NCBI RefSeq assembly: GCF_029937755.1 | Contig: NZ_JAPYPG010000001.1 | Location: forward strand, 372,001 to 436,000 | DNA: 64,000 bases | Direction: 5' to 3' | From: Henriciella sp. | GTDB lineage: Bacteria > Pseudomonadota > Alphaproteobacteria > Caulobacterales > Hyphomonadaceae | Shown: piece by piece, positions 1 through 64,000 of the stretch | Position numbering within the stretch: the stretch's first letter is position 1 | Layout: each line of letters begins with the position of its first letter | Notes under the pieces: generated by a model | Seen by the model: the letters and a program-made list of their open reading frames with translations, nothing else | Database searches by the model: none | Told to the model about the DNA's origin: nothing | Translations under genes and position numbers: made by a program

Positions 1-147
1 CACGTCAGACAATACACCAAAAGCGGGGAAAATGCGGCGCCGATTTGAAAATCGATACGGGCAGCCTAAGCGGCGCCTCGGGGGTTGGAGGTCTCTTGCG
101 ATTGGGCTAGGCGAATGTCCCACACCGAATTCGCCCGAGGCCCGCCC

Positions 148-1146
148 ATGTCCGCCAGTTTTCTTCCGCAGGAAGACGCCGTTCGCAGCGTCGCTATCGA
201 GGTCTTCGAAACCGAGATGGCCGGCATGCGTGATCTCGTCACCAGCCTGAGCGAGCCGGGCGCACCGCTATCGAAGGCGATGCGTGAGAGTGTGAACCTG
301 TGCGGCAATGTTCGTGGCCGGGTGATCGTGACCGGCATGGGCAAGTCCGGCCATGTCGCGCGCAAGATCGCAGCGACACTGGCGTCCACCGGCACCAAGG
401 CGAGTTATGTCCACCCGGCAGAAGCCAGCCATGGTGACCTCGGCATGATCTCTTCGGATGATGTCGTGCTGGCTCTGTCCAACTCCGGCGAGACTGCGGA
501 GCTTGGTGACATTCTAGGCTATGCGGGGCGCTTCGGTATCCCGCTGATCGCGATGACCGCCAATGCGGAGTCCACGCTCGCGCGGGCTGGCGACGTGCAG
601 CTGATCATCCCGAGATCTGCCGAAGCCTGCCTTGTCACACAGGCGCCGACCACATCCACAACGCTCATGATGGCGCTTGGGGATGCCCTCGCCGTGGCAA
701 TCCTGCGGGCACGCGGCTTCACCGCCGACGACTTCCACACGTTCCACCCCGGCGGCAAGCTCGGCGCCTCGCTGAAGCGGGTGACGGACCTGATGCACCA
801 TACCGACATGCCGCTGTGCGGCCCGGAGGCCTCGGTCGAAGACGCAGTCAGCATCATCACGACGTCAGGCTTTGGTTGTGTCGGTGTGGTCGAGGAGGAT
901 GGCCGTCTTACCGGCATGGTCACCGATGGGGACCTTCGCCGTCACTTCAACGAACCGCTGGACGAGAAATCCGTCACCAGCGTCATGACGGAAAACCCGC
1001 GCACGGTGCCGCATGATGCGCTGGCGGCTGAAGCGCTCTCGATGATGAGTTCGCATCGCATTACCGCGCTCTTCATTGTCGATGATGCCGGCAAGCCGCT
1101 CGGCCTGCTGCACGTCCATGACTGTCTGGATAGCGGTGTTATCTAG
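148..1146 (+). CDS. kpsF: D-arabinose-5-phosphate isomerase, KpsF/GutQ family
   Basis: Isomerises ribulose 5-phosphate to arabinose 5-phosphate, the first committed step of Kdo synthesis, in the cytoplasm. The 332-residue product has an N-terminal SIS domain with the phosphosugar motif GMGKSGH at about residues 61-67 and an SNSGET motif, then two CBS domains (from about residue 212 and about 276), the standard KpsF/KdsD layout and length. An upstream in-frame ATG at 85 would add 21 atypical residues; ATG 148 starts the family-like N-terminus and has a weak cgagg in front. The stop overlaps by 4 bp the stop of the convergent mannose-1-phosphate guanylyltransferase. KdsA and KdsB for the next steps are also in this window. 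Confidence 0.93.
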   Translation: MSASFLPQEDAVRSVAIEVFETEMAGMRDLVTSLSEPGAPLSKAMRESVNLCGNVRGRVIVTGMGKSGHVARKIAATLASTGTKASYVHPAEASHGDLGMISSDDVVLALSNSGETAELGDILGYAGRFGIPLIAMTANAESTLARAGDVQLIIPRSAEACLVTQAPTTSTTLMMALGDALAVAILRARGFTADDFHTFHPGGKLGASLKRVTDLMHHTDMPLCGPEASVEDAVSIITTSGFGCVGVVEEDGRLTGMVTDGDLRRHFNEPLDEKSVTSVMTENPRTVPHDALAAEALSMMSSHRITALFIVDDAGKPLGLLHVHDCLDSGVI

Positions 1147-2183
1147 GCGGAAGCCTCAGCGAGCTTCTTTACCGACTGGGCATCTGCCATGGGACAGTTG
1201 ATCCGGTGCCCACCGGCCTCGACCACAATCATATCCTCGAGCCCCTCTACGGAAATCGGCGCCCCTTCTGACCGGATATAGCAATTGCGGCACCCGACCG
1301 CGGTCACCGGCCCCATGAGAACATTGCCCTGGGCATCCTTACTGGAAATTTCCCACAACGCCCGGAAATCGCCTACATCGCTCCAGCCCATATCGACGGG
1401 GACGGCCATGACCGGCTTGAACTGTTCCATAATGGCATAGTCGACGGAAATGCCCGGGCACGCCGCGAAGGCGGCGGCTTCAAGGCGGATTTCATCGCCT
1501 TCGCCCGTGGCCCCTGCAATCGCTTTTTCCACGCCTGACAGCACCTCGGGCGCATGGGTGCGAAACGCGTCGACCATGGTCCCCGCGCGAAACAGGAATA
1601 TCCCTGCATTCCAGAGATAATGGCCCGCTTTCAGATAGGCGTTGGCGGTGTCGAGGTTCGGCTTTTCGACGAACTGGCGCGCCGGGAGGATGGGCGCATC
1701 GCCCGGTTCGGCGTCGATATAACCATAGCCTGTCGCTGGATGATCCGGCTCAATGCCGAATGTCACGATACTGCCGTCCCGGGCAGCCTGCAGGCCTGTC
1801 GCGATTGCGTCGACAAAGCGCTCGGGGTGGCGGATGGCGTGATCGGCCGGCATGATGAGCAGAAGGTCGTCAGGATCTGCGATCAGGCTCGCAGCGGCGA
1901 CAGCCGGCGCAGAATTGCGCCCCAGCGGCTCAAGGATCAGGCGCGCATTTGGAACTTCCGCCCGGATCAGGTCACGGTGGCGTTCATTGCCGACCACAGT
2001 GCAATCGGCAAATGCCAGCCTGTCATCGACCGCCTGCACCCGAGCCGCCGTTTCACCGAGCATGGAGGACTGACCTTCCAGGGTCAGGAACTGTTTCGGA
2101 CGCTCAGCCGTCGAGAGCGGCCACAGGCGCGAGCCGACCCCACCGCACAGGATTACCGGCGTGACTGTCACAGGTTGAACCAT
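1143..2183 (-). CDS. manC: Mannose-1-phosphate guanylyltransferase
   Basis: Makes GDP-mannose from mannose 1-phosphate and GTP, feeding the gmd/fcl GDP-fucose pathway found at 15.3-17.3 kb. The 346-residue protein has the nucleotidyltransferase signature GGVGSRLWP at residues 14-22, a PKQF motif after it and the FVEKP sugar-nucleotide motif around residue 170. At this length it is the monofunctional form: the C-terminal cupin with phosphomannose isomerase activity of long ManC/AlgA proteins is absent. The Fe-ADH gene upstream is co-directional, about 75 bp away, so the two may be co-transcribed. Confidence 0.92.
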   Translation of the reverse strand: MVQPVTVTPVILCGGVGSRLWPLSTAERPKQFLTLEGQSSMLGETAARVQAVDDRLAFADCTVVGNERHRDLIRAEVPNARLILEPLGRNSAPAVAAASLIADPDDLLLIMPADHAIRHPERFVDAIATGLQAARDGSIVTFGIEPDHPATGYGYIDAEPGDAPILPARQFVEKPNLDTANAYLKAGHYLWNAGIFLFRAGTMVDAFRTHAPEVLSGVEKAIAGATGEGDEIRLEAAAFAACPGISVDYAIMEQFKPVMAVPVDMGWSDVGDFRALWEISSKDAQGNVLMGPVTAVGCRNCYIRSEGAPISVEGLEDMIVVEAGGHRINCPMADAQSVKKLAEASA

Positions 2184-2258
2184 CTTTTCCCCTTATCACT
2201 GAGCGCGATGCAATGCCCAGTGACAGCCAAGAAAAAAACATACCAGAATGCGAGTTTT

Positions 2259-3392
2259 CTATCCGAGCGCCCGTTCGTAGATGCGCTCATAGTCTTCCTG
2301 GCTCGCCGGTTTGGCATTGCCGCGGTGCGCCAGATCAGCCAGCGCATATTCGACAACACCCGGTCCATCGGACGCTTCAAGGCCGATTTCCTTCAGCGTG
2401 TGCGGGATGCCGATACTCTCGTTCAGTTTCGAGATCGCATCGGCCAGGTCGGCGCCTTCCTTCAGACCCATGGCAAACCGCAGGCGTTCATACTTCCGCT
2501 CGGCAGCACCTTCATTGAAGCGCAGCAGGTGGGGCAGGAAGATCGCATTCAGGGTGCCGTGGTGAAGCTTCTTCTCGTGCAGGCGGCCCGCCGCGTGCGA
2601 CAGGGCGTGAACACTGCCGAGGCCCTTCACGAAGGCAAGCGCACCTTCATAGGACGCCATCATCATGTGCCAGCGCGCTTCCGGGTCGGAGCCGTCCTCG
2701 ACAGCACGCTTCAGCCAGCCATCGCCGACCGCCCGTGTCAGGCCGTCATAGCCGATCCCTTCGGCAGGCGGATTGGAAACGGGGACGAGAACGGCCTCGA
2801 TGCAGTGGGTGACCGCATCCATGCCGGTCGCCGCCGTCATCATCTTCGGCAGGCCGAATGTCAGGTCCGGATCACAGATGGCGACCGGGGGAATAAGGTT
2901 CGGCGAAGCGAAGGTTTCCTTGCGGCCATTATTCATCGTGGTGATCATGCCGAGGGACACTTCAGAGCCGGTGCCCGCCGTGGTCGGGATAGCGATCAGC
3001 GGCGGCAGTTTCTTGATATGCTTCGACCCACCTGACATGGCCGCATATTTCTCGAGCGGGCCTTCATGGCTTGCGAGCAGGCCGACCGCCTTGGACAGGT
3101 CCATGCTGGAGCCGCCGCCAAGCGCGATGATGCCATCGGCGCCTGCGCTCTTGTAAAGATCCGTGACCTTGATCGCCTGGTCTTCGGTCGGGTTGGCAAC
3201 CGTCTCTGCAAAGACGCCGGCAGGCTCAGCACCGAGGGCTTCGAGGATCGTCTCGAGGATGCCGGCGCTCTTGATCCCCGGATCGGTGATAATGAAGGGT
3301 TTCGACACGCCCTGGCCGCGCAGCACGCCTGGCAGCTTCTGGATCGCACCATGGTCGAAGATGCAGGTGTTCATGAAGGTCATTACAGGCAT
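2259..3392 (-). CDS. Iron-containing alcohol dehydrogenase
   Basis: NAD(P)-dependent oxidoreductase of the group III metal ADH family, cytoplasmic. The 377-residue product has the GGGS nucleotide-binding motif at about 92-95, the PTTAGTGSE motif at about 136-144, and the expected metal ligands, D192 and H196 (MDAVTH) and H262 and H278. The substrate is not evident. Its setting between manC and Kdo/sugar genes raises the possibility of a sugar role; KdnB, which oxidises Kdo at C8 in Shewanella for 8-amino-Kdo synthesis, belongs to this family, but the partner aminotransferase KdnA is not in the window. An ordinary aldehyde/alcohol role is equally possible. Confidence 0.85.
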   Translation of the reverse strand: MPVMTFMNTCIFDHGAIQKLPGVLRGQGVSKPFIITDPGIKSAGILETILEALGAEPAGVFAETVANPTEDQAIKVTDLYKSAGADGIIALGGGSSMDLSKAVGLLASHEGPLEKYAAMSGGSKHIKKLPPLIAIPTTAGTGSEVSLGMITTMNNGRKETFASPNLIPPVAICDPDLTFGLPKMMTAATGMDAVTHCIEAVLVPVSNPPAEGIGYDGLTRAVGDGWLKRAVEDGSDPEARWHMMMASYEGALAFVKGLGSVHALSHAAGRLHEKKLHHGTLNAIFLPHLLRFNEGAAERKYERLRFAMGLKEGADLADAISKLNESIGIPHTLKEIGLEASDGPGVVEYALADLAHRGNAKPASQEDYERIYERALG

Positions 3393-3555
3393 GACGGTCT
3401 CGCTCTTTTGTCAGGCTAATCAACTAGCACTGGTAGGATGTTGAGGGCGGTGTGCGCAAGCCGGGCCCACGCGTCAATATGACCTTGAGCTTGGGAGCGC
3501 TATCCGTTTGTGTGGCCTCCGCTCCAATACGTCATCGCATATGAGGCAATTCATC

Positions 3556-4557
3556 ATGGCATCTTCCCTCAGGATCGGCCTTCTCGGCGCAGCGCGAATT
3601 ACGCCCAAGGCGGTGTGTGAGCCTGCCCATGTGGTTGGTCGCTGCTCACTGCGGGGCGTCGCCGCCCGCGACAAGCAACGCGCGAGCCTGTTTGCCGAGG
3701 AGCATGGCATTGAGGAGGTCTTCGACAGTTATGAAAGCCTGATCGAGAGCGACGAGATCGACCTCATCTACAACCCACTGCCCATCAACCGGCATGCCGA
3801 GTGGACCATCCGCGCACTTGAAGCCGGCAAGCATGTGCTCTGCGAAAAGCCCTTCGCGATGAATGTGGAAGAGGCAAAGGCGATGCTCGCCGCCGCCCGA
3901 AAAAGCGGCAAGCGTGTGATCGAAGCTTTCCACTATCGCTATCACCCGGCTTTTGCCGCGTGCATGGACTGGGTCGGCTCTGGCCGGATTGGGGAGGTCA
4001 GGCGTGTCGATGCAGACTTCTCAGTCCAGATTCGTGACAGCGATGACGAAATCCGCCAGCTCCCCGATACCGGGGGCGGGGCAATGATGGATCTTGGCTG
4101 CTATCCGCTAAGCTGGGCGCTGAACCTGTTCGGAGACAATCTGGAATTTGTCGACTCCAGGGCCGAACTGACCGCTCGCGGTGTCGATGAAAGCATGCAG
4201 TCCCGTCTCCAGCATGACAGCGGCGCGTTCGTTCACCTGACGACCAGCATGGCACAGGGCACTGCTTTCAAGGCCGAGATGACGATTGCCGGCTCTGACG
4301 GGCTGATCCATTTCATCAATCCCCTTGCGCCTCATCTGGGCGCAAGCCTGAGCCTCATCACGGCCGATGGCGAGGAGACAGACCAGTGGGGGCCAATCAG
4401 CCCGATTTCCACTTACACCTGGCAGCTCGCCGCCCTTGTCGAGGCCCTCGAAACAGGGGCCGCGCTGCCGACCGAAGGCGAGATCATCCTGCCTCAGCAA
4501 AAGATGCTCGACGACATCTATGAAGATGCCGGGCTTCGCGGCCTTCGCTACCGCTGA
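3556..4557 (+). CDS. Gfo/Idh/MocA family sugar oxidoreductase
   Basis: NAD(P)-dependent oxidoreductase with an N-terminal Rossmann fold and a C-terminal mixed domain typical of glucose-fructose oxidoreductases and myo-inositol dehydrogenases. Visible marks are the glycine-rich start (IGLLGAARI), the EKPF motif with the catalytic lysine, and a YRYHP/DLGCY region. Three in-frame starts exist (TTG 3508, ATG 3541, ATG 3556); 3556 has gagg ten bases upstream and begins exactly at the family N-terminus, giving 333 residues. Substrate unknown. It is the first of three members of this superfamily in the window (also 24,678 and 40,549). Confidence 0.85.
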   Translation: MASSLRIGLLGAARITPKAVCEPAHVVGRCSLRGVAARDKQRASLFAEEHGIEEVFDSYESLIESDEIDLIYNPLPINRHAEWTIRALEAGKHVLCEKPFAMNVEEAKAMLAAARKSGKRVIEAFHYRYHPAFAACMDWVGSGRIGEVRRVDADFSVQIRDSDDEIRQLPDTGGGAMMDLGCYPLSWALNLFGDNLEFVDSRAELTARGVDESMQSRLQHDSGAFVHLTTSMAQGTAFKAEMTIAGSDGLIHFINPLAPHLGASLSLITADGEETDQWGPISPISTYTWQLAALVEALETGAALPTEGEIILPQQKMLDDIYEDAGLRGLRYR

Positions 4558-4631
4558 CTGGTGCTGCCTGTTGACTTGGCCCGGTCCGTCGGGCCCGATA
4601 CCGGCTGGAAATTCTTCAACGACAACAGGAC

Positions 4632-6494
4632 ATGCCCGTGAGCGACCCCATCCTTTCCGTCAGAGACCTGAAGATCGATTTCGACACGCCTGACGGGACA
4701 GTGAACGCCGTAAAGGGGACGAGCTTTGACGTGGCACCGGGCGAATGCCTCGGCATTGTGGGGGAATCCGGGTCGGGCAAAAGTCAGTCGGCGCTCGCCG
4801 CCATGGGGCTGATCGCCGATAACGGGACGGTCTCCGGCTCGATCCAGTTTGCAGGCCAGGAGATGGTCGGCGCCAAGGCCTCTACGCTTCGCAAGGTGCG
4901 CGGGGCACAGATGTCGATGATCTTCCAGGACCCGCTCACCTCGCTGACCCCGCACATGACGGTCGGGGCGCAGATGCGCGAAGTGCTGGCCCTGCACCGC
5001 GACCTGAAAGGCGAAGCCGCCACGAAGAAATGCGTCGACTGGCTGGAACAGGTGCGCATTCCGGAAGCCCGCCGCCGGCTCGACCAGTTCCCGCATGAGC
5101 TTTCCGGCGGCATGCGCCAGCGTGTCATGGTCGCCATTGCCATGCTGTGCGACCCGAAACTGCTGCTTGCCGATGAGCCGACAACCGCACTCGATGTCAC
5201 CGTCCAGGCGCAGGTGCTGGACCTGATGTACGACCTCCAGAAGGACACCAATACCGGCATCGTCCTGATCACGCATGATATGGGTGTGGTCGCACGCATG
5301 TGTGACCGCGTGGTCGTGATGAAGGATGGCGAGATCGTCGAGACCGGCACCAGCGACTCGATCTTCTACGAGCCGAAGCACGAATACACGCAGATGCTGC
5401 TCAACGCCGTGCCGCGCATCGACCAGCCCAACCGCGAAGGCCGTCCGATGCTCGGCCCCCCGCCGGAAGCCTCGGTCGAGCCCCTGATCCGGGCGGAAGA
5501 CGTGAAGGTGCAGTTCCCGGTCAATGTCGGCGGCGGCCTGTTCGGCAGGACGAAAATGCTGCGCGCCGTCGATGGCGTGTCCTTTGACCTGCGCCCGGGT
5601 GAAACGCTCGGCGTTGTCGGCGAGTCCGGCTGCGGCAAGTCCACGCTCGCCCGCGCCGTTCTGAAACTGGTGCCGCAGTCAGCCGGCAGTGTCTCCTATA
5701 TGGGCCGCGACATCACCCATGCCGACCGCAAGGAAATGAACGGCCTGCGTGATGACCTCCAGATCGTTTTCCAGGACCCGCTCGCCTCGCTCGATCCGCG
5801 CATGACCATTGGCCAATCGATTGCCGAGCCGCTGACCGTGCACAAGCCGGAGATCGGAAAAGCCGAGCGCGAGAAGATGGTGCGCGACTTCCTGCCCCGT
5901 GTCGGCCTCTCCCCGGGCCTCGTCAACCGCTACCCGCACGAGCTGTCGGGCGGCCAGAACCAGCGCGTCGGTATCGCGCGTGCGATGATCCTGCGGCCCA
6001 AACTCCTCATCTGCGACGAGGCGGTCTCCGCACTCGACGTCTCGGTACAGGCGCAGGTCGTCGACTTGCTGATCGACCTCCAGAAGGAGTTCGGCCTCGC
6101 CATGATCTTCATCAGCCATGACCTTTCGGTGGTGCGCGAGATCAGCCACCGCGTGATGGTTCTCTATCTCGGCAAGGTCGTCGAAGTGGCCGACCGGACC
6201 GCGATCTATGAAGATGCGCGCCATCCCTACACCAAGGCGCTCATTTCCGCTGTGCCGACGCCGGACCCGGAGTTCGAGCGCGGCAAGGAACGCATCAAGC
6301 TGCGCGGCGACCTGCCCTCTCCGCTCGACCGCCGCTCACCGCTGCGCTTCATGAAATCTGTGATCGTGGATGACCCGGATGCCGAGCAATACAATCCGCA
6401 GCTGATCGAGGTCGCCCCTGGCCATCTCGTCGCCGAGCATGACCCGTATGAGAGCGTCGAAGGGCTTTACGCGAAGAAGACCGAGGCGGCTTAA
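4632..6494 (+). CDS. Tandem ABC transporter ATPase, dipeptide/oligopeptide type
   Basis: One polypeptide of 620 residues carries two complete ABC ATPase domains of the DppD/DppF (GsiA, YejF) kind, each with Walker A (GESGSGKS in the first, GESGCGKST in the second), an LSGG signature (LSGGMRQR and LSGGQNQR), Walker B ending in DEP or DEA, and an oligopeptide-ABC C-terminal segment. It would energise uptake of peptides, glutathione or similar solutes through a pair of membrane permeases. No permease or solute-binding gene is in the window, so its partners must be encoded elsewhere. Its stop overlaps the stop of the convergent kdsA. Confidence 0.93.
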
Positions 6495-7345
6495 CCGTTC
6501 ACCGTCTCGTGGATCGTCTTCAGCGTCCTCAGCAGCGGCTCGGCCGACTCCAGCGGCAGGCAGCTTGGACCATCGCAAAGCGCCTTGTCCGGGTCGGGGT
6601 GGAATTCGAGGAAGACGCCGTCGGCCCCGGCCGCAATCGCTGACTTCGCGATGATGGCCACGCCTTCGCGCCGCCCGCCGGTCGAACCGCCGGCTGTGCG
6701 CGGATCGGCGCCGGGCAGCTGGACGGCATGGGTCGCATCGATGGTCACCGGTACGCCGAGATCCTTCATCGCCTGAATGCCCAGCATGTCGACGACGAGA
6801 TTGTTGTAACCGAAGCTCGCGCCACGTTCGCAGAGAATGGTCGGGTTCTTCGGGCCGGTCACTTCACCGACCTTGGAGATGATGTTCTTGCAGTCCCACG
6901 GCGCGAGGAACTGCGCCTTCTTCACATGCAGCCAGCCATCGCGCGCCTTCACGGCTTTCGCGCCAGCGACAACGAGATCGGTCTGGCGGCAGAGGAAGGC
7001 CGGAACCTGGATGATCTCCGCCACTTCAGCGACCGGCTCGGCCTGATCTTCGGTGTGGTAGTCGGTGATCACCGGGACATCGAATGCGGCCTTCACCTCG
7101 GAGAGGATCTTCAGCCCCTCTTCCAGCCCCGGTCCGCGGTAGGAGGTGATCGAGGAGCGGTTCGCCTTGTCGAAACTCGCCTTGAAGACATAGGGCAGGC
7201 CCAGCCGCTCGCAGACGCCCTTCAGGTGCTCGCCGATACGCATGGCGAGGTCACGGTTTTCCAGCACATTCATGCCGGCCATGACGGTCATCGGATGGCC
7301 GTCACCAATGGAAATATTGTGCGAAGCAAGCGTGAGACTCGACAT
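6491..7345 (-). CDS. kdsA: 3-deoxy-8-phosphooctulonate synthase (Kdo-8-P synthase)
   Basis: Condenses arabinose 5-phosphate with phosphoenolpyruvate to Kdo 8-phosphate. The 284-residue product is of usual family length and shows the KdsA hallmarks [11 protein letters not shown], the TDYHTEDQ motif, FLCRQTDL and [10 protein letters not shown]. An in-frame start at 7408 adds 21 unrelated residues; ATG 7345 is preceded by an aggaaac/aggat region and begins the canonical N-terminus. It is not linked to pyrG or eno as in many proteobacteria; it lies between the ABC ATPase and ilvA, divergent from ilvA over about 130 bp. Confidence 0.96.
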
Positions 7346-7475
7346 GGGTGAAATCCTGTTTCCTGTGGGCTCGCGAATAGACAAGAGCGCGCTCAGCAGC
7401 AAGGGCACAAGCGCCGCTTGCTCTCAGCTGCGCGCCTCAATAGGGTGCGCCGCGACCAGCCTGGGACCCTGCCTC

Positions 7476-8690
7476 ATGAGTGAAAGCCTGCCAATCAACC
7501 TCGACGATGTCCGTGATGCCGCGCGCATCATTGAAGGTCAGGTCGAACGTACCCCGATGCGCAAGTCCAAAACGCTGTCGGAGATTACGGGCGCGGAGAT
7601 CTGGATCAAGTTCGAGAACCAGCAGTTCACCGCCGCCTTCAAGGAACGTGGCGCGCTGAACAAGCTCTCGCGCCTGACGGATGAGGAGAAGGCGGTTGGC
7701 GTCATCGCGGCTTCGGCTGGAAACCACTCGCAGGGCGTAGCCTATCATGGCCGCCGCCTCGGCATCCCGGTTACCATCTGCATGCCCGTCACGACACCGT
7801 TCAACAAGGTCGAGCATACGCGCGCCTTCGGCGCCCGCGTGCTGCTGGAAGGCAATACATTCGACGAGGCGAAAGCCTATGCCGAAACCGTGCGCCAGCG
7901 CGAAGGACTGACCTTCATCCATCCCTTCGACGATCCGCACATCATGGCCGGACAGGGCACCGCTGCGCTTGAAATGTTCGAGGACGGCCCGGAGCTCGAC
8001 GTCCTGGTCGTGCCGATTGGTGGCGGCGGGCTGATCTCCGGCTGCGCCACGGTCGCCAAGGCGCTGAAGCCGGACATCCGTGTCGTCGGCGTGCAGGCCG
8101 CGATGTATCCGAGCATGTTCGCCGCCATCCAGGGCCGCGAGGCCAAGACTGGCGGGGCCTCCATCGCCGAAGGCATTTCGGTGAAACAGCCAGGCGAGCT
8201 GACGCAGAAGGTCGTCCGTGCGCTGGTCGACGAGATCGTGCTGGTCGAGGAAGAGCACCTCGAACGCGCCATCACCCTGTTTGCCGATGTCGAAAAGACG
8301 ATTGCGGAAGGCGCCGGGGCTGCCGGACTTGCGGCCCTGCTCGCGCACCCGTCGAAGTTTGCCGGCAAACGTGTCGGGCTGGTGCTCTGTGGCGGCAATA
8401 TCGATACCCGCCTGCTCGCCTCGGTGCTGACCCGCGCGCTGGTGCGCGAGAAGCGCCTGTCGAACATCCGTATCATCGGCGATGACCGCCCGGGCCTGCT
8501 GGCGCTGGTCTCAAAGATCATCGGCGACAACGGCGCCAACATCATGGAAGTCGCGCACAATCGCATCGCGCTCGACGTACCTGCCAAGGGCGCAGAGTTC
8601 GACATCCTTATGGAAACGCGCGACGCCCAGCACACGCAGGAAATCATCGACGCGCTGGCCCAGGCGGGCTATCCGCCGAGACGCAACTGA
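7476..8690 (+). CDS. ilvA: Threonine ammonia-lyase with C-terminal ACT domain
   Basis: PLP enzyme converting threonine to 2-oxobutanoate and ammonia. The 404-residue protein has the PLP lysine in AAFKERGA (about residues 51-58), an ASAGNHSQG phosphate-binding region, a glycine-rich GGGGLISG loop and a single C-terminal ACT domain beginning near residue 330 (RIIGDDRPGLL). One ACT domain and this length match the short catabolic/IlvA-1C subfamily rather than the 510-residue biosynthetic enzyme. The long upstream frame to 7242 lies over kdsA; ATG 7476 gives the family N-terminus. Divergent from kdsA. Confidence 0.92.
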   Translation: MSESLPINLDDVRDAARIIEGQVERTPMRKSKTLSEITGAEIWIKFENQQFTAAFKERGALNKLSRLTDEEKAVGVIAASAGNHSQGVAYHGRRLGIPVTICMPVTTPFNKVEHTRAFGARVLLEGNTFDEAKAYAETVRQREGLTFIHPFDDPHIMAGQGTAALEMFEDGPELDVLVVPIGGGGLISGCATVAKALKPDIRVVGVQAAMYPSMFAAIQGREAKTGGASIAEGISVKQPGELTQKVVRALVDEIVLVEEEHLERAITLFADVEKTIAEGAGAAGLAALLAHPSKFAGKRVGLVLCGGNIDTRLLASVLTRALVREKRLSNIRIIGDDRPGLLALVSKIIGDNGANIMEVAHNRIALDVPAKGAEFDILMETRDAQHTQEIIDALAQAGYPPRRN

Positions 8691-8717
8691 TCATCCCCAG
8701 GACGAGGATATTCTCCC

Positions 8718-9587
8718 ATGTTCAGAACGATCGCCTTCTCCGCCCTCGCCATCGGCCTTGCCGCCTGTAGCGGTGGGACATCTTCGACGGATTTCGACAG
8801 CTTCTTCCCCTGGGACCCGGACCGCGCGGACGTGCAGGAAACCGATAGCGGCCTGCAATATGTCGTCGTCGAGGAAGGGCCGGAGGACGGCACGTCGCCG
8901 AAAATCGATTCCACCGTTCAGGTCATGTATGAAGGCCGGCTGACCGACGGCACGACCTTTGACGGCACGTTCGAGGACGGTCAGCCAGCCATCTTCGGTG
9001 TCGGCCAGGTCATCCCCGGCTGGACGCAGGGCCTGCAACTGATGTCTGAAGGCGACGAATATGTCTTCTACATCCCCTCCGAGCTCGGCTACGGCCAGAA
9101 TCCGCGCCCCGGCGGCAAGATCAAGCCCGGCGACGACCTGATCTTCCGCGTACAGCTGCAGGAGGTTTTCGAACCGAAGCCGGCTGACGAGGAAGCCTGG
9201 AACACCTACGTGCCGTGGGACTCCTCCAAGGAAGACGTCCAGAAAACCGATTCCGGGCTCGAATATGTCGTTCTGGAAAGCGGCGACGGCACCGGCAACA
9301 GCCCGACGCCGAGCGATACGGTCGTGGTCTTCTATGAAGGCCGCATGGCCGAGACAGGCGAGGTCTTCGACAGCGCCTTTCAGCGCGGCCAGCCGCTGAT
9401 GATTCAGCCAGCCCAGGTGATCCCGGGCTGGAAGGAAGCGCTTTCCATGATGAAACCCGGCGACCGCTGGCTGGTCCACATTCCGTCCGAGCTCGGTTAT
9501 GGCGAGCGCGGACACCCGGCCGGCATTCCGCCAAACGCCGACCTCAATTTCGAGGTCGAGCTGGTCGACGTCCTGAAGACGAAGTAG
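8718..9587 (+). CDS. Lipoprotein with two FKBP-type prolyl isomerase domains
   Basis: Predicted envelope-anchored peptidyl-prolyl cis-trans isomerase. A lipoprotein signal is clear: a short basic start, a hydrophobic stretch and the lipobox LAAC with cysteine 17. Two FKBP domains follow, about residues 35-150 and 170-289. Each begins with a matching segment (WDPDRADVQETDSGLQYVV; WDSSKEDVQKTDSGLEYVV) and contains the VMYEGR/VFYEGR, VIPGW and PSELGYG signatures, so the gene arose by internal duplication. It follows ilvA by 27 bp, with an aggacgagga ribosome-binding region, and may be co-transcribed with it. Confidence 0.9.
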   Translation: MFRTIAFSALAIGLAACSGGTSSTDFDSFFPWDPDRADVQETDSGLQYVVVEEGPEDGTSPKIDSTVQVMYEGRLTDGTTFDGTFEDGQPAIFGVGQVIPGWTQGLQLMSEGDEYVFYIPSELGYGQNPRPGGKIKPGDDLIFRVQLQEVFEPKPADEEAWNTYVPWDSSKEDVQKTDSGLEYVVLESGDGTGNSPTPSDTVVVFYEGRMAETGEVFDSAFQRGQPLMIQPAQVIPGWKEALSMMKPGDRWLVHIPSELGYGERGHPAGIPPNADLNFEVELVDVLKTK

Positions 9588-9618
9588 GTCCGCGCGCCGC
9601 CCTCAAGGGGAAGCCGAC

Positions 9619-10683
9619 ATGTCCCAATCGACATCCGAGAGGCCGCCGGGGTCTGAGCCGGACAAGCCGCTTATTGTCGACCTGGACGGCACGCTGATCC
9701 GCAATGAGCTGCCGCCCGAACTCTTCGTCCTGATCGCCCGGTGGAAGCCCTGGCTGCTGCCCTTGGCCGTGTTCAGGATGCTGCGCTCACGCCCGCAAAC
9801 GAAAGCCTGGATGGTCTCGAAGATCGGCCATCATATCGACCCGGAGCACCTGCCCTATGACCCGGATGTGCTGGCGTTGATCGAAGACCATTGCGCTAAT
9901 GGCGGCAAGGCCGAACTGGTCTCCGGCTCTGATCATGTTCTCGTGGAACGCATCGCCAGCCATATCGGGACATTCGTTTCCGCACAGGGGAGCTACGGAA
10001 CAACCAATCTCGTCTCCGCGCAGAAGGCGTCTTACCTTACCGAGCGCCATCCCGAAGGGTTCCACTATGTCGGCAATTCCGGGCAGGATATCAAAGTCTG
10101 GCGCGCGGCTGCGGCCGGTTACGGAATACGCGCGCCGTCCGCGGCCTATGACCTGACGCATGAGGATGGAGCGGCCATCGTCGAGATGACGGTGCACAAG
10201 AGCCGGTCGCTGGCGCCCCTGGTCGAACAGCTGCGCCTGCATCACTGGGCGGCGAACCTGCTTGTTTTTGCGGTGCCCATTTTCCTTGCGCCGCAGCTTG
10301 GCACTGCCGACTGGCTGCTGCTGCTCCAGGCTTTCCTATGCTTCTGCATGATGGCGAGCGGCACCTATCTTCTGGACGATCTGTTCGCCATTCCGGACAA
10401 CCGCGCCGATCCTGCAAGACGTCACCGGCCACTCGCCTCGGGCCGGCTGAGCGTGACCAGGGCGGCAGGCATAATGGGCCTCTTCATGATCGGCTCCATC
10501 CTCTGGGCGACACAGCTTGGCCTGGCCTTCATGCTGGTGCTGTTGGCCTATCTAATCACGTCCATCGCCTATTCCCTCCACCTGAAACGCATCGCCGGCT
10601 TCAATATCGTTATTCCGGCTGTCAGCTTGTGCCTACGCGTGATCGCTGGTGCGGCGGTCGTCGGAGCCCTGCCTGCAGTCTGA
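9619..10683 (+). CDS. HAD phosphatase-UbiA prenyltransferase fusion, C-terminally truncated
   Basis: The first 200 residues are a HAD-like phosphatase domain (DLDGTL at residues 21-26, SGSD motif), the rest the N-terminal half of a UbiA-family membrane prenyltransferase, including the first aspartate-rich motif (LDDLFAIPDNRAD) followed by RHRPLASG. Family fusions of this type are usually about 470-480 residues; this one stops at 354 after about five membrane helices, right after RVIAGAAVVGAL, so the second Asp-rich motif and last helices are missing. No other frame continues it before the rmlA end 17 bp downstream. It is probably inactive or altered by a rearrangement at the edge of the rml genes. 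Confidence 0.8.
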   Translation: MSQSTSERPPGSEPDKPLIVDLDGTLIRNELPPELFVLIARWKPWLLPLAVFRMLRSRPQTKAWMVSKIGHHIDPEHLPYDPDVLALIEDHCANGGKAELVSGSDHVLVERIASHIGTFVSAQGSYGTTNLVSAQKASYLTERHPEGFHYVGNSGQDIKVWRAAAAGYGIRAPSAAYDLTHEDGAAIVEMTVHKSRSLAPLVEQLRLHHWAANLLVFAVPIFLAPQLGTADWLLLLQAFLCFCMMASGTYLLDDLFAIPDNRADPARRHRPLASGRLSVTRAAGIMGLFMIGSILWATQLGLAFMLVLLAYLITSIAYSLHLKRIAGFNIVIPAVSLCLRVIAGAAVVGALPAV

Positions 10684-10699
10684 GACACAACGGAGTCGC

Positions 10700-11569
10700 T
10701 CAGTCAGAGCGCGCGATCTTCTCGAGATAGGTCCCGTAATTGGATGACTTCAGCGCCTTGGCCTGCCTGAGCAGCTGCTCCCGCGAAATATATCCCAGCC
10801 GGTAGCCGATTTCCTCAAGGCAGGCGATTTTCATGCCCTGGCGCTCTTCGATGGAGGCGATGAACTGGGCGGCCTCCAGCAAGGAGTCATGTGTGCCCGC
10901 ATCAAGCCATGCAAAGCCCCGGCCCATCAGATTGGCCTCGAGTTGTCCCTCTTCGAGATACATCCTGTTGATGTCGGTGATTTCAAGCTCGCCGCGCGCA
11001 GACGGGGTTAGCTGACGCGCCTTTTCCGGGGCTGTGGAGTCGTAGAAATAAAGCCCGGTCACGGCAAAATCGGATTTCGGCTTGCTGGGCTTTTCCTCAA
11101 TCGAGAGGACACAATTGGCTGCATCCAGCTCTACCACACCATACTGGCGCGGATCAGCAACCTGGTAGCAGAATATCTGCCCGCCGCTTGTGAACCTTGA
11201 CGCTTCGGCCAGGATTTCCGGAAGTCCGTGGCCGTAAAATATGTTGTCACCAAGAACCAGGGCGCAGGGACCACCATCGAGGAATTCCTCCCCGATAATC
11301 AGCGCTTCGGCGATACCGCGCGGCTTTTCCTGCTCGGCATAGCTGATGGACACCCCAAATTCCGAACCGTCACCAAGGAGCTTCTCGAAGGCTTTCCGGT
11401 CATCGGGCTTCGTCAGGATCAGGAACTCGCGGATCCCCGCCAGCATCAGAACACTGATCGGATAATAGATCAGCGGCTTGTCATATATCGGCATCAGCTG
11501 CTTGGAGACACTGCGCGTGAGGGGATACAGGCGCGATCCATTTCCACCTGCCAGTACGATACCTTTCAT
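10700..11569 (-). CDS. rmlA: Glucose-1-phosphate thymidylyltransferase
   Basis: First step of dTDP-L-rhamnose synthesis, dTTP plus glucose 1-phosphate. 289 residues, standard length, with the nucleotidyltransferase signature GGNGSRLYPLT at about 8-18, QLMPIYDKP and YGVVELD motifs and the sugar-binding EEKP. The frame remains open to 11,707 but that stretch lies over rmlB; ATG 11,569 overlaps the rmlB stop as ATGA, showing translational coupling. Convergent with the truncated HAD-UbiA gene. Confidence 0.97.
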   Translation of the reverse strand: MKGIVLAGGNGSRLYPLTRSVSKQLMPIYDKPLIYYPISVLMLAGIREFLILTKPDDRKAFEKLLGDGSEFGVSISYAEQEKPRGIAEALIIGEEFLDGGPCALVLGDNIFYGHGLPEILAEASRFTSGGQIFCYQVADPRQYGVVELDAANCVLSIEEKPSKPKSDFAVTGLYFYDSTAPEKARQLTPSARGELEITDINRMYLEEGQLEANLMGRGFAWLDAGTHDSLLEAAQFIASIEERQGMKIACLEEIGYRLGYISREQLLRQAKALKSSNYGTYLEKIARSD

Positions 11570-12618
11570 TGGCCGCCTCGCTGCATCAGGCCGAGCCGTC
11601 CGCCGGCGCGTCCCTCGGAGGCCAGCCTGCTCAACCAGTCTTCCTGACCGAGATACCAGGTCACCGTGCGCGCCAGCCCCTGTTTGAGGTCGGAGGCGGG
11701 CGCCCACCCCAGCTCCCGGCTGATCTTCGAATGATCGATCGCATAGCGACGGTCATGACCAGGACGATCTGCCACCATCTCTATCAGGCGGCGGCCCTCG
11801 CCAGGGTCGCGCCCAAGGTTTTCATCGACCAGGTCGCAAACCGTGCGGGCAAGATCTAGATTTGTCATGGTGGCATCCCCGCCAATACAGTACGTCTCAC
11901 CGGGTTGCCCGCCCTGCGCCACCTTCAGCAGGGCGTCGGCATGATCCTCCACGAACAGCCAGTCACGAACCTGCTGCCCGTCGCCATAAACAGGAATGCT
12001 CTCCCGGCGCAGGGCTTTCATGATGATGGTCGGGATGAACTTTTCCGGGAATTGCCACGGGCCATAATTGTTCGAGCAGTTCGTAATGATCGCGGGGAAA
12101 TCATAGGTGTGCTGCCATGCCCGCACCAGCATGTCGGCAGAAGCTTTTGACGCCGAGTAGGGCGAATTCGGCTGGTAGGGCGAACTCTCCTTGAAAGCGC
12201 CTTCCGCAATCGACCCGAAAACCTCGTCCGTCGATATCTGGATGAACCGGAAATCGGGTCCAGTCATCGCCTCACGCTGCGCAGAGCGGCAGATATCAAG
12301 CAGCGCGTGAACGCCATTGATATTGGTCTGCACGAAGGCCAGGGAGTCGTCGATGGACCGGTCGACATGCGTCTCCGCCGCAAGGTTGAAGAGCCGGTCT
12401 GGCCGGAAGTCGGCGACGGCGCGTTTCATGGCATCCCGGTCGCAGATATCGGCCTTCAGAAAGCTGTAACTGGAAGAGCCATCGACATCGGCAAGGCTGT
12501 CCCGATTGGCCGCATAGGTCAGCTTGTCGACGTTCAGGACCGAGTGGCCCTGCGCGATGGCGCGGCGAATGAGCGCTGACCCGATGAAGCCGGCACCGCC
12601 GGTGATGAGAAGTCTCAT
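11566..12618 (-). CDS. rmlB: dTDP-glucose 4,6-dehydratase
   Basis: Second step of dTDP-rhamnose synthesis. Extended short-chain dehydrogenase fold with the NAD motif TGGAGFIGS at residues 6-14, an STDEVFG catalytic motif and the YSASKAS active-site tyrosine-lysine near residue 155; 350 residues is typical. It is first of the rmlBA pair, coupled to rmlA by a 4-bp overlap, and divergent from rmlCD across a 226-bp gap (12,619-12,844), which must hold both promoters; I see no clear operator there. Confidence 0.97.
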   Translation of the reverse strand: MRLLITGGAGFIGSALIRRAIAQGHSVLNVDKLTYAANRDSLADVDGSSSYSFLKADICDRDAMKRAVADFRPDRLFNLAAETHVDRSIDDSLAFVQTNINGVHALLDICRSAQREAMTGPDFRFIQISTDEVFGSIAEGAFKESSPYQPNSPYSASKASADMLVRAWQHTYDFPAIITNCSNNYGPWQFPEKFIPTIIMKALRRESIPVYGDGQQVRDWLFVEDHADALLKVAQGGQPGETYCIGGDATMTNLDLARTVCDLVDENLGRDPGEGRRLIEMVADRPGHDRRYAIDHSKISRELGWAPASDLKQGLARTVTWYLGQEDWLSRLASEGRAGGRLGLMQRGGQ

Positions 12619-12844
12619 TGCTCTACCCTACCGTGAGCCTGCCCCGAGGACCGGCCCAGCGTTACGCTCGCAGTTCAGCGCCTGACCGTTCCAGCACAGA
12701 CACAGTGGCCTAGCCTTTTGCAACACCTCCGGGCAAGGGAATTTATGCGCAGGAGAGAGGCCCGACCTGCGATGAAAGGGACGCACCCGCCCTCCCGGTC
12801 AGAGGCAAGATTGACGAGGTGCTCCGCTCAGGTCATCAAGCCGC

Positions 12845-13417
12845 ATGACAATCCTGAATGTCGAAACCTTCGCGATCCCCGGCCCGGCCCTGATAACGGT
12901 TGCGGCCCATGGAGACGACCGGGGATGGTTCAGCGAAAGCTGGAACGCCCAAGACTGGCGCGATGCGGGACTTCCTCATATCGACTGGGTGCAGGACAAC
13001 AAGGCGTTCTCGGCCGCTCCCGGGACAACGAGAGGGCTGCACTTCCAGACCCCACCGCATGCGCAGGCCAAGCTGGTGGACGTCCTGCGCGGAGAAATCT
13101 TCGATGCCATCGTGGATTTGCGCGCCGGCTCGCCGACCTTCGGGCGGGCGATAACCGTGCGGCTTTCGGCCCAGGCCCATTCCCTGCTGTATGTTCCGGT
13201 CGGCTTCGCGCATGGCTATCAGACCCTCAGCACCAACACCCTCGTCGCCTACAAGGTGTCCGATCACTACGCCCCGGAATGCGAGGGCGGCCTCCTGTGG
13301 TGCGACGTCTCCCTCGGCATCGAATGGCCCCGGCCCGATGATGTCGTAATGTCTGGCCGTGACTTCACCTGGCCCGGCCTCGCCGAGCTGGATACACCCT
13401 TCGCATACCAGGCATGA
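12845..13417 (+). CDS. rmlC: dTDP-4-dehydrorhamnose 3,5-epimerase
   Basis: Third step of dTDP-rhamnose synthesis. The 190-residue cupin-type protein shows the family motifs DDRGWFSE, RGLHFQ with the catalytic histidine, VDVLRGEIFD and VPVGFAHGY. The stop overlaps the rmlD start by 4 bp (ATGA), so both are translated from one message. The order rmlBA divergent from rmlCD is unusual compared with the usual single rmlBDAC or rmlBACD operon, but the set is complete. Confidence 0.96.
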   Translation: MTILNVETFAIPGPALITVAAHGDDRGWFSESWNAQDWRDAGLPHIDWVQDNKAFSAAPGTTRGLHFQTPPHAQAKLVDVLRGEIFDAIVDLRAGSPTFGRAITVRLSAQAHSLLYVPVGFAHGYQTLSTNTLVAYKVSDHYAPECEGGLLWCDVSLGIEWPRPDDVVMSGRDFTWPGLAELDTPFAYQA

Positions 13418-14310
13418 GCGGGGCCGGCAGCATACTCGTTACCGGCGGCAGTGGCCGGCTCGGACAAGCCCTGGCCCGCCAGGGCTGCACGGCGCTCAGC
13501 CGTGCCCGTATGGATATCACCCAGCCTGAACAGCTTGCCGCCGTATTCGATGATTTTCGCCCGGCCGCGGTCATTAATGCGGCGGCCTATACCGCCGTCG
13601 ATGCCGCCGAGGAGAACGAGGCCGCTGCGCGCGCGATCAACGCCGATGGCGCCGGTCATATTGCGGCTTGTTGCGCGGCAGCCGGCATTCCGCTCATCCA
13701 CATTTCCACCGACATGGTCTTCTCGACAGGCGATCCTGACCACCCCCTGGACGAGGCCGCCAGGCCGTCCCCCAACTCGGTTTATGGCGCCACCAAGCTT
13801 GAAGGGGAGCTTGCCGTTCAGGCGGCAGGGGGCCGCCATGTGATTGCACGGGTGAGCTGGCTGTTCGATAGGACAGGGACGAGCTTCATCAGCAAGATGC
13901 TTGAGATTGCGGCAGACAGGCCTGTGCTCAAGGTCGTCACTGATGAGACAGGCCGTCCGACCGATACCGATGCCCTCGCGGCGCACCTGGTCCAGCTTGC
14001 CCGACACCTGATCGAGGCGATCGAAACCCCGTCCCTGCTCCATCTTGGGCCAGGCCCGGCCGCAAGCCGCTTCGACTGGGCCAGGCGGGTATTCGAGACC
14101 TCTGCTCGCGCTGGCGGTCCCCGCCCAGAGCTGGAGCCCGTAACGGGCGAGACCTTCCAGACAGCCGCCGAAAGGCCAAGGGGGGTCGTGCTGGACGTCC
14201 GTCGCGGAGATGCCCTGCTCGGCCCTCTTCCAGACTGGCAGGCCTCAAGCGACGAAGCTGTACGCGCCCACCTCGCTGGTCCTCCCTCTGCGCCCAAAGG
14301 GAGCCGGTAG
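13414..14310 (+). CDS. rmlD: dTDP-4-dehydrorhamnose reductase
   Basis: Last step, NAD(P)H reduction to dTDP-L-rhamnose. 298 residues; Rossmann motif VTGGSGRLGQ near 9-18, NAAAYTAVDAAE motif, the STDMVF segment (the family usually has STDYVF) and the catalytic YGATK near residue 125. Standard length and order after rmlC, with coupled translation. The consumer enzymes are probably among the GT2 glycosyltransferases at 30-36 kb. Confidence 0.95.
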   Translation: MSGAGSILVTGGSGRLGQALARQGCTALSRARMDITQPEQLAAVFDDFRPAAVINAAAYTAVDAAEENEAAARAINADGAGHIAACCAAAGIPLIHISTDMVFSTGDPDHPLDEAARPSPNSVYGATKLEGELAVQAAGGRHVIARVSWLFDRTGTSFISKMLEIAADRPVLKVVTDETGRPTDTDALAAHLVQLARHLIEAIETPSLLHLGPGPAASRFDWARRVFETSARAGGPRPELEPVTGETFQTAAERPRGVVLDVRRGDALLGPLPDWQASSDEAVRAHLAGPPSAPKGSR

Positions 14311-14388
14311 CGCCGCATTGCCCCGAGGCCGGCGCGTCCCAACTCTTTTTCATTGCAGTGCCCCCTCATTATCTTCCAGAAGGAACAC

Positions 14389-15288
14389 ATGTCAGCGGAA
14401 ATTCTCGAAACGATCGATACGGGCGCCATTCTTGGTGAGGGCGTCGTCTGGAATGCTCAGACACAGACCGTCTGGTGGACAGACATACAGGCCCGCCGGC
14501 TTTACGCCCTGACATGGCCCGGGCTTGCGCTGACCATGTATGAGACGCCCGAACGCCTTTGTTCGTTCGGGTTCATCGAGGGCGATGACGACCGGATCGT
14601 GGCTGCGTTCGAGACCGGATTTGCACTGTTCTCGCCGCACACGGGTGACGTGTCCTGGCTCGACAAGCCCGCGCAGCTGACCCGCGGCCGGCGCCTTAAT
14701 GACGGGCGCATCGGACCGGATGGCCGCTTCTGGGCCGGATCGATGATTGAAAAGCCCGATGCTGGATTGTCGACAGATGATACGGGTTTCTATTGCCTCG
14801 ATACCGACGGCAAGGCGCGCCTGGAGCAGCCAGGTCTCGAAATCTCGAACGGCCTCTGCTGGAGCCCGGACGGAACGCGCGTCTACTTCTCAGACTCACC
14901 TGCCGGTGAAATCTACACAGCGGCCTATAATGGCCAGGATGGCCGGTTCGGCCCACGCAAACCGTTTGCGACCGTAAAGGGTGGCGGCCCCGACGGCGCC
15001 ATCACCGACACGGACGGCCATGTCTGGAGCGCGATCTGGGGCGGCAACCGGCTGACCCGATTTTCGCCGGAGGGCGATATCAGCCTCGATCTCGAGCTGC
15101 CTGTCCCGCAGCCCACCTGTCCGGTGTTTGGAGGCGAGGACCTCGACCTGATCTTCGTGACCACGGCGACCGAAGGGTTGAGCGACGACACGCTTGAAGC
15201 ATCCCCGGTCTCGGGCCGCCTGATTATTCTTGAGGCGCCAGAGGGGGTCACCGGGTTGCCGGGTTATCGTTACAGAATGGACCGCTAG
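14389..15288 (+). CDS. SMP-30/gluconolactonase family lactonase
   Basis: Six-bladed beta-propeller hydrolase of sugar lactones. The 299-residue product shows the first metal ligand in GEGVVW, the [17 protein letters not shown] motif, and the [11 protein letters not shown] segment with the conserved Asn and Asp ligands. The in-frame start at 14,353 is rejected in favour of ATG 14,389, which has an aaggaa six bases upstream. Relatives hydrolyse glucono-, arabino- or galactonolactones; a sugar 1-dehydrogenase-like gene at 24,678 could supply such a lactone, but the two are 9 kb apart. Stop overlaps that of convergent fcl by 4 bp. Confidence 0.88.
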
Positions 15289-16259
15289 ACCCGCAGGTCG
15301 GCGCTCTCATAGTTCTCGAGGAACCATTCATAGGTCGACTTCAGGCCGTCGCTCAGGCTGATTTTTGGACGCCAGCCCATCTCCGCCAGCTTGTCGCCAC
15401 TCATCAGCTTGCGCGGCGTGCCATCCGGCTTCGTGGTGTCCCGGGTGACGTCGCCATCAAGGCCAACAGCCTGCATGACCAGTTCGGCGAGTTCGGCGAT
15501 CGTCACATCCGTGCCTGACCCGACATTGACGTGCTGGTTGCCGCAATAGTTCTTCAGCAGGAAGACGAGCGCGTCGGCGCAGTCATCGACATGAAGGAAC
15601 TCCCGTCGCGGCTCGCCTGATCCCCAGATCTCGATCCCTGACCGCCCGGCCATCTTGGCATCGTGCGCCTTGCGCATGAGCGCCGGAATGACGTGGGAAT
15701 TCTCAAGGTGAAAATTATCCCCCGGTCCGTACAGATTTGTCGGCATGGCGGAAATATAATCGACCCCATACTGCCGACGATACGCTTCGCAAAGCTTCAG
15801 CCCGGCGATCTTGGCGATGGCATACCACTCATTCGTCGGCTCAAGCGGCCCCGTGAGCAGCGCATCCTCCGGAATGGGCTGCGGGGCCATCTTCGGATAG
15901 ATGCAGGATGAGCCGAGGAAGAGGAGCTTCTCGACATCTGCGCGGAAGGCGGCCTCGATGACATTGGTCTCGATGACGAGATTTTCATACAGGAAATCGG
16001 CTGGATAGGTGTCATTGGCGACAATCCCGCCCACCTTGGCAGCGGCCAGCACCACTGCATCGGGCTCGCGGTCTGCCATCCATGCGCGCACGCCAGACTG
16101 GTCGAGCAGATTAAGCTCCTGCCGGGACGCCGTCAGGATTTCGCAATCTTCGCGCTCAAGACGGCGGACGACGCCCGCTCCGACCATGCCGCGGTGACCG
16201 GCAACGAAGACGCGCTTGCCCTTTGGGTCGAATTCAGTAGTTGTGCTCGTCTCAGCCAT
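15285..16259 (-). CDS. fcl: GDP-L-fucose synthase
   Basis: Bifunctional epimerase-reductase that turns GDP-4-keto-6-deoxymannose into GDP-L-fucose. 324 residues with the cofactor motif [10 protein letters not shown] near 17-26, the AAKVGGI motif, SSCIYP and the catalytic YAIAK near 147, all hallmark WcaG/Fcl sequences. Its start codon overlaps the stop of gmd (TGATG), so it is the second gene of a gmd-fcl operon. Confidence 0.97.
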
Positions 16260-17326
16260 CAGGCCGTCCAGTCCTTTCGCCAGTCTTCCCGGCTAACCGT
16301 CTTGAGGTCGGCAGCAACCATTTCCTTTACAAGGTCCGGAAAGGCTGTGCTGTGTTTCCAGCCGAGCTTCTCGTGCGCCTTCGAGGGATCACCGATGAGA
16401 AGATCGACTTCTGTCGGGCGGAAATAGCGCGGATCAATCCGGACGAGCGCCTCACCGGTCTCGGCATCCTTGCCGACCTCATCGACGCCTTCGCCTTCCC
16501 ATTCGATGGTCTTGCCGGTTTCGGCAAAGGCAAGCTCGACAAATTCCCGCACCGAATGGGTCTCGCCGGTCGCGAGAACCCAGTCATCGGCGGTGTCGTG
16601 CTGGACGATGCGCCACATGCCTTCGACATAGTCGCGCGCATGACCCCAGTCACGCTTGGCATCCAGGTTACCGAGATAGAGGGTTTGCTGCAGGCCGAAC
16701 TGGATCGCGGCCACGGCGCGGGTGATCTTACGCGTCACGAAGGTTTCACCGCGGGTCGGCCCCTCATGGTTGAAGAGAATGCCGTTGGAGGCGTGTATAC
16801 CGTAGGCCTCGCGGTAGTTCACCGTAATCCAGTAGGCATATAGCTTCGCGGCCGCATAGGGAGACCGCGGATAGAAAGGCGTCTTTTCCGACTGGGGAAC
16901 TTCCTGGACCTTGCCATAGAGCTCCGAGGTAGAAGCCTGGTAGAAGCGGACCTTCTCCTCAAGGCCAAGTATACGGATCGCCTCAAGGATACGCAGTGCA
17001 CCGACCGCATCGGCGTTGGCGGTATATTCCGGGGTTTCGAAACTGACCTGCACATGGCTCTGGGCGGCCAGATTATAGATCTCGTCCGGCTGGGTCTCCT
17101 GCACCAGACGAATGAGATTCGTCGAATCCGTGAGATCGCCATAATGCATGAAGAACTTCGTATTGTGCTCATGCGGATCAGCGTAGAGAGGATCGACACG
17201 CTGGGTATTGAAAGACGAAGAGCGGCGCTTCACGCCGTGAACTTCATAGCCCTTTTCAAGCAGGAGTTTCGCCAGATACGCGCCGTCCTGACCGGTGACG
17301 CCGGTGATCAGAGCTTTTTTCGACAT
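16259..17326 (-). CDS. gmd: GDP-mannose 4,6-dehydratase
   Basis: Dehydrates GDP-mannose to GDP-4-keto-6-deoxymannose. 355 residues with [13 protein letters not shown] near 8-20, the Gmd-specific [14 protein letters not shown] segment, and [12 protein letters not shown] with the catalytic Tyr/Lys near 155. GDP-mannose would come from the manC-type enzyme at 1.1 kb. The upstream 373-bp region contains a TATAAT-like minus-strand hexamer at 17,554-17,559 that could serve as its -10 element. Confidence 0.97.
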
Positions 17327-17699
17327 GCTTGCTTTTGCCTTTCTTGGTCATTGACGCCTCGCGGGCGACACACTGCCCGTCAATAAATCCCATCCATTAC
17401 ATGGCAACCGGCATAAGCATATTGATTGCGTCGGACCAGTTCTCTAAGCGTCAAGGGAGCAAGGGAGAATACAAACGAATGCCCCATCACATGGGAAATC
17501 ACCCGGATCGGCCTCCGGGAGGAAGAGTATGCATTTTTTTGTCTCCGAGCCCTATTATAGAGCACATGGTCACCTCTAAGGAATTTTTCCGGCACCCAAT
17601 CACCTGCTCACGTCAATCAGAAATATTGTTTTGAGTTGAAGCAAGCTGTGGGGAAGCAGTTTTTTTGGCCTGTAAAATCGATAACGTGAGAGTGTTCCG
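17327..17699. promoter_or_regulatory. 373-bp divergent control region between gmd and the giant gene
   Basis: No credible gene here; it is visibly richer in A/T than the flanking gmd gene. It must hold the promoters of gmd-fcl (leftward) and the 7-kb gene (rightward). On the minus strand TATAAT is at 17,554-17,559, without a good -35 at the right spacing. On the plus strand there are A/T-rich runs at 17,632-17,680 (including taaaat at 17,673) and a gtgagag Shine-Dalgarno-like stretch just before ATG 17,700. No JUMPstart/ops element was recognised. Confidence 0.45.
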
Positions 17700-20600
17700 A
17701 TGAGAGTTGTTCTTTATCCAGCCCTGTCGAAAGCTAAGGACTTCAACGATCAGTACTTTCGCGCTCTCTGGTATTTAGCTCCGTTTGCGGATCAAATCAG
17801 CTCGATTGATATGCCGACAACCCAGGCTCGCAAACCCGGCAAGCCTCCCAACTATCTCGATAGTTCTCTCAAAAGCCTCGAAGGCACTCTTACCGTCAAC
17901 ACCCCCGTAGCAAAGACGGCCGAAGACCTTGAGGCACTGGTTGAGGCGAGTGACCTGATCATCGCCTGGTCCGTGGATAGCAAGAAGCCGTTTGCTCGCA
18001 TTCCCGGGTCGAAGGGCAAGAAAATTGCCTGGACCGACCAGAATAACTTTCAGTATGGGGCCTCGCTCTATCTGAAAATCGCTGAAAATTTTCCAGAGTT
18101 CATGGACGAGAGCCTGAAGCGCTCACGCCGGATATTCCGGGACATCCATTCGCGCTGCGCAAACCAGAAAGGATACTTGTTCGGCACCGGACCTAATCTC
18201 AGTCAGGCGAATAATTTCGATTTTTCGGACGGCACGCCGATCGCCTGTAACAGCATGGTCCGCAATCACCAGCTGATGGACCGCCTCACCCCCCCGCTCA
18301 TCGTCGTGGGGGATCCCATTTTCCATGCAGGTCCCTCAAGCTATGCCGCCGCGTTTCGTAACGATCTGATCCGAGCACTGGACAAATATGACAGTCATCT
18401 CGTTGTGCCGATGCGTGACTATCATATCTACCGCACGCACCTGCCCGAACGTTTTGCTAACAAGATCTGTGCGATTCCCTTCGCCGATGGCGACACGCCA
18501 AACCTGAACCTGGTTTCAGAGTTTCAGGTAACGACTACGGCGAATATCCTGACGCTTTTTCTGCTGCCGCTGGCCGCCACACTATTCGAAGAGATAAGCA
18601 TTGCCGGCTGCGACGGACGCCCTGTTGATCAGAACACATATTTCTGGGGCCACGACAAGGCTTCACAGATCAATGAAGAGATGAGCCGGATCCAGCTTGC
18701 GCATCCTGCTTTCTTCAATGTCGATTACGACGACTATTATTCCACTCACTGCAAGACGCTCGAAACATGGCTCTCCGCCATGGAAGAGCGCGGGAAAGCA
18801 ATCAAGAACATGACAAGCTCCTATATTCCTGCCCTGAGCAAACGAGGACCGGATGCGGCCGAAGACCAAAAGCAAAAATCCCGTGGCCGCAAGAAGCCTC
18901 TGATCTCAATTGTCATGCCCGTTCATAACGGCGAGAAGCACCTGGAAAGTGCGATCAAATCAGTCCGTACGCAGGATATTGATGACTGGGAACTGTTGGT
19001 CATCAACGATGGATCTACCGATTCCAGCGTTGATATCGTTAAGCGCCTCGCCGAGGAAGATTCAAGAATCAAGTTAACGACGGTGGAACAGGGGGGCGTC
19101 TCACGCGCACGTAACAAGGGGCTCGAACTTGCCGAGGGCAGCTACATCGGCTTTGTGGACGCCGATGACCTGCTGGACCCGCGATCCCTCAAAGCGCGGC
19201 TCGATGTTCTCCAGTCCGGCACTGGCACGCAAATGGTTCACGGCTGGGTGGATGTTGTCGGCAACGACGGCAAGAGCATGAACCTTGGGGTCGGAACAAA
19301 ATCCGACATCTGCTTCTTCGACGCCTGGCGCAATCCTGCACATCTCAATACCGTTACGGGAGAAGCCAAGCTTCTCAAGCAGTTTCGATTCAATGAAAAG
19401 GTTGCGCATGGAGAAGACTGGCTCTTCCTTGGGCAAATTTTGCGCTCCGGCGTGACTTCAAGATTTGTTCCGGATGGCGGCGCTCGCTGGCGCTTCTGGG
19501 GTAGTTCCTCAACCTCGAAGGATCTCTCCTCTCACTTTGAAAGCCTGCAAACTGTTATCGACTGGCTGACAACACCGATAAACGACGATGCAATTCCACG
19601 GCAGTACAGAAACGGCCTGATTGGCAAGACATCACAGGACCTTGAGGCTGCAGCCAAACGTTCTGTGTTCATTTCCAAACTGCTTGAAGGCGACACCGAT
19701 TTCTGCCGTAGCGTCATCGAAGATGTTGCTCTCTCCACGAAAAATGAAGAATTCGGCCGCATCAAATGGCTTCGGACTATCGAGTTTGCGGCAGCACGGA
19801 AGTTTTCGACCCCTCCTTCTAAATTGAAGGCCACCGGCAGGGACCTTCGCGACAGAATTCTCGATGCATCGAAAAGCCTTGATCTGCGCCGGCAGATTCC
19901 CCAGCTCGGAGCTGTCCTGTCCGAGGTTTTCGGTGAGCAGCTGCCGCAGACCTCAACAGTGGATGTTCCGGCCGCTGACGAGGCTACCCTGAAGGACATC
20001 CGCGACGCGGAAATCAAGAAGCTTCCGAAATATCTGAGAATGGGCATCTTCCTGCCAACTGACAGGGTTTCGCTGGAGGAACAGATCCGCGGAATTCATA
20101 AGATAGCCAACATCTACGACTCGGGCGAAATTGATACTCACCGAAGCCTGTTGAAAGACTTGCGTAACGGCCGCAAACGCAAACGCTGTTTCATTATCGG
20201 TAATGGCCCCAGCCTTAAGAAGACTGACCTCAGCCCCCTGAAGAACGAGGACACATTCGTCACCAATGGCTTCTTCCTGAAGATGCCGGAGCTCGACTGG
20301 ACCCCCACATATTATGTGGTTGAGGATCACCTTGTGGCCGAAGACCGCAAAAAGGAAATCAACAACCTCCACGGGCCGACAAAGCTGTTTCCCGCCTATC
20401 TTCGGTACTGCCTCAATCCCGATAAAGACACGATCTTCTTCAATCACCGTCCCCGTGTCAGTTTTCCTGACGGTTTCGACTTCTCGTTTGATGCCGATGA
20501 CCATACCTTCGCTGGCGGTACCGTAACGTTCACCTGCATGGAGCTGGCTGCCTTTCTCGGCTATGAGGAGATTTACCTCATCGGGGTCGATGCAAGCTAC

Positions 20601-23600
20601 GCCATTCCTAAGGATGCAACCGCTTCCGGTCCGGGGCGTGTAAAAGAACTCGACATGAAGTCGGACGATCCCAACCACTTCCATCCGGACTATTTCGGCA
20701 AAGGCAAGCGTTGGCACGAACCCAATGTCGATGTCATGCTGAAAGCCTATGAAGAAGCGAGGGCACGCTGCGACGAGCGCGGCCAGATCATCGTCAATGC
20801 AACAATCGGAGGGAAGCTCGAAGTCTTTCCGCGAACGGATTATGAGAGCCTGTTCGATCCCGGATTTAACCTACCGAAGACCCTCGTTATTGATCTGACA
20901 CGAATAGGGGATCCAAGTGCGACGGGCGCATTGAAGGCAGAGTTGCTTGGTGACTGTCCCAAGAACAGGATTCTTCAGCTACACGGTGGGCCGTTCAATA
21001 CCATAGGCGTGTATCCGGGCAATCAGAAACCAGCGCTTAATAATCCTCTGGTGTATGGCTATTCCGAGCTAGAACAGGTGGTCCGCGCATTTGCGCCAGA
21101 TGTCATCCTGTACCGACCGACTCCCAATACACCAGCCCTGCACGATGCAGCGAAGCACATCCTTAACATGACAGGGCTCCCGCTCGTGACATGGATCATG
21201 GACGATTGGCCCACTGCGTATCTCGAAGACGATCTGGCAAAAGGCAGGCAACTGCTTTCCGATTTCCAGAAGCTGGCGCGCGATTCTGCGTATTGCCTGT
21301 CTATTTCTGATTACATGTCGGAAGCTTTTGAGGAGCGCTACGGCGTTCCTTTCATCCCGGTTGCCAACGGCGTGAGGCCCGAAGACTGGGAGCCCGCGAC
21401 CAAGAAGGCACCGGAAGATCCGGTTATTGTGAGATATGCTGGTTCGCTCGCGGAGAACATGACGCTGTCGACGCTGCTGATGATTGCAGAAGCTATCGAG
21501 GGCATGGTTCGCGAAGGTAAGAAAATCAGCTTCGAGATTAAAACGCGGCAAGTTTGGTATAACCGGGTGGAACCACTGTTTCGCCACCTGAAGCATACAG
21601 ACTTCATCGTAGGTGATTTGCCGATCGAGGATTATCGCAACTGGCTAAGTGGTGCTGACATTACGGTCATTGGCTATAATTTCGACGACAAATCAAAGCG
21701 TTACATCCAATATTCACTTGCAAACAAGCTTCCGGAGTGCCTCGCATCTGGAGCAACCTTGCTGGCTGTCGGCCCTGACGATGTCGCCACAATCAAAAAA
21801 GTCCGGGAAACCGGGGTGGGGGTTGTCGTCGATCAAAACGATCCAAATGCGATCACGAAGACAATCGACGAACTTGCAGCTTCGCCTGAGCGTCGATACG
21901 CATTGGCAACGAAAGCTCAAGAATTAGCTTTTACCTCATTCAACCTGAATTCGACGCGGAAGAAACTCGTGAATGTACTCCTGAAATCGAAGAAGCTGTC
22001 CGAAGCCGCCAAGCTGACATATCCGCGCTCGGCCGGCGCACATGTCGATGAAACCGAGGTGGTTTCACGCATGCTGTCCGACCGGAAGGGCCCCGGCCAC
22101 GTCATGATCGATGTCGGTGCGCACTTTGGCACGTCCGCACGCTATTTCGCGAGTCTCGGCTGGACCGTTCACTGCTTTGAACCTGATCCCGAAAACCGGA
22201 AAAAACTGGTCGAACGCGTTGGCAAGATGGACAATGTTTCCATCGACACACGCGGCGTGAGCGACAAGAAGGAAACAGGTGTTTCGTTCTTCACCTCTCC
22301 AGAGAGCACCGGCATTAGCGGACTTTCCGCATTTCGTGACACGCACCAGGAGAGTGCCAAGGTCGATTTGACCACAACGGCCGAAATCATCCGTGAACGC
22401 AATTTGAAACACATCGACTTCCTGAAGATTGATGTCGAGGGCTTCGACTTCTCGGTGCTGAAGGGTGTGCCGTGGAATACTCTGAAACCCGACGTGGTCG
22501 AGTGTGAATTCGAGGATGCCAAGACTGTTCCCCTCGGCCACACATGGAAGGATATCGCCAATTATCTTCGTGCACGCGGTTACCATGTCTATGTGAGCGA
22601 GTGGCACCCGATTATCCGGTACGGAATTCCGCATGACTGGAGCCGGGTCTACAAGTATCCGGGACCAAGCATGGATAGCAGTGCATGGGGCAATTTCCTA
22701 GCTTTCCGGGAAGACCCCGGATATGACGCCGTCTCCAATGCGTTCAACGCCCTGCTGAAATTTAGGCAAAAAAGCAAACCTGAAATGCTGAAAAAAACTC
22801 CCAACAAGCCTGCTCTGCCTGTGGTCAAGGCCCCAGCCCCCTCCTCTACAGCTCCACAACCAAGTGGTATGCTTCAGCGTCGCTTGGCTGGTATTCGCCG
22901 TTTTGCAGGGGTCGCCGCCACGCATTTCTGGGCGCGCAAATCATGGACGCTTCCACTCGCGGGTGTCGTCATGCTCGCTTTCCTTCTTACTTTCCTGCCA
23001 CCGTTTGCTGCAGCAGGCTCGGTGTGGCGCTTGACGCTTCTGTTCGGACTCATCTCGATCGGCCTGCTTTACGTCACCTTCAGGACTTTTTCCGCTCTTA
23101 CCGCCCTACGCCAGGAACTTCAGGCCCTGCAGACCCAGTCCCAGAATCCTGCTGCGCTTAAACTCCAGCAACACCGTATAGACAGTCTCGGACGGTCGGT
23201 TTCCAAGATTGAGCCTCTTGTGGGAGATATCGCGGATATCAAGTCGCGTATCGGGCGGTTAAACGCTACCAGCGGCCATGCAGACAGTCTGACCCGCCGA
23301 CTGGGTGAGGAGTTCTCGGACTACGCGAAATCTACCGAGCACGCCCTCGAAAGCATTCAGGTGCAACTGAAGGCCACTGATGAACGTGCGTCCCAGGTGG
23401 GCAAGTTGAAAACCTTGATCGACCAGAAGGGCGAATTCATTTCGCAACTTCAAACACGGGTGAATGCCGTGGAGGCGGCCGACTATACGGCCCAAATTTC
23501 GGAATTGAGAAATGCCCATGCCGAGCTGGAGGATTCCAAGGCCAAGCTGAGCGCCGCGCTTGATGAGCTCAGGATGTCTTATGACAAACTGGATTCCATG

Positions 23601-24662
23601 CTGGACGATTTCAGTACTAAAACCAGCGAGAAACTCGGCCAGCTCTCTGACAGGGGCGATCAGACGCGAGAAAAGCTCGATCAGCTCAGTCAGTGGGAAG
23701 ATGAGGCCGAAAAGACGCTGGCCGGACTGACGGAAGGGGCCCAGCAAACCGGAACAAAACTGGCTAACCTGATTGAGACTGACAAAGAGACCCGGGAAAC
23801 GATTGCAAGCCTGAGCAAATGGAAACAGTTCAACAACGCTGCCTGGTTCCAGCACTTCAATCGCGAACTAGGTCCCGATCACATCCAGATATTCGAGAAG
23901 GATTGGCCGAAACGGCTTTCCATACCGATCTCGAAAGCCAGTCTCGGCTACATGGCTGCCAAGGCCTGTGACGTGGAAAAGCAGCTGGACGGACGGCTTG
24001 CCACCTCGATCGAAGACATCCTCCTGCGGACCCTGGTCGCGCGCTCGATAAAAGGCAAATCCGCAAAAATCCTCGAAATCGGGACATTGTTTGGTACGGG
24101 TGCTGCCATCATGTTTGATGCCATGGTCAATCACTTTGACCATGTTCACTTCACACTGCTGGATCCGCTGGAAGGCTATTACAATGCCAGTCAGGCTGAC
24201 ATCTTGACCGGGCAACCCGTAGACGAGCGGACACTCCGCCGCAACCTCCAGCGCGTTGGAATGACCGACGACAACTTTAACCTGATCAAGACACTGAGCA
24301 CGCAACCGGAAGCACTCGAGGAAGCTGCCAAGGAGCAGTATGATCTGCTCGTGATCGACGGTGATCACTCCTATGCCGGTGTGAAAACCGACTTCGAGAA
24401 CTATGCGCATCTCGTGAAGCTGGGCGGCTACATCATCTTCGACGACTATAACTCCAAGGACTGGCCAGACGTTCAGGAATATGTCGACAATGAACTCGCC
24501 GACAGCGCCTTCATTTCGCGCGTGGGCGCAAGCTGGCGGACCTGCGTTTACCGTGTTGTGAAGGCACCTGCCACGACAACGCGCCGCCGCAAATCGACCA
24601 CGCCTGCCCGGAAAGCTGCGGAGAAGTCGAGCACAAAAGCCGCGGCAGGCAGCCAAGGCTGA
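17700..24662 (+). CDS. Giant 2,320-residue multidomain glycosyltransferase/methyltransferase with membrane hairpin and coiled coil
   Basis: Domains read in order: N-terminal region (1-150, unassigned); MptE/Maf-like domain (GTGPNL at 162-167); GT2 glycosyltransferase (VMPVHNG from 405, NDGST 436-440, DADD 487-490); second MptE/Maf-like domain (GNGPSL at 834-839, to about 1043); GT4-like domain (about 1060-1430); FkbM methyltransferase (IDVGAHFG from 1470, KIDVEG 1576-1581); Pro/Ala-rich linker near 1695-1720; two membrane helices (about 1751-1772 and 1776-1794); long coiled coil (about 1800-2045); class I SAM methyltransferase (EIGTLFGTG from 2126, IDGDH 2219-2223); Lys/Arg/Ala/Thr tail to 2320. 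No signal peptide, so enzymatic parts on both sides of the hairpin should face the cytoplasm. Codons are A/T-richer than in neighbours. Function inferred: polysaccharide assembly, modification and perhaps length control with Wzm/Wzt. No frameshift seen. Confidence 0.9.
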   Translation: MRVVLYPALSKAKDFNDQYFRALWYLAPFADQISSIDMPTTQARKPGKPPNYLDSSLKSLEGTLTVNTPVAKTAEDLEALVEASDLIIAWSVDSKKPFARIPGSKGKKIAWTDQNNFQYGASLYLKIAENFPEFMDESLKRSRRIFRDIHSRCANQKGYLFGTGPNLSQANNFDFSDGTPIACNSMVRNHQLMDRLTPPLIVVGDPIFHAGPSSYAAAFRNDLIRALDKYDSHLVVPMRDYHIYRTHLPERFANKICAIPFADGDTPNLNLVSEFQVTTTANILTLFLLPLAATLFEEISIAGCDGRPVDQNTYFWGHDKASQINEEMSRIQLAHPAFFNVDYDDYYSTHCKTLETWLSAMEERGKAIKNMTSSYIPALSKRGPDAAEDQKQKSRGRKKPLISIVMPVHNGEKHLESAIKSVRTQDIDDWELLVINDGSTDSSVDIVKRLAEEDSRIKLTTVEQGGVSRARNKGLELAEGSYIGFVDADDLLDPRSLKARLDVLQSGTGTQMVHGWVDVVGNDGKSMNLGVGTKSDICFFDAWRNPAHLNTVTGEAKLLKQFRFNEKVAHGEDWLFLGQILRSGVTSRFVPDGGARWRFWGSSSTSKDLSSHFESLQTVIDWLTTPINDDAIPRQYRNGLIGKTSQDLEAAAKRSVFISKLLEGDTDFCRSVIEDVALSTKNEEFGRIKWLRTIEFAAARKFSTPPSKLKATGRDLRDRILDASKSLDLRRQIPQLGAVLSEVFGEQLPQTSTVDVPAADEATLKDIRDAEIKKLPKYLRMGIFLPTDRVSLEEQIRGIHKIANIYDSGEIDTHRSLLKDLRNGRKRKRCFIIGNGPSLKKTDLSPLKNEDTFVTNGFFLKMPELDWTPTYYVVEDHLVAEDRKKEINNLHGPTKLFPAYLRYCLNPDKDTIFFNHRPRVSFPDGFDFSFDADDHTFAGGTVTFTCMELAAFLGYEEIYLIGVDASYAIPKDATASGPGRVKELDMKSDDPNHFHPDYFGKGKRWHEPNVDVMLKAYEEARARCDERGQIIVNATIGGKLEVFPRTDYESLFDPGFNLPKTLVIDLTRIGDPSATGALKAELLGDCPKNRILQLHGGPFNTIGVYPGNQKPALNNPLVYGYSELEQVVRAFAPDVILYRPTPNTPALHDAAKHILNMTGLPLVTWIMDDWPTAYLEDDLAKGRQLLSDFQKLARDSAYCLSISDYMSEAFEERYGVPFIPVANGVRPEDWEPATKKAPEDPVIVRYAGSLAENMTLSTLLMIAEAIEGMVREGKKISFEIKTRQVWYNRVEPLFRHLKHTDFIVGDLPIEDYRNWLSGADITVIGYNFDDKSKRYIQYSLANKLPECLASGATLLAVGPDDVATIKKVRETGVGVVVDQNDPNAITKTIDELAASPERRYALATKAQELAFTSFNLNSTRKKLVNVLLKSKKLSEAAKLTYPRSAGAHVDETEVVSRMLSDRKGPGHVMIDVGAHFGTSARYFASLGWTVHCFEPDPENRKKLVERVGKMDNVSIDTRGVSDKKETGVSFFTSPESTGISGLSAFRDTHQESAKVDLTTTAEIIRERNLKHIDFLKIDVEGFDFSVLKGVPWNTLKPDVVECEFEDAKTVPLGHTWKDIANYLRARGYHVYVSEWHPIIRYGIPHDWSRVYKYPGPSMDSSAWGNFLAFREDPGYDAVSNAFNALLKFRQKSKPEMLKKTPNKPALPVVKAPAPSSTAPQPSGMLQRRLAGIRRFAGVAATHFWARKSWTLPLAGVVMLAFLLTFLPPFAAAGSVWRLTLLFGLISIGLLYVTFRTFSALTALRQELQALQTQSQNPAALKLQQHRIDSLGRSVSKIEPLVGDIADIKSRIGRLNATSGHADSLTRRLGEEFSDYAKSTEHALESIQVQLKATDERASQVGKLKTLIDQKGEFISQLQTRVNAVEAADYTAQISELRNAHAELEDSKAKLSAALDELRMSYDKLDSMLDDFSTKTSEKLGQLSDRGDQTREKLDQLSQWEDEAEKTLAGLTEGAQQTGTKLANLIETDKETRETIASLSKWKQFNNAAWFQHFNRELGPDHIQIFEKDWPKRLSIPISKASLGYMAAKACDVEKQLDGRLATSIEDILLRTLVARSIKGKSAKILEIGTLFGTGAAIMFDAMVNHFDHVHFTLLDPLEGYYNASQADILTGQPVDERTLRRNLQRVGMTDDNFNLIKTLSTQPEALEEAAKEQYDLLVIDGDHSYAGVKTDFENYAHLVKLGGYIIFDDYNSKDWPDVQEYVDNELADSAFISRVGASWRTCVYRVVKAPATTTRRRKSTTPARKAAEKSSTKAAAGSQG

Positions 24663-24677
24663 GCCGGCACCTAGCCG

Positions 24678-25610
24678 CTAATTGAAGATCGGCTCAACGG
24701 CCTGGCGGATTGCCAGGCCGTTCGCTTTTTCGGCTATCCGAAGCGGCGTCAGATCGAAGTCGGTCTTGCCCGACGCGATCAAGCCAGCAAAGTGGCTGTA
24801 AAGCCGCTCATACTCAAGCTGGTGACCCGATCTCTCAGGACCGCCATTCAGTGAAAGCACCGCCCCTCCCTGCGAGAGAGCGAGTGTAGTGCCAACCTCA
24901 TCTTCAAGATCCAGTGTCCACGTTTCTTCCTGCTCCCCCCGAAAATCGAACGAAACGTCTATGCTCGCCGTCCCCGTGTGGAGCATCATGTCGACGGCAA
25001 TCGGAGTCCGTGAATTCTCAGGCACCTGATAAGTCGCCCTTTGGACCTCGTAGCTTCCCGGCAGCAGGCGGCTGAGAATGGACAGCGCATTGATCCCTGG
25101 GTCGAAGACACCAAATCCGCCGTCCTCCCATAGCCAGGCTTGGCCCGGATGCCATTTCCTCACATCCTCATGCCAGACGATACGTCCGGAGACGATATCG
25201 CGCTGATGCGCCCAGGCTGCGGCCTCATCGACCATCGGCGCAAAGCGCGAATGCCAGCTGGCGTAAGCCACGCATCCGGCCTGGCGCGCAGCCTCTTCAA
25301 TGCGCAACGCCGTCGCAACATCGGTCGCAGGCGGTTTTTCGAGCATAACCGCACAGCCTGCTTCAAACGCCATTTCTGCGACCTCCGTCCTCACCGAAGG
25401 GGGCGTACAGATTGTAACGGCATCGATGTGACCGCCAGCGTTCAGTGCCTCCTTCAGGCTGGCATGAACTGGTACGCCAAACTCCGGCTGGGGCCGGGTC
25501 GAGACAAGATAGGCCAACTCGAACTGATCAGACGCCCTGATCACGGGAATATGCTGGTCGCGCGCGATCTTGCCCACGCCCACTAGCGCAACCTTCAATG
25601 GCGCTTGCAT
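24678..25610 (-). CDS. Gfo/Idh/MocA oxidoreductase, D-galactose/L-arabinose 1-dehydrogenase-like
   Basis: The 310-residue product has a GVGKIARDQH Rossmann start, an EKPP motif with the catalytic lysine and the segments KWHPGQ and FDPGINALSI, which I associate with bacterial D-galactose and L-arabinose 1-dehydrogenases of this superfamily. Such enzymes oxidise aldoses to lactones with NAD(P). An SMP-30-type lactonase at 14.4 kb could hydrolyse the product. Alternatively it may act on an activated sugar of the polysaccharide pathway. Its 3' end contains the terminator hairpin of the opposite gene, which it encodes as part of the sequence NGLAIRQAVE. Confidence 0.8.
   Translation of the reverse strand: MQAPLKVALVGVGKIARDQHIPVIRASDQFELAYLVSTRPQPEFGVPVHASLKEALNAGGHIDAVTICTPPSVRTEVAEMAFEAGCAVMLEKPPATDVATALRIEEAARQAGCVAYASWHSRFAPMVDEAAAWAHQRDIVSGRIVWHEDVRKWHPGQAWLWEDGGFGVFDPGINALSILSRLLPGSYEVQRATYQVPENSRTPIAVDMMLHTGTASIDVSFDFRGEQEETWTLDLEDEVGTTLALSQGGAVLSLNGGPERSGHQLEYERLYSHFAGLIASGKTDFDLTPLRIAEKANGLAIRQAVEPIFN
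24696..24730 (+). terminator. Intrinsic terminator of the giant gene, inside the convergent dehydrogenase gene
   Basis: Perfect 11-bp inverted repeat aacggcctggc (24,696-24,706) and gccaggccgtt (24,712-24,722), 5-nt loop, followed by cg and a run ending in five T. It lies 34 bp after the giant gene's stop and within the last codons of the minus-strand gene at 24,678. The T run is only on the plus-strand side, so it serves the rightward transcript. Confidence 0.85.
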
Positions 25611-25661
25611 CAGGCTGAAACCTTCGCGGAGAAAATTACGGTCAACGCGCGCAAGCCAACC

Positions 25662-26966
25662 TCACCCGCCGTTTGCAACATCATGCAGAGGTTCGTTCAG
25701 CCCTTGCTGCCTGCTGATCAACTTCCATCTGTGCGGAACAGTAACGGCGCCCCAGGTCGGGTGCGAAGGAGGCGTGATCACGACGTCCGGATTGGGTTCC
25801 CTGTAAACATGCTCTGGCCCATCGAGAATGGTCATCATTGATTTCAGTACTCCCGGGTTCATCACCCCCCCATCAACCTCCAGCAGAAGCTCGACCATTT
25901 CGCCCTTTTTCACGGTAAAGGCATCCGAGGTTATCTGTGTAGACAGTCCGGTAAGATATTGGGCGCTCGTGTTCCAGACAGGTATCCCGACAATTAAGGA
26001 ACGCACGTCGATCAGACTGCGGAACGCAACACGCAGTCTCAGAGGCGATTCAAAGCCAATACGTTCCACCGGCTCCCCTTTTTCGTTCACCCATTGATGA
26101 ACGACATCCTCCACCGCAGTATCGTTTGTGAATGTCGGCCCCATGACAGAGGCCAGCCTATCAGCGGGATCGCTCGTAGGCACGCTGGAATCCAGCGTTT
26201 CATAAACTTCGATCGCCTTGTCCGGCAGGCCCGTGAAGTGAACCTTTCCCTTGTGCATGACGATCACCTGGTCGCAAAAATTCCGGATGTCCCCCATTGA
26301 ATGCGAGACAAAGACAAATGCGCTTCGGCTTCGCATTTCCCTGATCTTCGCGAGGCATTTCTGCCGAAAGCGGAAGTCACCGACTGCCAGCACTTCATCA
26401 ATCAACAGCACGTCCGGCGATACGATCGCCATGATCGCGAAAGCGAGCCGCATCTGCATACCGGAGGAGTAAGTCGCCAGCGGCGCATCCAGAGCGTGCT
26501 CGAGCTCGGAAAACGCGATGATCTCATCAAGATGCCGCCTGGTTTCCGCCCGGCTGAAACCAAGCGCAGCAGCCCGGAGAAAGATGTTCTCAAGCCCCGA
26601 AGCCGACGTCTGGAATCCTGCGCTCAGATCGATCATTGAGGCCGAAGATCCGCGCACCCGTATTTCGCCCGCATCCGGCAGGATCTGACCGGCAAGCATG
26701 CGAAGAAGCGTCGTCTTGCCTGACCCGTTGAGACCAATGATCCCAATCGCCTCACCTCGCCTCAACTCGAATGAAACGTCATTGACAGCCCAGAATTCTG
26801 TCGCCCGCAGATTATCCTTTTTAGGAGCCGACATGTTGAAGAAAGCACGCCTCGCCGCCTGGCTCAGACGGCGGCGGATGGCCGAGCGCCGGCGTGCGTA
26901 GAGCTTGCCAACCGCTTTTGCCTCCAGGACGATATCAGGCCGGGTGTCTGGCGTCTTGTCGCTCAT
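25662..26966 (-). CDS. wzt: Polysaccharide ABC exporter ATPase with C-terminal extension (Wzt-like)
   Basis: ATPase subunit of a polysaccharide/O-antigen ABC exporter. In the 434-residue form: Walker A GLNGSGKTT near 78-86, signature YSSGMQMR near 166-173, Walker B LLIDEVLAVGD near 187-197. Beyond the ATPase (after about residue 260) is an extra beta-rich domain of about 150 residues, the position of the Wzt carbohydrate-binding domain that recognises the modified chain end. The frame is open to 27,023, but ATG 26,966 overlaps the permease stop as ATGA and is preferred. The N-terminal 55 residues before the ATPase core are longer than in simple KpsT. Confidence 0.92.
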   Translation of the reverse strand: MSDKTPDTRPDIVLEAKAVGKLYARRRSAIRRRLSQAARRAFFNMSAPKKDNLRATEFWAVNDVSFELRRGEAIGIIGLNGSGKTTLLRMLAGQILPDAGEIRVRGSSASMIDLSAGFQTSASGLENIFLRAAALGFSRAETRRHLDEIIAFSELEHALDAPLATYSSGMQMRLAFAIMAIVSPDVLLIDEVLAVGDFRFRQKCLAKIREMRSRSAFVFVSHSMGDIRNFCDQVIVMHKGKVHFTGLPDKAIEVYETLDSSVPTSDPADRLASVMGPTFTNDTAVEDVVHQWVNEKGEPVERIGFESPLRLRVAFRSLIDVRSLIVGIPVWNTSAQYLTGLSTQITSDAFTVKKGEMVELLLEVDGGVMNPGVLKSMMTILDGPEHVYREPNPDVVITPPSHPTWGAVTVPHRWKLISRQQGLNEPLHDVANGG

Positions 26967-27838
26967 ACAACACCCCGGATGCGGTGTTCCATGACATAGA
27001 AAAACCGGATCCCGATCAGGCACAGAAGAACACTAACACCGGACCAGGCAAAGAGAGCTGCAGGAAATGGATACTCACCCCGAAAAAGCCCATCTCGGGC
27101 TGCGTTAAGGAACACGCAGAACGGGTTGGCGACCTCCAGTACCGACAGAGGGCCCATCGCCGCTACAGGAAAGATGACCCCGCTGAGGAACAGCCCGTAC
27201 TGAAGGATGATCGTCACCAGGCGCTGGGTGTCTGTGTAAACGATGTTTACGATCGAAAGCAGCAGGCCGAGCGATATGCAGAAAACCAGCGACGCGGCAA
27301 TGCTCAGCATCAGCCAGCCGATGTGAATGTTCGGCCAGGCCCGATAGCCGATGACAAGTGCGATGATCACGCAGAAACGTACGAGCGTATCGAATGTGAG
27401 CTGGGCAAAGGAAGATGCGATTGCGGCCGAGAGAGGAAGCGACGTTTTCATGGCGCTCGCCGCCTTGGTCTGAACGACAGAAATCGGCCGGGTTATGAGT
27501 CCTGTAAACAGGTACCAGAGCATCACGTTGAAACCAATGAAGACCGCCGGAGGCAGGCCCTCATAGGAAGGAAATACACGTATGCTGACCAGGAAGAAAT
27601 AGACCGTGATCGGCACGAGGGGCAGAACGATGTTCCAGAAGACCCCCAAGACAGTTCCCCGATAGGAGCTTTTAAAGTCGTTCGCGAAGAGCGTGGTGAT
27701 GTGCGACCGGAATTGATACAGCTCCGATGCAAGCTCCCGGATCGCCTTGAACGGACCGGTATGGAACCGGGTTTCTGGGACGTATACACGTTGGACCGGC
27801 GCAGTCTTGCTGTCTGTGTTTGCCGATGTGTCTGCCAT
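26963..27838 (-). CDS. wzm: Polysaccharide ABC exporter permease (Wzm-like)
   Basis: Inner-membrane ABC-2 type permease of 291 residues with about six hydrophobic helices after an N-terminal cytoplasmic segment containing the family's LYQFRSHITTLFANDFKSSY-type amphipathic stretch followed by GTVLGVFWNIVLPL. Pairs with the downstream Wzt-like ATPase by a 4-bp overlap. With no Wzx/Wzy genes visible, this pair is the evident export route for a polymer completed in the cytoplasm. Divergent from the 622-residue protein gene. Confidence 0.93.
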   Translation of the reverse strand: MADTSANTDSKTAPVQRVYVPETRFHTGPFKAIRELASELYQFRSHITTLFANDFKSSYRGTVLGVFWNIVLPLVPITVYFFLVSIRVFPSYEGLPPAVFIGFNVMLWYLFTGLITRPISVVQTKAASAMKTSLPLSAAIASSFAQLTFDTLVRFCVIIALVIGYRAWPNIHIGWLMLSIAASLVFCISLGLLLSIVNIVYTDTQRLVTIILQYGLFLSGVIFPVAAMGPLSVLEVANPFCVFLNAARDGLFRGEYPFPAALFAWSGVSVLLCLIGIRFFYVMEHRIRGVV

Positions 27839-27987
27839 AAAAGAATCCGGTCTACCAACGCGCTACATCACTGACGTATCTTAACAGTTAGCTGCCGAAC
27901 CAGCACGGAAGTGTCAACGCAGGTTCTTCATTGTCTCGGGCCAGCTTTGCAATTGACCTTTGTAATTTCAGACCACACACAATCCCG

Positions 27988-29856
27988 ATGCTATTCAGGT
28001 CAAGATCCTCCGCCAGCAACAGGTCCGCAAGGGCGGCAAGCGCCCGCCCCCTTGCCCTGCTCGGAAACGGCCCAAGCATGCGCGACTTCGATTTCGCGCG
28101 GCTTTCAGGCATTGATTCAGTCGGCATGAACGCAGCCTACCGGTATTGGAAACGCATAGACTGGCGGCCGACGCATTATGTCTGCCTCGATGATGCGCTG
28201 ATCGACACTCATCACGCCGCCATCGCAGACCTCATCAAGGAAAGCCGCATCGAAAGCTTTTTCCTGTCCGGCAGGATACTCGAATACGATCGGGAACTCG
28301 CAAGACACGAAAAACTACGTTTCCTCGACGAATTCGTGCCTCATTGGCATTCCATTCGCGGCAAGGCCTATGGTCTGGACTTCCACGACGAGGCGGCCTT
28401 CCGTACGAGCGAACCCAACCTGCTGACCACGGGCGCCTACGCAGCCCGCTATGCAGTCCTGCTCGGGTATGAGACGATTGGCTTGTTCGGAATAGACCTG
28501 CGCTATGCGGCCATTGACGAGGCCACGCCGCTCGAAGGCGCCCGCCTCAGGATGAGCCGGACGCCCAAGACGAATCCCAATTATTTTTTTGACGACTATC
28601 AGCAGGAAGGCGACCTGTTCCACGTCCCGAATCCGGAGGCTCACGAGCGCGACCTGCACCTGGAAGCCTTCCGCGCACTGAGAGATGACTTTGCGGACCA
28701 GTCGATGCCGGCACGCATCTTCAATACCAATGCCAAGTCCCGTCTGTCTGCAGAATGCATATTTCCTTACTGTCCCGCCCAACAGTTTCTGAATGAGCCG
28801 GCCATCACGTCCGTTATCATTCCTGTTACCGAAGCCGAGATTGACCAGCTCATGACCAACCTGGACATCTGGTCCCAACCCTCCGGGGCGCCTTGGCTCG
28901 GGCCGGCGCCGAAATCGCCTCCAGCCCTGGTATTCGTATTCAACAATCAGCGCGCCGCAGATAACGAAAACAGGATTCGGGAAAAGCTGGAGTCGCATCC
29001 TCACCTGCGTGCCGGGTTTGGCAGTCTGCGCTTCATCAATCTCGCTCTCGCGGGAGACGCTGACCTCTATGAGCGCTCCAACCAGGCAATACCGGGCGCC
29101 CAGGGTCTGCGCGCCGGACCCAACAATCTGTTTTTCGGCGCCATGGAGGCGGTTGCTGATCTTTCTGGTCACTCAATCTACCTGGAAACCGATTGTGTTC
29201 CGATCCGCGCTGACTGGCTTGGCGCAGCCAACAGGCTTCTCGAAAGTCCTGCAAAGCCGTGGATTTCCGGATCGATCTATCTCGGTCACGAAGCGCTGGG
29301 TTCCACAGAGACGCGCCATATCAACGGCAATGCTGTCTACGCCTCAGGCGATCCTGATTTTCAGGAGTTCATGAACCGGGTCTGGAAGCCTCATATGGCC
29401 GCGATGCTTGGGGAACGCCCCGAACTGCCCTTCGATTGCGCCGTTGAAGACCTGTTCCAGCGCGCCCGGTCTCAACTGGGAGAGGCCGATCCGGCATGGC
29501 AGAGTGTCCGCTGGATCGCACACCGCATGCAGTACAGCCTGTTCATTGCCAATCTTGCCGGGGAGGCCGTTGCGGGAAGTGATCTCGCCGCACGGATACA
29601 ACAGCTGGTCGAGAGCACTCCGGAGACGCATTTCATTCATTCGAGACAGCTTGCAGACATCTTCGCTGGCCTGGAAAAGGAAGGCATCCCCCCCCGGCTT
29701 TCGAATGCACTCTTGCGCCTGCGCGGCGAGAAAGATGCTGATGGTACGCCGGCCCAGTCCCGGAGCAGGATAGACGCCAGCCAGGCGGGAGCAGGCGGCA
29801 TGGTGCGGCGCCTGAAGCAGGGCCTGGGCAGGATTGGCCTTCAAAGACGCCGCTAG
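27988..29856 (+). CDS. MptE/Maf-like domain plus putative GT-A-like domain protein, 622 residues
   Basis: Not a family I can name as a whole. Residues about 20-290 are an MptE/Maf-like (DUF115) domain: GNGPS at 26-30, an MNAAY segment, PTHYVCLDD and IGLFGIDLRY near 165. Residues about 310-560 look like a glycosyltransferase fold: a beta strand FVFNN, a conserved-looking RAGPNNLFFGA helix and YLETDC at 398-403, an acidic motif like the DXD of GT-A enzymes. The C-terminus is a basic tail. No signal peptide or membrane segment. Start uncertain: ATG 27,988 has no clear ribosome site; TTG 27,931 is also in frame. Two domains of the giant protein share the first fold. Confidence 0.8.
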   Translation: MLFRSRSSASNRSARAASARPLALLGNGPSMRDFDFARLSGIDSVGMNAAYRYWKRIDWRPTHYVCLDDALIDTHHAAIADLIKESRIESFFLSGRILEYDRELARHEKLRFLDEFVPHWHSIRGKAYGLDFHDEAAFRTSEPNLLTTGAYAARYAVLLGYETIGLFGIDLRYAAIDEATPLEGARLRMSRTPKTNPNYFFDDYQQEGDLFHVPNPEAHERDLHLEAFRALRDDFADQSMPARIFNTNAKSRLSAECIFPYCPAQQFLNEPAITSVIIPVTEAEIDQLMTNLDIWSQPSGAPWLGPAPKSPPALVFVFNNQRAADNENRIREKLESHPHLRAGFGSLRFINLALAGDADLYERSNQAIPGAQGLRAGPNNLFFGAMEAVADLSGHSIYLETDCVPIRADWLGAANRLLESPAKPWISGSIYLGHEALGSTETRHINGNAVYASGDPDFQEFMNRVWKPHMAAMLGERPELPFDCAVEDLFQRARSQLGEADPAWQSVRWIAHRMQYSLFIANLAGEAVAGSDLAARIQQLVESTPETHFIHSRQLADIFAGLEKEGIPPRLSNALLRLRGEKDADGTPAQSRSRIDASQAGAGGMVRRLKQGLGRIGLQRRR

Positions 29857-29985
29857 TTGCCCGCCCCCGCCTGAATCCCGTCACACAGCCACCGCTGTAC
29901 GAATACGCCTGATTGCAGTTGAAGGGGCATAACCACTTCGGTAAGACTTCGCTGGGGCACGAACAACCCGGTAGAGGCAATTGCG

Positions 29986-30963
29986 ATGGACCGAACAAAA
30001 GTCAGCGTCGTATTCAGAGCCCTCAATGAGGGAAAATGGTTCGATCAGGCGCTGGAAGCTTGCCGCAATCAGGACGTTGACGACGATGTGTCCATCGAAC
30101 TCGTGCTCGTCGATTCCGGCTCGACGGACCGGACGATCGAGATCGCCAAACGCCATGACTGCAAAATCTACCACATCGCGAAATCCGAGTTCACGTTCGG
30201 CCGCTCTCTCAATATGGGCTGCGACGGCGCGTCGGGCGATATTCTCGTCTTCATTTCCGCCCACTGCATCCCGGTTGACCAGACCTGGCTCAGCCGGCTG
30301 ATCAGCCCGCTGCGTGAGGGCAAATGCGACTATGTCTATGGCCGCCAGGTCGGGCATGCGAAAGCCACGCGCTTTTCCGAGGCCCAGGTCTTCAACCACT
30401 ATTACGGCTCGGAAGACCAGCTCGAACAGGGCGGCTTCTTCTGTAACAATGCCAACTCCGCCATCCTGCGCAGCGCCTGGGAAAAGCATCGCTTCGATGA
30501 GGCCGTGACCGGGCTTGAAGACATGGTGCTGGCAAAGGCGATCGTGAATGATGGCGGCAAGGTCGGCTATGTCGCCGATGCCGGCGTGGTCCACATCCAC
30601 GAGGAATCCCTCCGGCAGACCTACAAGCGCTACTATCGCGAAGCGCTGGTCATGCGCGACATCATGCCGGAAATCCACTTCAACCTGTTCGACCTGACGA
30701 CCTGCCTCGTCTCAGGCATCACACACGACCTTCTGGAAGCGGCGCGCGAGAAGCGGTTCACCCGCGAATTCTCCGGCATCTTCGGCTACCGCTTCATGCA
30801 GTACTGGGGCACCTATCGCGGCCACAACGAACACCGCCAGCTGTCGCGCGCCCAGAAGGAAAGCTACTACTATCCACGCGTGAAGCTGAAGAAAGACAAT
30901 CCCGGCGCCAAGCTCGTCGATCCTTCGGCGAAAAGCGAGCTTGAAGCGGGCACCGGCCGCTGA
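29986..30963 (+). CDS. GT2 family glycosyltransferase
   Basis: Cytoplasmic inverting glycosyltransferase, 325 residues. The GT-A core is plain: VVFRALNEGKW near 8-18, the nucleotide-binding VDSGSTDRT near 42-50, an acceptor-side GGFFCNNANSA and the GLEDMVLAKA motif resembling the ED base of GT2 enzymes. Resembles rhamnosyltransferase-type GT2 proteins. It heads a tight run with the CMP-sugar synthase (33 bp downstream) and 2-hydroxyacid dehydrogenase, so the three probably share a transcript and a pathway. Confidence 0.9.
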   Translation: MDRTKVSVVFRALNEGKWFDQALEACRNQDVDDDVSIELVLVDSGSTDRTIEIAKRHDCKIYHIAKSEFTFGRSLNMGCDGASGDILVFISAHCIPVDQTWLSRLISPLREGKCDYVYGRQVGHAKATRFSEAQVFNHYYGSEDQLEQGGFFCNNANSAILRSAWEKHRFDEAVTGLEDMVLAKAIVNDGGKVGYVADAGVVHIHEESLRQTYKRYYREALVMRDIMPEIHFNLFDLTTCLVSGITHDLLEAAREKRFTREFSGIFGYRFMQYWGTYRGHNEHRQLSRAQKESYYYPRVKLKKDNPGAKLVDPSAKSELEAGTGR

Positions 30964-30996
30964 TATCCGGCAGGCCCAATTTCAGGAATCCTATCA

Positions 30997-31716
30997 ATGA
31001 TCGACGGTAAACGACTGACGGCGCTCCTGCCGATGAAGGCGCATAGTGCGCGCGTAAAATCGAAGAATTTCAGGCAGATCGCTGGCAAGCCCCTCTTCCG
31101 CTGGATCCTCGATACAATGCTGGAAGTCGAGGAGATCGACCAGGTCGTCATCAACACTGACGCGCGTGAGATCCTTGCCACTGAAGGACTGAAGGATGGC
31201 GATGCCGGCGGACGCATCCTGATCCGCGACCGCAAGCCGGAACTCTGCGGGGACTTCGTGTCCATGAACCTCGTCCTCGGTGACGATGTCGCGAACGTCG
31301 AGTCGGACTATTTCCTGATGACGCATACGACCAATCCGCTGCTGCAGGCCGCAACGATCCGGGAGATGCTGACCCGTTATATGAGCGCGCTTCAGGCCGG
31401 CGAGGCGGATTCCCTCTTTACCGTCAACGAGATGCACACGCGCTTCTACACACCCGAAGGCGCACCCATAAATCATGATCCCGACAATCTTATCCGGACC
31501 CAGGACCTGCCGGCCTATATGGAAGAGAACTCGGTGAGCTATCTCTTCACGCCGGAAAGCTTTGCCGCGACCGGCGCGCGGATCGGCAAGACGCCGCTCC
31601 TCTTCCCGACACCGAAACTGCAGTCCGTTGACATCGACGAGCAGGCCGACTGGTTCATCGCCGAGTCGCTCCTGATGCGGGTTGCCGCCGGTGAAACCCT
31701 GCCAGGAGACGCCTGA
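30997..31716 (+). CDS. Acylneuraminate cytidylyltransferase-like CMP-sugar synthase
   Basis: Predicted to activate an acidic sugar (nonulosonic or ulosonic acid) as its CMP derivative. 239 residues; N-terminal LLPMKAHSARVKSKNF matches the CTP-binding start of NeuA/KdsB-type enzymes, followed by GKPLFRWIL and VVINTDAREI. It is not the Kdo enzyme, which is encoded at 39 kb. No NeuB-type synthase or NeuC/LegG epimerase is in the window, so the substrate is open. Stop and next start overlap (TGATGA), implying coupled translation with the dehydrogenase. Confidence 0.88.
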   Translation: MIDGKRLTALLPMKAHSARVKSKNFRQIAGKPLFRWILDTMLEVEEIDQVVINTDAREILATEGLKDGDAGGRILIRDRKPELCGDFVSMNLVLGDDVANVESDYFLMTHTTNPLLQAATIREMLTRYMSALQAGEADSLFTVNEMHTRFYTPEGAPINHDPDNLIRTQDLPAYMEENSVSYLFTPESFAATGARIGKTPLLFPTPKLQSVDIDEQADWFIAESLLMRVAAGETLPGDA

Positions 31717-32657
31717 TGACCAAGCCAAGAGTCCTCGTCACCTGTCCGCCCATGCTCGGCCTGTTCGACGAGTTCCGCGAAGACTTCGAAGCCGCCGGCC
31801 TTGAAGGTGTGCCCGCAAAGACGACACAGATCCTCAGCGAGGACGAACTGATCCAGCAGCTCCCCGAATACGATGCCTGGATCATTGGCGACGACCCGGC
31901 CAGCCGCCGCGTGCTCGATGGCGCCAAGGGCGGCAAGCTACGCGCGGCCGTCAAATGGGGCGTCGGCGTCGACAATGTCGACTTCGCCGCTTTCCAGGAT
32001 CATGACATCCCGGTCGAGAATACGCCCGGTGTCTTCGGCGGCGAGGTGGCCGATGTCGCGCTGACCTACACACTCGGCCTTGCGCGCGAGACCTATCGCA
32101 TCGACCGCGAGATACGCCTCAACAATGGCTGGCCGAAACCGAGCGGCATTTCCATGACCGGACGCACGGTTGCCCTCGTCGGGTTCGGCGATATCGGGCG
32201 CCAGACGGCGAAGCGCCTTCTCGCCTGCGGCAGCAAGGTCATCGCCTATGACCCCTACTTCAAACCCGCCGACGGCATCGAGGTCGAGTCCGCCGACTGG
32301 CCGAGCCGGCTCGATGAAGCCGATTTCCTCGTCTTCACCTGCCCGCTTACCCCCGACACGCGCGGCATGTTCAACGAAGACCTCCTGTCAAAACTGAAGC
32401 CCGGCGTACGCGTCGTGAATGTTGCGCGCGGGCCTGTCATCGAGGAGGCCGCCCTCCTCAAGGGGCTTCGCGACGGGACCGTTTATTCGGCGGCCCTTGA
32501 TGTGTTCGAGGTCGAGCCGCTGGCACCCGACAATCCCCTGCGCGAATTCGACCAGTGCATTTTTGGCTCCCACAACGGCTCGAATTCTGCCGATGCCGTG
32601 CGCCGGGTGAGCCGGATTGCCATCGGAAAGATCGCAGGATTTCTCGCGCCCCGTTAG
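31716..32657 (+). CDS. D-isomer 2-hydroxyacid dehydrogenase (phosphoglycerate dehydrogenase-like)
   Basis: NAD-dependent dehydrogenase of 313 residues. Visible: Rossmann motif VGFGDIGRQTAKR, the catalytic arginine in NVARGPVIEE, the acidic DVFEVEPL and the histidine in GSHNGSNS, which is the active-site triad of the family. No ACT domain, so it is not a typical SerA. Coupled to a CMP-sugar synthase gene, it may reduce or oxidise a sugar-acid precursor or make a glycerate-type modification; this is inference. Confidence 0.88.
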   Translation: MTKPRVLVTCPPMLGLFDEFREDFEAAGLEGVPAKTTQILSEDELIQQLPEYDAWIIGDDPASRRVLDGAKGGKLRAAVKWGVGVDNVDFAAFQDHDIPVENTPGVFGGEVADVALTYTLGLARETYRIDREIRLNNGWPKPSGISMTGRTVALVGFGDIGRQTAKRLLACGSKVIAYDPYFKPADGIEVESADWPSRLDEADFLVFTCPLTPDTRGMFNEDLLSKLKPGVRVVNVARGPVIEEAALLKGLRDGTVYSAALDVFEVEPLAPDNPLREFDQCIFGSHNGSNSADAVRRVSRIAIGKIAGFLAPR

Positions 32658-32668
32658 GGAGAAGGAGA

Positions 32669-32687
32669 GGACGGAATAGTTCCGTCC
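32669..32687. other. 8-bp perfect hairpin after the 2-hydroxyacid dehydrogenase gene
   Basis: ggacggaa and ttccgtcc around a 3-nt loop, 11 bp after the stop. No T run follows, so it is not a standard intrinsic terminator; it may protect the 3' end of the mRNA. A second weak arm pair (32,716-32,720 with 32,728-32,732) touches the ribosome site of the next gene. Confidence 0.4.
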
Positions 32688-32740
32688 GCCTGCGGCGACA
32701 CACAGCCTAGGCTTTCCGTCCCTTTCAGACGGAGCGCCCC

Positions 32741-33757
32741 ATGGACCAGTCGCCGCGACTAGCCTTTCCCTATCTGCAGCCCAACCAGGCCCAGAAACAC
32801 GTCACCCTGAACGAGGCCCTGAGACGGCTCGACACGCTGACCGGTCTCGCCGTGGCGTCCAGGCAAGTTTCCCAGGAGCCCGCAGCGCCTGTCGACGGCG
32901 ATGCCTACATCCTCCCCTCGGGCGCAGCGGGCGATGCCTGGAGCGTGTTTGCGGAAGGCAGTATCGCAGCCTTCCAGGATGGTTTCTGGAACGAAATCGC
33001 CCCACCGGAGGGCCTGACAGCCTGGGTCGGGGACGAAACCGACCTCTATGTCTTCACAGAGGGGGCGTGGCTGGCAGCACGCCCCCGCACCACAGACCGG
33101 CTCGGTTTCAACACCGAGGCAGGCGCGCCCAATCTCCTCGCTGTCAAAAGCGATGCGATCCTGTTCAGCCATGACGATGTCACGCCGGGCAACGGGGATA
33201 TCCGGCTGACCCTCAACCGGGACGGAACAGGGAGCGTGGCGTCGGTCGTCTTCCAGACCGGCTATTCCGGCAGTGCCGAAGTGGGCCTGTTGGGGTCGGG
33301 CGATCTTGCCTTCCGCACCAGTCCCGATGGCAGCAGCTTCACGACAGGTTTTGAAGTCCGCCCGTCGGACGGGAAGGTCAGTTTCCCGGCCGGCTTTGCC
33401 GACCCACTTGGCGCGCTCGCTGCGCTCGGTCTGCGTCAGCCGGTCGGCACCATCGCTGATGATGCCGTCGCGACGCTGGACTTCGGAGGGGCTGTGTATG
33501 GTGCAGCGATCCTCGCCATACCGAATGCGACGAGTTCAGCGCCTGCCGCCTTTTTCTTTGCCCGGCTTGCGCCGAGCCCGAGTATCGAGACGCTGTTCTC
33601 CGCTGGGGCCGACTTCACCGTGGGAACCGAGACACTGACCGGCGCGAGTGGAGAGGATGGCAAGGTCAACTTTTCAGTTTCCAGCGATGGCGTGCTGACG
33701 ATCGAGAACCGCCGGGGCTTCCCCATCGGCTACACGCTCTATGCCTTCCAGCGCTAA
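32741..33757 (+). CDS. DUF2793 family protein (phage/gene-transfer-agent spike-like)
   Basis: 338 residues. The first 110 form the DUF2793 signature: RLAFPYLQPNQAQKHVTLNEAL, then paired AAPVDGDAYIL and GLTAWVGDETDLYVF blocks ending in a W-rich edge. The remainder is Gly/Ser/Thr-rich beta-strand-like sequence without a named domain. In rhodobacterial and caulobacterial genomes such proteins occur in phage tails and gene transfer agent-associated loci. It has no signal peptide. An adsorption or spike-type role is possible, yet no other phage or GTA structural gene is in the window. Its stop overlaps the convergent GT2 gene by 4 bp. Confidence 0.78.
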   Translation: MDQSPRLAFPYLQPNQAQKHVTLNEALRRLDTLTGLAVASRQVSQEPAAPVDGDAYILPSGAAGDAWSVFAEGSIAAFQDGFWNEIAPPEGLTAWVGDETDLYVFTEGAWLAARPRTTDRLGFNTEAGAPNLLAVKSDAILFSHDDVTPGNGDIRLTLNRDGTGSVASVVFQTGYSGSAEVGLLGSGDLAFRTSPDGSSFTTGFEVRPSDGKVSFPAGFADPLGALAALGLRQPVGTIADDAVATLDFGGAVYGAAILAIPNATSSAPAAFFFARLAPSPSIETLFSAGADFTVGTETLTGASGEDGKVNFSVSSDGVLTIENRRGFPIGYTLYAFQR

Positions 33758-34818
33758 AGCCATTCAGCCTTCAGGAAGACGGGCGCCTCACCGGCGTCAT
33801 GCCGAAGATTGATGTCGCAAAGCTCGGCCGGTCCAAGCGGCCGGTCGAAACGAAGCTCAACCGTCGCCCCCTTAGACGACACGGAAACCTCCCGCCCAAG
33901 TGCGCTGGCCTTGAGCGAAGGCGCAGGGCGGAGGAAGGACAGGCGCAAGCCGGACTTCGCCTCGCTCGCATAGTGCGCAAGCTTGAGGTCGGCCTCTGGC
34001 GAAAACGCGCCGTCAGCGCGGAGACCGAAAACACTCGGTCCCGACCGGCGTAGCCGCCGCACAAGAGCCCGGCGAAGCGAAGGCGGCCACAATTTGTCGG
34101 CCGCGGCATGCACCATGAAGGCTCGGAAGGTCGCCTTCTGTGCGGCCTCCGGCGCGTGCTCGGCGATGACAGCATTCAGTTCGGACCGCCGCCGCTTGTT
34201 GATGGAGGCCGTCTTGGTGTCATCGGCCCAGATCACCATGGACAGGGCATCGTCGAGGAAACCGAAACGCGTGCCGGACTTGTACATGCGGATCCACAGG
34301 TCCCAGTCCATCACATAGTGAAGGTCGCGGTTGAGCCCGCCGGCACGCTCATAGGCGGCACGCGAGAAAAAGCAGGAGGGCTGGGAAATAATGCCCGCCT
34401 GCAGCAGGCGCTCGCCCGGCGGTTCGACATTGAAATGGTAGCCGGTCATCGCACCGTCGCCATCAAGGATGACGCTGTGGCCATAGACCGCTTCCAGCCC
34501 GGGATTCGCCCCAAGATGCGCCTGTACCTTTTCCAGCGCGCCGGGCATGAGCATGTCATCGGCATTCAGCCAGCCGAGCCAGTCACCCTCGACATTCGCC
34601 CAGCCTTCCAGGATTGCGTCGGATTGCCCCCCATCCGGGCCGTGCCGGCGATAGGCGAGCCTGTCGTCATACTGGTCGGCCAGCGCTTTCACGCGCGGAT
34701 CACCCGAAGCATCCAGAAATGCGATGCGCAGATCGGCCTTCTGGCAGGCGAGACTCTCAAGCGCCCAGGGCAGGAAATCATGCCAGGCCCCGACAGGAAC
34801 ACTTATGGCCAGTTTCAT
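33754..34818 (-). CDS. GT2 family glycosyltransferase
   Basis: 354 residues with a GT-A core: ISVPVGAWHDFLPWALESL at the N-terminus, LDASGDPR, the GGQSDAILEGW motif, and LNADDML, the metal-binding acidic motif near residue 85. The GGQSDA plus NADD combination is typical of GT2 enzymes in capsule and O-antigen loci. The C-terminal third is less conserved and may bind the acceptor or the membrane. Divergent from the next GT2 gene over a 155-bp gap. Confidence 0.88.
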   Translation of the reverse strand: MKLAISVPVGAWHDFLPWALESLACQKADLRIAFLDASGDPRVKALADQYDDRLAYRRHGPDGGQSDAILEGWANVEGDWLGWLNADDMLMPGALEKVQAHLGANPGLEAVYGHSVILDGDGAMTGYHFNVEPPGERLLQAGIISQPSCFFSRAAYERAGGLNRDLHYVMDWDLWIRMYKSGTRFGFLDDALSMVIWADDTKTASINKRRRSELNAVIAEHAPEAAQKATFRAFMVHAAADKLWPPSLRRALVRRLRRSGPSVFGLRADGAFSPEADLKLAHYASEAKSGLRLSFLRPAPSLKASALGREVSVSSKGATVELRFDRPLGPAELCDINLRHDAGEAPVFLKAEWL

Positions 34819-34973
34819 GTCGGACCCTCCGCGCGCAGCTTGCAGTCGCCGCAGCGCGGCCTCAGTTTTGTCTATGGGCTTGGGCGGGTGAATTCCAGTG
34901 TGGACTTCATCGCCTATCGACTGGACGGGAGGATCGGAGTAACTGGATTTGAAGTTGAGTTCAGAGACCGCGC

Positions 34974-36023
34974 TTGAAAACCCCTGCCCCCTTCGATGCC
35001 AGCATCATCATCGTCAACTATAATGGCGGTGATCTCATCCAGGCCGCGCTCGACCATCTCAAGCGCCAGCGCGTGTCCCCAACGGAAGTCCTGATCGTCG
35101 ACAACAACTCCACGGACGGCTCTGCCGACCGGCTCGATCTCGATGGCCTCCCCCGGGCGCGGCTGCTGCGTATGGACGACAATCTCGGTTTTGCGAAAGC
35201 CAATAATGTGGCGGCGAAACAGGCTGTTGGCGAGTGGATCATCCTTCTCAATCCCGACACTGAACCCCAGGCCGACTGGTTGGAAAAGCTTGCTGATGCC
35301 GCCCGCCGCCATCCCGGTGTAACCTCCTTCGCCAGCGCCCAGATCGATGCCGGCGACACCAGCGTGCTCGACGGGACCGGGGACTGCTACTCGGTCTTCG
35401 GCTTTCCCTGGCGCGGCGGCTTCGGCGCCTCGAAAACCGACCTGCCGGAAGAAGGCGAATGCTTCTCGCCGTGCGGCGCAACCGCCATGATCCGCCGCGA
35501 GACCTTCCTTGATGCCGGGGGCTTCGACGAGAGCTTCTTCTGCTATTGCGAGGATGTCGATCTCGGCTACCGCCTCCGCCTCATGGGCGAGCGCTGCATC
35601 TTCGTACCAGACGCCATCGTGCGCCACCACGGCAGTGCCATTACGGGCCGGATGAGTGACTTCACTGTAAGGCTCGGCACCCGAAACCGGCTGACGACCT
35701 ATCTGAAGAACACCCCGCCCCTGGCGCTGGTCCTCTCCATGCCGGGGCATGTGCTGCTGACGCTGTATCTCTATATTTCAGCGATTGGCCGCCCCCGTGC
35801 ACAGTCCATCCGCCGGGGTCTCGGCGAGGCCTTTGGGCGGCTTGGCGACACGATGCGCAGCCGCAAGGCTGTCCAGAAGCAGCGCAAGCTGTCGAGCGTC
35901 GAGATTACCAAGGCGATGAGCTGGAGCCCATTCACCCTCCACCGCCGCAAACCGCACGTCTGGCCTGCCACCGAGGACCGCGAACTGGCCGGCTCAGCCG
36001 GCCCCTCCATCTCCCGGTCCTGA
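34974..36023 (+). CDS. GT2 family glycosyltransferase, rhamnosyltransferase-like, TTG start
   Basis: 349 residues. IIIVNYNGGD at the start, VDNNSTDGSAD near 42-52, LLNPDTEP near 90-97 and a FFCYCEDVDLGYRLR motif are those of WbbL-type rhamnosyltransferases, so dTDP-rhamnose from rmlABCD is the likely donor. A stop codon lies 18 bp upstream in frame with no ATG or GTG in between, so TTG 34,974 is the only start that keeps the conserved N-terminus; a gagttcagag stretch precedes it. A hydrophobic segment near residues 255-272 may tether it to the membrane. Convergent with cysNC, 9 bp apart. Confidence 0.9.
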   Translation: MKTPAPFDASIIIVNYNGGDLIQAALDHLKRQRVSPTEVLIVDNNSTDGSADRLDLDGLPRARLLRMDDNLGFAKANNVAAKQAVGEWIILLNPDTEPQADWLEKLADAARRHPGVTSFASAQIDAGDTSVLDGTGDCYSVFGFPWRGGFGASKTDLPEEGECFSPCGATAMIRRETFLDAGGFDESFFCYCEDVDLGYRLRLMGERCIFVPDAIVRHHGSAITGRMSDFTVRLGTRNRLTTYLKNTPPLALVLSMPGHVLLTLYLYISAIGRPRAQSIRRGLGEAFGRLGDTMRSRKAVQKQRKLSSVEITKAMSWSPFTLHRRKPHVWPATEDRELAGSAGPSISRS

Positions 36024-36032
36024 CGGCCCGGC

Positions 36033-37937
36033 TCAACCGCCCAGCAAGCCGGCCGCGTCGAGACGCTCGATCACAAGATCGGCAGCAGCTTCAGGGTCAA
36101 GCCTGTCGGTTTCCAGATGGATTTCCGGCGCCTGTGGCGGCTCGTACGGGCTGTCGATGCCGGTGAAATTCTTGATCTCGCCAGCGCGGGCCTTCTTGTA
36201 GAGGCCCTTCACATCGCGGCTCTCGGCGGCTTCCAGCGACGCGTCGACAAAGACTTCCCAGAACTCCCCCTCCTCGACCATCTGACGCACGATCCGGCGC
36301 TCGGCACGGAAGGGCGAAATGAAGGAGACGAGTACGATAAGCCCGGCATCCACCATCAGCTTCGACACCTCGCCCACCCGGCGGATGTTCTCCACCCGGT
36401 CGGCATCGGTAAAGCCGAGATCATTATTGAGCCCGTGCCGCACATTGTCGCCATCCAGCGTGTAGGTATGCTTGCCCATCGCGGCGAGCCGCTTCTCGAC
36501 AATGTTGGCGACCGTCGACTTGCCTGCGCCCGACAGCCCGGTGAACCACAGGATCACTGGCTTCTGGCCCTTCATAGAGGCCCGGAGCTCTTTCGACACA
36601 TCCATCGCCTGACGATGAATGTTCGAGGCCCGGCGCAGGGCGAAGTTGATCAGGCCGAGACCGACCGTCTCGTTCGTCATCCGGTCGATCACGATGAACC
36701 CGCCCATGCGGCGATTGTCCTCATACGGATCGAAGGCGACCTCGCGATCGAGCGCGATGTTGACGACACCGATCTCATTCAGCTTCAGCGTCTTGCCGGC
36801 TTCATGCGCCCGCGTGTTCACGTCGATGCGGTACTTCTCTTCCGTGACCTGCATCTGGCACTCGCGCGCGCCCATCTTTATCACATAGGACCGTCCCGGC
36901 AGCATGGCGCTATCGGACATCCAGAGCATCGTCGCCTGGAACTGGTCTGAGACTTCTGCGGGCTGTTTGTCCGCACACAGAACATCGCCTCGCGACACAT
37001 CGATCTCGTCTTCCAGCGTCAACGTGACCGACTGGCCCTCGACGCCCTCATCGAGATCGCCGCCCATGGCCACGACCCGCGAAACCTTGCTCGACTTGCC
37101 GGAGGGCAGCGCCCGCACCGCGTCACCGGCCTTCACGGATCCGGAGACGATCTGACCGGCAAAGCCTCGGAAATCGAGGTTCGGGCGGTTCACCCACTGC
37201 ACGGGCATACGGAAGGCCTTGCCGGCATCGTCTGAGGCGATCTCGACCGTGTCGAGATACTCCATCAGCGGCGGGCCGTCATACCAGGGCGTGCGGTCGC
37301 TATTGCTGACGACATTGTCACCCGCCAGCGCGGAAACCGGGATCGCCTGAATGCTCTCGAAGCCAAAGTCGGCGGCAAAGTCGCGATACTCCGCGAGGAT
37401 CCTGTCATAGGTCGCCTGATCATAATCGACGAGATCCATCTTGTTGATGCAGAGCACGACATGCCTGATGCCCAGCAGCGAGACGATGAAGCTATGGCGG
37501 CGCGTCTGGGTCAGCACGCCCTTGCGCGCATCGATCATCACAATGGCGAGGTCGGCCGTCGATGCGCCGGTCGCCATATTGCGGGTATATTGTTCATGGC
37601 CGGGCGTATCGGCGACAATGAATTTGCGCCGGTCGGTCGAGAAGAACCGATAGGCCACATCGATCGTGATGCCCTGTTCGCGCTCAGCGGCCAGCCCGTC
37701 GACCAGCAGCGCGAAATCGATTTCCTCGCCCTGCGTGCCGAACTTCTTCGATTCGTTCTTCAGTGAGGCGAGCTGGTCGTCGAAGATCATCTTCGACTCA
37801 TAAAGAAGCCGACCGATCAGCGTGGACTTGCCGTCATCGACCGAGCCGCAGGTGATGAAACGCAGGAGCGACTTCTTCAGCTGGCTGTCGAGATAGGTCT
37901 CGATATCGGCGAATTGGGGGGCTGCATATCCGTCCAT
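36033..37937 (-). CDS. cysNC: Bifunctional sulfate adenylyltransferase subunit 1/adenylylsulfate kinase
   Basis: Activates sulfate to APS (with CysD) and phosphorylates APS to PAPS. In the 634-residue form the GTPase part shows [20 protein letters not shown] and NKMDLVD; the kinase part begins near residue 455 with Walker [11 protein letters not shown] at about 465-474 and [10 protein letters not shown]. The long upstream frame to 38,096 lies over cysD; ATG 37,937 overlaps the cysD stop (TGATG). No cysH, cysI or cysJ follows, so PAPS may be used for sulfation rather than, or besides, assimilation. Confidence 0.96.
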
Positions 37938-38839
37938 CAGAAATAGCCCTCCTGCTTCTTCATCTCCATCGAGGCGGGCGCATCCTTGTCGATGGCGCGG
38001 CCTTCGCGCTCGGACGTCGTGGTCCGCAGCATCTCCTCGATGATCTCGGTGATGGTTGAGGCAGACGACTCCACCGCCCCGGTCAGCGGATAGCAACCGA
38101 GTGTGCGGAAACGGACCTGCTTCATCATCGGCTCTTCACCGGGCTCCAGCGGCAGACGGTCATCATCGACCAGGACCAGAATGCCGTCGCGCTCGACCAC
38201 CGGGCGTTCGGCTGCAAAATAGAGCGGCACGATGTCGATATTCTCCTGGTAGATGTACTGCCAGATGTCGAGCTCGGTCCAGTTGGAGATCGGGAAGACG
38301 CGCACGCTTTCGCCCGGCTTGATGCGGGTATTGTAGAGCGACCAGAGTTCCGGGCGCTGGTTCTTCGGATCCCAGCGGTGCTGGGCCGACCGGAAAGAGA
38401 AAATCCGTTCCTTGGCGCGCGACTTCTCCTCGTCGCGGCGCGCGCCACCAATGGCGGCATCGAACTTGTACTTGTCGAGCGCCTGCTTCAGCCCTTGTGT
38501 CTTCATCACATCGGTGTGCAGCGAGGAGCCATGCGTGAACGGGCCGATGCCCTGCTCGACGCCTTCCTGGTTGATATGAACCAGAAGATCGGTCTGCGGA
38601 TCATCCTTCAGGGCATCGCGGAAGGCGATCATCTCCCGGAACTTCCAGGTCGTGTCGACATGCAGCAGCGGAAACGGGATGGGGCCCGGATAGAAAGCCT
38701 TGCGCGCCAGATGCAGGAGGACGGAGCTGTCCTTGCCGATCGAGTACATCATGACCGGGTTCTGCATGGAGGCGGCCACCTCACGCAGAATGTGAATGCT
38801 CTCGGCCTCAAGCCGGTCGAGATGGGTCAGTGTTTTCAT
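37937..38839 (-). CDS. cysD: Sulfate adenylyltransferase subunit 2
   Basis: ATP-binding subunit of the CysDN sulfurylase. 300 residues with the PP-loop [13 protein letters not shown] near residue 32-45, the conserved [17 protein letters not shown] region, and the [10 protein letters not shown] motif. First gene of the cysD-cysNC pair. The 200-bp gap to divergent kdsB holds both promoters; no operator was recognised. Confidence 0.96.
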
Positions 38840-39039
38840 AATCGGTCCAGGTCGGTTCGGTCGCGAAGGGGCCTAGGTAGCAAGTGCCCCGTGCCGTAAC
38901 AACTTAGAGACGGTCAACTCAGACGCCGTGTTTTTCTTAACTCAGGCGCAGATACCCTCTCCGGCCCGCAGCTTCCTTACAGGCTTGACGCTCGCAGGGA
39001 CAGCGCGCAGACCCGCAGGCAATGCATGGAGGCGGCGCC

Positions 39040-39855
39040 TTGAAAACACTCATCGTCATTCCCGCCCGGATTGGATCGACACGCTTTCCGGCCAAACCCC
39101 TGCACGAGATTGCCGGGCACTCGCTCGTGTCACGGGTCGCAGACGTTGCTACCCGCGTCGCCGCGGCCCGCACCGACACGCAGTTTGTTATCGCCACAGA
39201 CGACGCGAAGATCATGGACCATGCCCGCGAGATCGGCGCCCCGGCGATGATGACGGACCCTGACCTGCCATCCGGTACCGACCGGGCGCTGGCCGCAGCA
39301 AAAGCGCAGGACAGCGCGCCTGACTTCATCCTCAATCTGCAGGGGGACGCCCCCTTTACCCCGCCCGCCTATCTCGACGCCCTTATTGATGCGGCCGGGG
39401 AAAGCACCGCCGATGTCGTGACCCCCGTTGTTCAGCTTGACTGGGCCGCGCTCGACACGATCCGCGATCAGAAGACCCGCGAACCGTTCAGCGGCACGAG
39501 CTGCATCCGGCGCGCTGACGGCATGGCGCTGTGGTTCTCGAAACAGATCATCCCGGCCATCCGCAAGGAAGAGAAACTGCGCGCTGAAAGCGCGCTCTCC
39601 CCGGTCTGGCGGCATATCGGGCTCTATGGTTTCCGCATGGTCGCGCTTGAGCGCTTCGCCAGCCTGCCGGTCGGCCATTACGAGGCGCTGGAAGGCCTTG
39701 AACAGCTGCGCTTCCTTGAGAATGGCATGAGCATCCTGACCGTGGCCGTCGAGCCGGGCGCCAATGCCATGTGGGGCATCGATACGCCGGAAGACGCCGC
39801 CTTCGCCGAGAAACTCATTGCCGAACAGGGCGATCCGATGGAGGCGCCGCGCTGA
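39040..39855 (+). CDS. kdsB: 3-deoxy-manno-octulosonate cytidylyltransferase (CMP-Kdo synthetase)
   Basis: Activates Kdo as CMP-Kdo for lipid A core and for capsule linkers. Motifs: IPARIGSTRFPAKPL at the CTP site, ATDD, PSGTDR and LNLQGDAPF. An ATG at 39,022 is in frame, but a strong ggagg at 39,028-39,032 lies inside that longer version and 7 bases before TTG 39,040, which starts the canonical MKTLIVIPAR; TTG is therefore preferred (271 residues). The stop overlaps the start of the histidine phosphatase (TGATG). Kdo 8-phosphate phosphatase (KdsC) is not recognisable in the window. Confidence 0.93.
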   Translation: MKTLIVIPARIGSTRFPAKPLHEIAGHSLVSRVADVATRVAAARTDTQFVIATDDAKIMDHAREIGAPAMMTDPDLPSGTDRALAAAKAQDSAPDFILNLQGDAPFTPPAYLDALIDAAGESTADVVTPVVQLDWAALDTIRDQKTREPFSGTSCIRRADGMALWFSKQIIPAIRKEEKLRAESALSPVWRHIGLYGFRMVALERFASLPVGHYEALEGLEQLRFLENGMSILTVAVEPGANAMWGIDTPEDAAFAEKLIAEQGDPMEAPR

Positions 39856-40469
39856 TGGCTCGTGATCTTTATATCGTCCGCCACGGTAACACCTTCGACA
39901 AGGGCGATACCGTCACCCGTGTGGGCGCGCGCACCGACCTGCCGCTGTCCAGCTCAGGCAAGGAACAGGCAAACGCGCTGGCCACGCATTTCCGCGAAAC
40001 GGTCGCCTTTTCTCAGGCCATTGCCGGGCCGCTGAAGCGCACGCGCCAGACCGCTGACGCGATCCTCGCGGCACAGGAGGAGCCGCCCGAACTGGAGATC
40101 GGCAATTTCCTGCGCGAGATCGATTACGGCCCGGACGAGAACCAGCCGGAAGACGCTGTCATTGCGCGCATCGGCCAGCCCGCGCTCGACGCCTGGGAGC
40201 GCGACGCCGTTCCGCCGCCCGGCTGGCGTTTCGATCCCGCAGCCATTGAAGGGCAATGGTCGAGCCTGTTCACGAAACTCGACAAGGCCGACGACACTGG
40301 CCCCGTCCTTATCGTGACAAGCAATGGCATCGCCCGGTTCGCCCTTCTCTGCGCCCTCGGCACGCGTCAGCACGAGGCTCATGACCTCAAGCTCAAGACC
40401 GGCGCCTACGGTATCCTCCAGCTCGAAGACGGCGAGGTGACGCTGAAGGACTGGAACCTGCGGCCCTGA
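39855..40469 (+). CDS. Histidine phosphatase superfamily protein
   Basis: 204 residues with the phosphohistidine signature IVRHGNTFDKGD near 8-19, second-half RTRQTADAI and a VTSNGIARFAL motif; in this family the last motif usually carries a histidine where this protein has Asn (SNG), a deviation worth noting. Translationally coupled to kdsB, so a role in Kdo metabolism, such as replacing KdsC, can be proposed; broad-specificity phosphatases of this family are otherwise common. ATG 39,855 is the start because the upstream frame lies over kdsB. Confidence 0.85.
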   Translation: MARDLYIVRHGNTFDKGDTVTRVGARTDLPLSSSGKEQANALATHFRETVAFSQAIAGPLKRTRQTADAILAAQEEPPELEIGNFLREIDYGPDENQPEDAVIARIGQPALDAWERDAVPPPGWRFDPAAIEGQWSSLFTKLDKADDTGPVLIVTSNGIARFALLCALGTRQHEAHDLKLKTGAYGILQLEDGEVTLKDWNLRP

Positions 40470-40548
40470 ACTCAGGCTTGCAGTTGCCGCCTTCGCCGTG
40501 AACAGCTAGGCGATGTGATCCGATTAGAGTTCCGCTTCGAGCCCCCTG

Positions 40549-41511
40549 ATGACCTCGCTCCGTTTTGCCATCCTTGGAAAAAGCCAGCTCGCTGCCCAGC
40601 GCTGCCAGGCGATCGCCCGGCATGCGGGCTCGCAGATCGCGCGGACATGGTCGACAGATCAGGCCGCAGCCTTTGACGAGGCTGGCTGGCAGGCCGCGCT
40701 TGATCCGCAACAGGTCGATGCCGTCATTCTTGCGCTGCCGCCCAGCCTTGCGGCGGACGCGTCCATCCGGGCCCTGAAGGCCGGGATACATGTGCTGAGC
40801 GAACTGCCCGGCGGCCTGACGGTGGAAGACATCATCAACCTGCGCCAGGCCGAGCGCGAGAGCGAGGCGGTGCTGAAATTCGGCTGCTCGCTTCGCTATC
40901 ATGAAAGCGTGCGCGCGGCCGCCGACCTCGTCCATGCAAATCCCTATGGCGACCTGCTGACCGCCCGCGCCGTCTATGGCCATGCCGGCTACCCGGGCGC
41001 CGACGCTCGCGAGAACGGCATCCTGCTCGGCCACGGCATCCATATGCTGGACCTGCTGCATCTCTTCTGCGGGCCCTTCGAAAGCGTGAAGGCGATGCAA
41101 CCGGACGGCCCGGACAGTGGCGCCAACCTCTTCGCCATCCTGAAAGCCGGCAGCGGCACGCTCGCCCAGCTGCATGCGTCGGCGACCTCCTGGCGCCAGA
41201 CCTTCCGACTCGAGCTCGGCTATGAGGACGGTTATGTCTGGCTCGACGGGCACCTGCCGGGGCTGGAACAGTACGGTCCGGAAATGCTGATCCACGCCAC
41301 GCTCTCGCGCGGGCCGGACGGCACACCCCTGCCCAATCCGCATGAAACCGTGTCAGAGTTCACGCGCATCCATTTCGCCGATGAGGAACTTGGCGAGTTT
41401 GTCGATGCCATGGCCGGACACGCCCCGCTGCGTCACGGAACCAGTCACCAGGCGTTCGATGCGATGAATATCGCCCAGCGGATTTGCGCCGCAACCGAAA
41501 CATGGGCATAA
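40549..41511 (+). CDS. Gfo/Idh/MocA family oxidoreductase
   Basis: 320-residue oxidoreductase with an FAILGKSQLA Rossmann start, an LALPPS/ALKAGIHVLSELP block and a GHGIHMLDLLHLF segment in the catalytic domain. The usual EKP motif with the catalytic lysine reads ELPGG here, so the lysine is missing; activity may be altered or lost, or the protein may use another residue. Lies 80 bp after the phosphatase and 38 bp before cysQ, on the same strand. Substrate unknown. Confidence 0.8.
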   Translation: MTSLRFAILGKSQLAAQRCQAIARHAGSQIARTWSTDQAAAFDEAGWQAALDPQQVDAVILALPPSLAADASIRALKAGIHVLSELPGGLTVEDIINLRQAERESEAVLKFGCSLRYHESVRAAADLVHANPYGDLLTARAVYGHAGYPGADARENGILLGHGIHMLDLLHLFCGPFESVKAMQPDGPDSGANLFAILKAGSGTLAQLHASATSWRQTFRLELGYEDGYVWLDGHLPGLEQYGPEMLIHATLSRGPDGTPLPNPHETVSEFTRIHFADEELGEFVDAMAGHAPLRHGTSHQAFDAMNIAQRICAATETWA

Positions 41512-41549
41512 GCGCGCCCGTCCGGACGCTGAGATTCCAAGGAGACATG

Positions 41550-42344
41550 ATGAGCCTGACTACCGACCAGCTAGCCCGTATCGCGCTCGACGCCGGAAAA
41601 CTCATCATGGAAATCTACTCCACCGACTTCGATGTCGAGCGCAAGGACGACTCCTCGCCGGTCACCGAGGCCGATGCGAAGGCTGAACTCCTCATCCTCG
41701 ACGGCCTCAAAGCCGCCGATCCCGAGCTTGATGTCATCGCCGAGGAATCGGTGTCCGCCGGCCACATCCCGGAGCATGGCAGCCGTTTCGCGCTGGTCGA
41801 CCCGCTCGACGGCACGAAGGAATTCGTCAACCGGAACGGTCAGTTCACCGTCAATATCGGCATTATCGAGCACGGCAAGCCGGTCAAGGGCGTGGTCTAT
41901 GCCCCGGCGCTCAACCGCCTCTTTGTGGCGGAAGGCCCTGACAAGGCGTGGCAGGCAGAGGTAAAGCCCGGCGAACCGGTGCCCGCCTCGGACGCCCGCC
42001 TGCCGCTGCATATCCGCCCCTGCCCCGAGGAAGGACTGACGGCCATTGCGTCGAAATCCCACCGCTCGCCGGAGACCAATGCCTTCCTCGACAAGTTCAA
42101 GGTCGGCGAGATCATCTCGGCGGGGTCATCGCTGAAATTCTGCCTGCTGGGCGCTGGCGAGGCCGATCTCTACCCGCGCATGGGGCGCACCATGGAATGG
42201 GACACCGCCGCCGGACAGGCCGTCGCCGAAGCCGCAGGCGCGCGCGTCCTGACAGAGGACGGCGAACCGCTGCGTTATGGCAAGCGCGAGCGCGGCTACG
42301 ACAATCCGCACTTCATCGTCTATGGCGACGTGACGCCCGCCTAG
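41550..42344 (+). CDS. cysQ: 3'(2'),5'-bisphosphate nucleotidase
   Basis: Hydrolyses PAP (and PAPS) to AMP, recycling the product of PAPS-dependent sulfotransfer or reduction. 264 residues with the inositol-phosphatase-fold metal sites: EESV, DPLDGTKEF, and WDTAAGQAV near the C-terminus. Two ATGs are adjacent (41,547 and 41,550); aaggag at 41,539-41,544 is better spaced for 41,550. Its position near cysD/cysNC supports an active PAPS cycle. Stop overlaps that of galE by 4 bp. Confidence 0.94.
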   Translation: MSLTTDQLARIALDAGKLIMEIYSTDFDVERKDDSSPVTEADAKAELLILDGLKAADPELDVIAEESVSAGHIPEHGSRFALVDPLDGTKEFVNRNGQFTVNIGIIEHGKPVKGVVYAPALNRLFVAEGPDKAWQAEVKPGEPVPASDARLPLHIRPCPEEGLTAIASKSHRSPETNAFLDKFKVGEIISAGSSLKFCLLGAGEADLYPRMGRTMEWDTAAGQAVAEAAGARVLTEDGEPLRYGKRERGYDNPHFIVYGDVTPA

Positions 42345-43342
42345 TCGGCCATCGCGGCTTTTCGGGCGATTTCCTTCTTGTGCCAGTTATAGGCTGTCGC
42401 GATCACGCTATCGACGTCGGACTGGACCGGCTTCCAGCCAAGGACACGCTCCGCCTTTTCGGCTGAGGCGACCAGCGCCGGCGGATCGCCCGGGCGGCGC
42501 GGACCGATCGAACGCGGCACAGGCTTCCCGGTGACGTGCTCCACGGCCTGGACGATTTCCATCACCGTCGTGCCCGTCCCTGTGCCAAGATTGAACGCAT
42601 CGGACACGCCGCCATCATCGAGATAGTCGAGCGCCTTCAGGTGCGCGTCGGCAAGGTCCATGACATGGATATAGTCGCGGATGCAGGTGCCATCGCGTGT
42701 TTCGAAATCGTCGCCGAAGACGGTCAGCTTGAAGGTGTCATTCAGCACGCCTTCGATGCACAGCGGGATGAGGTGGGTCTCCGGCTCGTGGCGCTCGCCG
42801 ATCTCGCCATCCGGCGACGCGCCGGCAGCGTTAAAGTAGCGCAGCTTCACCGAGCGGATACCGTGGGCGACCTCGTAATCGTCCAGCACCTTCTCCACGA
42901 AGAGCTTCGACATGCCGTACGGGTTGATCGGGTTCTGCGGGAGATCCTCCGTCATCGGCATTTTTTCCGGCACGCCATAGGTGGCGCAGGTCGAGGAGAA
43001 GATGATCTTGTCGGTGCCGGCTTTCGCCATCGCATCGAGCAGGCGCACCGTGCCCATCGTATTGTTCTCGTAATAGAGGCCGGGCTTCTCCACCGACTCG
43101 CCGACATAGGCGAAGGCAGCAAAGTGCGCGACGGCATCGGGCTTGTGCTTTGCGAAGGCGGCATCGAGGTCGGCCGTGTTCAGCAGGTCGCCCTCGAACA
43201 CCTCGCCGAACTGAGCGAAATCGCGCCAGCCGCGGGAGAAATTATCGAAGACGACGACGTTCCAGCCGGCATCCTTGAACGCTTTGCAGCAATGGCTGCC
43301 GACATAGCCGGCGCCGCCTGTAACGAGGACTGTTCTGGTCAA
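42341..43342 (-). CDS. galE: UDP-glucose 4-epimerase
   Basis: Interconverts UDP-glucose and UDP-galactose (or the N-acetyl forms). 333 residues, typical of GalE, with NAD motif TGGAGYVGSH near 8-17, FSSTCATYG, YGMSK with catalytic Tyr/Lys near 145, and the GTGTGTTVMEI segment. Probably the donor supply for a galactosyl residue of the polysaccharide. Convergent with cysQ; no terminator seen between them. Confidence 0.95.
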   Translation of the reverse strand: MTRTVLVTGGAGYVGSHCCKAFKDAGWNVVVFDNFSRGWRDFAQFGEVFEGDLLNTADLDAAFAKHKPDAVAHFAAFAYVGESVEKPGLYYENNTMGTVRLLDAMAKAGTDKIIFSSTCATYGVPEKMPMTEDLPQNPINPYGMSKLFVEKVLDDYEVAHGIRSVKLRYFNAAGASPDGEIGERHEPETHLIPLCIEGVLNDTFKLTVFGDDFETRDGTCIRDYIHVMDLADAHLKALDYLDDGGVSDAFNLGTGTGTTVMEIVQAVEHVTGKPVPRSIGPRRPGDPPALVASAEKAERVLGWKPVQSDVDSVIATAYNWHKKEIARKAAMAD

Positions 43343-43472
43343 GGCTCGGTAATCTCCTGATCCTGATTTGAAACACGCCAGCCTGGCGGCGGCGTTCTCC
43401 CCGTCTCATGCAATAATGGTTCCGGCTCACAATGCCTAGATGCGGCAACATGCCGGGACGCCGGAAAGCATG

Positions 43473-43500
43473 AAAAAAGGGCGGCACCGAAGCGCCGCCC
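43473..43500 (-). terminator. Intrinsic terminator of the TonB receptor gene
   Basis: Read on the minus strand: gggcggc, a loop containing ttcg, gccgccc, then six T (A run at 43,473-43,478 on the plus strand). It starts 24 bp after the receptor stop. A short ttt on the other side may give weak bidirectional activity toward rightward transcripts. Confidence 0.92.
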
Positions 43501-43524
43501 TTTCCTGTCAGATGTCAAAGTCGA

Positions 43525-46389
43525 TCAGCTACCGCCACCAAAGGTTTTGGTTACGGAGACCTTGAATGTCCGACCAAACGGATTGTGAGTGTACGGATCA
43601 TAGCTTACATCGAAGTAGGCGAGTGGCGGATCCTCATCGAAGGCATTGACCACCGACAGGCCGACATCGAGGCCGTAGTCAGACTGCCAAGTGTAGAACA
43701 GGTCCAGCGTGGTCATGCTGTCGATTTCAGACGGCCCGCCAACAAAAGCACCTGCCTGGTTCGGTGCGCCCCGTTCATCGTCATAGGAGTCGACGTGGCG
43801 AACGACACCCCGGAAATTGTGATTTCCGAGCGCGTAGTTGGCCGAGATGTTGGCCTTCCACTGCGGTAGCGAGCGCGAGAAGTTCGACCGGTTGAACTGG
43901 CCGACACGATCACCGCCCGGAATGATCGCATCCTCGATCGCGAAGTCGGCTACATCATATTCAATAATGTATGTAGCCTCTGCTCCCAACGAAAATTCGC
44001 TGGCACCGAGATCCCAGACTTGTTCGGCCCGAAGGTCGATACCGGAGGTCTGAATGTCCGGTCCGTTGGTTACGTTTGTGCTTATGCGGGCGATCTCGCC
44101 TGGCTGGTTCACACCATCATTGTTGTTATCGGTGAATGTAATCCGAGAAAGAATGCCCGCTTCCGTATCACCAGCCGCGAGCGCCGCTAGTGCGGCGTTC
44201 ACGATGCTGGCCTGATCTTCAACAATGATCGGATCGGTAAAATCGAAATTGTAGTAATCGACCGATGCCGAAAAGCCGCTGTCGTTTTCATACAGGGCCC
44301 CGATGTTGAAGCTGAATGCACTTTCGGGGTTGAGGTCCGGCTTACCAAACTGATCCACCGCCTTGAACGCGGAAGCCGGAGCGACGAATTGCAGGGTCGT
44401 CACCTGACCCGACAACTGATTGAGCGTCGGGCCCTTGAACGAGGTCTGGGCCGACCCGCGCAGCGCGAAATTGTCGTTCACATCCCACTTCATAGCGACC
44501 TTCGGGTCGAAGGTCGAGCCAACTTCCCCGCCGTAATCTTCATAGCGAGTTGCGACCTGAACATTCACATCGTCGAAAAGCGGAATCTGAAGTTCGCCGA
44601 AGATGGCATAGATCGTCTGATTTTCGTCGAACGCGTTGGTGCCCGCAAGGAAGGAAAACGGCCCTGTACCGCCCGGCCCAGGATTCTGGGCGAGATCGGT
44701 TACTTCATTCGGATCAACTTCATAACCCTCACGACGAACCTGAACGCCGAGCGCGTAACCGACCGAGCCACCACCGGCCTGGACGTTGCTCTGCCCGCTG
44801 AGGCCAGCATCAAAGACCAGCAGGTCTGAGGTAACGACCGAACCAACACCATCGGTCATCCATTCCGCAAGAGCCTGCGAATTCTCGAGGCCCGCAACAT
44901 AGTTCGGGTTCGCTTCGCCAGTGACAGCATTTTGCTGGATGGCGTTGGAGAATGGGTTGTAATATTCGCATTCGCCCTGCCCGGGCACAGCCCCGGCCGG
45001 GACGGCGCCGGTATTCGCGTCACCGCAGACACCAAAGCCCTGCAGGGCGATGGTCAGACCGTTGATATAGGTATCATTGGTAATTCGCTCACCTTCCGTA
45101 CGGTGCCACGTGAGTGCTGTATTCCACTGCACATCATTCGAGAACTCACCGTTTAGCTCCCCCGCCAAGCGGTAGCTGTCATAGGTCCGGAAGCCTTCCT
45201 GCGCGCCACCCGTAGCAGGGAAACCGCCCCAACCAAAGGACCGGCCGATATAAAGCGCACCGAAGCCTGCTCCCATGAGAGCCGCAGCATCAGGATTATC
45301 CGCGAGGTACTGCTGATATCCCGGATGACTTGCCGCCAGGAACTGGTTTGTCAGAACCTGCGGAGGATAGGATGGCGATGTTTTCCACTCGGGAACATCC
45401 GTGTGTGCATAGAGACCCTCAAGGTGGAAATCGATATCATTTCCGAAGGTCGTATTGTACTCGGAGAAGATCTGGTAGCGTTCTTCCTCTTCAACCAGAT
45501 TATCGAACTGAGTGAACTGGAAGCGGCAGGTGCCGACAACGATGCCTCCGGCATCGGTACAACCGGAATCGTTAACCTGGCCGATCGGTCCTGAGCCACT
45601 AGGCAAGTCAGGTCTCGCACCGATGATAACAAAATAGCCCGGATTGGAGAGCGAAGACCAGCCACCGACCGGGTTCTCTTCATATGGACGAATCGCCCAG
45701 TCTTTCTCGATCAGGCCGACTTCGCTGCGAAACTGGTAACCAGCGCTGGTTACCCAGTTCCAGTTGTCGCCCTGCAGGCCGTAAGCCGCCGATACGTCAT
45801 ATTCGCCATCGGTGCCCTCGAACGTCTCGTATTGAGCCGAAACTTCAAAGCCTTCCAGGTCATCACGTGTGATGAAGTTCACAACGCCAGCAATGGCATC
45901 AGAGCCATAAACAGCCGCTGCACCGTCCTTCAGAACTTCGATACGTCCGATCGCGGCAGATGGCAGCGTGTTGGTATCGACAAAAAGCTGCGCCTGCTCA
46001 CCAATCGCATAAGGCGCGAAGACTTGGCGCTTGCCGTTGAGCAGAACCAGCGTCCGGCCCGGACCAAGGCCCCGCAGGTTGATGTTCGACGTGCCTTCCA
46101 GGCCGTTTGACGAGAACTGGTTGGTCTGGCCGTCTACACCGGTCGAAACGCCGAGATTGCGGATCAGCTCCGTGATCGACGGATCACCTTCCAGCTTGAG
46201 GTCACCAGCGGTCAGGACGTCGACCGGCAGGGCCGCGTCTTCCGGCGTACCGGCAATCGCGGAGCCCGTGACAGTCACTTTCTGCTGTCGCAGCTCTCCA
46301 TCGTCTTCATTGTCTTGTGCATAAGCAGGGCCGGCAGCCGCGATAGCGATACCGGACGCGCCAAAGGCGAGTCCCTTAACGAACTTCAT
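43525..46389 (-). CDS. TonB-dependent outer-membrane receptor
   Basis: 954 residues. A signal peptide ends at AYA-QD near residue 25, followed by a plug domain (about 35-190) with the conserved LRGLGPGRTLVLLNGKR segment and VEVLKDGAAAVYGSDAIAGVVN-like block, then a beta-barrel ending in an aromatic-rich strand. Two Cys pairs in extracellular-loop regions (DSGCTDAG...GTC and GVCGDA...GEC) suggest disulfides. Ligand unknown. The upstream open frame to 46,467 is rejected; ATG 46,389 has a strong ggagg. Overall codon use is somewhat A/T-richer than the neighbouring galE and selO. Confidence 0.95.
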   Translation of the reverse strand: MKFVKGLAFGASGIAIAAAGPAYAQDNEDDGELRQQKVTVTGSAIAGTPEDAALPVDVLTAGDLKLEGDPSITELIRNLGVSTGVDGQTNQFSSNGLEGTSNINLRGLGPGRTLVLLNGKRQVFAPYAIGEQAQLFVDTNTLPSAAIGRIEVLKDGAAAVYGSDAIAGVVNFITRDDLEGFEVSAQYETFEGTDGEYDVSAAYGLQGDNWNWVTSAGYQFRSEVGLIEKDWAIRPYEENPVGGWSSLSNPGYFVIIGARPDLPSGSGPIGQVNDSGCTDAGGIVVGTCRFQFTQFDNLVEEEERYQIFSEYNTTFGNDIDFHLEGLYAHTDVPEWKTSPSYPPQVLTNQFLAASHPGYQQYLADNPDAAALMGAGFGALYIGRSFGWGGFPATGGAQEGFRTYDSYRLAGELNGEFSNDVQWNTALTWHRTEGERITNDTYINGLTIALQGFGVCGDANTGAVPAGAVPGQGECEYYNPFSNAIQQNAVTGEANPNYVAGLENSQALAEWMTDGVGSVVTSDLLVFDAGLSGQSNVQAGGGSVGYALGVQVRREGYEVDPNEVTDLAQNPGPGGTGPFSFLAGTNAFDENQTIYAIFGELQIPLFDDVNVQVATRYEDYGGEVGSTFDPKVAMKWDVNDNFALRGSAQTSFKGPTLNQLSGQVTTLQFVAPASAFKAVDQFGKPDLNPESAFSFNIGALYENDSGFSASVDYYNFDFTDPIIVEDQASIVNAALAALAAGDTEAGILSRITFTDNNNDGVNQPGEIARISTNVTNGPDIQTSGIDLRAEQVWDLGASEFSLGAEATYIIEYDVADFAIEDAIIPGGDRVGQFNRSNFSRSLPQWKANISANYALGNHNFRGVVRHVDSYDDERGAPNQAGAFVGGPSEIDSMTTLDLFYTWQSDYGLDVGLSVVNAFDEDPPLAYFDVSYDPYTHNPFGRTFKVSVTKTFGGGS

Positions 46390-46402
46390 TGTATTCCTCC
46401 CG

Positions 46403-46441
46403 AGATATTTCTCATATCTGGCCAGCTTTGTTTTTGCTGGC
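46403..46441 (-). promoter_or_regulatory. Two stacked hairpins in the TonB receptor leader
   Basis: Between the gene start (46,389) and 46,441 are gccagc/gctggc (46,421-46,426 with 46,436-46,441, 9-nt loop) and agatat/atatct (46,403-46,408 with 46,414-46,419, 5-nt loop). The second ends about 4 bases from the ggagg ribosome site. They could affect ribosome access or mRNA stability; no known riboswitch was recognised. Confidence 0.5.
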
Positions 46442-46658
46442 TCGCAACCAAGCTGACTTAGTTCCATCTGGAATCAAAGATTTTTTTATGCTGCGCCGCA
46501 TCAATATCCGGGGCGCGACGGCAAAGATGACGTGCCGTTGGGTCAACAGGGCGCTTTACTCGGGGGCAGGGCCTGCCGGTCTGCAGGGTCATCCGCAGCA
46601 AAAAAATAGCTCACTACATTGAAGATGTCGGGATTACCTGCCACCAGATGGAAGTGTA

Positions 46659-48074
46659 ATGACACAGCCGCCCCCAATTCTTTCCCTCGCTGATGCCTTC
46701 GCAGACGCAGCAGAGCCCGCAAATTTTCCGGAGACCGTGTTGCGTTTTCGCAACAGTCGCTGGGCAAGCCATGTCGGACTGGACCAACTTTCCCGCGAAG
46801 AATGGATCGAGCACTTCGCCCGTTTCACGCCGCTGCCCGCAAACCTGCCGCAGCCATTGGCCATGCGCTATCACGGCCACCAGTTCGGCGTTTACAATCC
46901 CGAGCTCGGCGATGGCCGCGGCTTCCTGTTTGCGCAGCTGCAGGACGAGGACGGCCGCTGGCTCGACCTCGGCACCAAGGGCTCCGGCCAGACGAAATAC
47001 TCCCGCCAGGGCGATGGCCGGCTGACGCTGAAAGGCGGCGTGCGCGAGGTGCTGGCCGCGCAATATCTGGAAGCGCATGGCGTGAAGACATCGAAACCCT
47101 TCAGCCTGATCGAGACCGGCGAGCAGCTCACCCGCGGCGACGAGCCCTCCCCGACACGCTCGGCCGTGCTCGTGCGCCTCAGCCACAGCCATATCCGTTT
47201 CGGCACCTTCCAGCGCGCCGCCTATAATGAAGACCGCGAGGCCCTTGCCCGGCTCGTGCGCCATTGCGCCGAGGTCTATTATCCCGACGTCGCCGACGAG
47301 GACATCACCGTGATGGCCCCGGCACTGCTTGAAAAGGTGACGCGCGAGACCGCCCGCATGATCGCGGGATGGATGACGATCGGCTTCGTCCATGGCGTCA
47401 TGAACACGGACAATTTCAACATCACCGGCGAAAGCTTCGATTATGGCCCGTGGCGCTTCCTGCCCTATTCGGACCCGAACTTCACCGCCGCCTATTTCGA
47501 CCAGCAGGGCCTCTACCGCTTTGGCCGCCAGCCGACCCAGGGCCTCTGGGCCCTGCAACAGCTTGCCGGCACCCTCACCCTGATCGCCGATGCCGAGCCG
47601 CTGACCGATGCGCTCAAGACCTTCGAGGCCGCCTACCAGCGCGCCTTTGCCCGGCATACGCTCGCCCTGTTCGGGCTCAAGGACGGGACCTCCCTGCAGG
47701 ACGATCTCGTCTTCCTGCAGACGCTCTACGGCTGGATGACGGAAACCGCGGCCGCCTGGCCGCAAGTCTTTTTCGACTGGTTCGGCGGCCGGCTTTCAAA
47801 ACCGCGCGCGGAGAAAAGCCCGCTCGCCTCACGTTATGAAGAAGAGAAGTTCGCCGCCGTGCGCGACGGGCTCTACGCCCGTGAGCCGGAGCGGCCCGAC
47901 CGCCTCAACCACCCCTATTTCCAGCGCGAACGCCCTGTCTCCCTCTTATATGACGAGGTCGAGGCCCTGTGGGATCCGATCGCGGAAAAGGATGACTGGT
48001 CGGCCTTCGAAACGAAGCTGGACGACATCGAAGCTGCCCGCACCGCGCTCGACCTTGGCGATTCCGCTGTCTGA
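46659..48074 (+). CDS. selO: Protein adenylyltransferase SelO (YdiU family)
   Basis: Pseudokinase that transfers AMP from ATP to protein Ser/Thr/Tyr. 471 residues, about the length of E. coli YdiU. Seen: RYHGHQFGVYNP near the N-terminus, LGTKGSGQTKYSR nucleotide-binding block, GETGEQ-like IETGEQLTRG, and HGVMNTDNFNITGESFDYGPW with the metal/catalytic aspartates. The extreme C-terminus lacks the Cys/Sec motif of the longer SelO forms. Monocistronic by appearance, divergent from the TonB receptor across a 269-bp gap. Confidence 0.94.
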   Translation: MTQPPPILSLADAFADAAEPANFPETVLRFRNSRWASHVGLDQLSREEWIEHFARFTPLPANLPQPLAMRYHGHQFGVYNPELGDGRGFLFAQLQDEDGRWLDLGTKGSGQTKYSRQGDGRLTLKGGVREVLAAQYLEAHGVKTSKPFSLIETGEQLTRGDEPSPTRSAVLVRLSHSHIRFGTFQRAAYNEDREALARLVRHCAEVYYPDVADEDITVMAPALLEKVTRETARMIAGWMTIGFVHGVMNTDNFNITGESFDYGPWRFLPYSDPNFTAAYFDQQGLYRFGRQPTQGLWALQQLAGTLTLIADAEPLTDALKTFEAAYQRAFARHTLALFGLKDGTSLQDDLVFLQTLYGWMTETAAAWPQVFFDWFGGRLSKPRAEKSPLASRYEEEKFAAVRDGLYAREPERPDRLNHPYFQRERPVSLLYDEVEALWDPIAEKDDWSAFETKLDDIEAARTALDLGDSAV

Positions 48075-48094
48075 GGCATAATGTTCCGCTGCGA

Positions 48095-48128
48095 CACATT
48101 TTATCGCTGCGCTGCAGCAAAATATGTG
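48095..48128. repeat. Inverted repeat between selO and the acyl-CoA dehydrogenase gene
   Basis: Arms cacat...gctgc (48,095-48,110) and gcagc...atgtg (48,114-48,128) around a gct loop, with A/T stretches that mostly pair. It lies 21 bp after the selO stop and 58 bp before the next start. It may be a terminator without U tail, or an operator for the dehydrogenase gene. Confidence 0.5.
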
Positions 48129-48185
48129 GCAAACGCGCCGAACGATCTAGTTTGAGTGCGCGTAAGACGCCCGGAGGGAATGAGT

Positions 48186-49871
48186 ATGGATACAATGGTG
48201 AGCGAAAAACCCGCCCCCATCATGGACGACCTGATCGAGGCGATGAAGGATGCCGTGGTCAGCCTTGAAGCCTATGGCGAGGACGCCAAGGCCGCGATGA
48301 AGGAAAAGCTCGCCCCCGAAGGCAAGCCGGACCGCAAGCTGCTCGACGTCCACCAGCATTCCGCTCACGGCCTCTCCTGGGCCATCACCTATGTCGAGAC
48401 GCTGCGCGAAGTCATGCATTGGGCCGAGCGCCTCGAAGCCGAAGGCAAGTTCGGCGAGATCGAGCAACTCCTCTCCCAGATCCTGTTCTCGGAATATTGC
48501 GCCCAGCTGATCGGCGGCATCCCGATGAACCAGGGCGAGATCATCCGTCCGGCCGACATGGGCGTCACCAAACAGGGCATGGCGCGCCTCTTCGAACCGG
48601 CCGTCCAGCGTTTCCTCACCGAAGGCAAGACGACCGAGGCCATGGCGGCCGCAGCCAAGCACCTGCCGGACGCGCTCGGCCGCGCAACAGTCGAAGAGAC
48701 CGGGCTGGACGAAACCCTCACCATGATCCGCGACCAGTTCCGCCGCTTTGCCAGCGACCGGATCGTACCGCATGCGCATGAGTGGCACCTCGAAAACGCC
48801 TACATCCCGATGCCGGTCGTGGAAGAAATGGCCGAGCTTGGCGTCTTCGGCCTGACCATTCCGGAAGAGTTTGGCGGCCTCGGCCTCGGCAAGACGTCCA
48901 TGTGCGTCGTCTCCGAGGAGCTGTCGCGCGGTTATATCGGCACCGGCTCACTCGGCACGCGCTCGGAGATTGCGGCCGAACTGATCCTGATCGGCGGCAC
49001 CGATGAGCAGAAAGAAAAGTACCTGCCGGCCATCGCGTCCGGTGAGATCCTGCCAACGGCCGTCTTCACCGAACCGAACACCGGCTCCGACCTCGGCAGC
49101 CTCAAGACCCGCGCGGTCAAGGACGGCGACACCTACAAGATCACCGGCAACAAGACCTGGATCACCCACCCGGTCCGGGCCGACATGATGACCGTGCTCG
49201 CGCGCACCGATCCGGCGACGAACAATTTCTCCGGCCTGTCCATGTTCCTCGCTGAAAAGCCGCGCGGGACCGACGAAACGCCCTTCCCGGCCGATGGCAT
49301 GACCGGCGGCGAGATCGAGGTGCTCGGCTATCGCGGCATGAAGGAATACGAGATCGGCTTCGACGAGTTCGAGGTCCCGGCCAAGAACCTGCTCGGCGAG
49401 ACCGAGGGACAGGGCTTCCGCCACCTGATGGCGACTTTCGAGAGCGCCCGCATCCAGACGGCAGCGCGCGCTATCGGTGTGGGCCAGAACGCCTTCGAGC
49501 TCGGCCTGCGCTATGCGCTCGACCGCCAGCAATTCGGCCGCGCCATTTTCGAGTTTCCGCGCGTCGCCAACAAGCTCGTCATGATGGCCGCCGAACTCGT
49601 CGGCGTGCGCCAGCTGACCTATTACTCCGCCCGTCAGAAGGATGACGGCAAGCGCTGTGACCTCGAGGCCGGCATGGCCAAGCTGCTCGGCGCCCGCGCG
49701 GCCTGGGCCGCCGCTGACAATGCCGTGCAGATCCATGGCGGCAATGGTTTCGCGCTAGAATACCCGGTCAGCCGCGTCCTGCAGGATGCCCGCATCCTCA
49801 ACATCTTCGAAGGCGCCGGCGAAATCCAGGCCATGGTCATCGCACGCAGGCTGGTGGAGAAGGGGAATTAG
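48186..49871 (+). CDS. Acyl-CoA dehydrogenase family protein with long N-terminal region
   Basis: FAD-dependent dehydrogenase of 561 residues. The C-terminal 390 carry the usual three-part fold: helical start, TEPNTGSDLGSLKTRA and KTWITHPVRAD in the FAD-binding middle, and FGRAIFEFPRVANKL plus QIHGGNGFALEYPVSR at the C-terminal helical domain. The first 150-170 residues, with many Glu/Ala helices, exceed ordinary acyl-CoA dehydrogenases (about 380-400). Starts ATG 48,180 and 48,186 compete; ggagg at 48,173-48,177 favours 48,186. Substrate chain not evident. Confidence 0.9.
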   Translation: MDTMVSEKPAPIMDDLIEAMKDAVVSLEAYGEDAKAAMKEKLAPEGKPDRKLLDVHQHSAHGLSWAITYVETLREVMHWAERLEAEGKFGEIEQLLSQILFSEYCAQLIGGIPMNQGEIIRPADMGVTKQGMARLFEPAVQRFLTEGKTTEAMAAAAKHLPDALGRATVEETGLDETLTMIRDQFRRFASDRIVPHAHEWHLENAYIPMPVVEEMAELGVFGLTIPEEFGGLGLGKTSMCVVSEELSRGYIGTGSLGTRSEIAAELILIGGTDEQKEKYLPAIASGEILPTAVFTEPNTGSDLGSLKTRAVKDGDTYKITGNKTWITHPVRADMMTVLARTDPATNNFSGLSMFLAEKPRGTDETPFPADGMTGGEIEVLGYRGMKEYEIGFDEFEVPAKNLLGETEGQGFRHLMATFESARIQTAARAIGVGQNAFELGLRYALDRQQFGRAIFEFPRVANKLVMMAAELVGVRQLTYYSARQKDDGKRCDLEAGMAKLLGARAAWAAADNAVQIHGGNGFALEYPVSRVLQDARILNIFEGAGEIQAMVIARRLVEKGN

Positions 49872-49910
49872 GAGTGCTGTTCAGCGCGAGCTTCCGCTCC
49901 AGTGACTGAC

Positions 49911-49930
49911 AGCAGAACGCTGCTCTGTTT
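49911..49930 (+). terminator. Weak intrinsic terminator candidate after the acyl-CoA dehydrogenase
   Basis: agcag/ctgct stem with aacg loop (49,911-49,924) followed by ctgttt. The stem is short and the T run is interrupted. Confidence 0.35.
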
Positions 49931-49951
49931 CTCCTCCAAGGGCATCGCTTA

Positions 49952-50878
49952 TTAGGCGGCAAAGCCATGGTGACGGCGGTGCCATTCGAGGAAGGAGTTG
50001 TGAGGCTGATGCGCTTGTCGAGGTGGACGCAGTAGGCGTCCGCTGGGGTTAAGGATACGCTCGATGCTGTCCTTATCGTTCACCTTGGATGAAATCAGAA
50101 TTTCGTCATTGTCAGCAATGCTGACGAGGCCTCTATCAAACATCCAATGAACTGTGCCGGACAGTGCGAGACCATTATTCACGACATCTCGTCCATCATA
50201 CTCGATAGGGATAATGTGCGCTGCTTCCACCTCAGCTCTTCCTCCGCCATTGGTGAAATCCCATCCAGTGATCGCACACTTCTTATCGTACGCGCGAAGG
50301 ACGGCTAGCCTGAAGCGGCGATCTCTGACGCGCTTGTTAGTGAGAGAAGCAATAGTTTGACGATCATGGTCGAATAAAAAGTGCGTGGCTTCGTCCGCAA
50401 ACCCCGGTGCGAAGTCTTCCGTAGCTTCTTCGAAGCGCGGCAGCTCTGTCGCTTCGAATTGAGTAGCATAGGCGATAATCTTGTCAAAAGTTGCGTCGGA
50501 TATGTGTCGCACCGCCTGAAGTGCAACGCCGGTGTTCGTTCCACCATCTTTTCCCGCAAGCGCAGGCTCAAGGAAATCGCCATTCATTATACGTGGCACG
50601 CCAACAGCAAAATCCTGAACCGTGGGGCGCTCTAGACTGACATAATAATGGTCTGTCTTTTGAGGATCAGGCGTGATTGCAACTAATCGGGCCGTTCCGC
50701 GATACGTACCGCGTTCACTTACGTCGACGCCGGAGTCTTTGACGGGCGTGAAGAAAACCACCCAATCCCCAAGGCTTTCCTGAACTCGACGAAGATAGCG
50801 CTTCGGAAAATGATAATATCTTCCCGGTTGATCATCGTAATCGGACGAGGTGCCTTGGACGAAAACGGCTTTGACCAT
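49952..50878 (-). CDS. HNH endonuclease with N-terminal PUA/ASCH-like region
   Basis: 308 residues. The C-terminal half has a clear HNH nuclease: EAAHIIPIEYDG, DVVNNGLALSG and TVHWMFDRGLVSI supply the H-N-H residues, preceded by KKCAITGW with one half of a possible zinc knuckle. The N-terminal 110 residues (YYHFPKRYL, GDWVVFFTPVK, YRGTARLVAI, YYVSLERP) resemble small beta-barrel domains of the EVE/ASCH/PUA kind that read modified bases; this is inference. Base composition is visibly A/T-richer than both flanks, suggesting recent acquisition. No methyltransferase partner is adjacent. A candidate stand-alone modification-dependent defence nuclease. Confidence 0.85.
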   Translation of the reverse strand: MVKAVFVQGTSSDYDDQPGRYYHFPKRYLRRVQESLGDWVVFFTPVKDSGVDVSERGTYRGTARLVAITPDPQKTDHYYVSLERPTVQDFAVGVPRIMNGDFLEPALAGKDGGTNTGVALQAVRHISDATFDKIIAYATQFEATELPRFEEATEDFAPGFADEATHFLFDHDRQTIASLTNKRVRDRRFRLAVLRAYDKKCAITGWDFTNGGGRAEVEAAHIIPIEYDGRDVVNNGLALSGTVHWMFDRGLVSIADNDEILISSKVNDKDSIERILNPSGRLLRPPRQAHQPHNSFLEWHRRHHGFAA

Positions 50879-51029
50879 GCTGGGTTTCCCACAATGCTCT
50901 TTGCGCGGACTACTGGCAGAGCCCCAGCTGGGATTAAACCAACTAAGAGTTGTAATATGCCTATCTCTTAGCCGCTACAATTTCGGTAAATCCATCCCAC
51001 CCCCTCAAACCTTATGGTCCAATGCAGGC

Positions 51030-51401
51030 ATGCTGACCCGTGAGTGGATCATTGCTGTCCTGAAGACCCTGCCTGTCTGGGCATGGCCGATCTTCTTTTG
51101 GGATGTGCTGGGCATCCTCCCCTGGTGCTCGACGAAGCCATATCCAGAGGGCACGCTGGTAACCCTTGGCGTCACCTGGTGGGGCCGGATCCAGATTACC
51201 GCCGTTTACAAGCCGGACCAGCCTGATCCCTGCGACTGGACGCGGCATGCTCCGCGTGAGCCCTGGACCGCGCTCGATCCTGACGTCATCGCCGCTGCGT
51301 TTGAGGCGTTCCGGCAGTTGGGCTGGAAGTGGGCTGTTTCTGGAACGTTTTCGGACTGTGGCCGGACCCTTCCCGGACCGGCTTTTCTGGACTCCGGCTA
51401 G
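51030..51401 (+). CDS. Hypothetical protein with one membrane segment, 123 residues
   Basis: I do not recognise the family. The first 35 residues are hydrophobic and Trp-rich (VWAWPIFFWDVLGILPW), consistent with a membrane anchor; the rest is soluble with TLGVTWWGRIQI and a C-terminal helix. The frame is open back to 50,850 over the HNH gene, but ATG 51,030 begins the membrane segment. 151 bp separate it from the divergent HNH gene. Confidence 0.55.
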   Translation: MLTREWIIAVLKTLPVWAWPIFFWDVLGILPWCSTKPYPEGTLVTLGVTWWGRIQITAVYKPDQPDPCDWTRHAPREPWTALDPDVIAAAFEAFRQLGWKWAVSGTFSDCGRTLPGPAFLDSG

Positions 51402-51523
51402 CCGGTTTCTCATGCCGAATTTATCTCACCTGCCGCAGTCCGCCGGACTCAGCGGCCGCTGGTGCTGCAGGCGATGGAGACGGAGGCTGTATCGCCCGCC
51501 CGCCTTGCGCTATGGAGCCCCGC

Positions 51524-51868
51524 ATGGACGAGAGCGACTGGAATTTCACCGAGCAACAGGCCGAGACGGTCTGGACCTGCGAGCAGCTGCGCGACACGCA
51601 GGGCGTCAAGCCGCATTCCGATATCGTGCTGGACCTGTTCTTCGTGCCCATCCAGGGCGAAGAGGCCCGGCGCGAGGCCTTCGAGAAGGCGCTGATAAGC
51701 TTTGGCTACGAGCTTGGCGAGGCTGACGATCCGGACCAGGTCGCCGCTTCCATCGGGCCGATCCCGTTTACCCCGCAGGATATCTGGCTGCATGAGGAGC
51801 GCACCACCAAGATGGCGCTGGCCCGCGGTTACAAACCCGATGGCTGGGGCTTTGCCGAGCCGGAATGA
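51524..51868 (+). CDS. RraB-like ribonuclease E inhibitor family protein
   Basis: 114 residues. Predicted member of the RraB family (regulator of RNase E activity B): an N-terminal DLFFVPIQGEEARREAFEKAL strand-helix, FGYELGEADDP and a C-terminal YKPDGWGF, the Asp-Gly-Trp-Gly block that ends RraB domains. ATG 51,524 follows ggag by 6 bases; ATG 51,512 is the alternative. Shares direction with the small genes on either side. Confidence 0.7.
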   Translation: MDESDWNFTEQQAETVWTCEQLRDTQGVKPHSDIVLDLFFVPIQGEEARREAFEKALISFGYELGEADDPDQVAASIGPIPFTPQDIWLHEERTTKMALARGYKPDGWGFAEPE

Positions 51869-51919
51869 GTTTCACGGTCCGGCCTTGACTTCAGCCCGCC
51901 GGAGTCCGATGCCAAGGCC

Positions 51920-52396
51920 ATGAGCGGAATGGCCGACGACATTGCCCACATCATCCAGCTGGCGGTGGCGCCGGTCTTCCTGATTGCGGGCATCGGCCAT
52001 CTCCTCGTCGTCCTGACCAACCGGCTCGGCCGCGTCGTCGACCGCACACGGGCGCTGGAAGTCGAACTTTCCATCGAGCAACCGATGGAGACCCATCCGC
52101 GCTGGGCCAAGGAACTTGTCCTGCTCGACCGGCGCATGGCCTGGATCAACCGTGCCATCACGCTCTCGACGCTGGCCATGCTGATGGTCTGCCTTGTCAT
52201 TGTGGCGCTTTTTACCGGGCAGTTGCTCTCTTTCGACCTTTCGGCCTTTGTCTCGGTCCTGTTTATCCTGGCCATGGGCGTCCTGGTTGCCGCGCTCGGC
52301 AACTTTCTCTGGGAAATCCATGTCGCCGCCGAGATGCTGAGGGTCCGCACCGACCTGCTCGAGCGCATGCAGGTCAAGCGCAAGACGCTGTTCTGA
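51920..52396 (+). CDS. DUF2721 family membrane protein
   Basis: 158 residues with three hydrophobic helices (about 10-30, 75-100, 105-130) and the family signature NRLGRVVDRTRAL after the first helix, followed by ERRMAWINRAI-like LLDRRMAWINRAI. Inner-membrane protein of unknown function. It ends 54 bp from the 3' end of rnpB, which runs the other way. Confidence 0.85.
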   Translation: MSGMADDIAHIIQLAVAPVFLIAGIGHLLVVLTNRLGRVVDRTRALEVELSIEQPMETHPRWAKELVLLDRRMAWINRAITLSTLAMLMVCLVIVALFTGQLLSFDLSAFVSVLFILAMGVLVAALGNFLWEIHVAAEMLRVRTDLLERMQVKRKTLF

Positions 52397-52402
52397 GAAG
52401 AG

Positions 52403-52429
52403 AAAAAGCGGCGCAGATTGCTCCGCGCT
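52403..52429 (-). terminator. Terminator of rnpB
   Basis: On the minus strand an imperfect stem (agcgcggag / ctgcgccgct with one mismatch and one bulge, 4-nt loop) is followed directly by five T. Lies about 20-25 bp beyond the RNase P RNA 3' end and just after the convergent DUF2721 stop. Confidence 0.7.
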
Positions 52430-52449
52430 GACGCGCAAGCTGTGGTGGA

Positions 52450-52838
52450 CAAGGAGTATGACCAGACGGCCTGTAAGCCGGGTTCTGTTCCCCCATTGCT
52501 GGGATCGGCAACCATTCCTCTGGGAGCTCCCTCGCGGGAGCCCTCACGCGACACACCCGGGGCGCAGGCTGGAAACGGCCCATGCGCGCCCCCTACTCGG
52601 TCTTGCTCCGGGCGGGGTTTACCATGCCAGGGACGTTACCGCCCCCGCGGTGGGCTCTTACCCCACCCTTTCACCCTTACCAGCCGCAAGCGGCTGGCGG
52701 TCTGCTCTCTGTGGCACTTTCCCTCGGCTCTCGCCGGGCGGGCGTTACCCGCCGCCCTGTTTCCATGGAGCCCGGACTTTCCTCCAGCGACAGGCAAGCC
52801 TGCCACCAGCGGCTGCCCGGCCGTCTGGTCAGGTCGGG
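52450..52838 (-). ncRNA. rnpB: RNase P RNA (class A)
   Basis: Catalytic RNA that matures tRNA 5' ends with the RnpA protein. Read on the minus strand, the hallmark P4 5' strand gaggaaagtccgggctcc lies at about 52,767-52,785 and the conserved acagaacccggctta at 52,474-52,488. The ends pair as P1 (gaccagacggcc with ggccgtctggtc). Internal gtaaaccccgcccggagcaag and aagggtgaaagggtg segments are also family hallmarks. Ends are approximate to a few bases. Six-frame translations across it are not genes. Confidence 0.96.
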
Positions 52839-52841
52839 GAT

Positions 52842-52847
52842 ATAATG
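52842..52847 (-). promoter_or_regulatory. Candidate -10 element of rnpB
   Basis: Minus-strand cattat, 4 of 6 matches to consensus, placed about 7 bases before the expected RNA 5' end. No convincing -35 was identified. Confidence 0.4.
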
Positions 52848-52968
52848 GCGAAAGGACTGAAACGCCAGTCTGGAGACGCAAGACATGGCCGCACGAAACA
52901 TCGCCCCCTGATAGGTCACCGATGCATTGCCCATGGAACCGCCGTCCCAAGACATTCGTTTCGGGCGA

Positions 52969-53505
52969 ATGAAGTCTATCTTTCTTGCTATGGCCGCTCC
53001 GCTCGCCCTGCTCATCGCTGCCTGCTCGCCGGACGATCCAGCCCCGATACGGGACACCCTCACCGCATCTCCAGAAAATCAGGAAAAGCCAGCCAGTGCT
53101 CCATCGGACACAGATGCCGGAGAGGGCTCCGATATCACTCTCCTGCCAATCACTGGTGCCAGGATTCCAGAGATCCAGGGTGAACTCGGATGCGCCTTCA
53201 CCACTAAGGCGGGTGAAACCTTGCTTGTTGCAAAAGCCGATGTCGGCGACGAGGCAAGACCAACCGCTGCCATCAACAATAGTGGCCAGGGCGCCACGCT
53301 GGCGAGCACGCAGACAGGCGGGTTCGGAACACTGGAGAAAAGCGGCGCACGTTTCGACGGGCGCGGTATGACCATAACAGTCGATACAATGGAACGGGTT
53401 GACGACGATATGACCGAAACCGTTACCCATAAGGCGCGCCTGCTGGTCCAGCATACCGATGGCAGGCAGCAGACATATGATGGCGACTGGTCCTGCGGGC
53501 CATGA
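52969..53505 (+). CDS. Hypothetical lipoprotein, 178 residues
   Basis: Unrecognised secreted lipoprotein. Signal: MKSIF start, hydrophobic core and lipobox LIAAC (Cys 19), then an acidic/Pro/Ser-rich linker and a beta-rich domain with ELGCAFTT, YDGDWSCGP at the C-terminus; the two remaining cysteines could form a disulfide. The upstream TTG frame (52,927) is less likely since ATG 52,969 begins the signal peptide exactly. Upstream spacing to rnpB is about 130 bp, divergent. Convergent with the PTP-like gene. Confidence 0.75.
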   Translation: MKSIFLAMAAPLALLIAACSPDDPAPIRDTLTASPENQEKPASAPSDTDAGEGSDITLLPITGARIPEIQGELGCAFTTKAGETLLVAKADVGDEARPTAAINNSGQGATLASTQTGGFGTLEKSGARFDGRGMTITVDTMERVDDDMTETVTHKARLLVQHTDGRQQTYDGDWSCGP

Positions 53506-53514
53506 GGCGTATTG

Positions 53515-54057
53515 CTATTCCTGCGCCCGGATGAGCGGCATCGCCCGCGTGCGGAGCAGTGCCACAAGCTCATCCTGCATGAACTTGTAATCGTCCGGAA
53601 TGCTGAGCACGCAAACACGTTTGTGCGAAACGGCCTGGCGGAAATCGGCGCGCAAGCGATTGGCGTGCTTGTCTTCCATGCAGACGATCAGGTCTGCCCA
53701 GCGGATATCATCCATTGTGACTTGCCAGTCGGCATCGCGCGCGGTTCCCGCCGAGCGAGCCTCCACGCCGGCGACCGCATTGAAGACGGCCTCAGCGGTC
53801 GGGCTGCGCAGGCGGTTGCGCGAACAAACGAACAGAACCCGCAGCGGCGCGGCATCGGCCATCAACTTCTCCCATTCGCGGTTCGGCCAGATCTTGCCGA
53901 TCTGGCGGGCGCGGTGAAGCTTGTTCTTGCGCCAGTAGAGCTTTTTCCAATCCTTCTCGATGCCAAGGCGTCGGAAAGATTGGGCGCGGTGGTCGGTGCG
54001 ACCATCGAGTTTGCACGCAAGGGCACGCCGCTCGGCGCGCGAGGTCGGGTGAGACAT
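53515..54057 (-). CDS. Low-molecular-weight protein tyrosine phosphatase-like protein with basic N-terminal extension
   Basis: The core (residues 66-180) is a short LMW-PTP: VLFVCSRNRLRSPTAE carries the CX5R P-loop (Cys 78, Arg 84), with SAGTA and DDYKFMQDELV; the typical C-terminal DPY loop reads PDDY. About 115 residues is the length of the stand-alone alphaproteobacterial form. The first 65 residues are very basic (KKLYWRKNKLHRAR) and in the same frame without a stop. Both ATG 54,057 (gagga upstream) and ATG 53,862 (gggag upstream) have good ribosome sites, so either a fusion, or two products from one message, is possible. Confidence 0.78.
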   Translation of the reverse strand: MSHPTSRAERRALACKLDGRTDHRAQSFRRLGIEKDWKKLYWRKNKLHRARQIGKIWPNREWEKLMADAAPLRVLFVCSRNRLRSPTAEAVFNAVAGVEARSAGTARDADWQVTMDDIRWADLIVCMEDKHANRLRADFRQAVSHKRVCVLSIPDDYKFMQDELVALLRTRAMPLIRAQE

Positions 54058-54241
54058 GAGGTCCTCGTTGTCATTGCCTGTCGGTCAGCAGCCGCAGCAA
54101 TACGAGGGCGATGTCGAAGCGGGCAGATAGGCCAGCCGCCTCGCAAAGGCAAGGTTTCTGAAAGCTGGATGCGCGAATTTCTGGTCTTGGGTGGCAGACT
54201 GATCCATGTTGGAGAGGCAACCGCTCAAGCGGGAGAGATGA

Positions 54242-55177
54242 TTGGAACGCTGGCTCGAAAAGCTGCCGCTACCGACCGTGATCAAGGTCTGGGTCCTGCT
54301 GCCGCTTTGGCATGCGATCATGCGACTGTCGAAACCGGAAGTGCGCATCGTCTCCGGCGGGATCAGCTTCTACGCGCTATTCTCCATATTCCCACTCATC
54401 TATCTCACCCTGACCTTGCTTTTCTCGCTTCTGCCGCACGACCTTTCGGAGAGCCTGTCGGACACAATTGACCAGGTGCTGATCTCCGCTGTGGCGCCGC
54501 TCAAGCAGGCCGACCTTACAACCATTCGCGACGCAACGCCCCAGGGTCTGACTGTACGTGCCGTACTTGCCGTCCTTATTGTGTTCTATACGGCAAGTTC
54601 CGGTGCCAAGGCCGCGATCACCGGCATCCGGATGGTGGCGGGCAGTGAGAAGCGCAGCAATATCATCCGCTTCCAGGGTGTGTCGCTTCTGATGACAACG
54701 CTTCTGATCTGCCTTGTCTGGCTGCTCGGTGCCCTGCAGCTGCTCATGTCCTTCATAACCGAGCGGGAGGGGTTCATCGCATTTGAGCTCGCCGAACAGA
54801 TCTCCAATCTCGCCTCACGGCTCTGGGTCGGCAAGTTTGTTGCGTGCTTCGCCTTTTTCTACCTGATCATTTCATTGTCGCTCTATGGCCGGATCAGTTC
54901 AGGGCGAGCGATGACGGCTGGTGCGGCAGCTGGGGCGCTCTCATGGTCTGCAGTGACCTGGGCCTATCACCTCTATCTCAAGGTCTCGGTCCTCGACACG
55001 TTTTACGGCGCACTGGCCTCCGTCATCCTCGGTTTCATCTGGCTGCTCGTCTCGGTGTCATCGCTCCTGCTGGGGGCAGCTCTATCGGTTGAGTGGTCAA
55101 GCCGGATCGCGGCAACAAAAGCCGATGTCGAGAGGGCCGAACAGAAGACGGCAGAAGGCGATCAGCCGGCCGAGTAA
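54242..55177 (+). CDS. YihY/virulence factor BrkB family membrane protein
   Basis: Inner-membrane protein of 311 residues with about six helices and the family motif AGGISFYALFSIFPL (here SGGISFYALFSIFPL) near residue 40, plus FYTASSGAKAAI and the final WLLVSVSSLLLGAAL helix. Function uncertain; relatives have been called RNase BN in error. Start is TTG 54,242, the first start in frame, 5 bases after gggaga. Its 3' end overlaps the convergent amidase gene by 16 bp. Confidence 0.9.
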   Translation: MERWLEKLPLPTVIKVWVLLPLWHAIMRLSKPEVRIVSGGISFYALFSIFPLIYLTLTLLFSLLPHDLSESLSDTIDQVLISAVAPLKQADLTTIRDATPQGLTVRAVLAVLIVFYTASSGAKAAITGIRMVAGSEKRSNIIRFQGVSLLMTTLLICLVWLLGALQLLMSFITEREGFIAFELAEQISNLASRLWVGKFVACFAFFYLIISLSLYGRISSGRAMTAGAAAGALSWSAVTWAYHLYLKVSVLDTFYGALASVILGFIWLLVSVSSLLLGAALSVEWSSRIAATKADVERAEQKTAEGDQPAE

Positions 55178-55848
55178 GTATCCGCCACAGCAAAAGCGAT
55201 CGAGCGTGTGTCCGGATCAGCAATGCCGTCCACTCGAGCGGGGCGCCAACGTCGCTGGAACGCGGTTATTGCAGCTGGCAAATCACGCGTTTCATAACCG
55301 ATGGTCGCAAGTGCGGTCTCGACCGTGCCCTGTTCGCCAGACATGGCAAGCGGCCAAAGGCCAACCCCTGACTGCGCCAGCCTGGCCCAGGGAAAATGCT
55401 CTCCCGGATCCTGTTTTCGGGCCGGAGCAATATCACTATGACCAACGATCCGCGTCTGCGGGATATTCCAGCGTTCGATGATTTCGTGACTCAGCTCTAT
55501 GACAGAGTCGATCTGAGCGTTCGGGTAAGGCGGCAGGCGGCCATCCTCAAGACGCCAGTCATGACCACCATTTACGATCTCGATGCCGATCGAGCGTGAA
55601 TTGAGATCCTCATCGCCCTGCCATTTCGAAACGCCCGCATGCCAGGCACGCTTCTCCTCCTCAACGAGCTGGACGATCTCTCCGCCTTCGCGGACCATGT
55701 AATGAGCAGACACCGAGGCCGCCGGGTCGCACATGCGCTCCAGGGCAGCATCGCCGGTTTGCATGCCCGTATAATGCAGGACGAGCATGTCCACGGGGTA
55801 GCGGCGGTCATCGAAATTCGGACTGGGCTGGCGGGTGACGGAGCTCAT
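55162..55848 (-). CDS. N-acetylmuramoyl-L-alanine amidase, AmpD type
   Basis: Zinc amidase cleaving the lactyl-peptide bond of anhydromuropeptides, in murein recycling. 228 residues, with the zinc ligands expected in VLHYTGM (His 25) and GHSDIAPARKQDPG, and the RSIGIEIVNGG catalytic-strand motif. No signal peptide, so a cytosolic AmpD rather than a secreted AmiD. Start overlaps the stop of the EamA gene by 4 bp (ATGA). Confidence 0.92.
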   Translation of the reverse strand: MSSVTRQPSPNFDDRRYPVDMLVLHYTGMQTGDAALERMCDPAASVSAHYMVREGGEIVQLVEEEKRAWHAGVSKWQGDEDLNSRSIGIEIVNGGHDWRLEDGRLPPYPNAQIDSVIELSHEIIERWNIPQTRIVGHSDIAPARKQDPGEHFPWARLAQSGVGLWPLAMSGEQGTVETALATIGYETRDLPAAITAFQRRWRPARVDGIADPDTRSIAFAVADTYSAG

Positions 55849-56744
55849 TTGGAGGCGGAAATCCTTTCCGTGATGGACGCTTCCGGCATGGCTTTATTCC
55901 CCCTCACGGCAATGACGAAGACACCGCCCAGAGAAATCGCCGCACCGAGCACGAGCCGAGCCGTAAGCGGCTCGTTTAGCAAGACGATGGATAGCACCAC
56001 ACCCCAGATCGGCGTCATGAGGGTGAGGGGCGACAGAAGTGAAATGTCGTACTTCTTTATGAGTGTATAGAACGCGCCGTGTCCGAACACGCTGACACCG
56101 AGAACGGCGAAGGCAGTGGCCAGCCACACCATCCAGCCGCCCTCAACGTATGAAGAAACCTGCCCCTGCTCGACCAGCAGGGAGAAAAGAATGAGCGGCG
56201 AAAAGCTGAACAGGCCGAGCCAGGCCTGGAGCTGTAGCGCGCTGATGGGCGCCATGCGTTTCATGAGAATGCCACCGGCCGATCCGACGAAGGCAGATGC
56301 AATAACGTAGAGCAGGCCGAAACTGACTGAAAAACTCTCAGGGTCAAAGGCGATGAGCACGACCCCGGCGAAGGCGAGCATGATGCCAAGGCCCCGGCGC
56401 CAGCCAACCGTCTCTCCAAGAAAGGCCATACTCATGAGCGTGGAAAAGGGCACGCCCAGCTGGCCGACAACGGAGACCGCGCTCGCCTCTGCATTCGCAA
56501 GCCCCATGAAGAGCAGCGCAAAGTGTACCCCGCCCATGCACATGGAGATCATGAAAAGCATGCCCATCTGCTTTGGAAGCGGGAACAGGAAGGGCAAGAG
56601 GACAAGCGCAATGCCGGCGAACCTGATCCCGGCAAAGAAGATCGGCGGGACACCCGCATCGGCCACAACCCATCGGGTGACGACCAGGTTCAAACCCCAG
56701 ACGAAGCAGACGGCGAAAAGAAGGGCGAAGTCCCTGAACCCCAT
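55845..56744 (-). CDS. EamA/DMT family transporter
   Basis: Inner-membrane exporter-type protein of 299 residues with ten hydrophobic segments in two five-helix repeats, the first with WGLNLVVTRWVV and the second with APISALQLQAW. Substrate unknown; relatives export amino acids and metabolites. Transcribed ahead of and coupled to the amidase gene. Confidence 0.9.
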   Translation of the reverse strand: MGFRDFALLFAVCFVWGLNLVVTRWVVADAGVPPIFFAGIRFAGIALVLLPFLFPLPKQMGMLFMISMCMGGVHFALLFMGLANAEASAVSVVGQLGVPFSTLMSMAFLGETVGWRRGLGIMLAFAGVVLIAFDPESFSVSFGLLYVIASAFVGSAGGILMKRMAPISALQLQAWLGLFSFSPLILFSLLVEQGQVSSYVEGGWMVWLATAFAVLGVSVFGHGAFYTLIKKYDISLLSPLTLMTPIWGVVLSIVLLNEPLTARLVLGAAISLGGVFVIAVRGNKAMPEASITERISASK

Positions 56745-56804
56745 GGCGCACGGTCCTAGCAGTAAACTGACGCAGGCGTCATTGAAGAAATTCTATAAAA
56801 CGCC

Positions 56805-57221
56805 TCAGCTGGGCCGGGACTGTTCGTACGGGCTGTCGAGCGAGAAGGTCGGGATACGCGCAGTGATTTCCTCACCACCATCACTGATCATTGTGTAGTT
56901 GCCGCCCATCATACCGGAAGGGGCTGCCAGTGGAGCGCCGGAGGAATAACGAAAAGAGGCGCCTGACTCGATCACTGGCTGCTGACCGACAACACCTTCA
57001 CCATCGACGATCTGACGTCGCCCCTGGCTGTCGACAATTTCCCAGTGCCGCATGATGAGCGTCCAGGTCCGTTCCGAGGTATTCTCGATATCCACGGTGT
57101 ATTGCCAGACATACTGGCCGGAGGCGGGGCGCGATTCGTCATGCAGAAAGCGTGGCTGGACGCGTATTTTCACGCCCTGCGTATCAGCTTCGTATACGGG
57201 TGGCGGCGGTCGTCCAGCCAT
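56805..57221 (-). CDS. apaG: ApaG domain protein
   Basis: 138-residue fibronectin-III-like beta protein. Family marks: QYVWQYTVDIEN, TLIMRHWEIVDSQGR, GEGVVGQQPVI, and GGNYTMISDGGEEI. Associated in bacteria with cation tolerance, phosphate signalling and Ap4A metabolism, but its biochemical role is unsettled. It follows metZ 24 bp downstream on the same strand and may be co-transcribed. Confidence 0.95.
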   Translation of the reverse strand: MAGRPPPPVYEADTQGVKIRVQPRFLHDESRPASGQYVWQYTVDIENTSERTWTLIMRHWEIVDSQGRRQIVDGEGVVGQQPVIESGASFRYSSGAPLAAPSGMMGGNYTMISDGGEEITARIPTFSLDSPYEQSRPS

Positions 57222-57245
57222 GCCCTTTGTCTCTCCCCTGCCGGA

Positions 57246-58436
57246 TCAGATGGCATCAAGAGCCGCGAGGATGTCCGCTTCGAGATCGCCGGCATCTTCC
57301 AGGCCCACAGAGATGCGAATCCAGCTTTCATCAAGCCCCATGGAGGCCCGCTCTTCTTCATTCAACGCACGATGGGTTGTCGATGCCGGATGGCAAGCGA
57401 GCGACTTCGTGTCACCTAAATTGTTTGAAATGTCCACAAGCTTCATGGCGTTCAGCGCGCGGAAGGCCTCCGGCCGGGCACCCTTCACCGAAAAGGCGAT
57501 CAGTGTGCCGCCTTCTGACATCTGTTTCGCATGAATAGCACGGTGTGGATGGTCTTCCCGGCCGGGATAGCGAACGGCCTTCACCTTGGGATGACCCGCA
57601 ATCGCATCCGCTATCCGCGCTGCATTGCGACTGGCCTGGCGTACGCGCAGGTCCAGCGTCTCAAGCCCCTTGAGCACAACCCAGGCATTGAAAGGCGACG
57701 GTGCAGGGCCAGTATGACGAATCCAGGGGTCAACATGCTCTTCAATCCAGTCAGACGGCCCGCAGATGGCCCCGGCAAGAACACGGCCCTGTCCGTCCAT
57801 ATGCTTGGTGGCGGAGTAGACGGAAATGTCCGCGCCAAGGTCGAGCGGCCTCTGGAGGATAGGTGTGGCGAAGACATTGTCGACGACAAGCTTCGCACCC
57901 GCCTCGTGGGCGAGCTTCGCGACAGCCTCGATATCGACGGCTTCCAGAAGAGGGTTTGAAGGCGATTCGATAAGAACGAGCTTTGTGGGCTTGGAAAGTG
58001 CCTTCTTCCAGTCGTCGAGATCTGAGCCTTGCACCAACTCAGTCTCCACGCCGTAGCGCGGCAGGATGGTCTGGCAGATCACCCGGCAGGAACCAAAAAG
58101 CGCACTCGCAGCAACAACCCTGTCCCCTTGGCTGACAGGAGCGATCATTGTCGTGGAGATCGCGCCCATACCTGAGGCCGTCACCCGGCAGGTCTCGGAA
58201 CCTTCGAGCAGGGCGAGCCGGTTCTCCAGCATCCGCACAGTCGGATTGGCATAACGTGAATAGACATAGCCCTCCTCCTCACCGGCCATGCGCCGGGCCG
58301 CCTGCTCGGCACTGTCATAAGCGTAGCCGGACGTCAGAAAGAGGGCTTCGGAGGTCTCGCCGAACTGCGAACGCATGGTGCCGCCGCGAACGAGCTTCGT
58401 TGCCGGCTTCCAGTCATCTCCATCGCGCGTCGACAT
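57246..58436 (-). CDS. metZ: O-succinylhomoserine sulfhydrylase
   Basis: PLP enzyme that makes homocysteine from O-succinylhomoserine and sulfide. 396 residues; YSRYANPTV, the aromatic stacking region, SATKHMDGQGRVL with the PLP lysine, and CHPASTTH near the C-terminus place it in the Cys/Met metabolism family, MetZ branch. TTG 58,454 is in frame, but ATG 58,436, with ggaagga upstream, starts the usual sequence. Divergent from the dCTP deaminase gene over 64 bp. Confidence 0.93.
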   Translation of the reverse strand: MSTRDGDDWKPATKLVRGGTMRSQFGETSEALFLTSGYAYDSAEQAARRMAGEEEGYVYSRYANPTVRMLENRLALLEGSETCRVTASGMGAISTTMIAPVSQGDRVVAASALFGSCRVICQTILPRYGVETELVQGSDLDDWKKALSKPTKLVLIESPSNPLLEAVDIEAVAKLAHEAGAKLVVDNVFATPILQRPLDLGADISVYSATKHMDGQGRVLAGAICGPSDWIEEHVDPWIRHTGPAPSPFNAWVVLKGLETLDLRVRQASRNAARIADAIAGHPKVKAVRYPGREDHPHRAIHAKQMSEGGTLIAFSVKGARPEAFRALNAMKLVDISNNLGDTKSLACHPASTTHRALNEEERASMGLDESWIRISVGLEDAGDLEADILAALDAI

Positions 58437-58500
58437 GGCGATCAGTCCTTCCAATCAAGAGCGCTCCGTCCTAAGCCTCTTTTCTGAAAGGGATCAAGGG

Positions 58501-59529
58501 ATGGCTGAAGCAATACCGGGCGTCTTGCCGGATACCGAACTTGCCGCGCTATTCAAAACAGGCGCCATCCGTTCGACCGAACCGCTGGATGCAGACCAGA
58601 TCCAGCCGGCGAGCCTTGATCTGCGCCTCGGCCCCGACGCTTTCCGCATTCGCGCCTCATTCCTGCCCGGGCCCAGCCGTTCGGTCGCCGATGTCCTTCA
58701 GGAGCCCGGCATCGAGCTGCACCGGATTGACCTGACTAGCCAGGGAGCCGTGCTGGAAACGGGCTGCGTTTATCTGGTTCCGCTTATGGAGTCGCTCCGG
58801 CTACCTCCAGGCATTTCCGGCCGGGCCAATCCGAAATCATCGACAGGCCGGATCGATGTCTTCACACGCCTGGTCACCAATCGCGGAAAGACGTTCGACG
58901 ACATCCCGACCGGCTATTCCGGTCCGCTCTGGCTTGAGATCAGTCCACGGACCTTCTCCATCCTGGCCCGACCGGGAGACCGGCTTGCCCAGCTGCGCCT
59001 GCGCCGCGGTAAGCCTCAGAATGCCAGCGACAAGACCGTCTCCATCGACATGGAACGTGGTGAAGGGGAACCTGTCGGCTGGCGGGCCAAGCGCCACGCC
59101 CCGCTGATCGACCTACGCGCCACTGGCCGTCATGAAGTGGCAGACTTCTGGGAGCCGCTTTATCCACACAAGGGCCGACTTGTTCTCAATCCGGATGATT
59201 TTTACATTCTCGCCTCGCGCGAGACGGTTAAAGTCGCTTCCGGCAAGGCCGCCGAGATGGCGCCCATCGCGCCGGAGCTGGGTGAGTTCCGGGCCCACTA
59301 TGCAGGCTTCTTCGATCCGGGGTTTGGCACAAACAAGGGCGGCTCCCGCGCGGTTCTGGAAGTTCGGTCACGCGATGTGCCCTTCATCCTCGAACACGGC
59401 CAGCCCGTAGCAAAACTTGTTTATGAAGACATGGCTGCAAAGCCGGGGTCGCTCTATGGCGGGAAGACGAGCAATTATCAGGGGCAGGGCCTGAAGCTGT
59501 CGAAGCATTTCATGGGCCCCACGGACTGA
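58501..59529 (+). CDS. 2'-deoxycytidine 5'-triphosphate deaminase, double-domain form
   Basis: Converts dCTP to dUTP for thymidylate synthesis. 342 residues: two dUTPase/Dcd-like beta domains in tandem. The first holds QPASLDLRLG, GRANPKSSTGRIDVF and the SPRTFSI block; the second begins near residue 205 (FYILASRETVKV) and has HYAGFFDPGFG. This long form is typical of Alphaproteobacteria, where single Dcd is about 190 residues. ATG 58,501 follows aaggg. Confidence 0.9.
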   Translation: MAEAIPGVLPDTELAALFKTGAIRSTEPLDADQIQPASLDLRLGPDAFRIRASFLPGPSRSVADVLQEPGIELHRIDLTSQGAVLETGCVYLVPLMESLRLPPGISGRANPKSSTGRIDVFTRLVTNRGKTFDDIPTGYSGPLWLEISPRTFSILARPGDRLAQLRLRRGKPQNASDKTVSIDMERGEGEPVGWRAKRHAPLIDLRATGRHEVADFWEPLYPHKGRLVLNPDDFYILASRETVKVASGKAAEMAPIAPELGEFRAHYAGFFDPGFGTNKGGSRAVLEVRSRDVPFILEHGQPVAKLVYEDMAAKPGSLYGGKTSNYQGQGLKLSKHFMGPTD

Positions 59530-59592
59530 GACTGGACACTCGCGGCCAATCGCGTTCATCCTTGCGCCTGTTTAAACCTGAACAGGGGACAC

Positions 59593-60033
59593 ATGATGAA
59601 ACACACTCTTTTCCTTTCCGCTGGTCTGTTGATCCTTGCGGCCTGCAACGGTGCAGGCGACGAGGGCAGCGAAAGCGCGGATACCCTTCGCGCTGACTGT
59701 CTCACCATTGCGAATGATGAGGAAGGCCAGGAGGAAATCGCCGATATTGGTACCGACGCAGAAGGCTTTTGCGACTGTGCGGAGAGCATGATCGCTGCGA
59801 TGCCGCCAGAAGACCAGGAAAAGGCAAAAGCCACGATGAACAAGGTTGCCACCGGCATGACGGAAACCGGCGAGAGCACGGAAGATGTTGTCGGCAAGAT
59901 GATGGGCGATGCCATGTCTCGGCCTGAGGATACCGATGCTCAGGCCACCTCTGAAGGTATTCGCCTTGTTGGACAGATGATCGACGATATCGGCGACGGT
60001 TTCGAAGACACCGGGTCCTGCCCGGCGGCGTGA
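59593..60033 (+). CDS. Hypothetical small lipoprotein, 146 residues
   Basis: Unrecognised. MMKHTLFLSAGLLILAAC signal with lipobox LAAC (Cys 18), then an acidic helical domain with a Cys pair (DGC-type: ADC... FCDC) and many Glu/Asp. Adjacent ATG at 59,596 is an equally good start because of the ggggac upstream. It lies between the dCTP deaminase and the amidohydrolase on the same strand. Confidence 0.75.
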   Translation: MMKHTLFLSAGLLILAACNGAGDEGSESADTLRADCLTIANDEEGQEEIADIGTDAEGFCDCAESMIAAMPPEDQEKAKATMNKVATGMTETGESTEDVVGKMMGDAMSRPEDTDAQATSEGIRLVGQMIDDIGDGFEDTGSCPAA

Positions 60034-60128
60034 GCCTGAACGGGCGATATGTTTGACTTCCCCATGGTGAGGCGCGTTTCCTCTGGCTGACACGATCGGC
60101 TTGAAGCTGGCAGCAGGAGGAAACGCCA

Positions 60129-61868
60129 ATGACCCATGATCTCGTCATCCGCAATGGCTTCGTCGCCGACGGCACCGGGGAGCCCGGGCGCGAGGCGGAT
60201 GTAGCCATTGATGCTGGCCGCATTACCGCTGTCGGAACGATATCCGGCAAGGGCAAGACCGAGATAGATGCGAAGGGCCAGCTGGTTACGCCGGGCTTTG
60301 TTGATGTCCATACCCACTATGATGGGCAAGCGACCTGGGGCGATGCGCTCACGCCATCCTCGATCCACGGTGTCACTACGGCTGTCATGGGCAACTGTGG
60401 CGTCGGCTTTGCGCCGTGCAGGCGCGAGGACCACGATCGCCTCATACGGCTGATGGAAGGCGTGGAAGACATTCCCTTCCCCGTCCTGTCCACCGGCCTT
60501 CCGTGGAACTGGGAAAGCTTCCCGGAGTATCTCGACAGCCTGTCCGACAAACACTTCGACATCGACTTCGCGGCCCAGCTTCCCCACGCCGCTCTGCGTG
60601 TCTTCGTCATGGGAGAGCGCGGCGCAAACCGGGAAGAGGCCTCGCCCGACGATATCGCGCAGATGGCGCAGCTGGCGAAACAGGCTGTCGAAGCGGGTGC
60701 GCTTGGTTTTTCCACTTCCCGCACGCTCAATCACCGCACCTCCGACGGACAACCGACCCCCACCCTGACAGCCTCCGAGGAGGAGCTGACCGGCATCGCC
60801 ATGGCCCTGAAGGAAGCCGGCAAGGGGGTGCTCCAGTTCGTTTCCGATTTTGACGATCCGAAAAAGGAAGCTGCCATGCTGCGCCGGATCGTCGAAGCGT
60901 CGGGGCGCCCGCTTTCGGTTTCTTTGGCCCAGTCCGATCTTGCCCCGGACGGCTGGCGGGTCCTGCTCGGGTCGATTGAACAGGCGGTAGAGGACGGTCT
61001 GCCGATGCGGGCGCAAGTCTGCGGACGTCCGGTCGGCGTGCTACTTGGGCTGGAGCTGACCATGAACCCATTCACCGCCCATCCGGTCTATCAGGAAATC
61101 AAGGACAAACCGCTTGCTGAAAAGGTCGCTGCGCTACGCGACCCGGACTTCCGCGCCCGGCTACTTGCGAGTGAACCTGATCCGGGCAATCCTTTTGTCA
61201 AAAGCCTGCTGCGTAATTTCGGCAAGCTTTTCACCCTCGACGCCGTCCCGGACTATGAACCGGAAGCCGACCGCACCGTCGAAGCTATTGCCAAGGCACG
61301 CGGGCAGACGCCGGAAGACGTCGCCCTCGACAAGATGCTCGAAGATGAGGGTCACGGACTTCTCTACCTGCCCTTCCTCAATTACGCGCAAGGCTCTCTC
61401 GAGCCCTCCTATGAAATGCTGAAAAGTACAGCGACCATCCCCGGCCTGTCGGATGGCGGGGCGCATGTCGGCATGATCTGCGACGGCTCCTTCCCGACAA
61501 GCATGCTCACCCACTGGACGCGCGACCGTACGCGTGGGGAACGCTTTCCGGTGGAGTGGATCGTCAAACGCCAGACCGCCGACACGGCCCACTGGATGGG
61601 CTTACAGGACCGCGGCCTGATTGTGCCCGGCTACCGGGCCGATCTGAACGTCATCGATTACGACAATCTCACCCTGCACCGGCCTGAAATCCTGAGGGAC
61701 CTGCCAGCCGGCGGGCGCCGCCTGATGCAGCGCGCCAGCGGCTATACGGCCACGATCGTTGCCGGCCAGGTCATCTATCGCGATGGTGGTCCGACTGGCG
61801 CAAAACCGGGCAAACTCGTGCGCGGCGCGCAACACGCTCCACAAATAGTGGGCGTAGCCGCCGAATAG
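60129..61868 (+). CDS. N-acyl-D-amino-acid deacylase-like amidohydrolase
   Basis: 579-residue metal-dependent hydrolase. Seen: DLVIRNGFVADGTG start, the HxH zinc motif VDVHTHYDGQATW near 59-71, GNCGVGFAPCR, LGFSTSRTLNH and the SDGGAHVGMICDG motif with a metal-binding Asp. The composite beta-TIM barrel pattern fits D-aminoacylases and dihydropyrimidinase-like deacylases. Substrate unproven. Confidence 0.88.
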   Translation: MTHDLVIRNGFVADGTGEPGREADVAIDAGRITAVGTISGKGKTEIDAKGQLVTPGFVDVHTHYDGQATWGDALTPSSIHGVTTAVMGNCGVGFAPCRREDHDRLIRLMEGVEDIPFPVLSTGLPWNWESFPEYLDSLSDKHFDIDFAAQLPHAALRVFVMGERGANREEASPDDIAQMAQLAKQAVEAGALGFSTSRTLNHRTSDGQPTPTLTASEEELTGIAMALKEAGKGVLQFVSDFDDPKKEAAMLRRIVEASGRPLSVSLAQSDLAPDGWRVLLGSIEQAVEDGLPMRAQVCGRPVGVLLGLELTMNPFTAHPVYQEIKDKPLAEKVAALRDPDFRARLLASEPDPGNPFVKSLLRNFGKLFTLDAVPDYEPEADRTVEAIAKARGQTPEDVALDKMLEDEGHGLLYLPFLNYAQGSLEPSYEMLKSTATIPGLSDGGAHVGMICDGSFPTSMLTHWTRDRTRGERFPVEWIVKRQTADTAHWMGLQDRGLIVPGYRADLNVIDYDNLTLHRPEILRDLPAGGRRLMQRASGYTATIVAGQVIYRDGGPTGAKPGKLVRGAQHAPQIVGVAAE

Positions 61869-61954
61869 GCGAAATTTCAAAGATTGGGATAAGAAGGCGG
61901 CAACAGTCTCTCGCCAACGCTCGCCTGTCAGGAGAACTGTGAGGGGAGCTCCGG

Positions 61955-62146
61955 ATGACAGGTCAGACACTGCAAGCCATGAGCATGGCCGCTATCGTGA
62001 TTGCTGCAATCGTCCTCGCACGCGCCGCTTACGTGATGGCGCTCTACAAGACGTGGACACTCCATGAGCTGTTCGGCTTCGATGACGGCGGATGGGAAAC
62101 CGAGAGCATGAAGCAGAACCGCCGGGACTTCTGGCGGAACTCCTAA
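61955..62146 (+). CDS. Small single-pass membrane protein, 63 residues
   Basis: One hydrophobic helix (about residues 9-30) followed by a soluble acidic/basic tail ending DFWRNS. gggga lies about nine bases before ATG 61,955, with plausible codon use. Function unknown. Its stop codon overlaps that of the convergent MFS gene by 4 bp. Confidence 0.6.
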   Translation: MTGQTLQAMSMAAIVIAAIVLARAAYVMALYKTWTLHELFGFDDGGWETESMKQNRRDFWRNS

Positions 62147-63435
62147 GCCTCTTTCACGGCCTGTTCCTCGACATCGTCGAAACGGTCTGCACCGGCGAGC
62201 TGCGGGAAGAGACGCGTCCAGGCCAGCGCCGTGACGATTGCCGCACAGCCGCCAAAGACAACCGCGCCGACCGGCCCGATCAGTCGAGCGGCCACGCCAC
62301 TTTCAAACTCGCCCAGTTCATTTGATGCCGAGATAAAAATAAAGGACACAGAGGAGACCCGTCCCTTCATTTCGTCCGGTGTCGCCAGCTGGATCAACGA
62401 GGCGCGAACATAGACAGAGATCTGGTCCGCCGCCCCTGTCACAGCGAGCGCGAGAAAGGAAAGCCAGAAAGCCGTGGAAAGACCGAAGACGAGCGTCGCT
62501 GCGCCGTAGATACCGACTGCCCACATCATCCAGGGGCCCACTTTCGTTGCAAGCGGACGTGTCGCCAGGATGAAGGCGACGATGACCGCCCCCACAGCAA
62601 CGGATGCCTGTAGAAGGCCAAGGCCAACCGATCCGACATACAGGATGTCGCGGGCAAAGACAGGCAAGAGCGCCTTTGCGCCGCCGAAGAAGACCACGAC
62701 GAGGTCCAGCGAGATGGCCCCCAGCACAATCTTGTTCCGCCGAATGTAGACGAGCCCTTCGAACACCATCGACCAGCCGCGCGCATTGGCGAGCTTTTCA
62801 TGCCGAGGGGCTTTCAGGGTGGCAAGCATGGCAACCGCGAATGCCGACAGCATGATGGCCGAAATGTAGACCGCTTCCGCGCCGCCGGCAGCGTAGAGAA
62901 GACCGCCAATTGCGGGGCCGACAATGGTCGCCGTCTGGAAACCAAGTGAGTTCCAGGCAATCGCGGTCGGCAGTTCATCGCGCGGTACGAGCTTGGGGAA
63001 AAGGGCATTGGCGGCCGCTGGCGTGAAGGCGTTCGTCATGCCCAGCGTAACCGCGACTCCGAAAATGATCGGCAATGCATAGCTTGCCGGCAGAAAAACC
63101 GAGGCCAGCAAGGCAAAGGATACGAGTATCCTGACGGTGATGGCCACAACCAGGATCAATTTGCGGTTCAACCTGTCGGCGGCCTGCCCTCCGATAAGAG
63201 ACAAGAGCAGGACAGGCACAAACTGCGCGAGGCCCACAAGACCAAGCAGGAAGGCCGACTCCTCGACACTCCATCCAAGACCGCCAGCACCCGCCGAATC
63301 CCGCGCGAGATTGTAGACTTGCCAGCCAATCGCCACAGCTTCCATCTGGCGGGCCGCCGCAATCGATACGCGCATGGACCAGAAATGTAGGTAGGGCCGG
63401 TGCCGGAAGACATGGAGGGAAGGTGCAAGCGCCAT
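62143..63435 (-). CDS. MFS transporter, EntS-like
   Basis: 430 residues with eleven to twelve membrane helices in the two-bundle MFS pattern. The loop after helix 2 reads GQAADRLNRKL, the conserved GxxxDRxxRR-type motif A. Similarity of layout to enterobactin-exporter-type (MFS_3) proteins is visible (FWSMRVSIAAARQMEAVAIGW). Substrate unknown. Upstream is the promoter/operator region of the right-edge gene. Confidence 0.92.
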   Translation of the reverse strand: MALAPSLHVFRHRPYLHFWSMRVSIAAARQMEAVAIGWQVYNLARDSAGAGGLGWSVEESAFLLGLVGLAQFVPVLLLSLIGGQAADRLNRKLILVVAITVRILVSFALLASVFLPASYALPIIFGVAVTLGMTNAFTPAAANALFPKLVPRDELPTAIAWNSLGFQTATIVGPAIGGLLYAAGGAEAVYISAIMLSAFAVAMLATLKAPRHEKLANARGWSMVFEGLVYIRRNKIVLGAISLDLVVVFFGGAKALLPVFARDILYVGSVGLGLLQASVAVGAVIVAFILATRPLATKVGPWMMWAVGIYGAATLVFGLSTAFWLSFLALAVTGAADQISVYVRASLIQLATPDEMKGRVSSVSFIFISASNELGEFESGVAARLIGPVGAVVFGGCAAIVTALAWTRLFPQLAGADRFDDVEEQAVKEA

Positions 63436-63538
63436 GGAGCGCTTCTCCTAGCGCGCTGCGGCCAGCACGCAATGGGAAATTAGACATCGAATCCGTCCGA
63501 CAGTTTCGGACCGGCAAGTCAGACCAATGACAAGGTCA

Positions 63539-63573
63539 CTTGACATGACAAGTTTACTTGTCTAATTGTCAAG
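63539..63573 (+). promoter_or_regulatory. Nested palindromes, candidate promoter/operator of the right-edge gene
   Basis: Inner palindrome acaagt-tt-acttgt (63,548-63,561) is perfect; an outer pair cttgaca (63,539-63,545) and tgtcaag (63,567-63,573) surrounds it. The left outer arm contains a consensus -35, ttgaca (63,540-63,545), and tctaat at 63,561-63,566 could be a -10 at a short 15-bp spacing. The arrangement fits repression by a dimeric HTH protein that overlaps the promoter. Confidence 0.6.
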
Positions 63574-63599
63574 GAAGCACGACATCATAAGGATGAAAA

Positions 63600-64000
63600 A
63601 TGGCTCAACAATTCGGCTTCAATGCAGCGCGCAAACGCTATCACCGCATCTTCTGGCCCGCGATGATCGCCTATGTGGTTATTGTCCTCGGAGGCGCCTG
63701 GATCATCGACAAGCAGGAATCGCCAACCTGGCTCACGGCGACAGTTGCCGTGCTAACTGCCCTGCCGGTCTGCCTGGCGCTTTGGGCGATTGTTCGCTGG
63801 ATGAGCGAGACCGACGAATATACCCGTATCAAGCATCTCAAGGGCTTCGCCCGGGGCGCAGCCATAACCATTTCCGGGGTGTTCGTGATCGGCTTCCTGC
63901 AGCTCTTCGAAGTTATCGAAAATTTCGAGGTGTTCTGGATCGGCCCGGCCTTCTTCCTGTCTTACGGGCTGGCGACATGTGCGCCGGGTTGGTTCGGCAA
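63600..64000 (+). CDS. Membrane protein, 5' part (runs off the window)
   Basis: 133 codons visible, no stop. ATG 63,600 follows aaggatg. The start MAQQFGFNAARKRYHRIFW is basic and cytoplasmic, then four hydrophobic stretches (near 22-36, 46-65, 86-103, 114-128) separated by short charged loops, one with RWMSETDEYTRIK. Not recognised for certain. The palindromic promoter just upstream suggests a dedicated regulator, perhaps encoded beyond the edge. Confidence 0.75.
   Translation, partial: MAQQFGFNAARKRYHRIFWPAMIAYVVIVLGGAWIIDKQESPTWLTATVAVLTALPVCLALWAIVRWMSETDEYTRIKHLKGFARGAAITISGVFVIGFLQLFEVIENFEVFWIGPAFFLSYGLATCAPGWFG

Follow-up and report, generated by a model that had tools for sequence, protein, structure and literature searches.

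Results

An uninterrupted giant gene among polysaccharide genes

The DNA analysed here, a 64,000-nucleotide stretch from Henriciella sp. that we call the window, contains one uninterrupted frame at 17700–24662 (+) that encodes a protein of 2,320 residues. A sequence-only reading had described it as a single frame of about 7 kb joining two Maf/MptE-like domains, two glycosyltransferases (GTs), two methyltransferases, a membrane hairpin and a coiled coil. Each of these elements was confirmed by sequence or fold, as Pfam, fold and profile searches returned GT2, MptE-like, GT4, FkbM and MT24 modules. The fear that sequencing errors had merged adjacent genes proved unfounded, since a protein from a Henriciella MAG (P0002) is 63% identical throughout its full length.

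Upstream of the giant gene lie the dTDP-L-rhamnose genes rmlA and rmlB (-) and rmlC and rmlD (+) at 10700–14310, recognized through Pfam NTP_transferase, GDP_Man_Dehyd/Epimerase and dTDP_sugar_isom. RmlC also scores above its NCBIfam cut-off; RmlD was assigned only by reading the translation. The GDP-L-fucose genes fcl and gmd (15285–17326, -) follow, with NCBIfam matches above cut-offs. Downstream are a Gfo/Idh gene, the exporter genes wzt and wzm, a gene for another MptE-like protein, GT2 genes and a cytidylyltransferase gene. The additional MptE-like protein (27931–29856, +; 641 aa) was detected with our own HMM and has no Pfam or NCBIfam match at 1e-3. Because polysaccharide precursor and export genes adjoin the giant gene, its proposed role in surface-glycan assembly is supported by rmlABCD, gmd/fcl and Wzm/Wzt. 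G+C content is 53.9% in the giant gene, 57.6% in 24678–29856 and 61.4% in the remainder of the window, and the lower values would fit exchanged polysaccharide genes.

Other genes in the region deserve mention. The cytidylyltransferase is PseF-like, below cut-off, and a KdsB-like gene is close by, a possible CMP-sugar context for GT42-like modules. The latter gene falls in 36033–42344, downstream of the glycan genes, together with CysNC and CysQ (NCBIfam) and a PAPS_reduct-domain frame that we read as CysD; these sulfate activation genes are perhaps housekeeping. A protein with DUF2793, a domain known from phage-like genes, is encoded inside the glycan region at 32741–33757.

Four candidate glycosyltransferase modules precede a methyltransferase

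The first approximately 395 residues, which we call domain A (residues 1–394; 17700–18881, +), have no Pfam match. A Rossmann half (residues 1–132) precedes a Maf/MptE/GT42-like fold at residues 117–388 or so. Maf is the top fold match, and fold comparison found both the Maf central fold and the GT42 fold, a fold common to Maf, GT42 and HPPK. Domain A has 128 relatives at E ≤ 1e-3, 120 of them listed, many about 400–450 aa long. Among the matches listed (P0121–P0240), many are nameless or "hypothetical", and in Campylobacter coli/jejuni six adjoin a GT2 label (P0180, P0186, P0187, P0189, P0191 and P0192).

Next comes a GT2 module (residues 395–600; 18882–19499, +; PF00535, E 1.4e-28) with an accessory part to about residue 760; it also matches chondroitin synthase 2z87 (E 9e-19). 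The MptE-like/GT42-like module (residues 816–1052; 20145–20855, +) matches PF01973 (E 3e-10), and its 27-sequence profile finds CstII (E 3e-5), Cst-I (6e-3) and Maf 5mu5 (1.3e-2). It is followed by a GT4 module of the GT-B type (residues 1057–1432; 20868–21995, +), identified by fold. Because the fold matches of the second structural model were filled by GT4 rows, the MptE and FkbM assignments rest on sequence profiles. The candidates for polymerase GTs are thus GT2 (recognized by sequence), GT4 (by fold) and both GT42-like modules (by fold or profile).

A membrane anchor, a coiled coil and a distal methyltransferase

The FkbM-family methyltransferase (residues 1441–1690; 22020–22769, +) is identified by PF05050 (E 3e-20) and TIGR01444 (E 2e-23, above cut-off). 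Kyte-Doolittle peaks then mark a transmembrane hairpin at residues 1747–1800 (22938–23099, +). A hairpin would leave both ends of the protein in the cytoplasm, as its nucleotide-sugar- and SAM-dependent parts need.

The 270 residues that follow (1801–2070; 23100–23909, +) form a predicted coiled coil, the proposed ruler. Its heptad z is 7.3, compared with -0.4 to 2.0 in eight other stretches of the protein, on a phase-tolerant score whose weights were devised for the present analysis. When the coil region was taken as a whole, a plain Fourier test gave no significant 3.5-residue period (p 0.44 and 0.41). Weak matches to SMC, Rad50 and Nsp1 coils fall below cut-offs.

At the distal end of the coil, in the C-terminal part of the protein, lies MT24 (residues 2078–2290; 23931–24569, +; PF13578, E 1.3e-15), a methyltransferase of the TylF/CmcI/rhamnosyl O-methyltransferase type. 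The first Asp of its DGD motif and both Asp of its DDY motif are conserved in 19/19 aligned sequences and align with those of MycF, a macrolide-sugar O-methyltransferase. We take these Asp to be metal-site residues. In the PDB, the MT24 profile matched designed TIM barrels best; no stretch was significant alone, and we rejected these matches as repeat artefacts. Anchor, coil and MT24 thus follow one another in the layout of a coiled-coil polymerase–terminator, with MT24 as the putative terminator.

An adjacent Wzm/Wzt exporter

The Wzm/Wzt exporter lies 1–3 kb from the giant gene. Wzt (25662–27023, -) combines an ABC ATPase with a C-terminal domain of the cap-binding type. Its two top PDB matches, 8dku (E 4.5e-54) and 7k2t (E 1.2e-53), are full-length Wzts of 404 aa, and residues 76–376 of the query align with 34–329 of the chain. 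Its Wzt_C match (E 9.4e-6) is under the Pfam cut-off. Wzm, the ABC-2 exporter membrane protein (26963–27838, -; PF01061, E 2.6e-12), is encoded 2.3 kb from the giant gene and is the sole match in the 3.78-Mb genome at E ≤ 1e-3. KpsM, far under cut-off, is its only NCBIfam match.

Relatives exchange modules around a recurrent chassis

We searched for relatives among proteins 0.55–1.75 times the query length, scoring the 7,989 candidates that shared most words. This search found 158 relatives, of which 120, including the window protein, were listed and annotated with HMMs made from the window protein's own domains. At the resolution of the seven HMMs in use, with unassigned stretches of at least 300 residues before a module scored "?", the 120 proteins show 52 module orders. 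Among these 120, the order A-GT2-MptE-GTB-FkbM-MT24 occurs in the window protein (P0001) and P0002 only. The earlier suggestion that no described protein has this order thus stands: open-licence literature searches returned, among the matches listed, no paper on this architecture or family.

The C-terminal part recurs. FkbM is present in 115 of the 120; the last module is MT24 in 83 of these proteins, a sulfotransferase in 11 and neither in 21, some of which may be cut. Upstream of the last FkbM, we counted 33 different cassettes. A hydrophobic segment separates FkbM from MT24 in 81/83 proteins that have both, and one precedes the cap enzyme in 12/12 sulfotransferase proteins. The spacer ranges from 68 to 944 aa (median 218), and heptad z exceeds 3 in 64/81 of these proteins.

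Two relatives of the window protein show clean exchanges. P0003 is 56% identical over residues 1–382 and 52% over residues 764–2312, with a GT4 module in place of the GT2 stretch at 383–763. P0007 is 48% identical over residues 1–1925 and then carries a sulfotransferase where the window protein has MT24; PF00685 clears its cut-off in P0026 and narrowly misses it in P0007. From these comparisons, the interchangeable N-terminal modules and the recurrent chassis of FkbM, transmembrane hairpin, coiled coil and cap enzyme make up what reads as a large module-shuffling family.

We also asked how regularly the exporter accompanies this chassis. FkbM and MT24 share one frame of more than 1,200 aa in 17 of 75 fetched loci, and 9 of the 17 have an adjacent Wzm/Wzt pair. 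Whole-genome searches found Wzm at E ≤ 1e-69 in 10 of the 17 genomes, adjacent in 9; in the tenth (G110), it is on a contig other than that of the chassis gene. A close Wzm was not found in the other seven, six Rhodospira/Roseospira and one cyanobacterium with a distant match only. The link between chassis and Wzm is therefore strong in the window's kin and not universal.

The six Rhodospira/Roseospira loci (L040, L043, L047, L051, L053 and L055) have a divergent MT24 (128–140 bits). We considered that a chassis lacking a nearby Wzm might also lack hairpin or coil and rejected this idea, as 5/6 of the Rhodospira type have the hydrophobic segment and 4/6 a heptad z of at least 3. At 7/9 chassis loci with the Wzm/Wzt pair, an MptE-like frame is found within about 1.3 kb of Wzm.

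The type of cap enzyme tracks the Wzt tail

We compared Wzt tails and cap enzymes across the taxonomic order. Of 398 genomes sampled evenly from it, 17 (the window's included) have MT24 at E ≤ 1e-25 and 9 have the sulfotransferase, 8 of them in a frame of at least 888 aa. A lone 261-aa sulfotransferase (G144) was not counted as a cap. We fetched 16 MT24 and 8 sulfotransferase loci. Among loci with a Wzt, a C-terminal tail is present in 11/13 MT24 loci and 0/6 sulfotransferase loci (Fisher p 0.0010, or 0.0007 if the window is included; one-sided 0.005 when shuffled within families, window counted), a post hoc comparison whose sample shares loci with the earlier 75-locus set. Pfam Wzt_C matched 4/4 tailed and 0/6 untailed Wzts among the 10 of 19 examined. 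FkbM shares the frame in only 9/16 MT24 and 4/8 sulfotransferase loci, so the tie concerns the cap and not the full chassis. MT24 is in a separate, shorter frame at L140 and L144 (480 and 511 aa).

The count of 11/13 leaves out L137, L142 and L143, contig pieces of 7.0, 11.0 and 4.3 kb with no Wzm/Wzt, and that of 0/6 leaves out L146 (G195), L148 (G273) and L153 (G824), which have no Wzm match. Around the locus in G195 and G273, the Wzt HMM matched only other ABC ATPase frames (347, 571 and 659 aa) with no Wzm alongside. G824 is the one further sulfotransferase genome from the family searches, and Wzm/Wzt were not matched on its 18-kb contig. In the class sample, MT24 was found in 0/384 other genomes and the sulfotransferase in 0/385.

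The two MT24 loci of the order sample with a tail-less Wzt are L135 and L136; a separate sulfotransferase-like frame lies near the latter, so its true cap may differ. Outside the sample, a weak MT24 match (50 bits) with a tail-less Wzt at L064 is a counter-case. A tailed Wzt also accompanies MT24 at L037, L046 and L063, three further loci that were known to us before we predicted a tie of cap and tail.

Discussion

A model for synthesis, measurement and export

Starting from the domains and their order, the adjoining exporter, the module swaps in relatives and the link of the Wzt tail to the type of cap, we propose that the giant protein probably acts as polymerase, ruler and terminator, all on one polypeptide, for a surface polysaccharide that leaves through the ABC exporter, with active modules, MT24 as terminator and the coil as ruler. 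The four N-terminal modules (Maf/GT42-like A, GT2, MptE/GT42-like and GT4) would work at the membrane, building the repeat sugars onto a lipid carrier from the nucleotide sugars that the adjoining genes supply: dTDP-rhamnose, GDP-fucose and perhaps a CMP-nulosonate. The choice of sugars, the use of CMP-sugars by the A and MptE modules and the target of FkbM are guesses. FkbM may O-methylate a sugar within reach of the membrane, where the hairpin would anchor the polypeptide to the inner leaflet and keep its two ends cytoplasmic. The coil, a ruler to judge from the layout, would hold MT24 away from the membrane, so that only chains of sufficient length would be O-methylated at their ends; growth would then stop. 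The Wzt tail would read the methyl cap and admit the chain for export.

As a rival explanation, the protein could be a fused multi-enzyme that exerts no length control, in which the coil only joins subunits and the two methyltransferases act on sugars throughout the chain. Two methyltransferases in one polypeptide would suit such a role, and FkbM enzymes commonly act in decoration. A swap to a sulfotransferase also fits decoration, heptad z is 3 or less in 17/81 relatives, and a close Wzm is missing from the six Rhodospira/Roseospira genomes with the chassis. Against this, 94 of the 115 FkbM proteins have MT24 or the sulfotransferase at the end, in most of them after FkbM, the hydrophobic segment and the spacer, and the Wzt tail tracks cap type. 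We consider this explanation unlikely. Alternatively, the proposed machine may be correct and its product a capsule or an S-layer or holdfast glycan instead of an LPS O antigen. The faint KpsM match of Wzm and the fusion of domain A relatives to GT2 in Campylobacter lean that way, as does the similar logic of WsaE, which makes an S-layer glycan (PMC2943079). The window Wzt, however, matches full-length O-antigen Wzts including part of the tail, and PMC9445017 describes such tails for O-antigen exporters, which makes a different product rather improbable.

The resemblance of two modules to Maf, the best fold match of domain A, raises the prospect of a protein-glycosylation enzyme of the flagellin-modifying kind. 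That fold, however, is also the one of GT42 and HPPK, the neighbours are polysaccharide precursor and export genes, and GT2, GT4, the coil and the exporter have no evident place in such a pathway. We rejected Maf-type protein glycosylation as the main role on gene context and give the idea very little credence. An assembly or frame artefact that fused several genes is refuted by P0002, and the 118 further listed proteins, each of at least 1,302 aa, also join such modules; its probability is negligible.

Beyond this one gene, the polymerase–ruler–terminator reading may describe a class of assembly-line synthases, in which a recurrent chassis takes interchangeable GT modules and methyl or sulfate caps and the cap-reading domain of Wzt is kept or lost with the cap; we judge this generalization evenly poised. 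If it holds, an in-gene module swap would alter a surface polysaccharide in a single step. The family would then offer natural module-swap series within one polypeptide, in which a similar chassis is combined with differing sets of GTs, with spacers from 68 to 944 residues long and with either of two caps. Such series would permit direct tests of what coil length, the chemistry of the cap and the tail of Wzt each contribute to chain length and export. They may also yield parts that could be reused in glycan engineering. Termination by a sulfate cap paired with a tail-less Wzt would be of a type that our literature search found in no paper, and no open-licence paper was found that brings together Wzt, a coiled coil and a sulfotransferase.

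Comparison with known systems

The anchor-coil-cap layout agrees with the polymerase–ruler–terminator strategy as set out in PMC11231755. WbbB of Klebsiella/Raoultella O12 likewise carries polymerase modules, a coil and a distal terminator in one chain, and its product is ABC-exported (PMC11231755). WbbB has three GT modules (GT99, GT102 and GT103) and a Kdo terminator at its N-terminus, whereas the window protein combines modules of the Maf/GT42-like, GT2, GT4, FkbM and MT24 kinds with a transmembrane hairpin, and its proposed terminator is C-terminal. WbdD and WbdA of Escherichia coli O8/O9a share the methyl-type cap, coil ruler, membrane association and Wzt-read cap, according to PMC3482155 and PMC11231755. 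They differ in being two proteins, and WbdD has an N-terminal methyltransferase (plus a kinase in O9a) and no GT; it is not among the PDB matches listed for the giant protein or its MT24. A Nitrospirae contig (L046) resembles such systems, where polymerase and terminator are separate: it splits the same module kinds over three frames, with MT24 at the end of a separate frame of 392 aa and a tailed Wzt close by.

WsaE, which acts on the S-layer glycan of Geobacillus stearothermophilus, joins a methyltransferase and two GTs in one chain, forms a 2-O-methyl cap and is encoded near Wzm/Wzt and rml genes (PMC2943079). WsaE is a soluble protein of three domains, and the review proposes that its chain length is set by some other factor (PMC2943079); the window protein has an anchor, a coil and four GT-like modules. 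The closest solved Wzt to the window's is that of Aquifex aeolicus Wzm/Wzt (7k2t/8dku), which has a C-terminal cap-binding domain; in PMC9445017, 7K2T is the A. aeolicus WzmWzt, and its tail binds a 3-O-methyl cap. The window Wzt, in comparison, has a putative cap-binding tail whose Wzt_C match lies below the curated Pfam cut-off. The best reading of these parallels is that the giant protein would follow a logic like that of WbbB, WbdD/WbdA and WsaE but is built from different domains.
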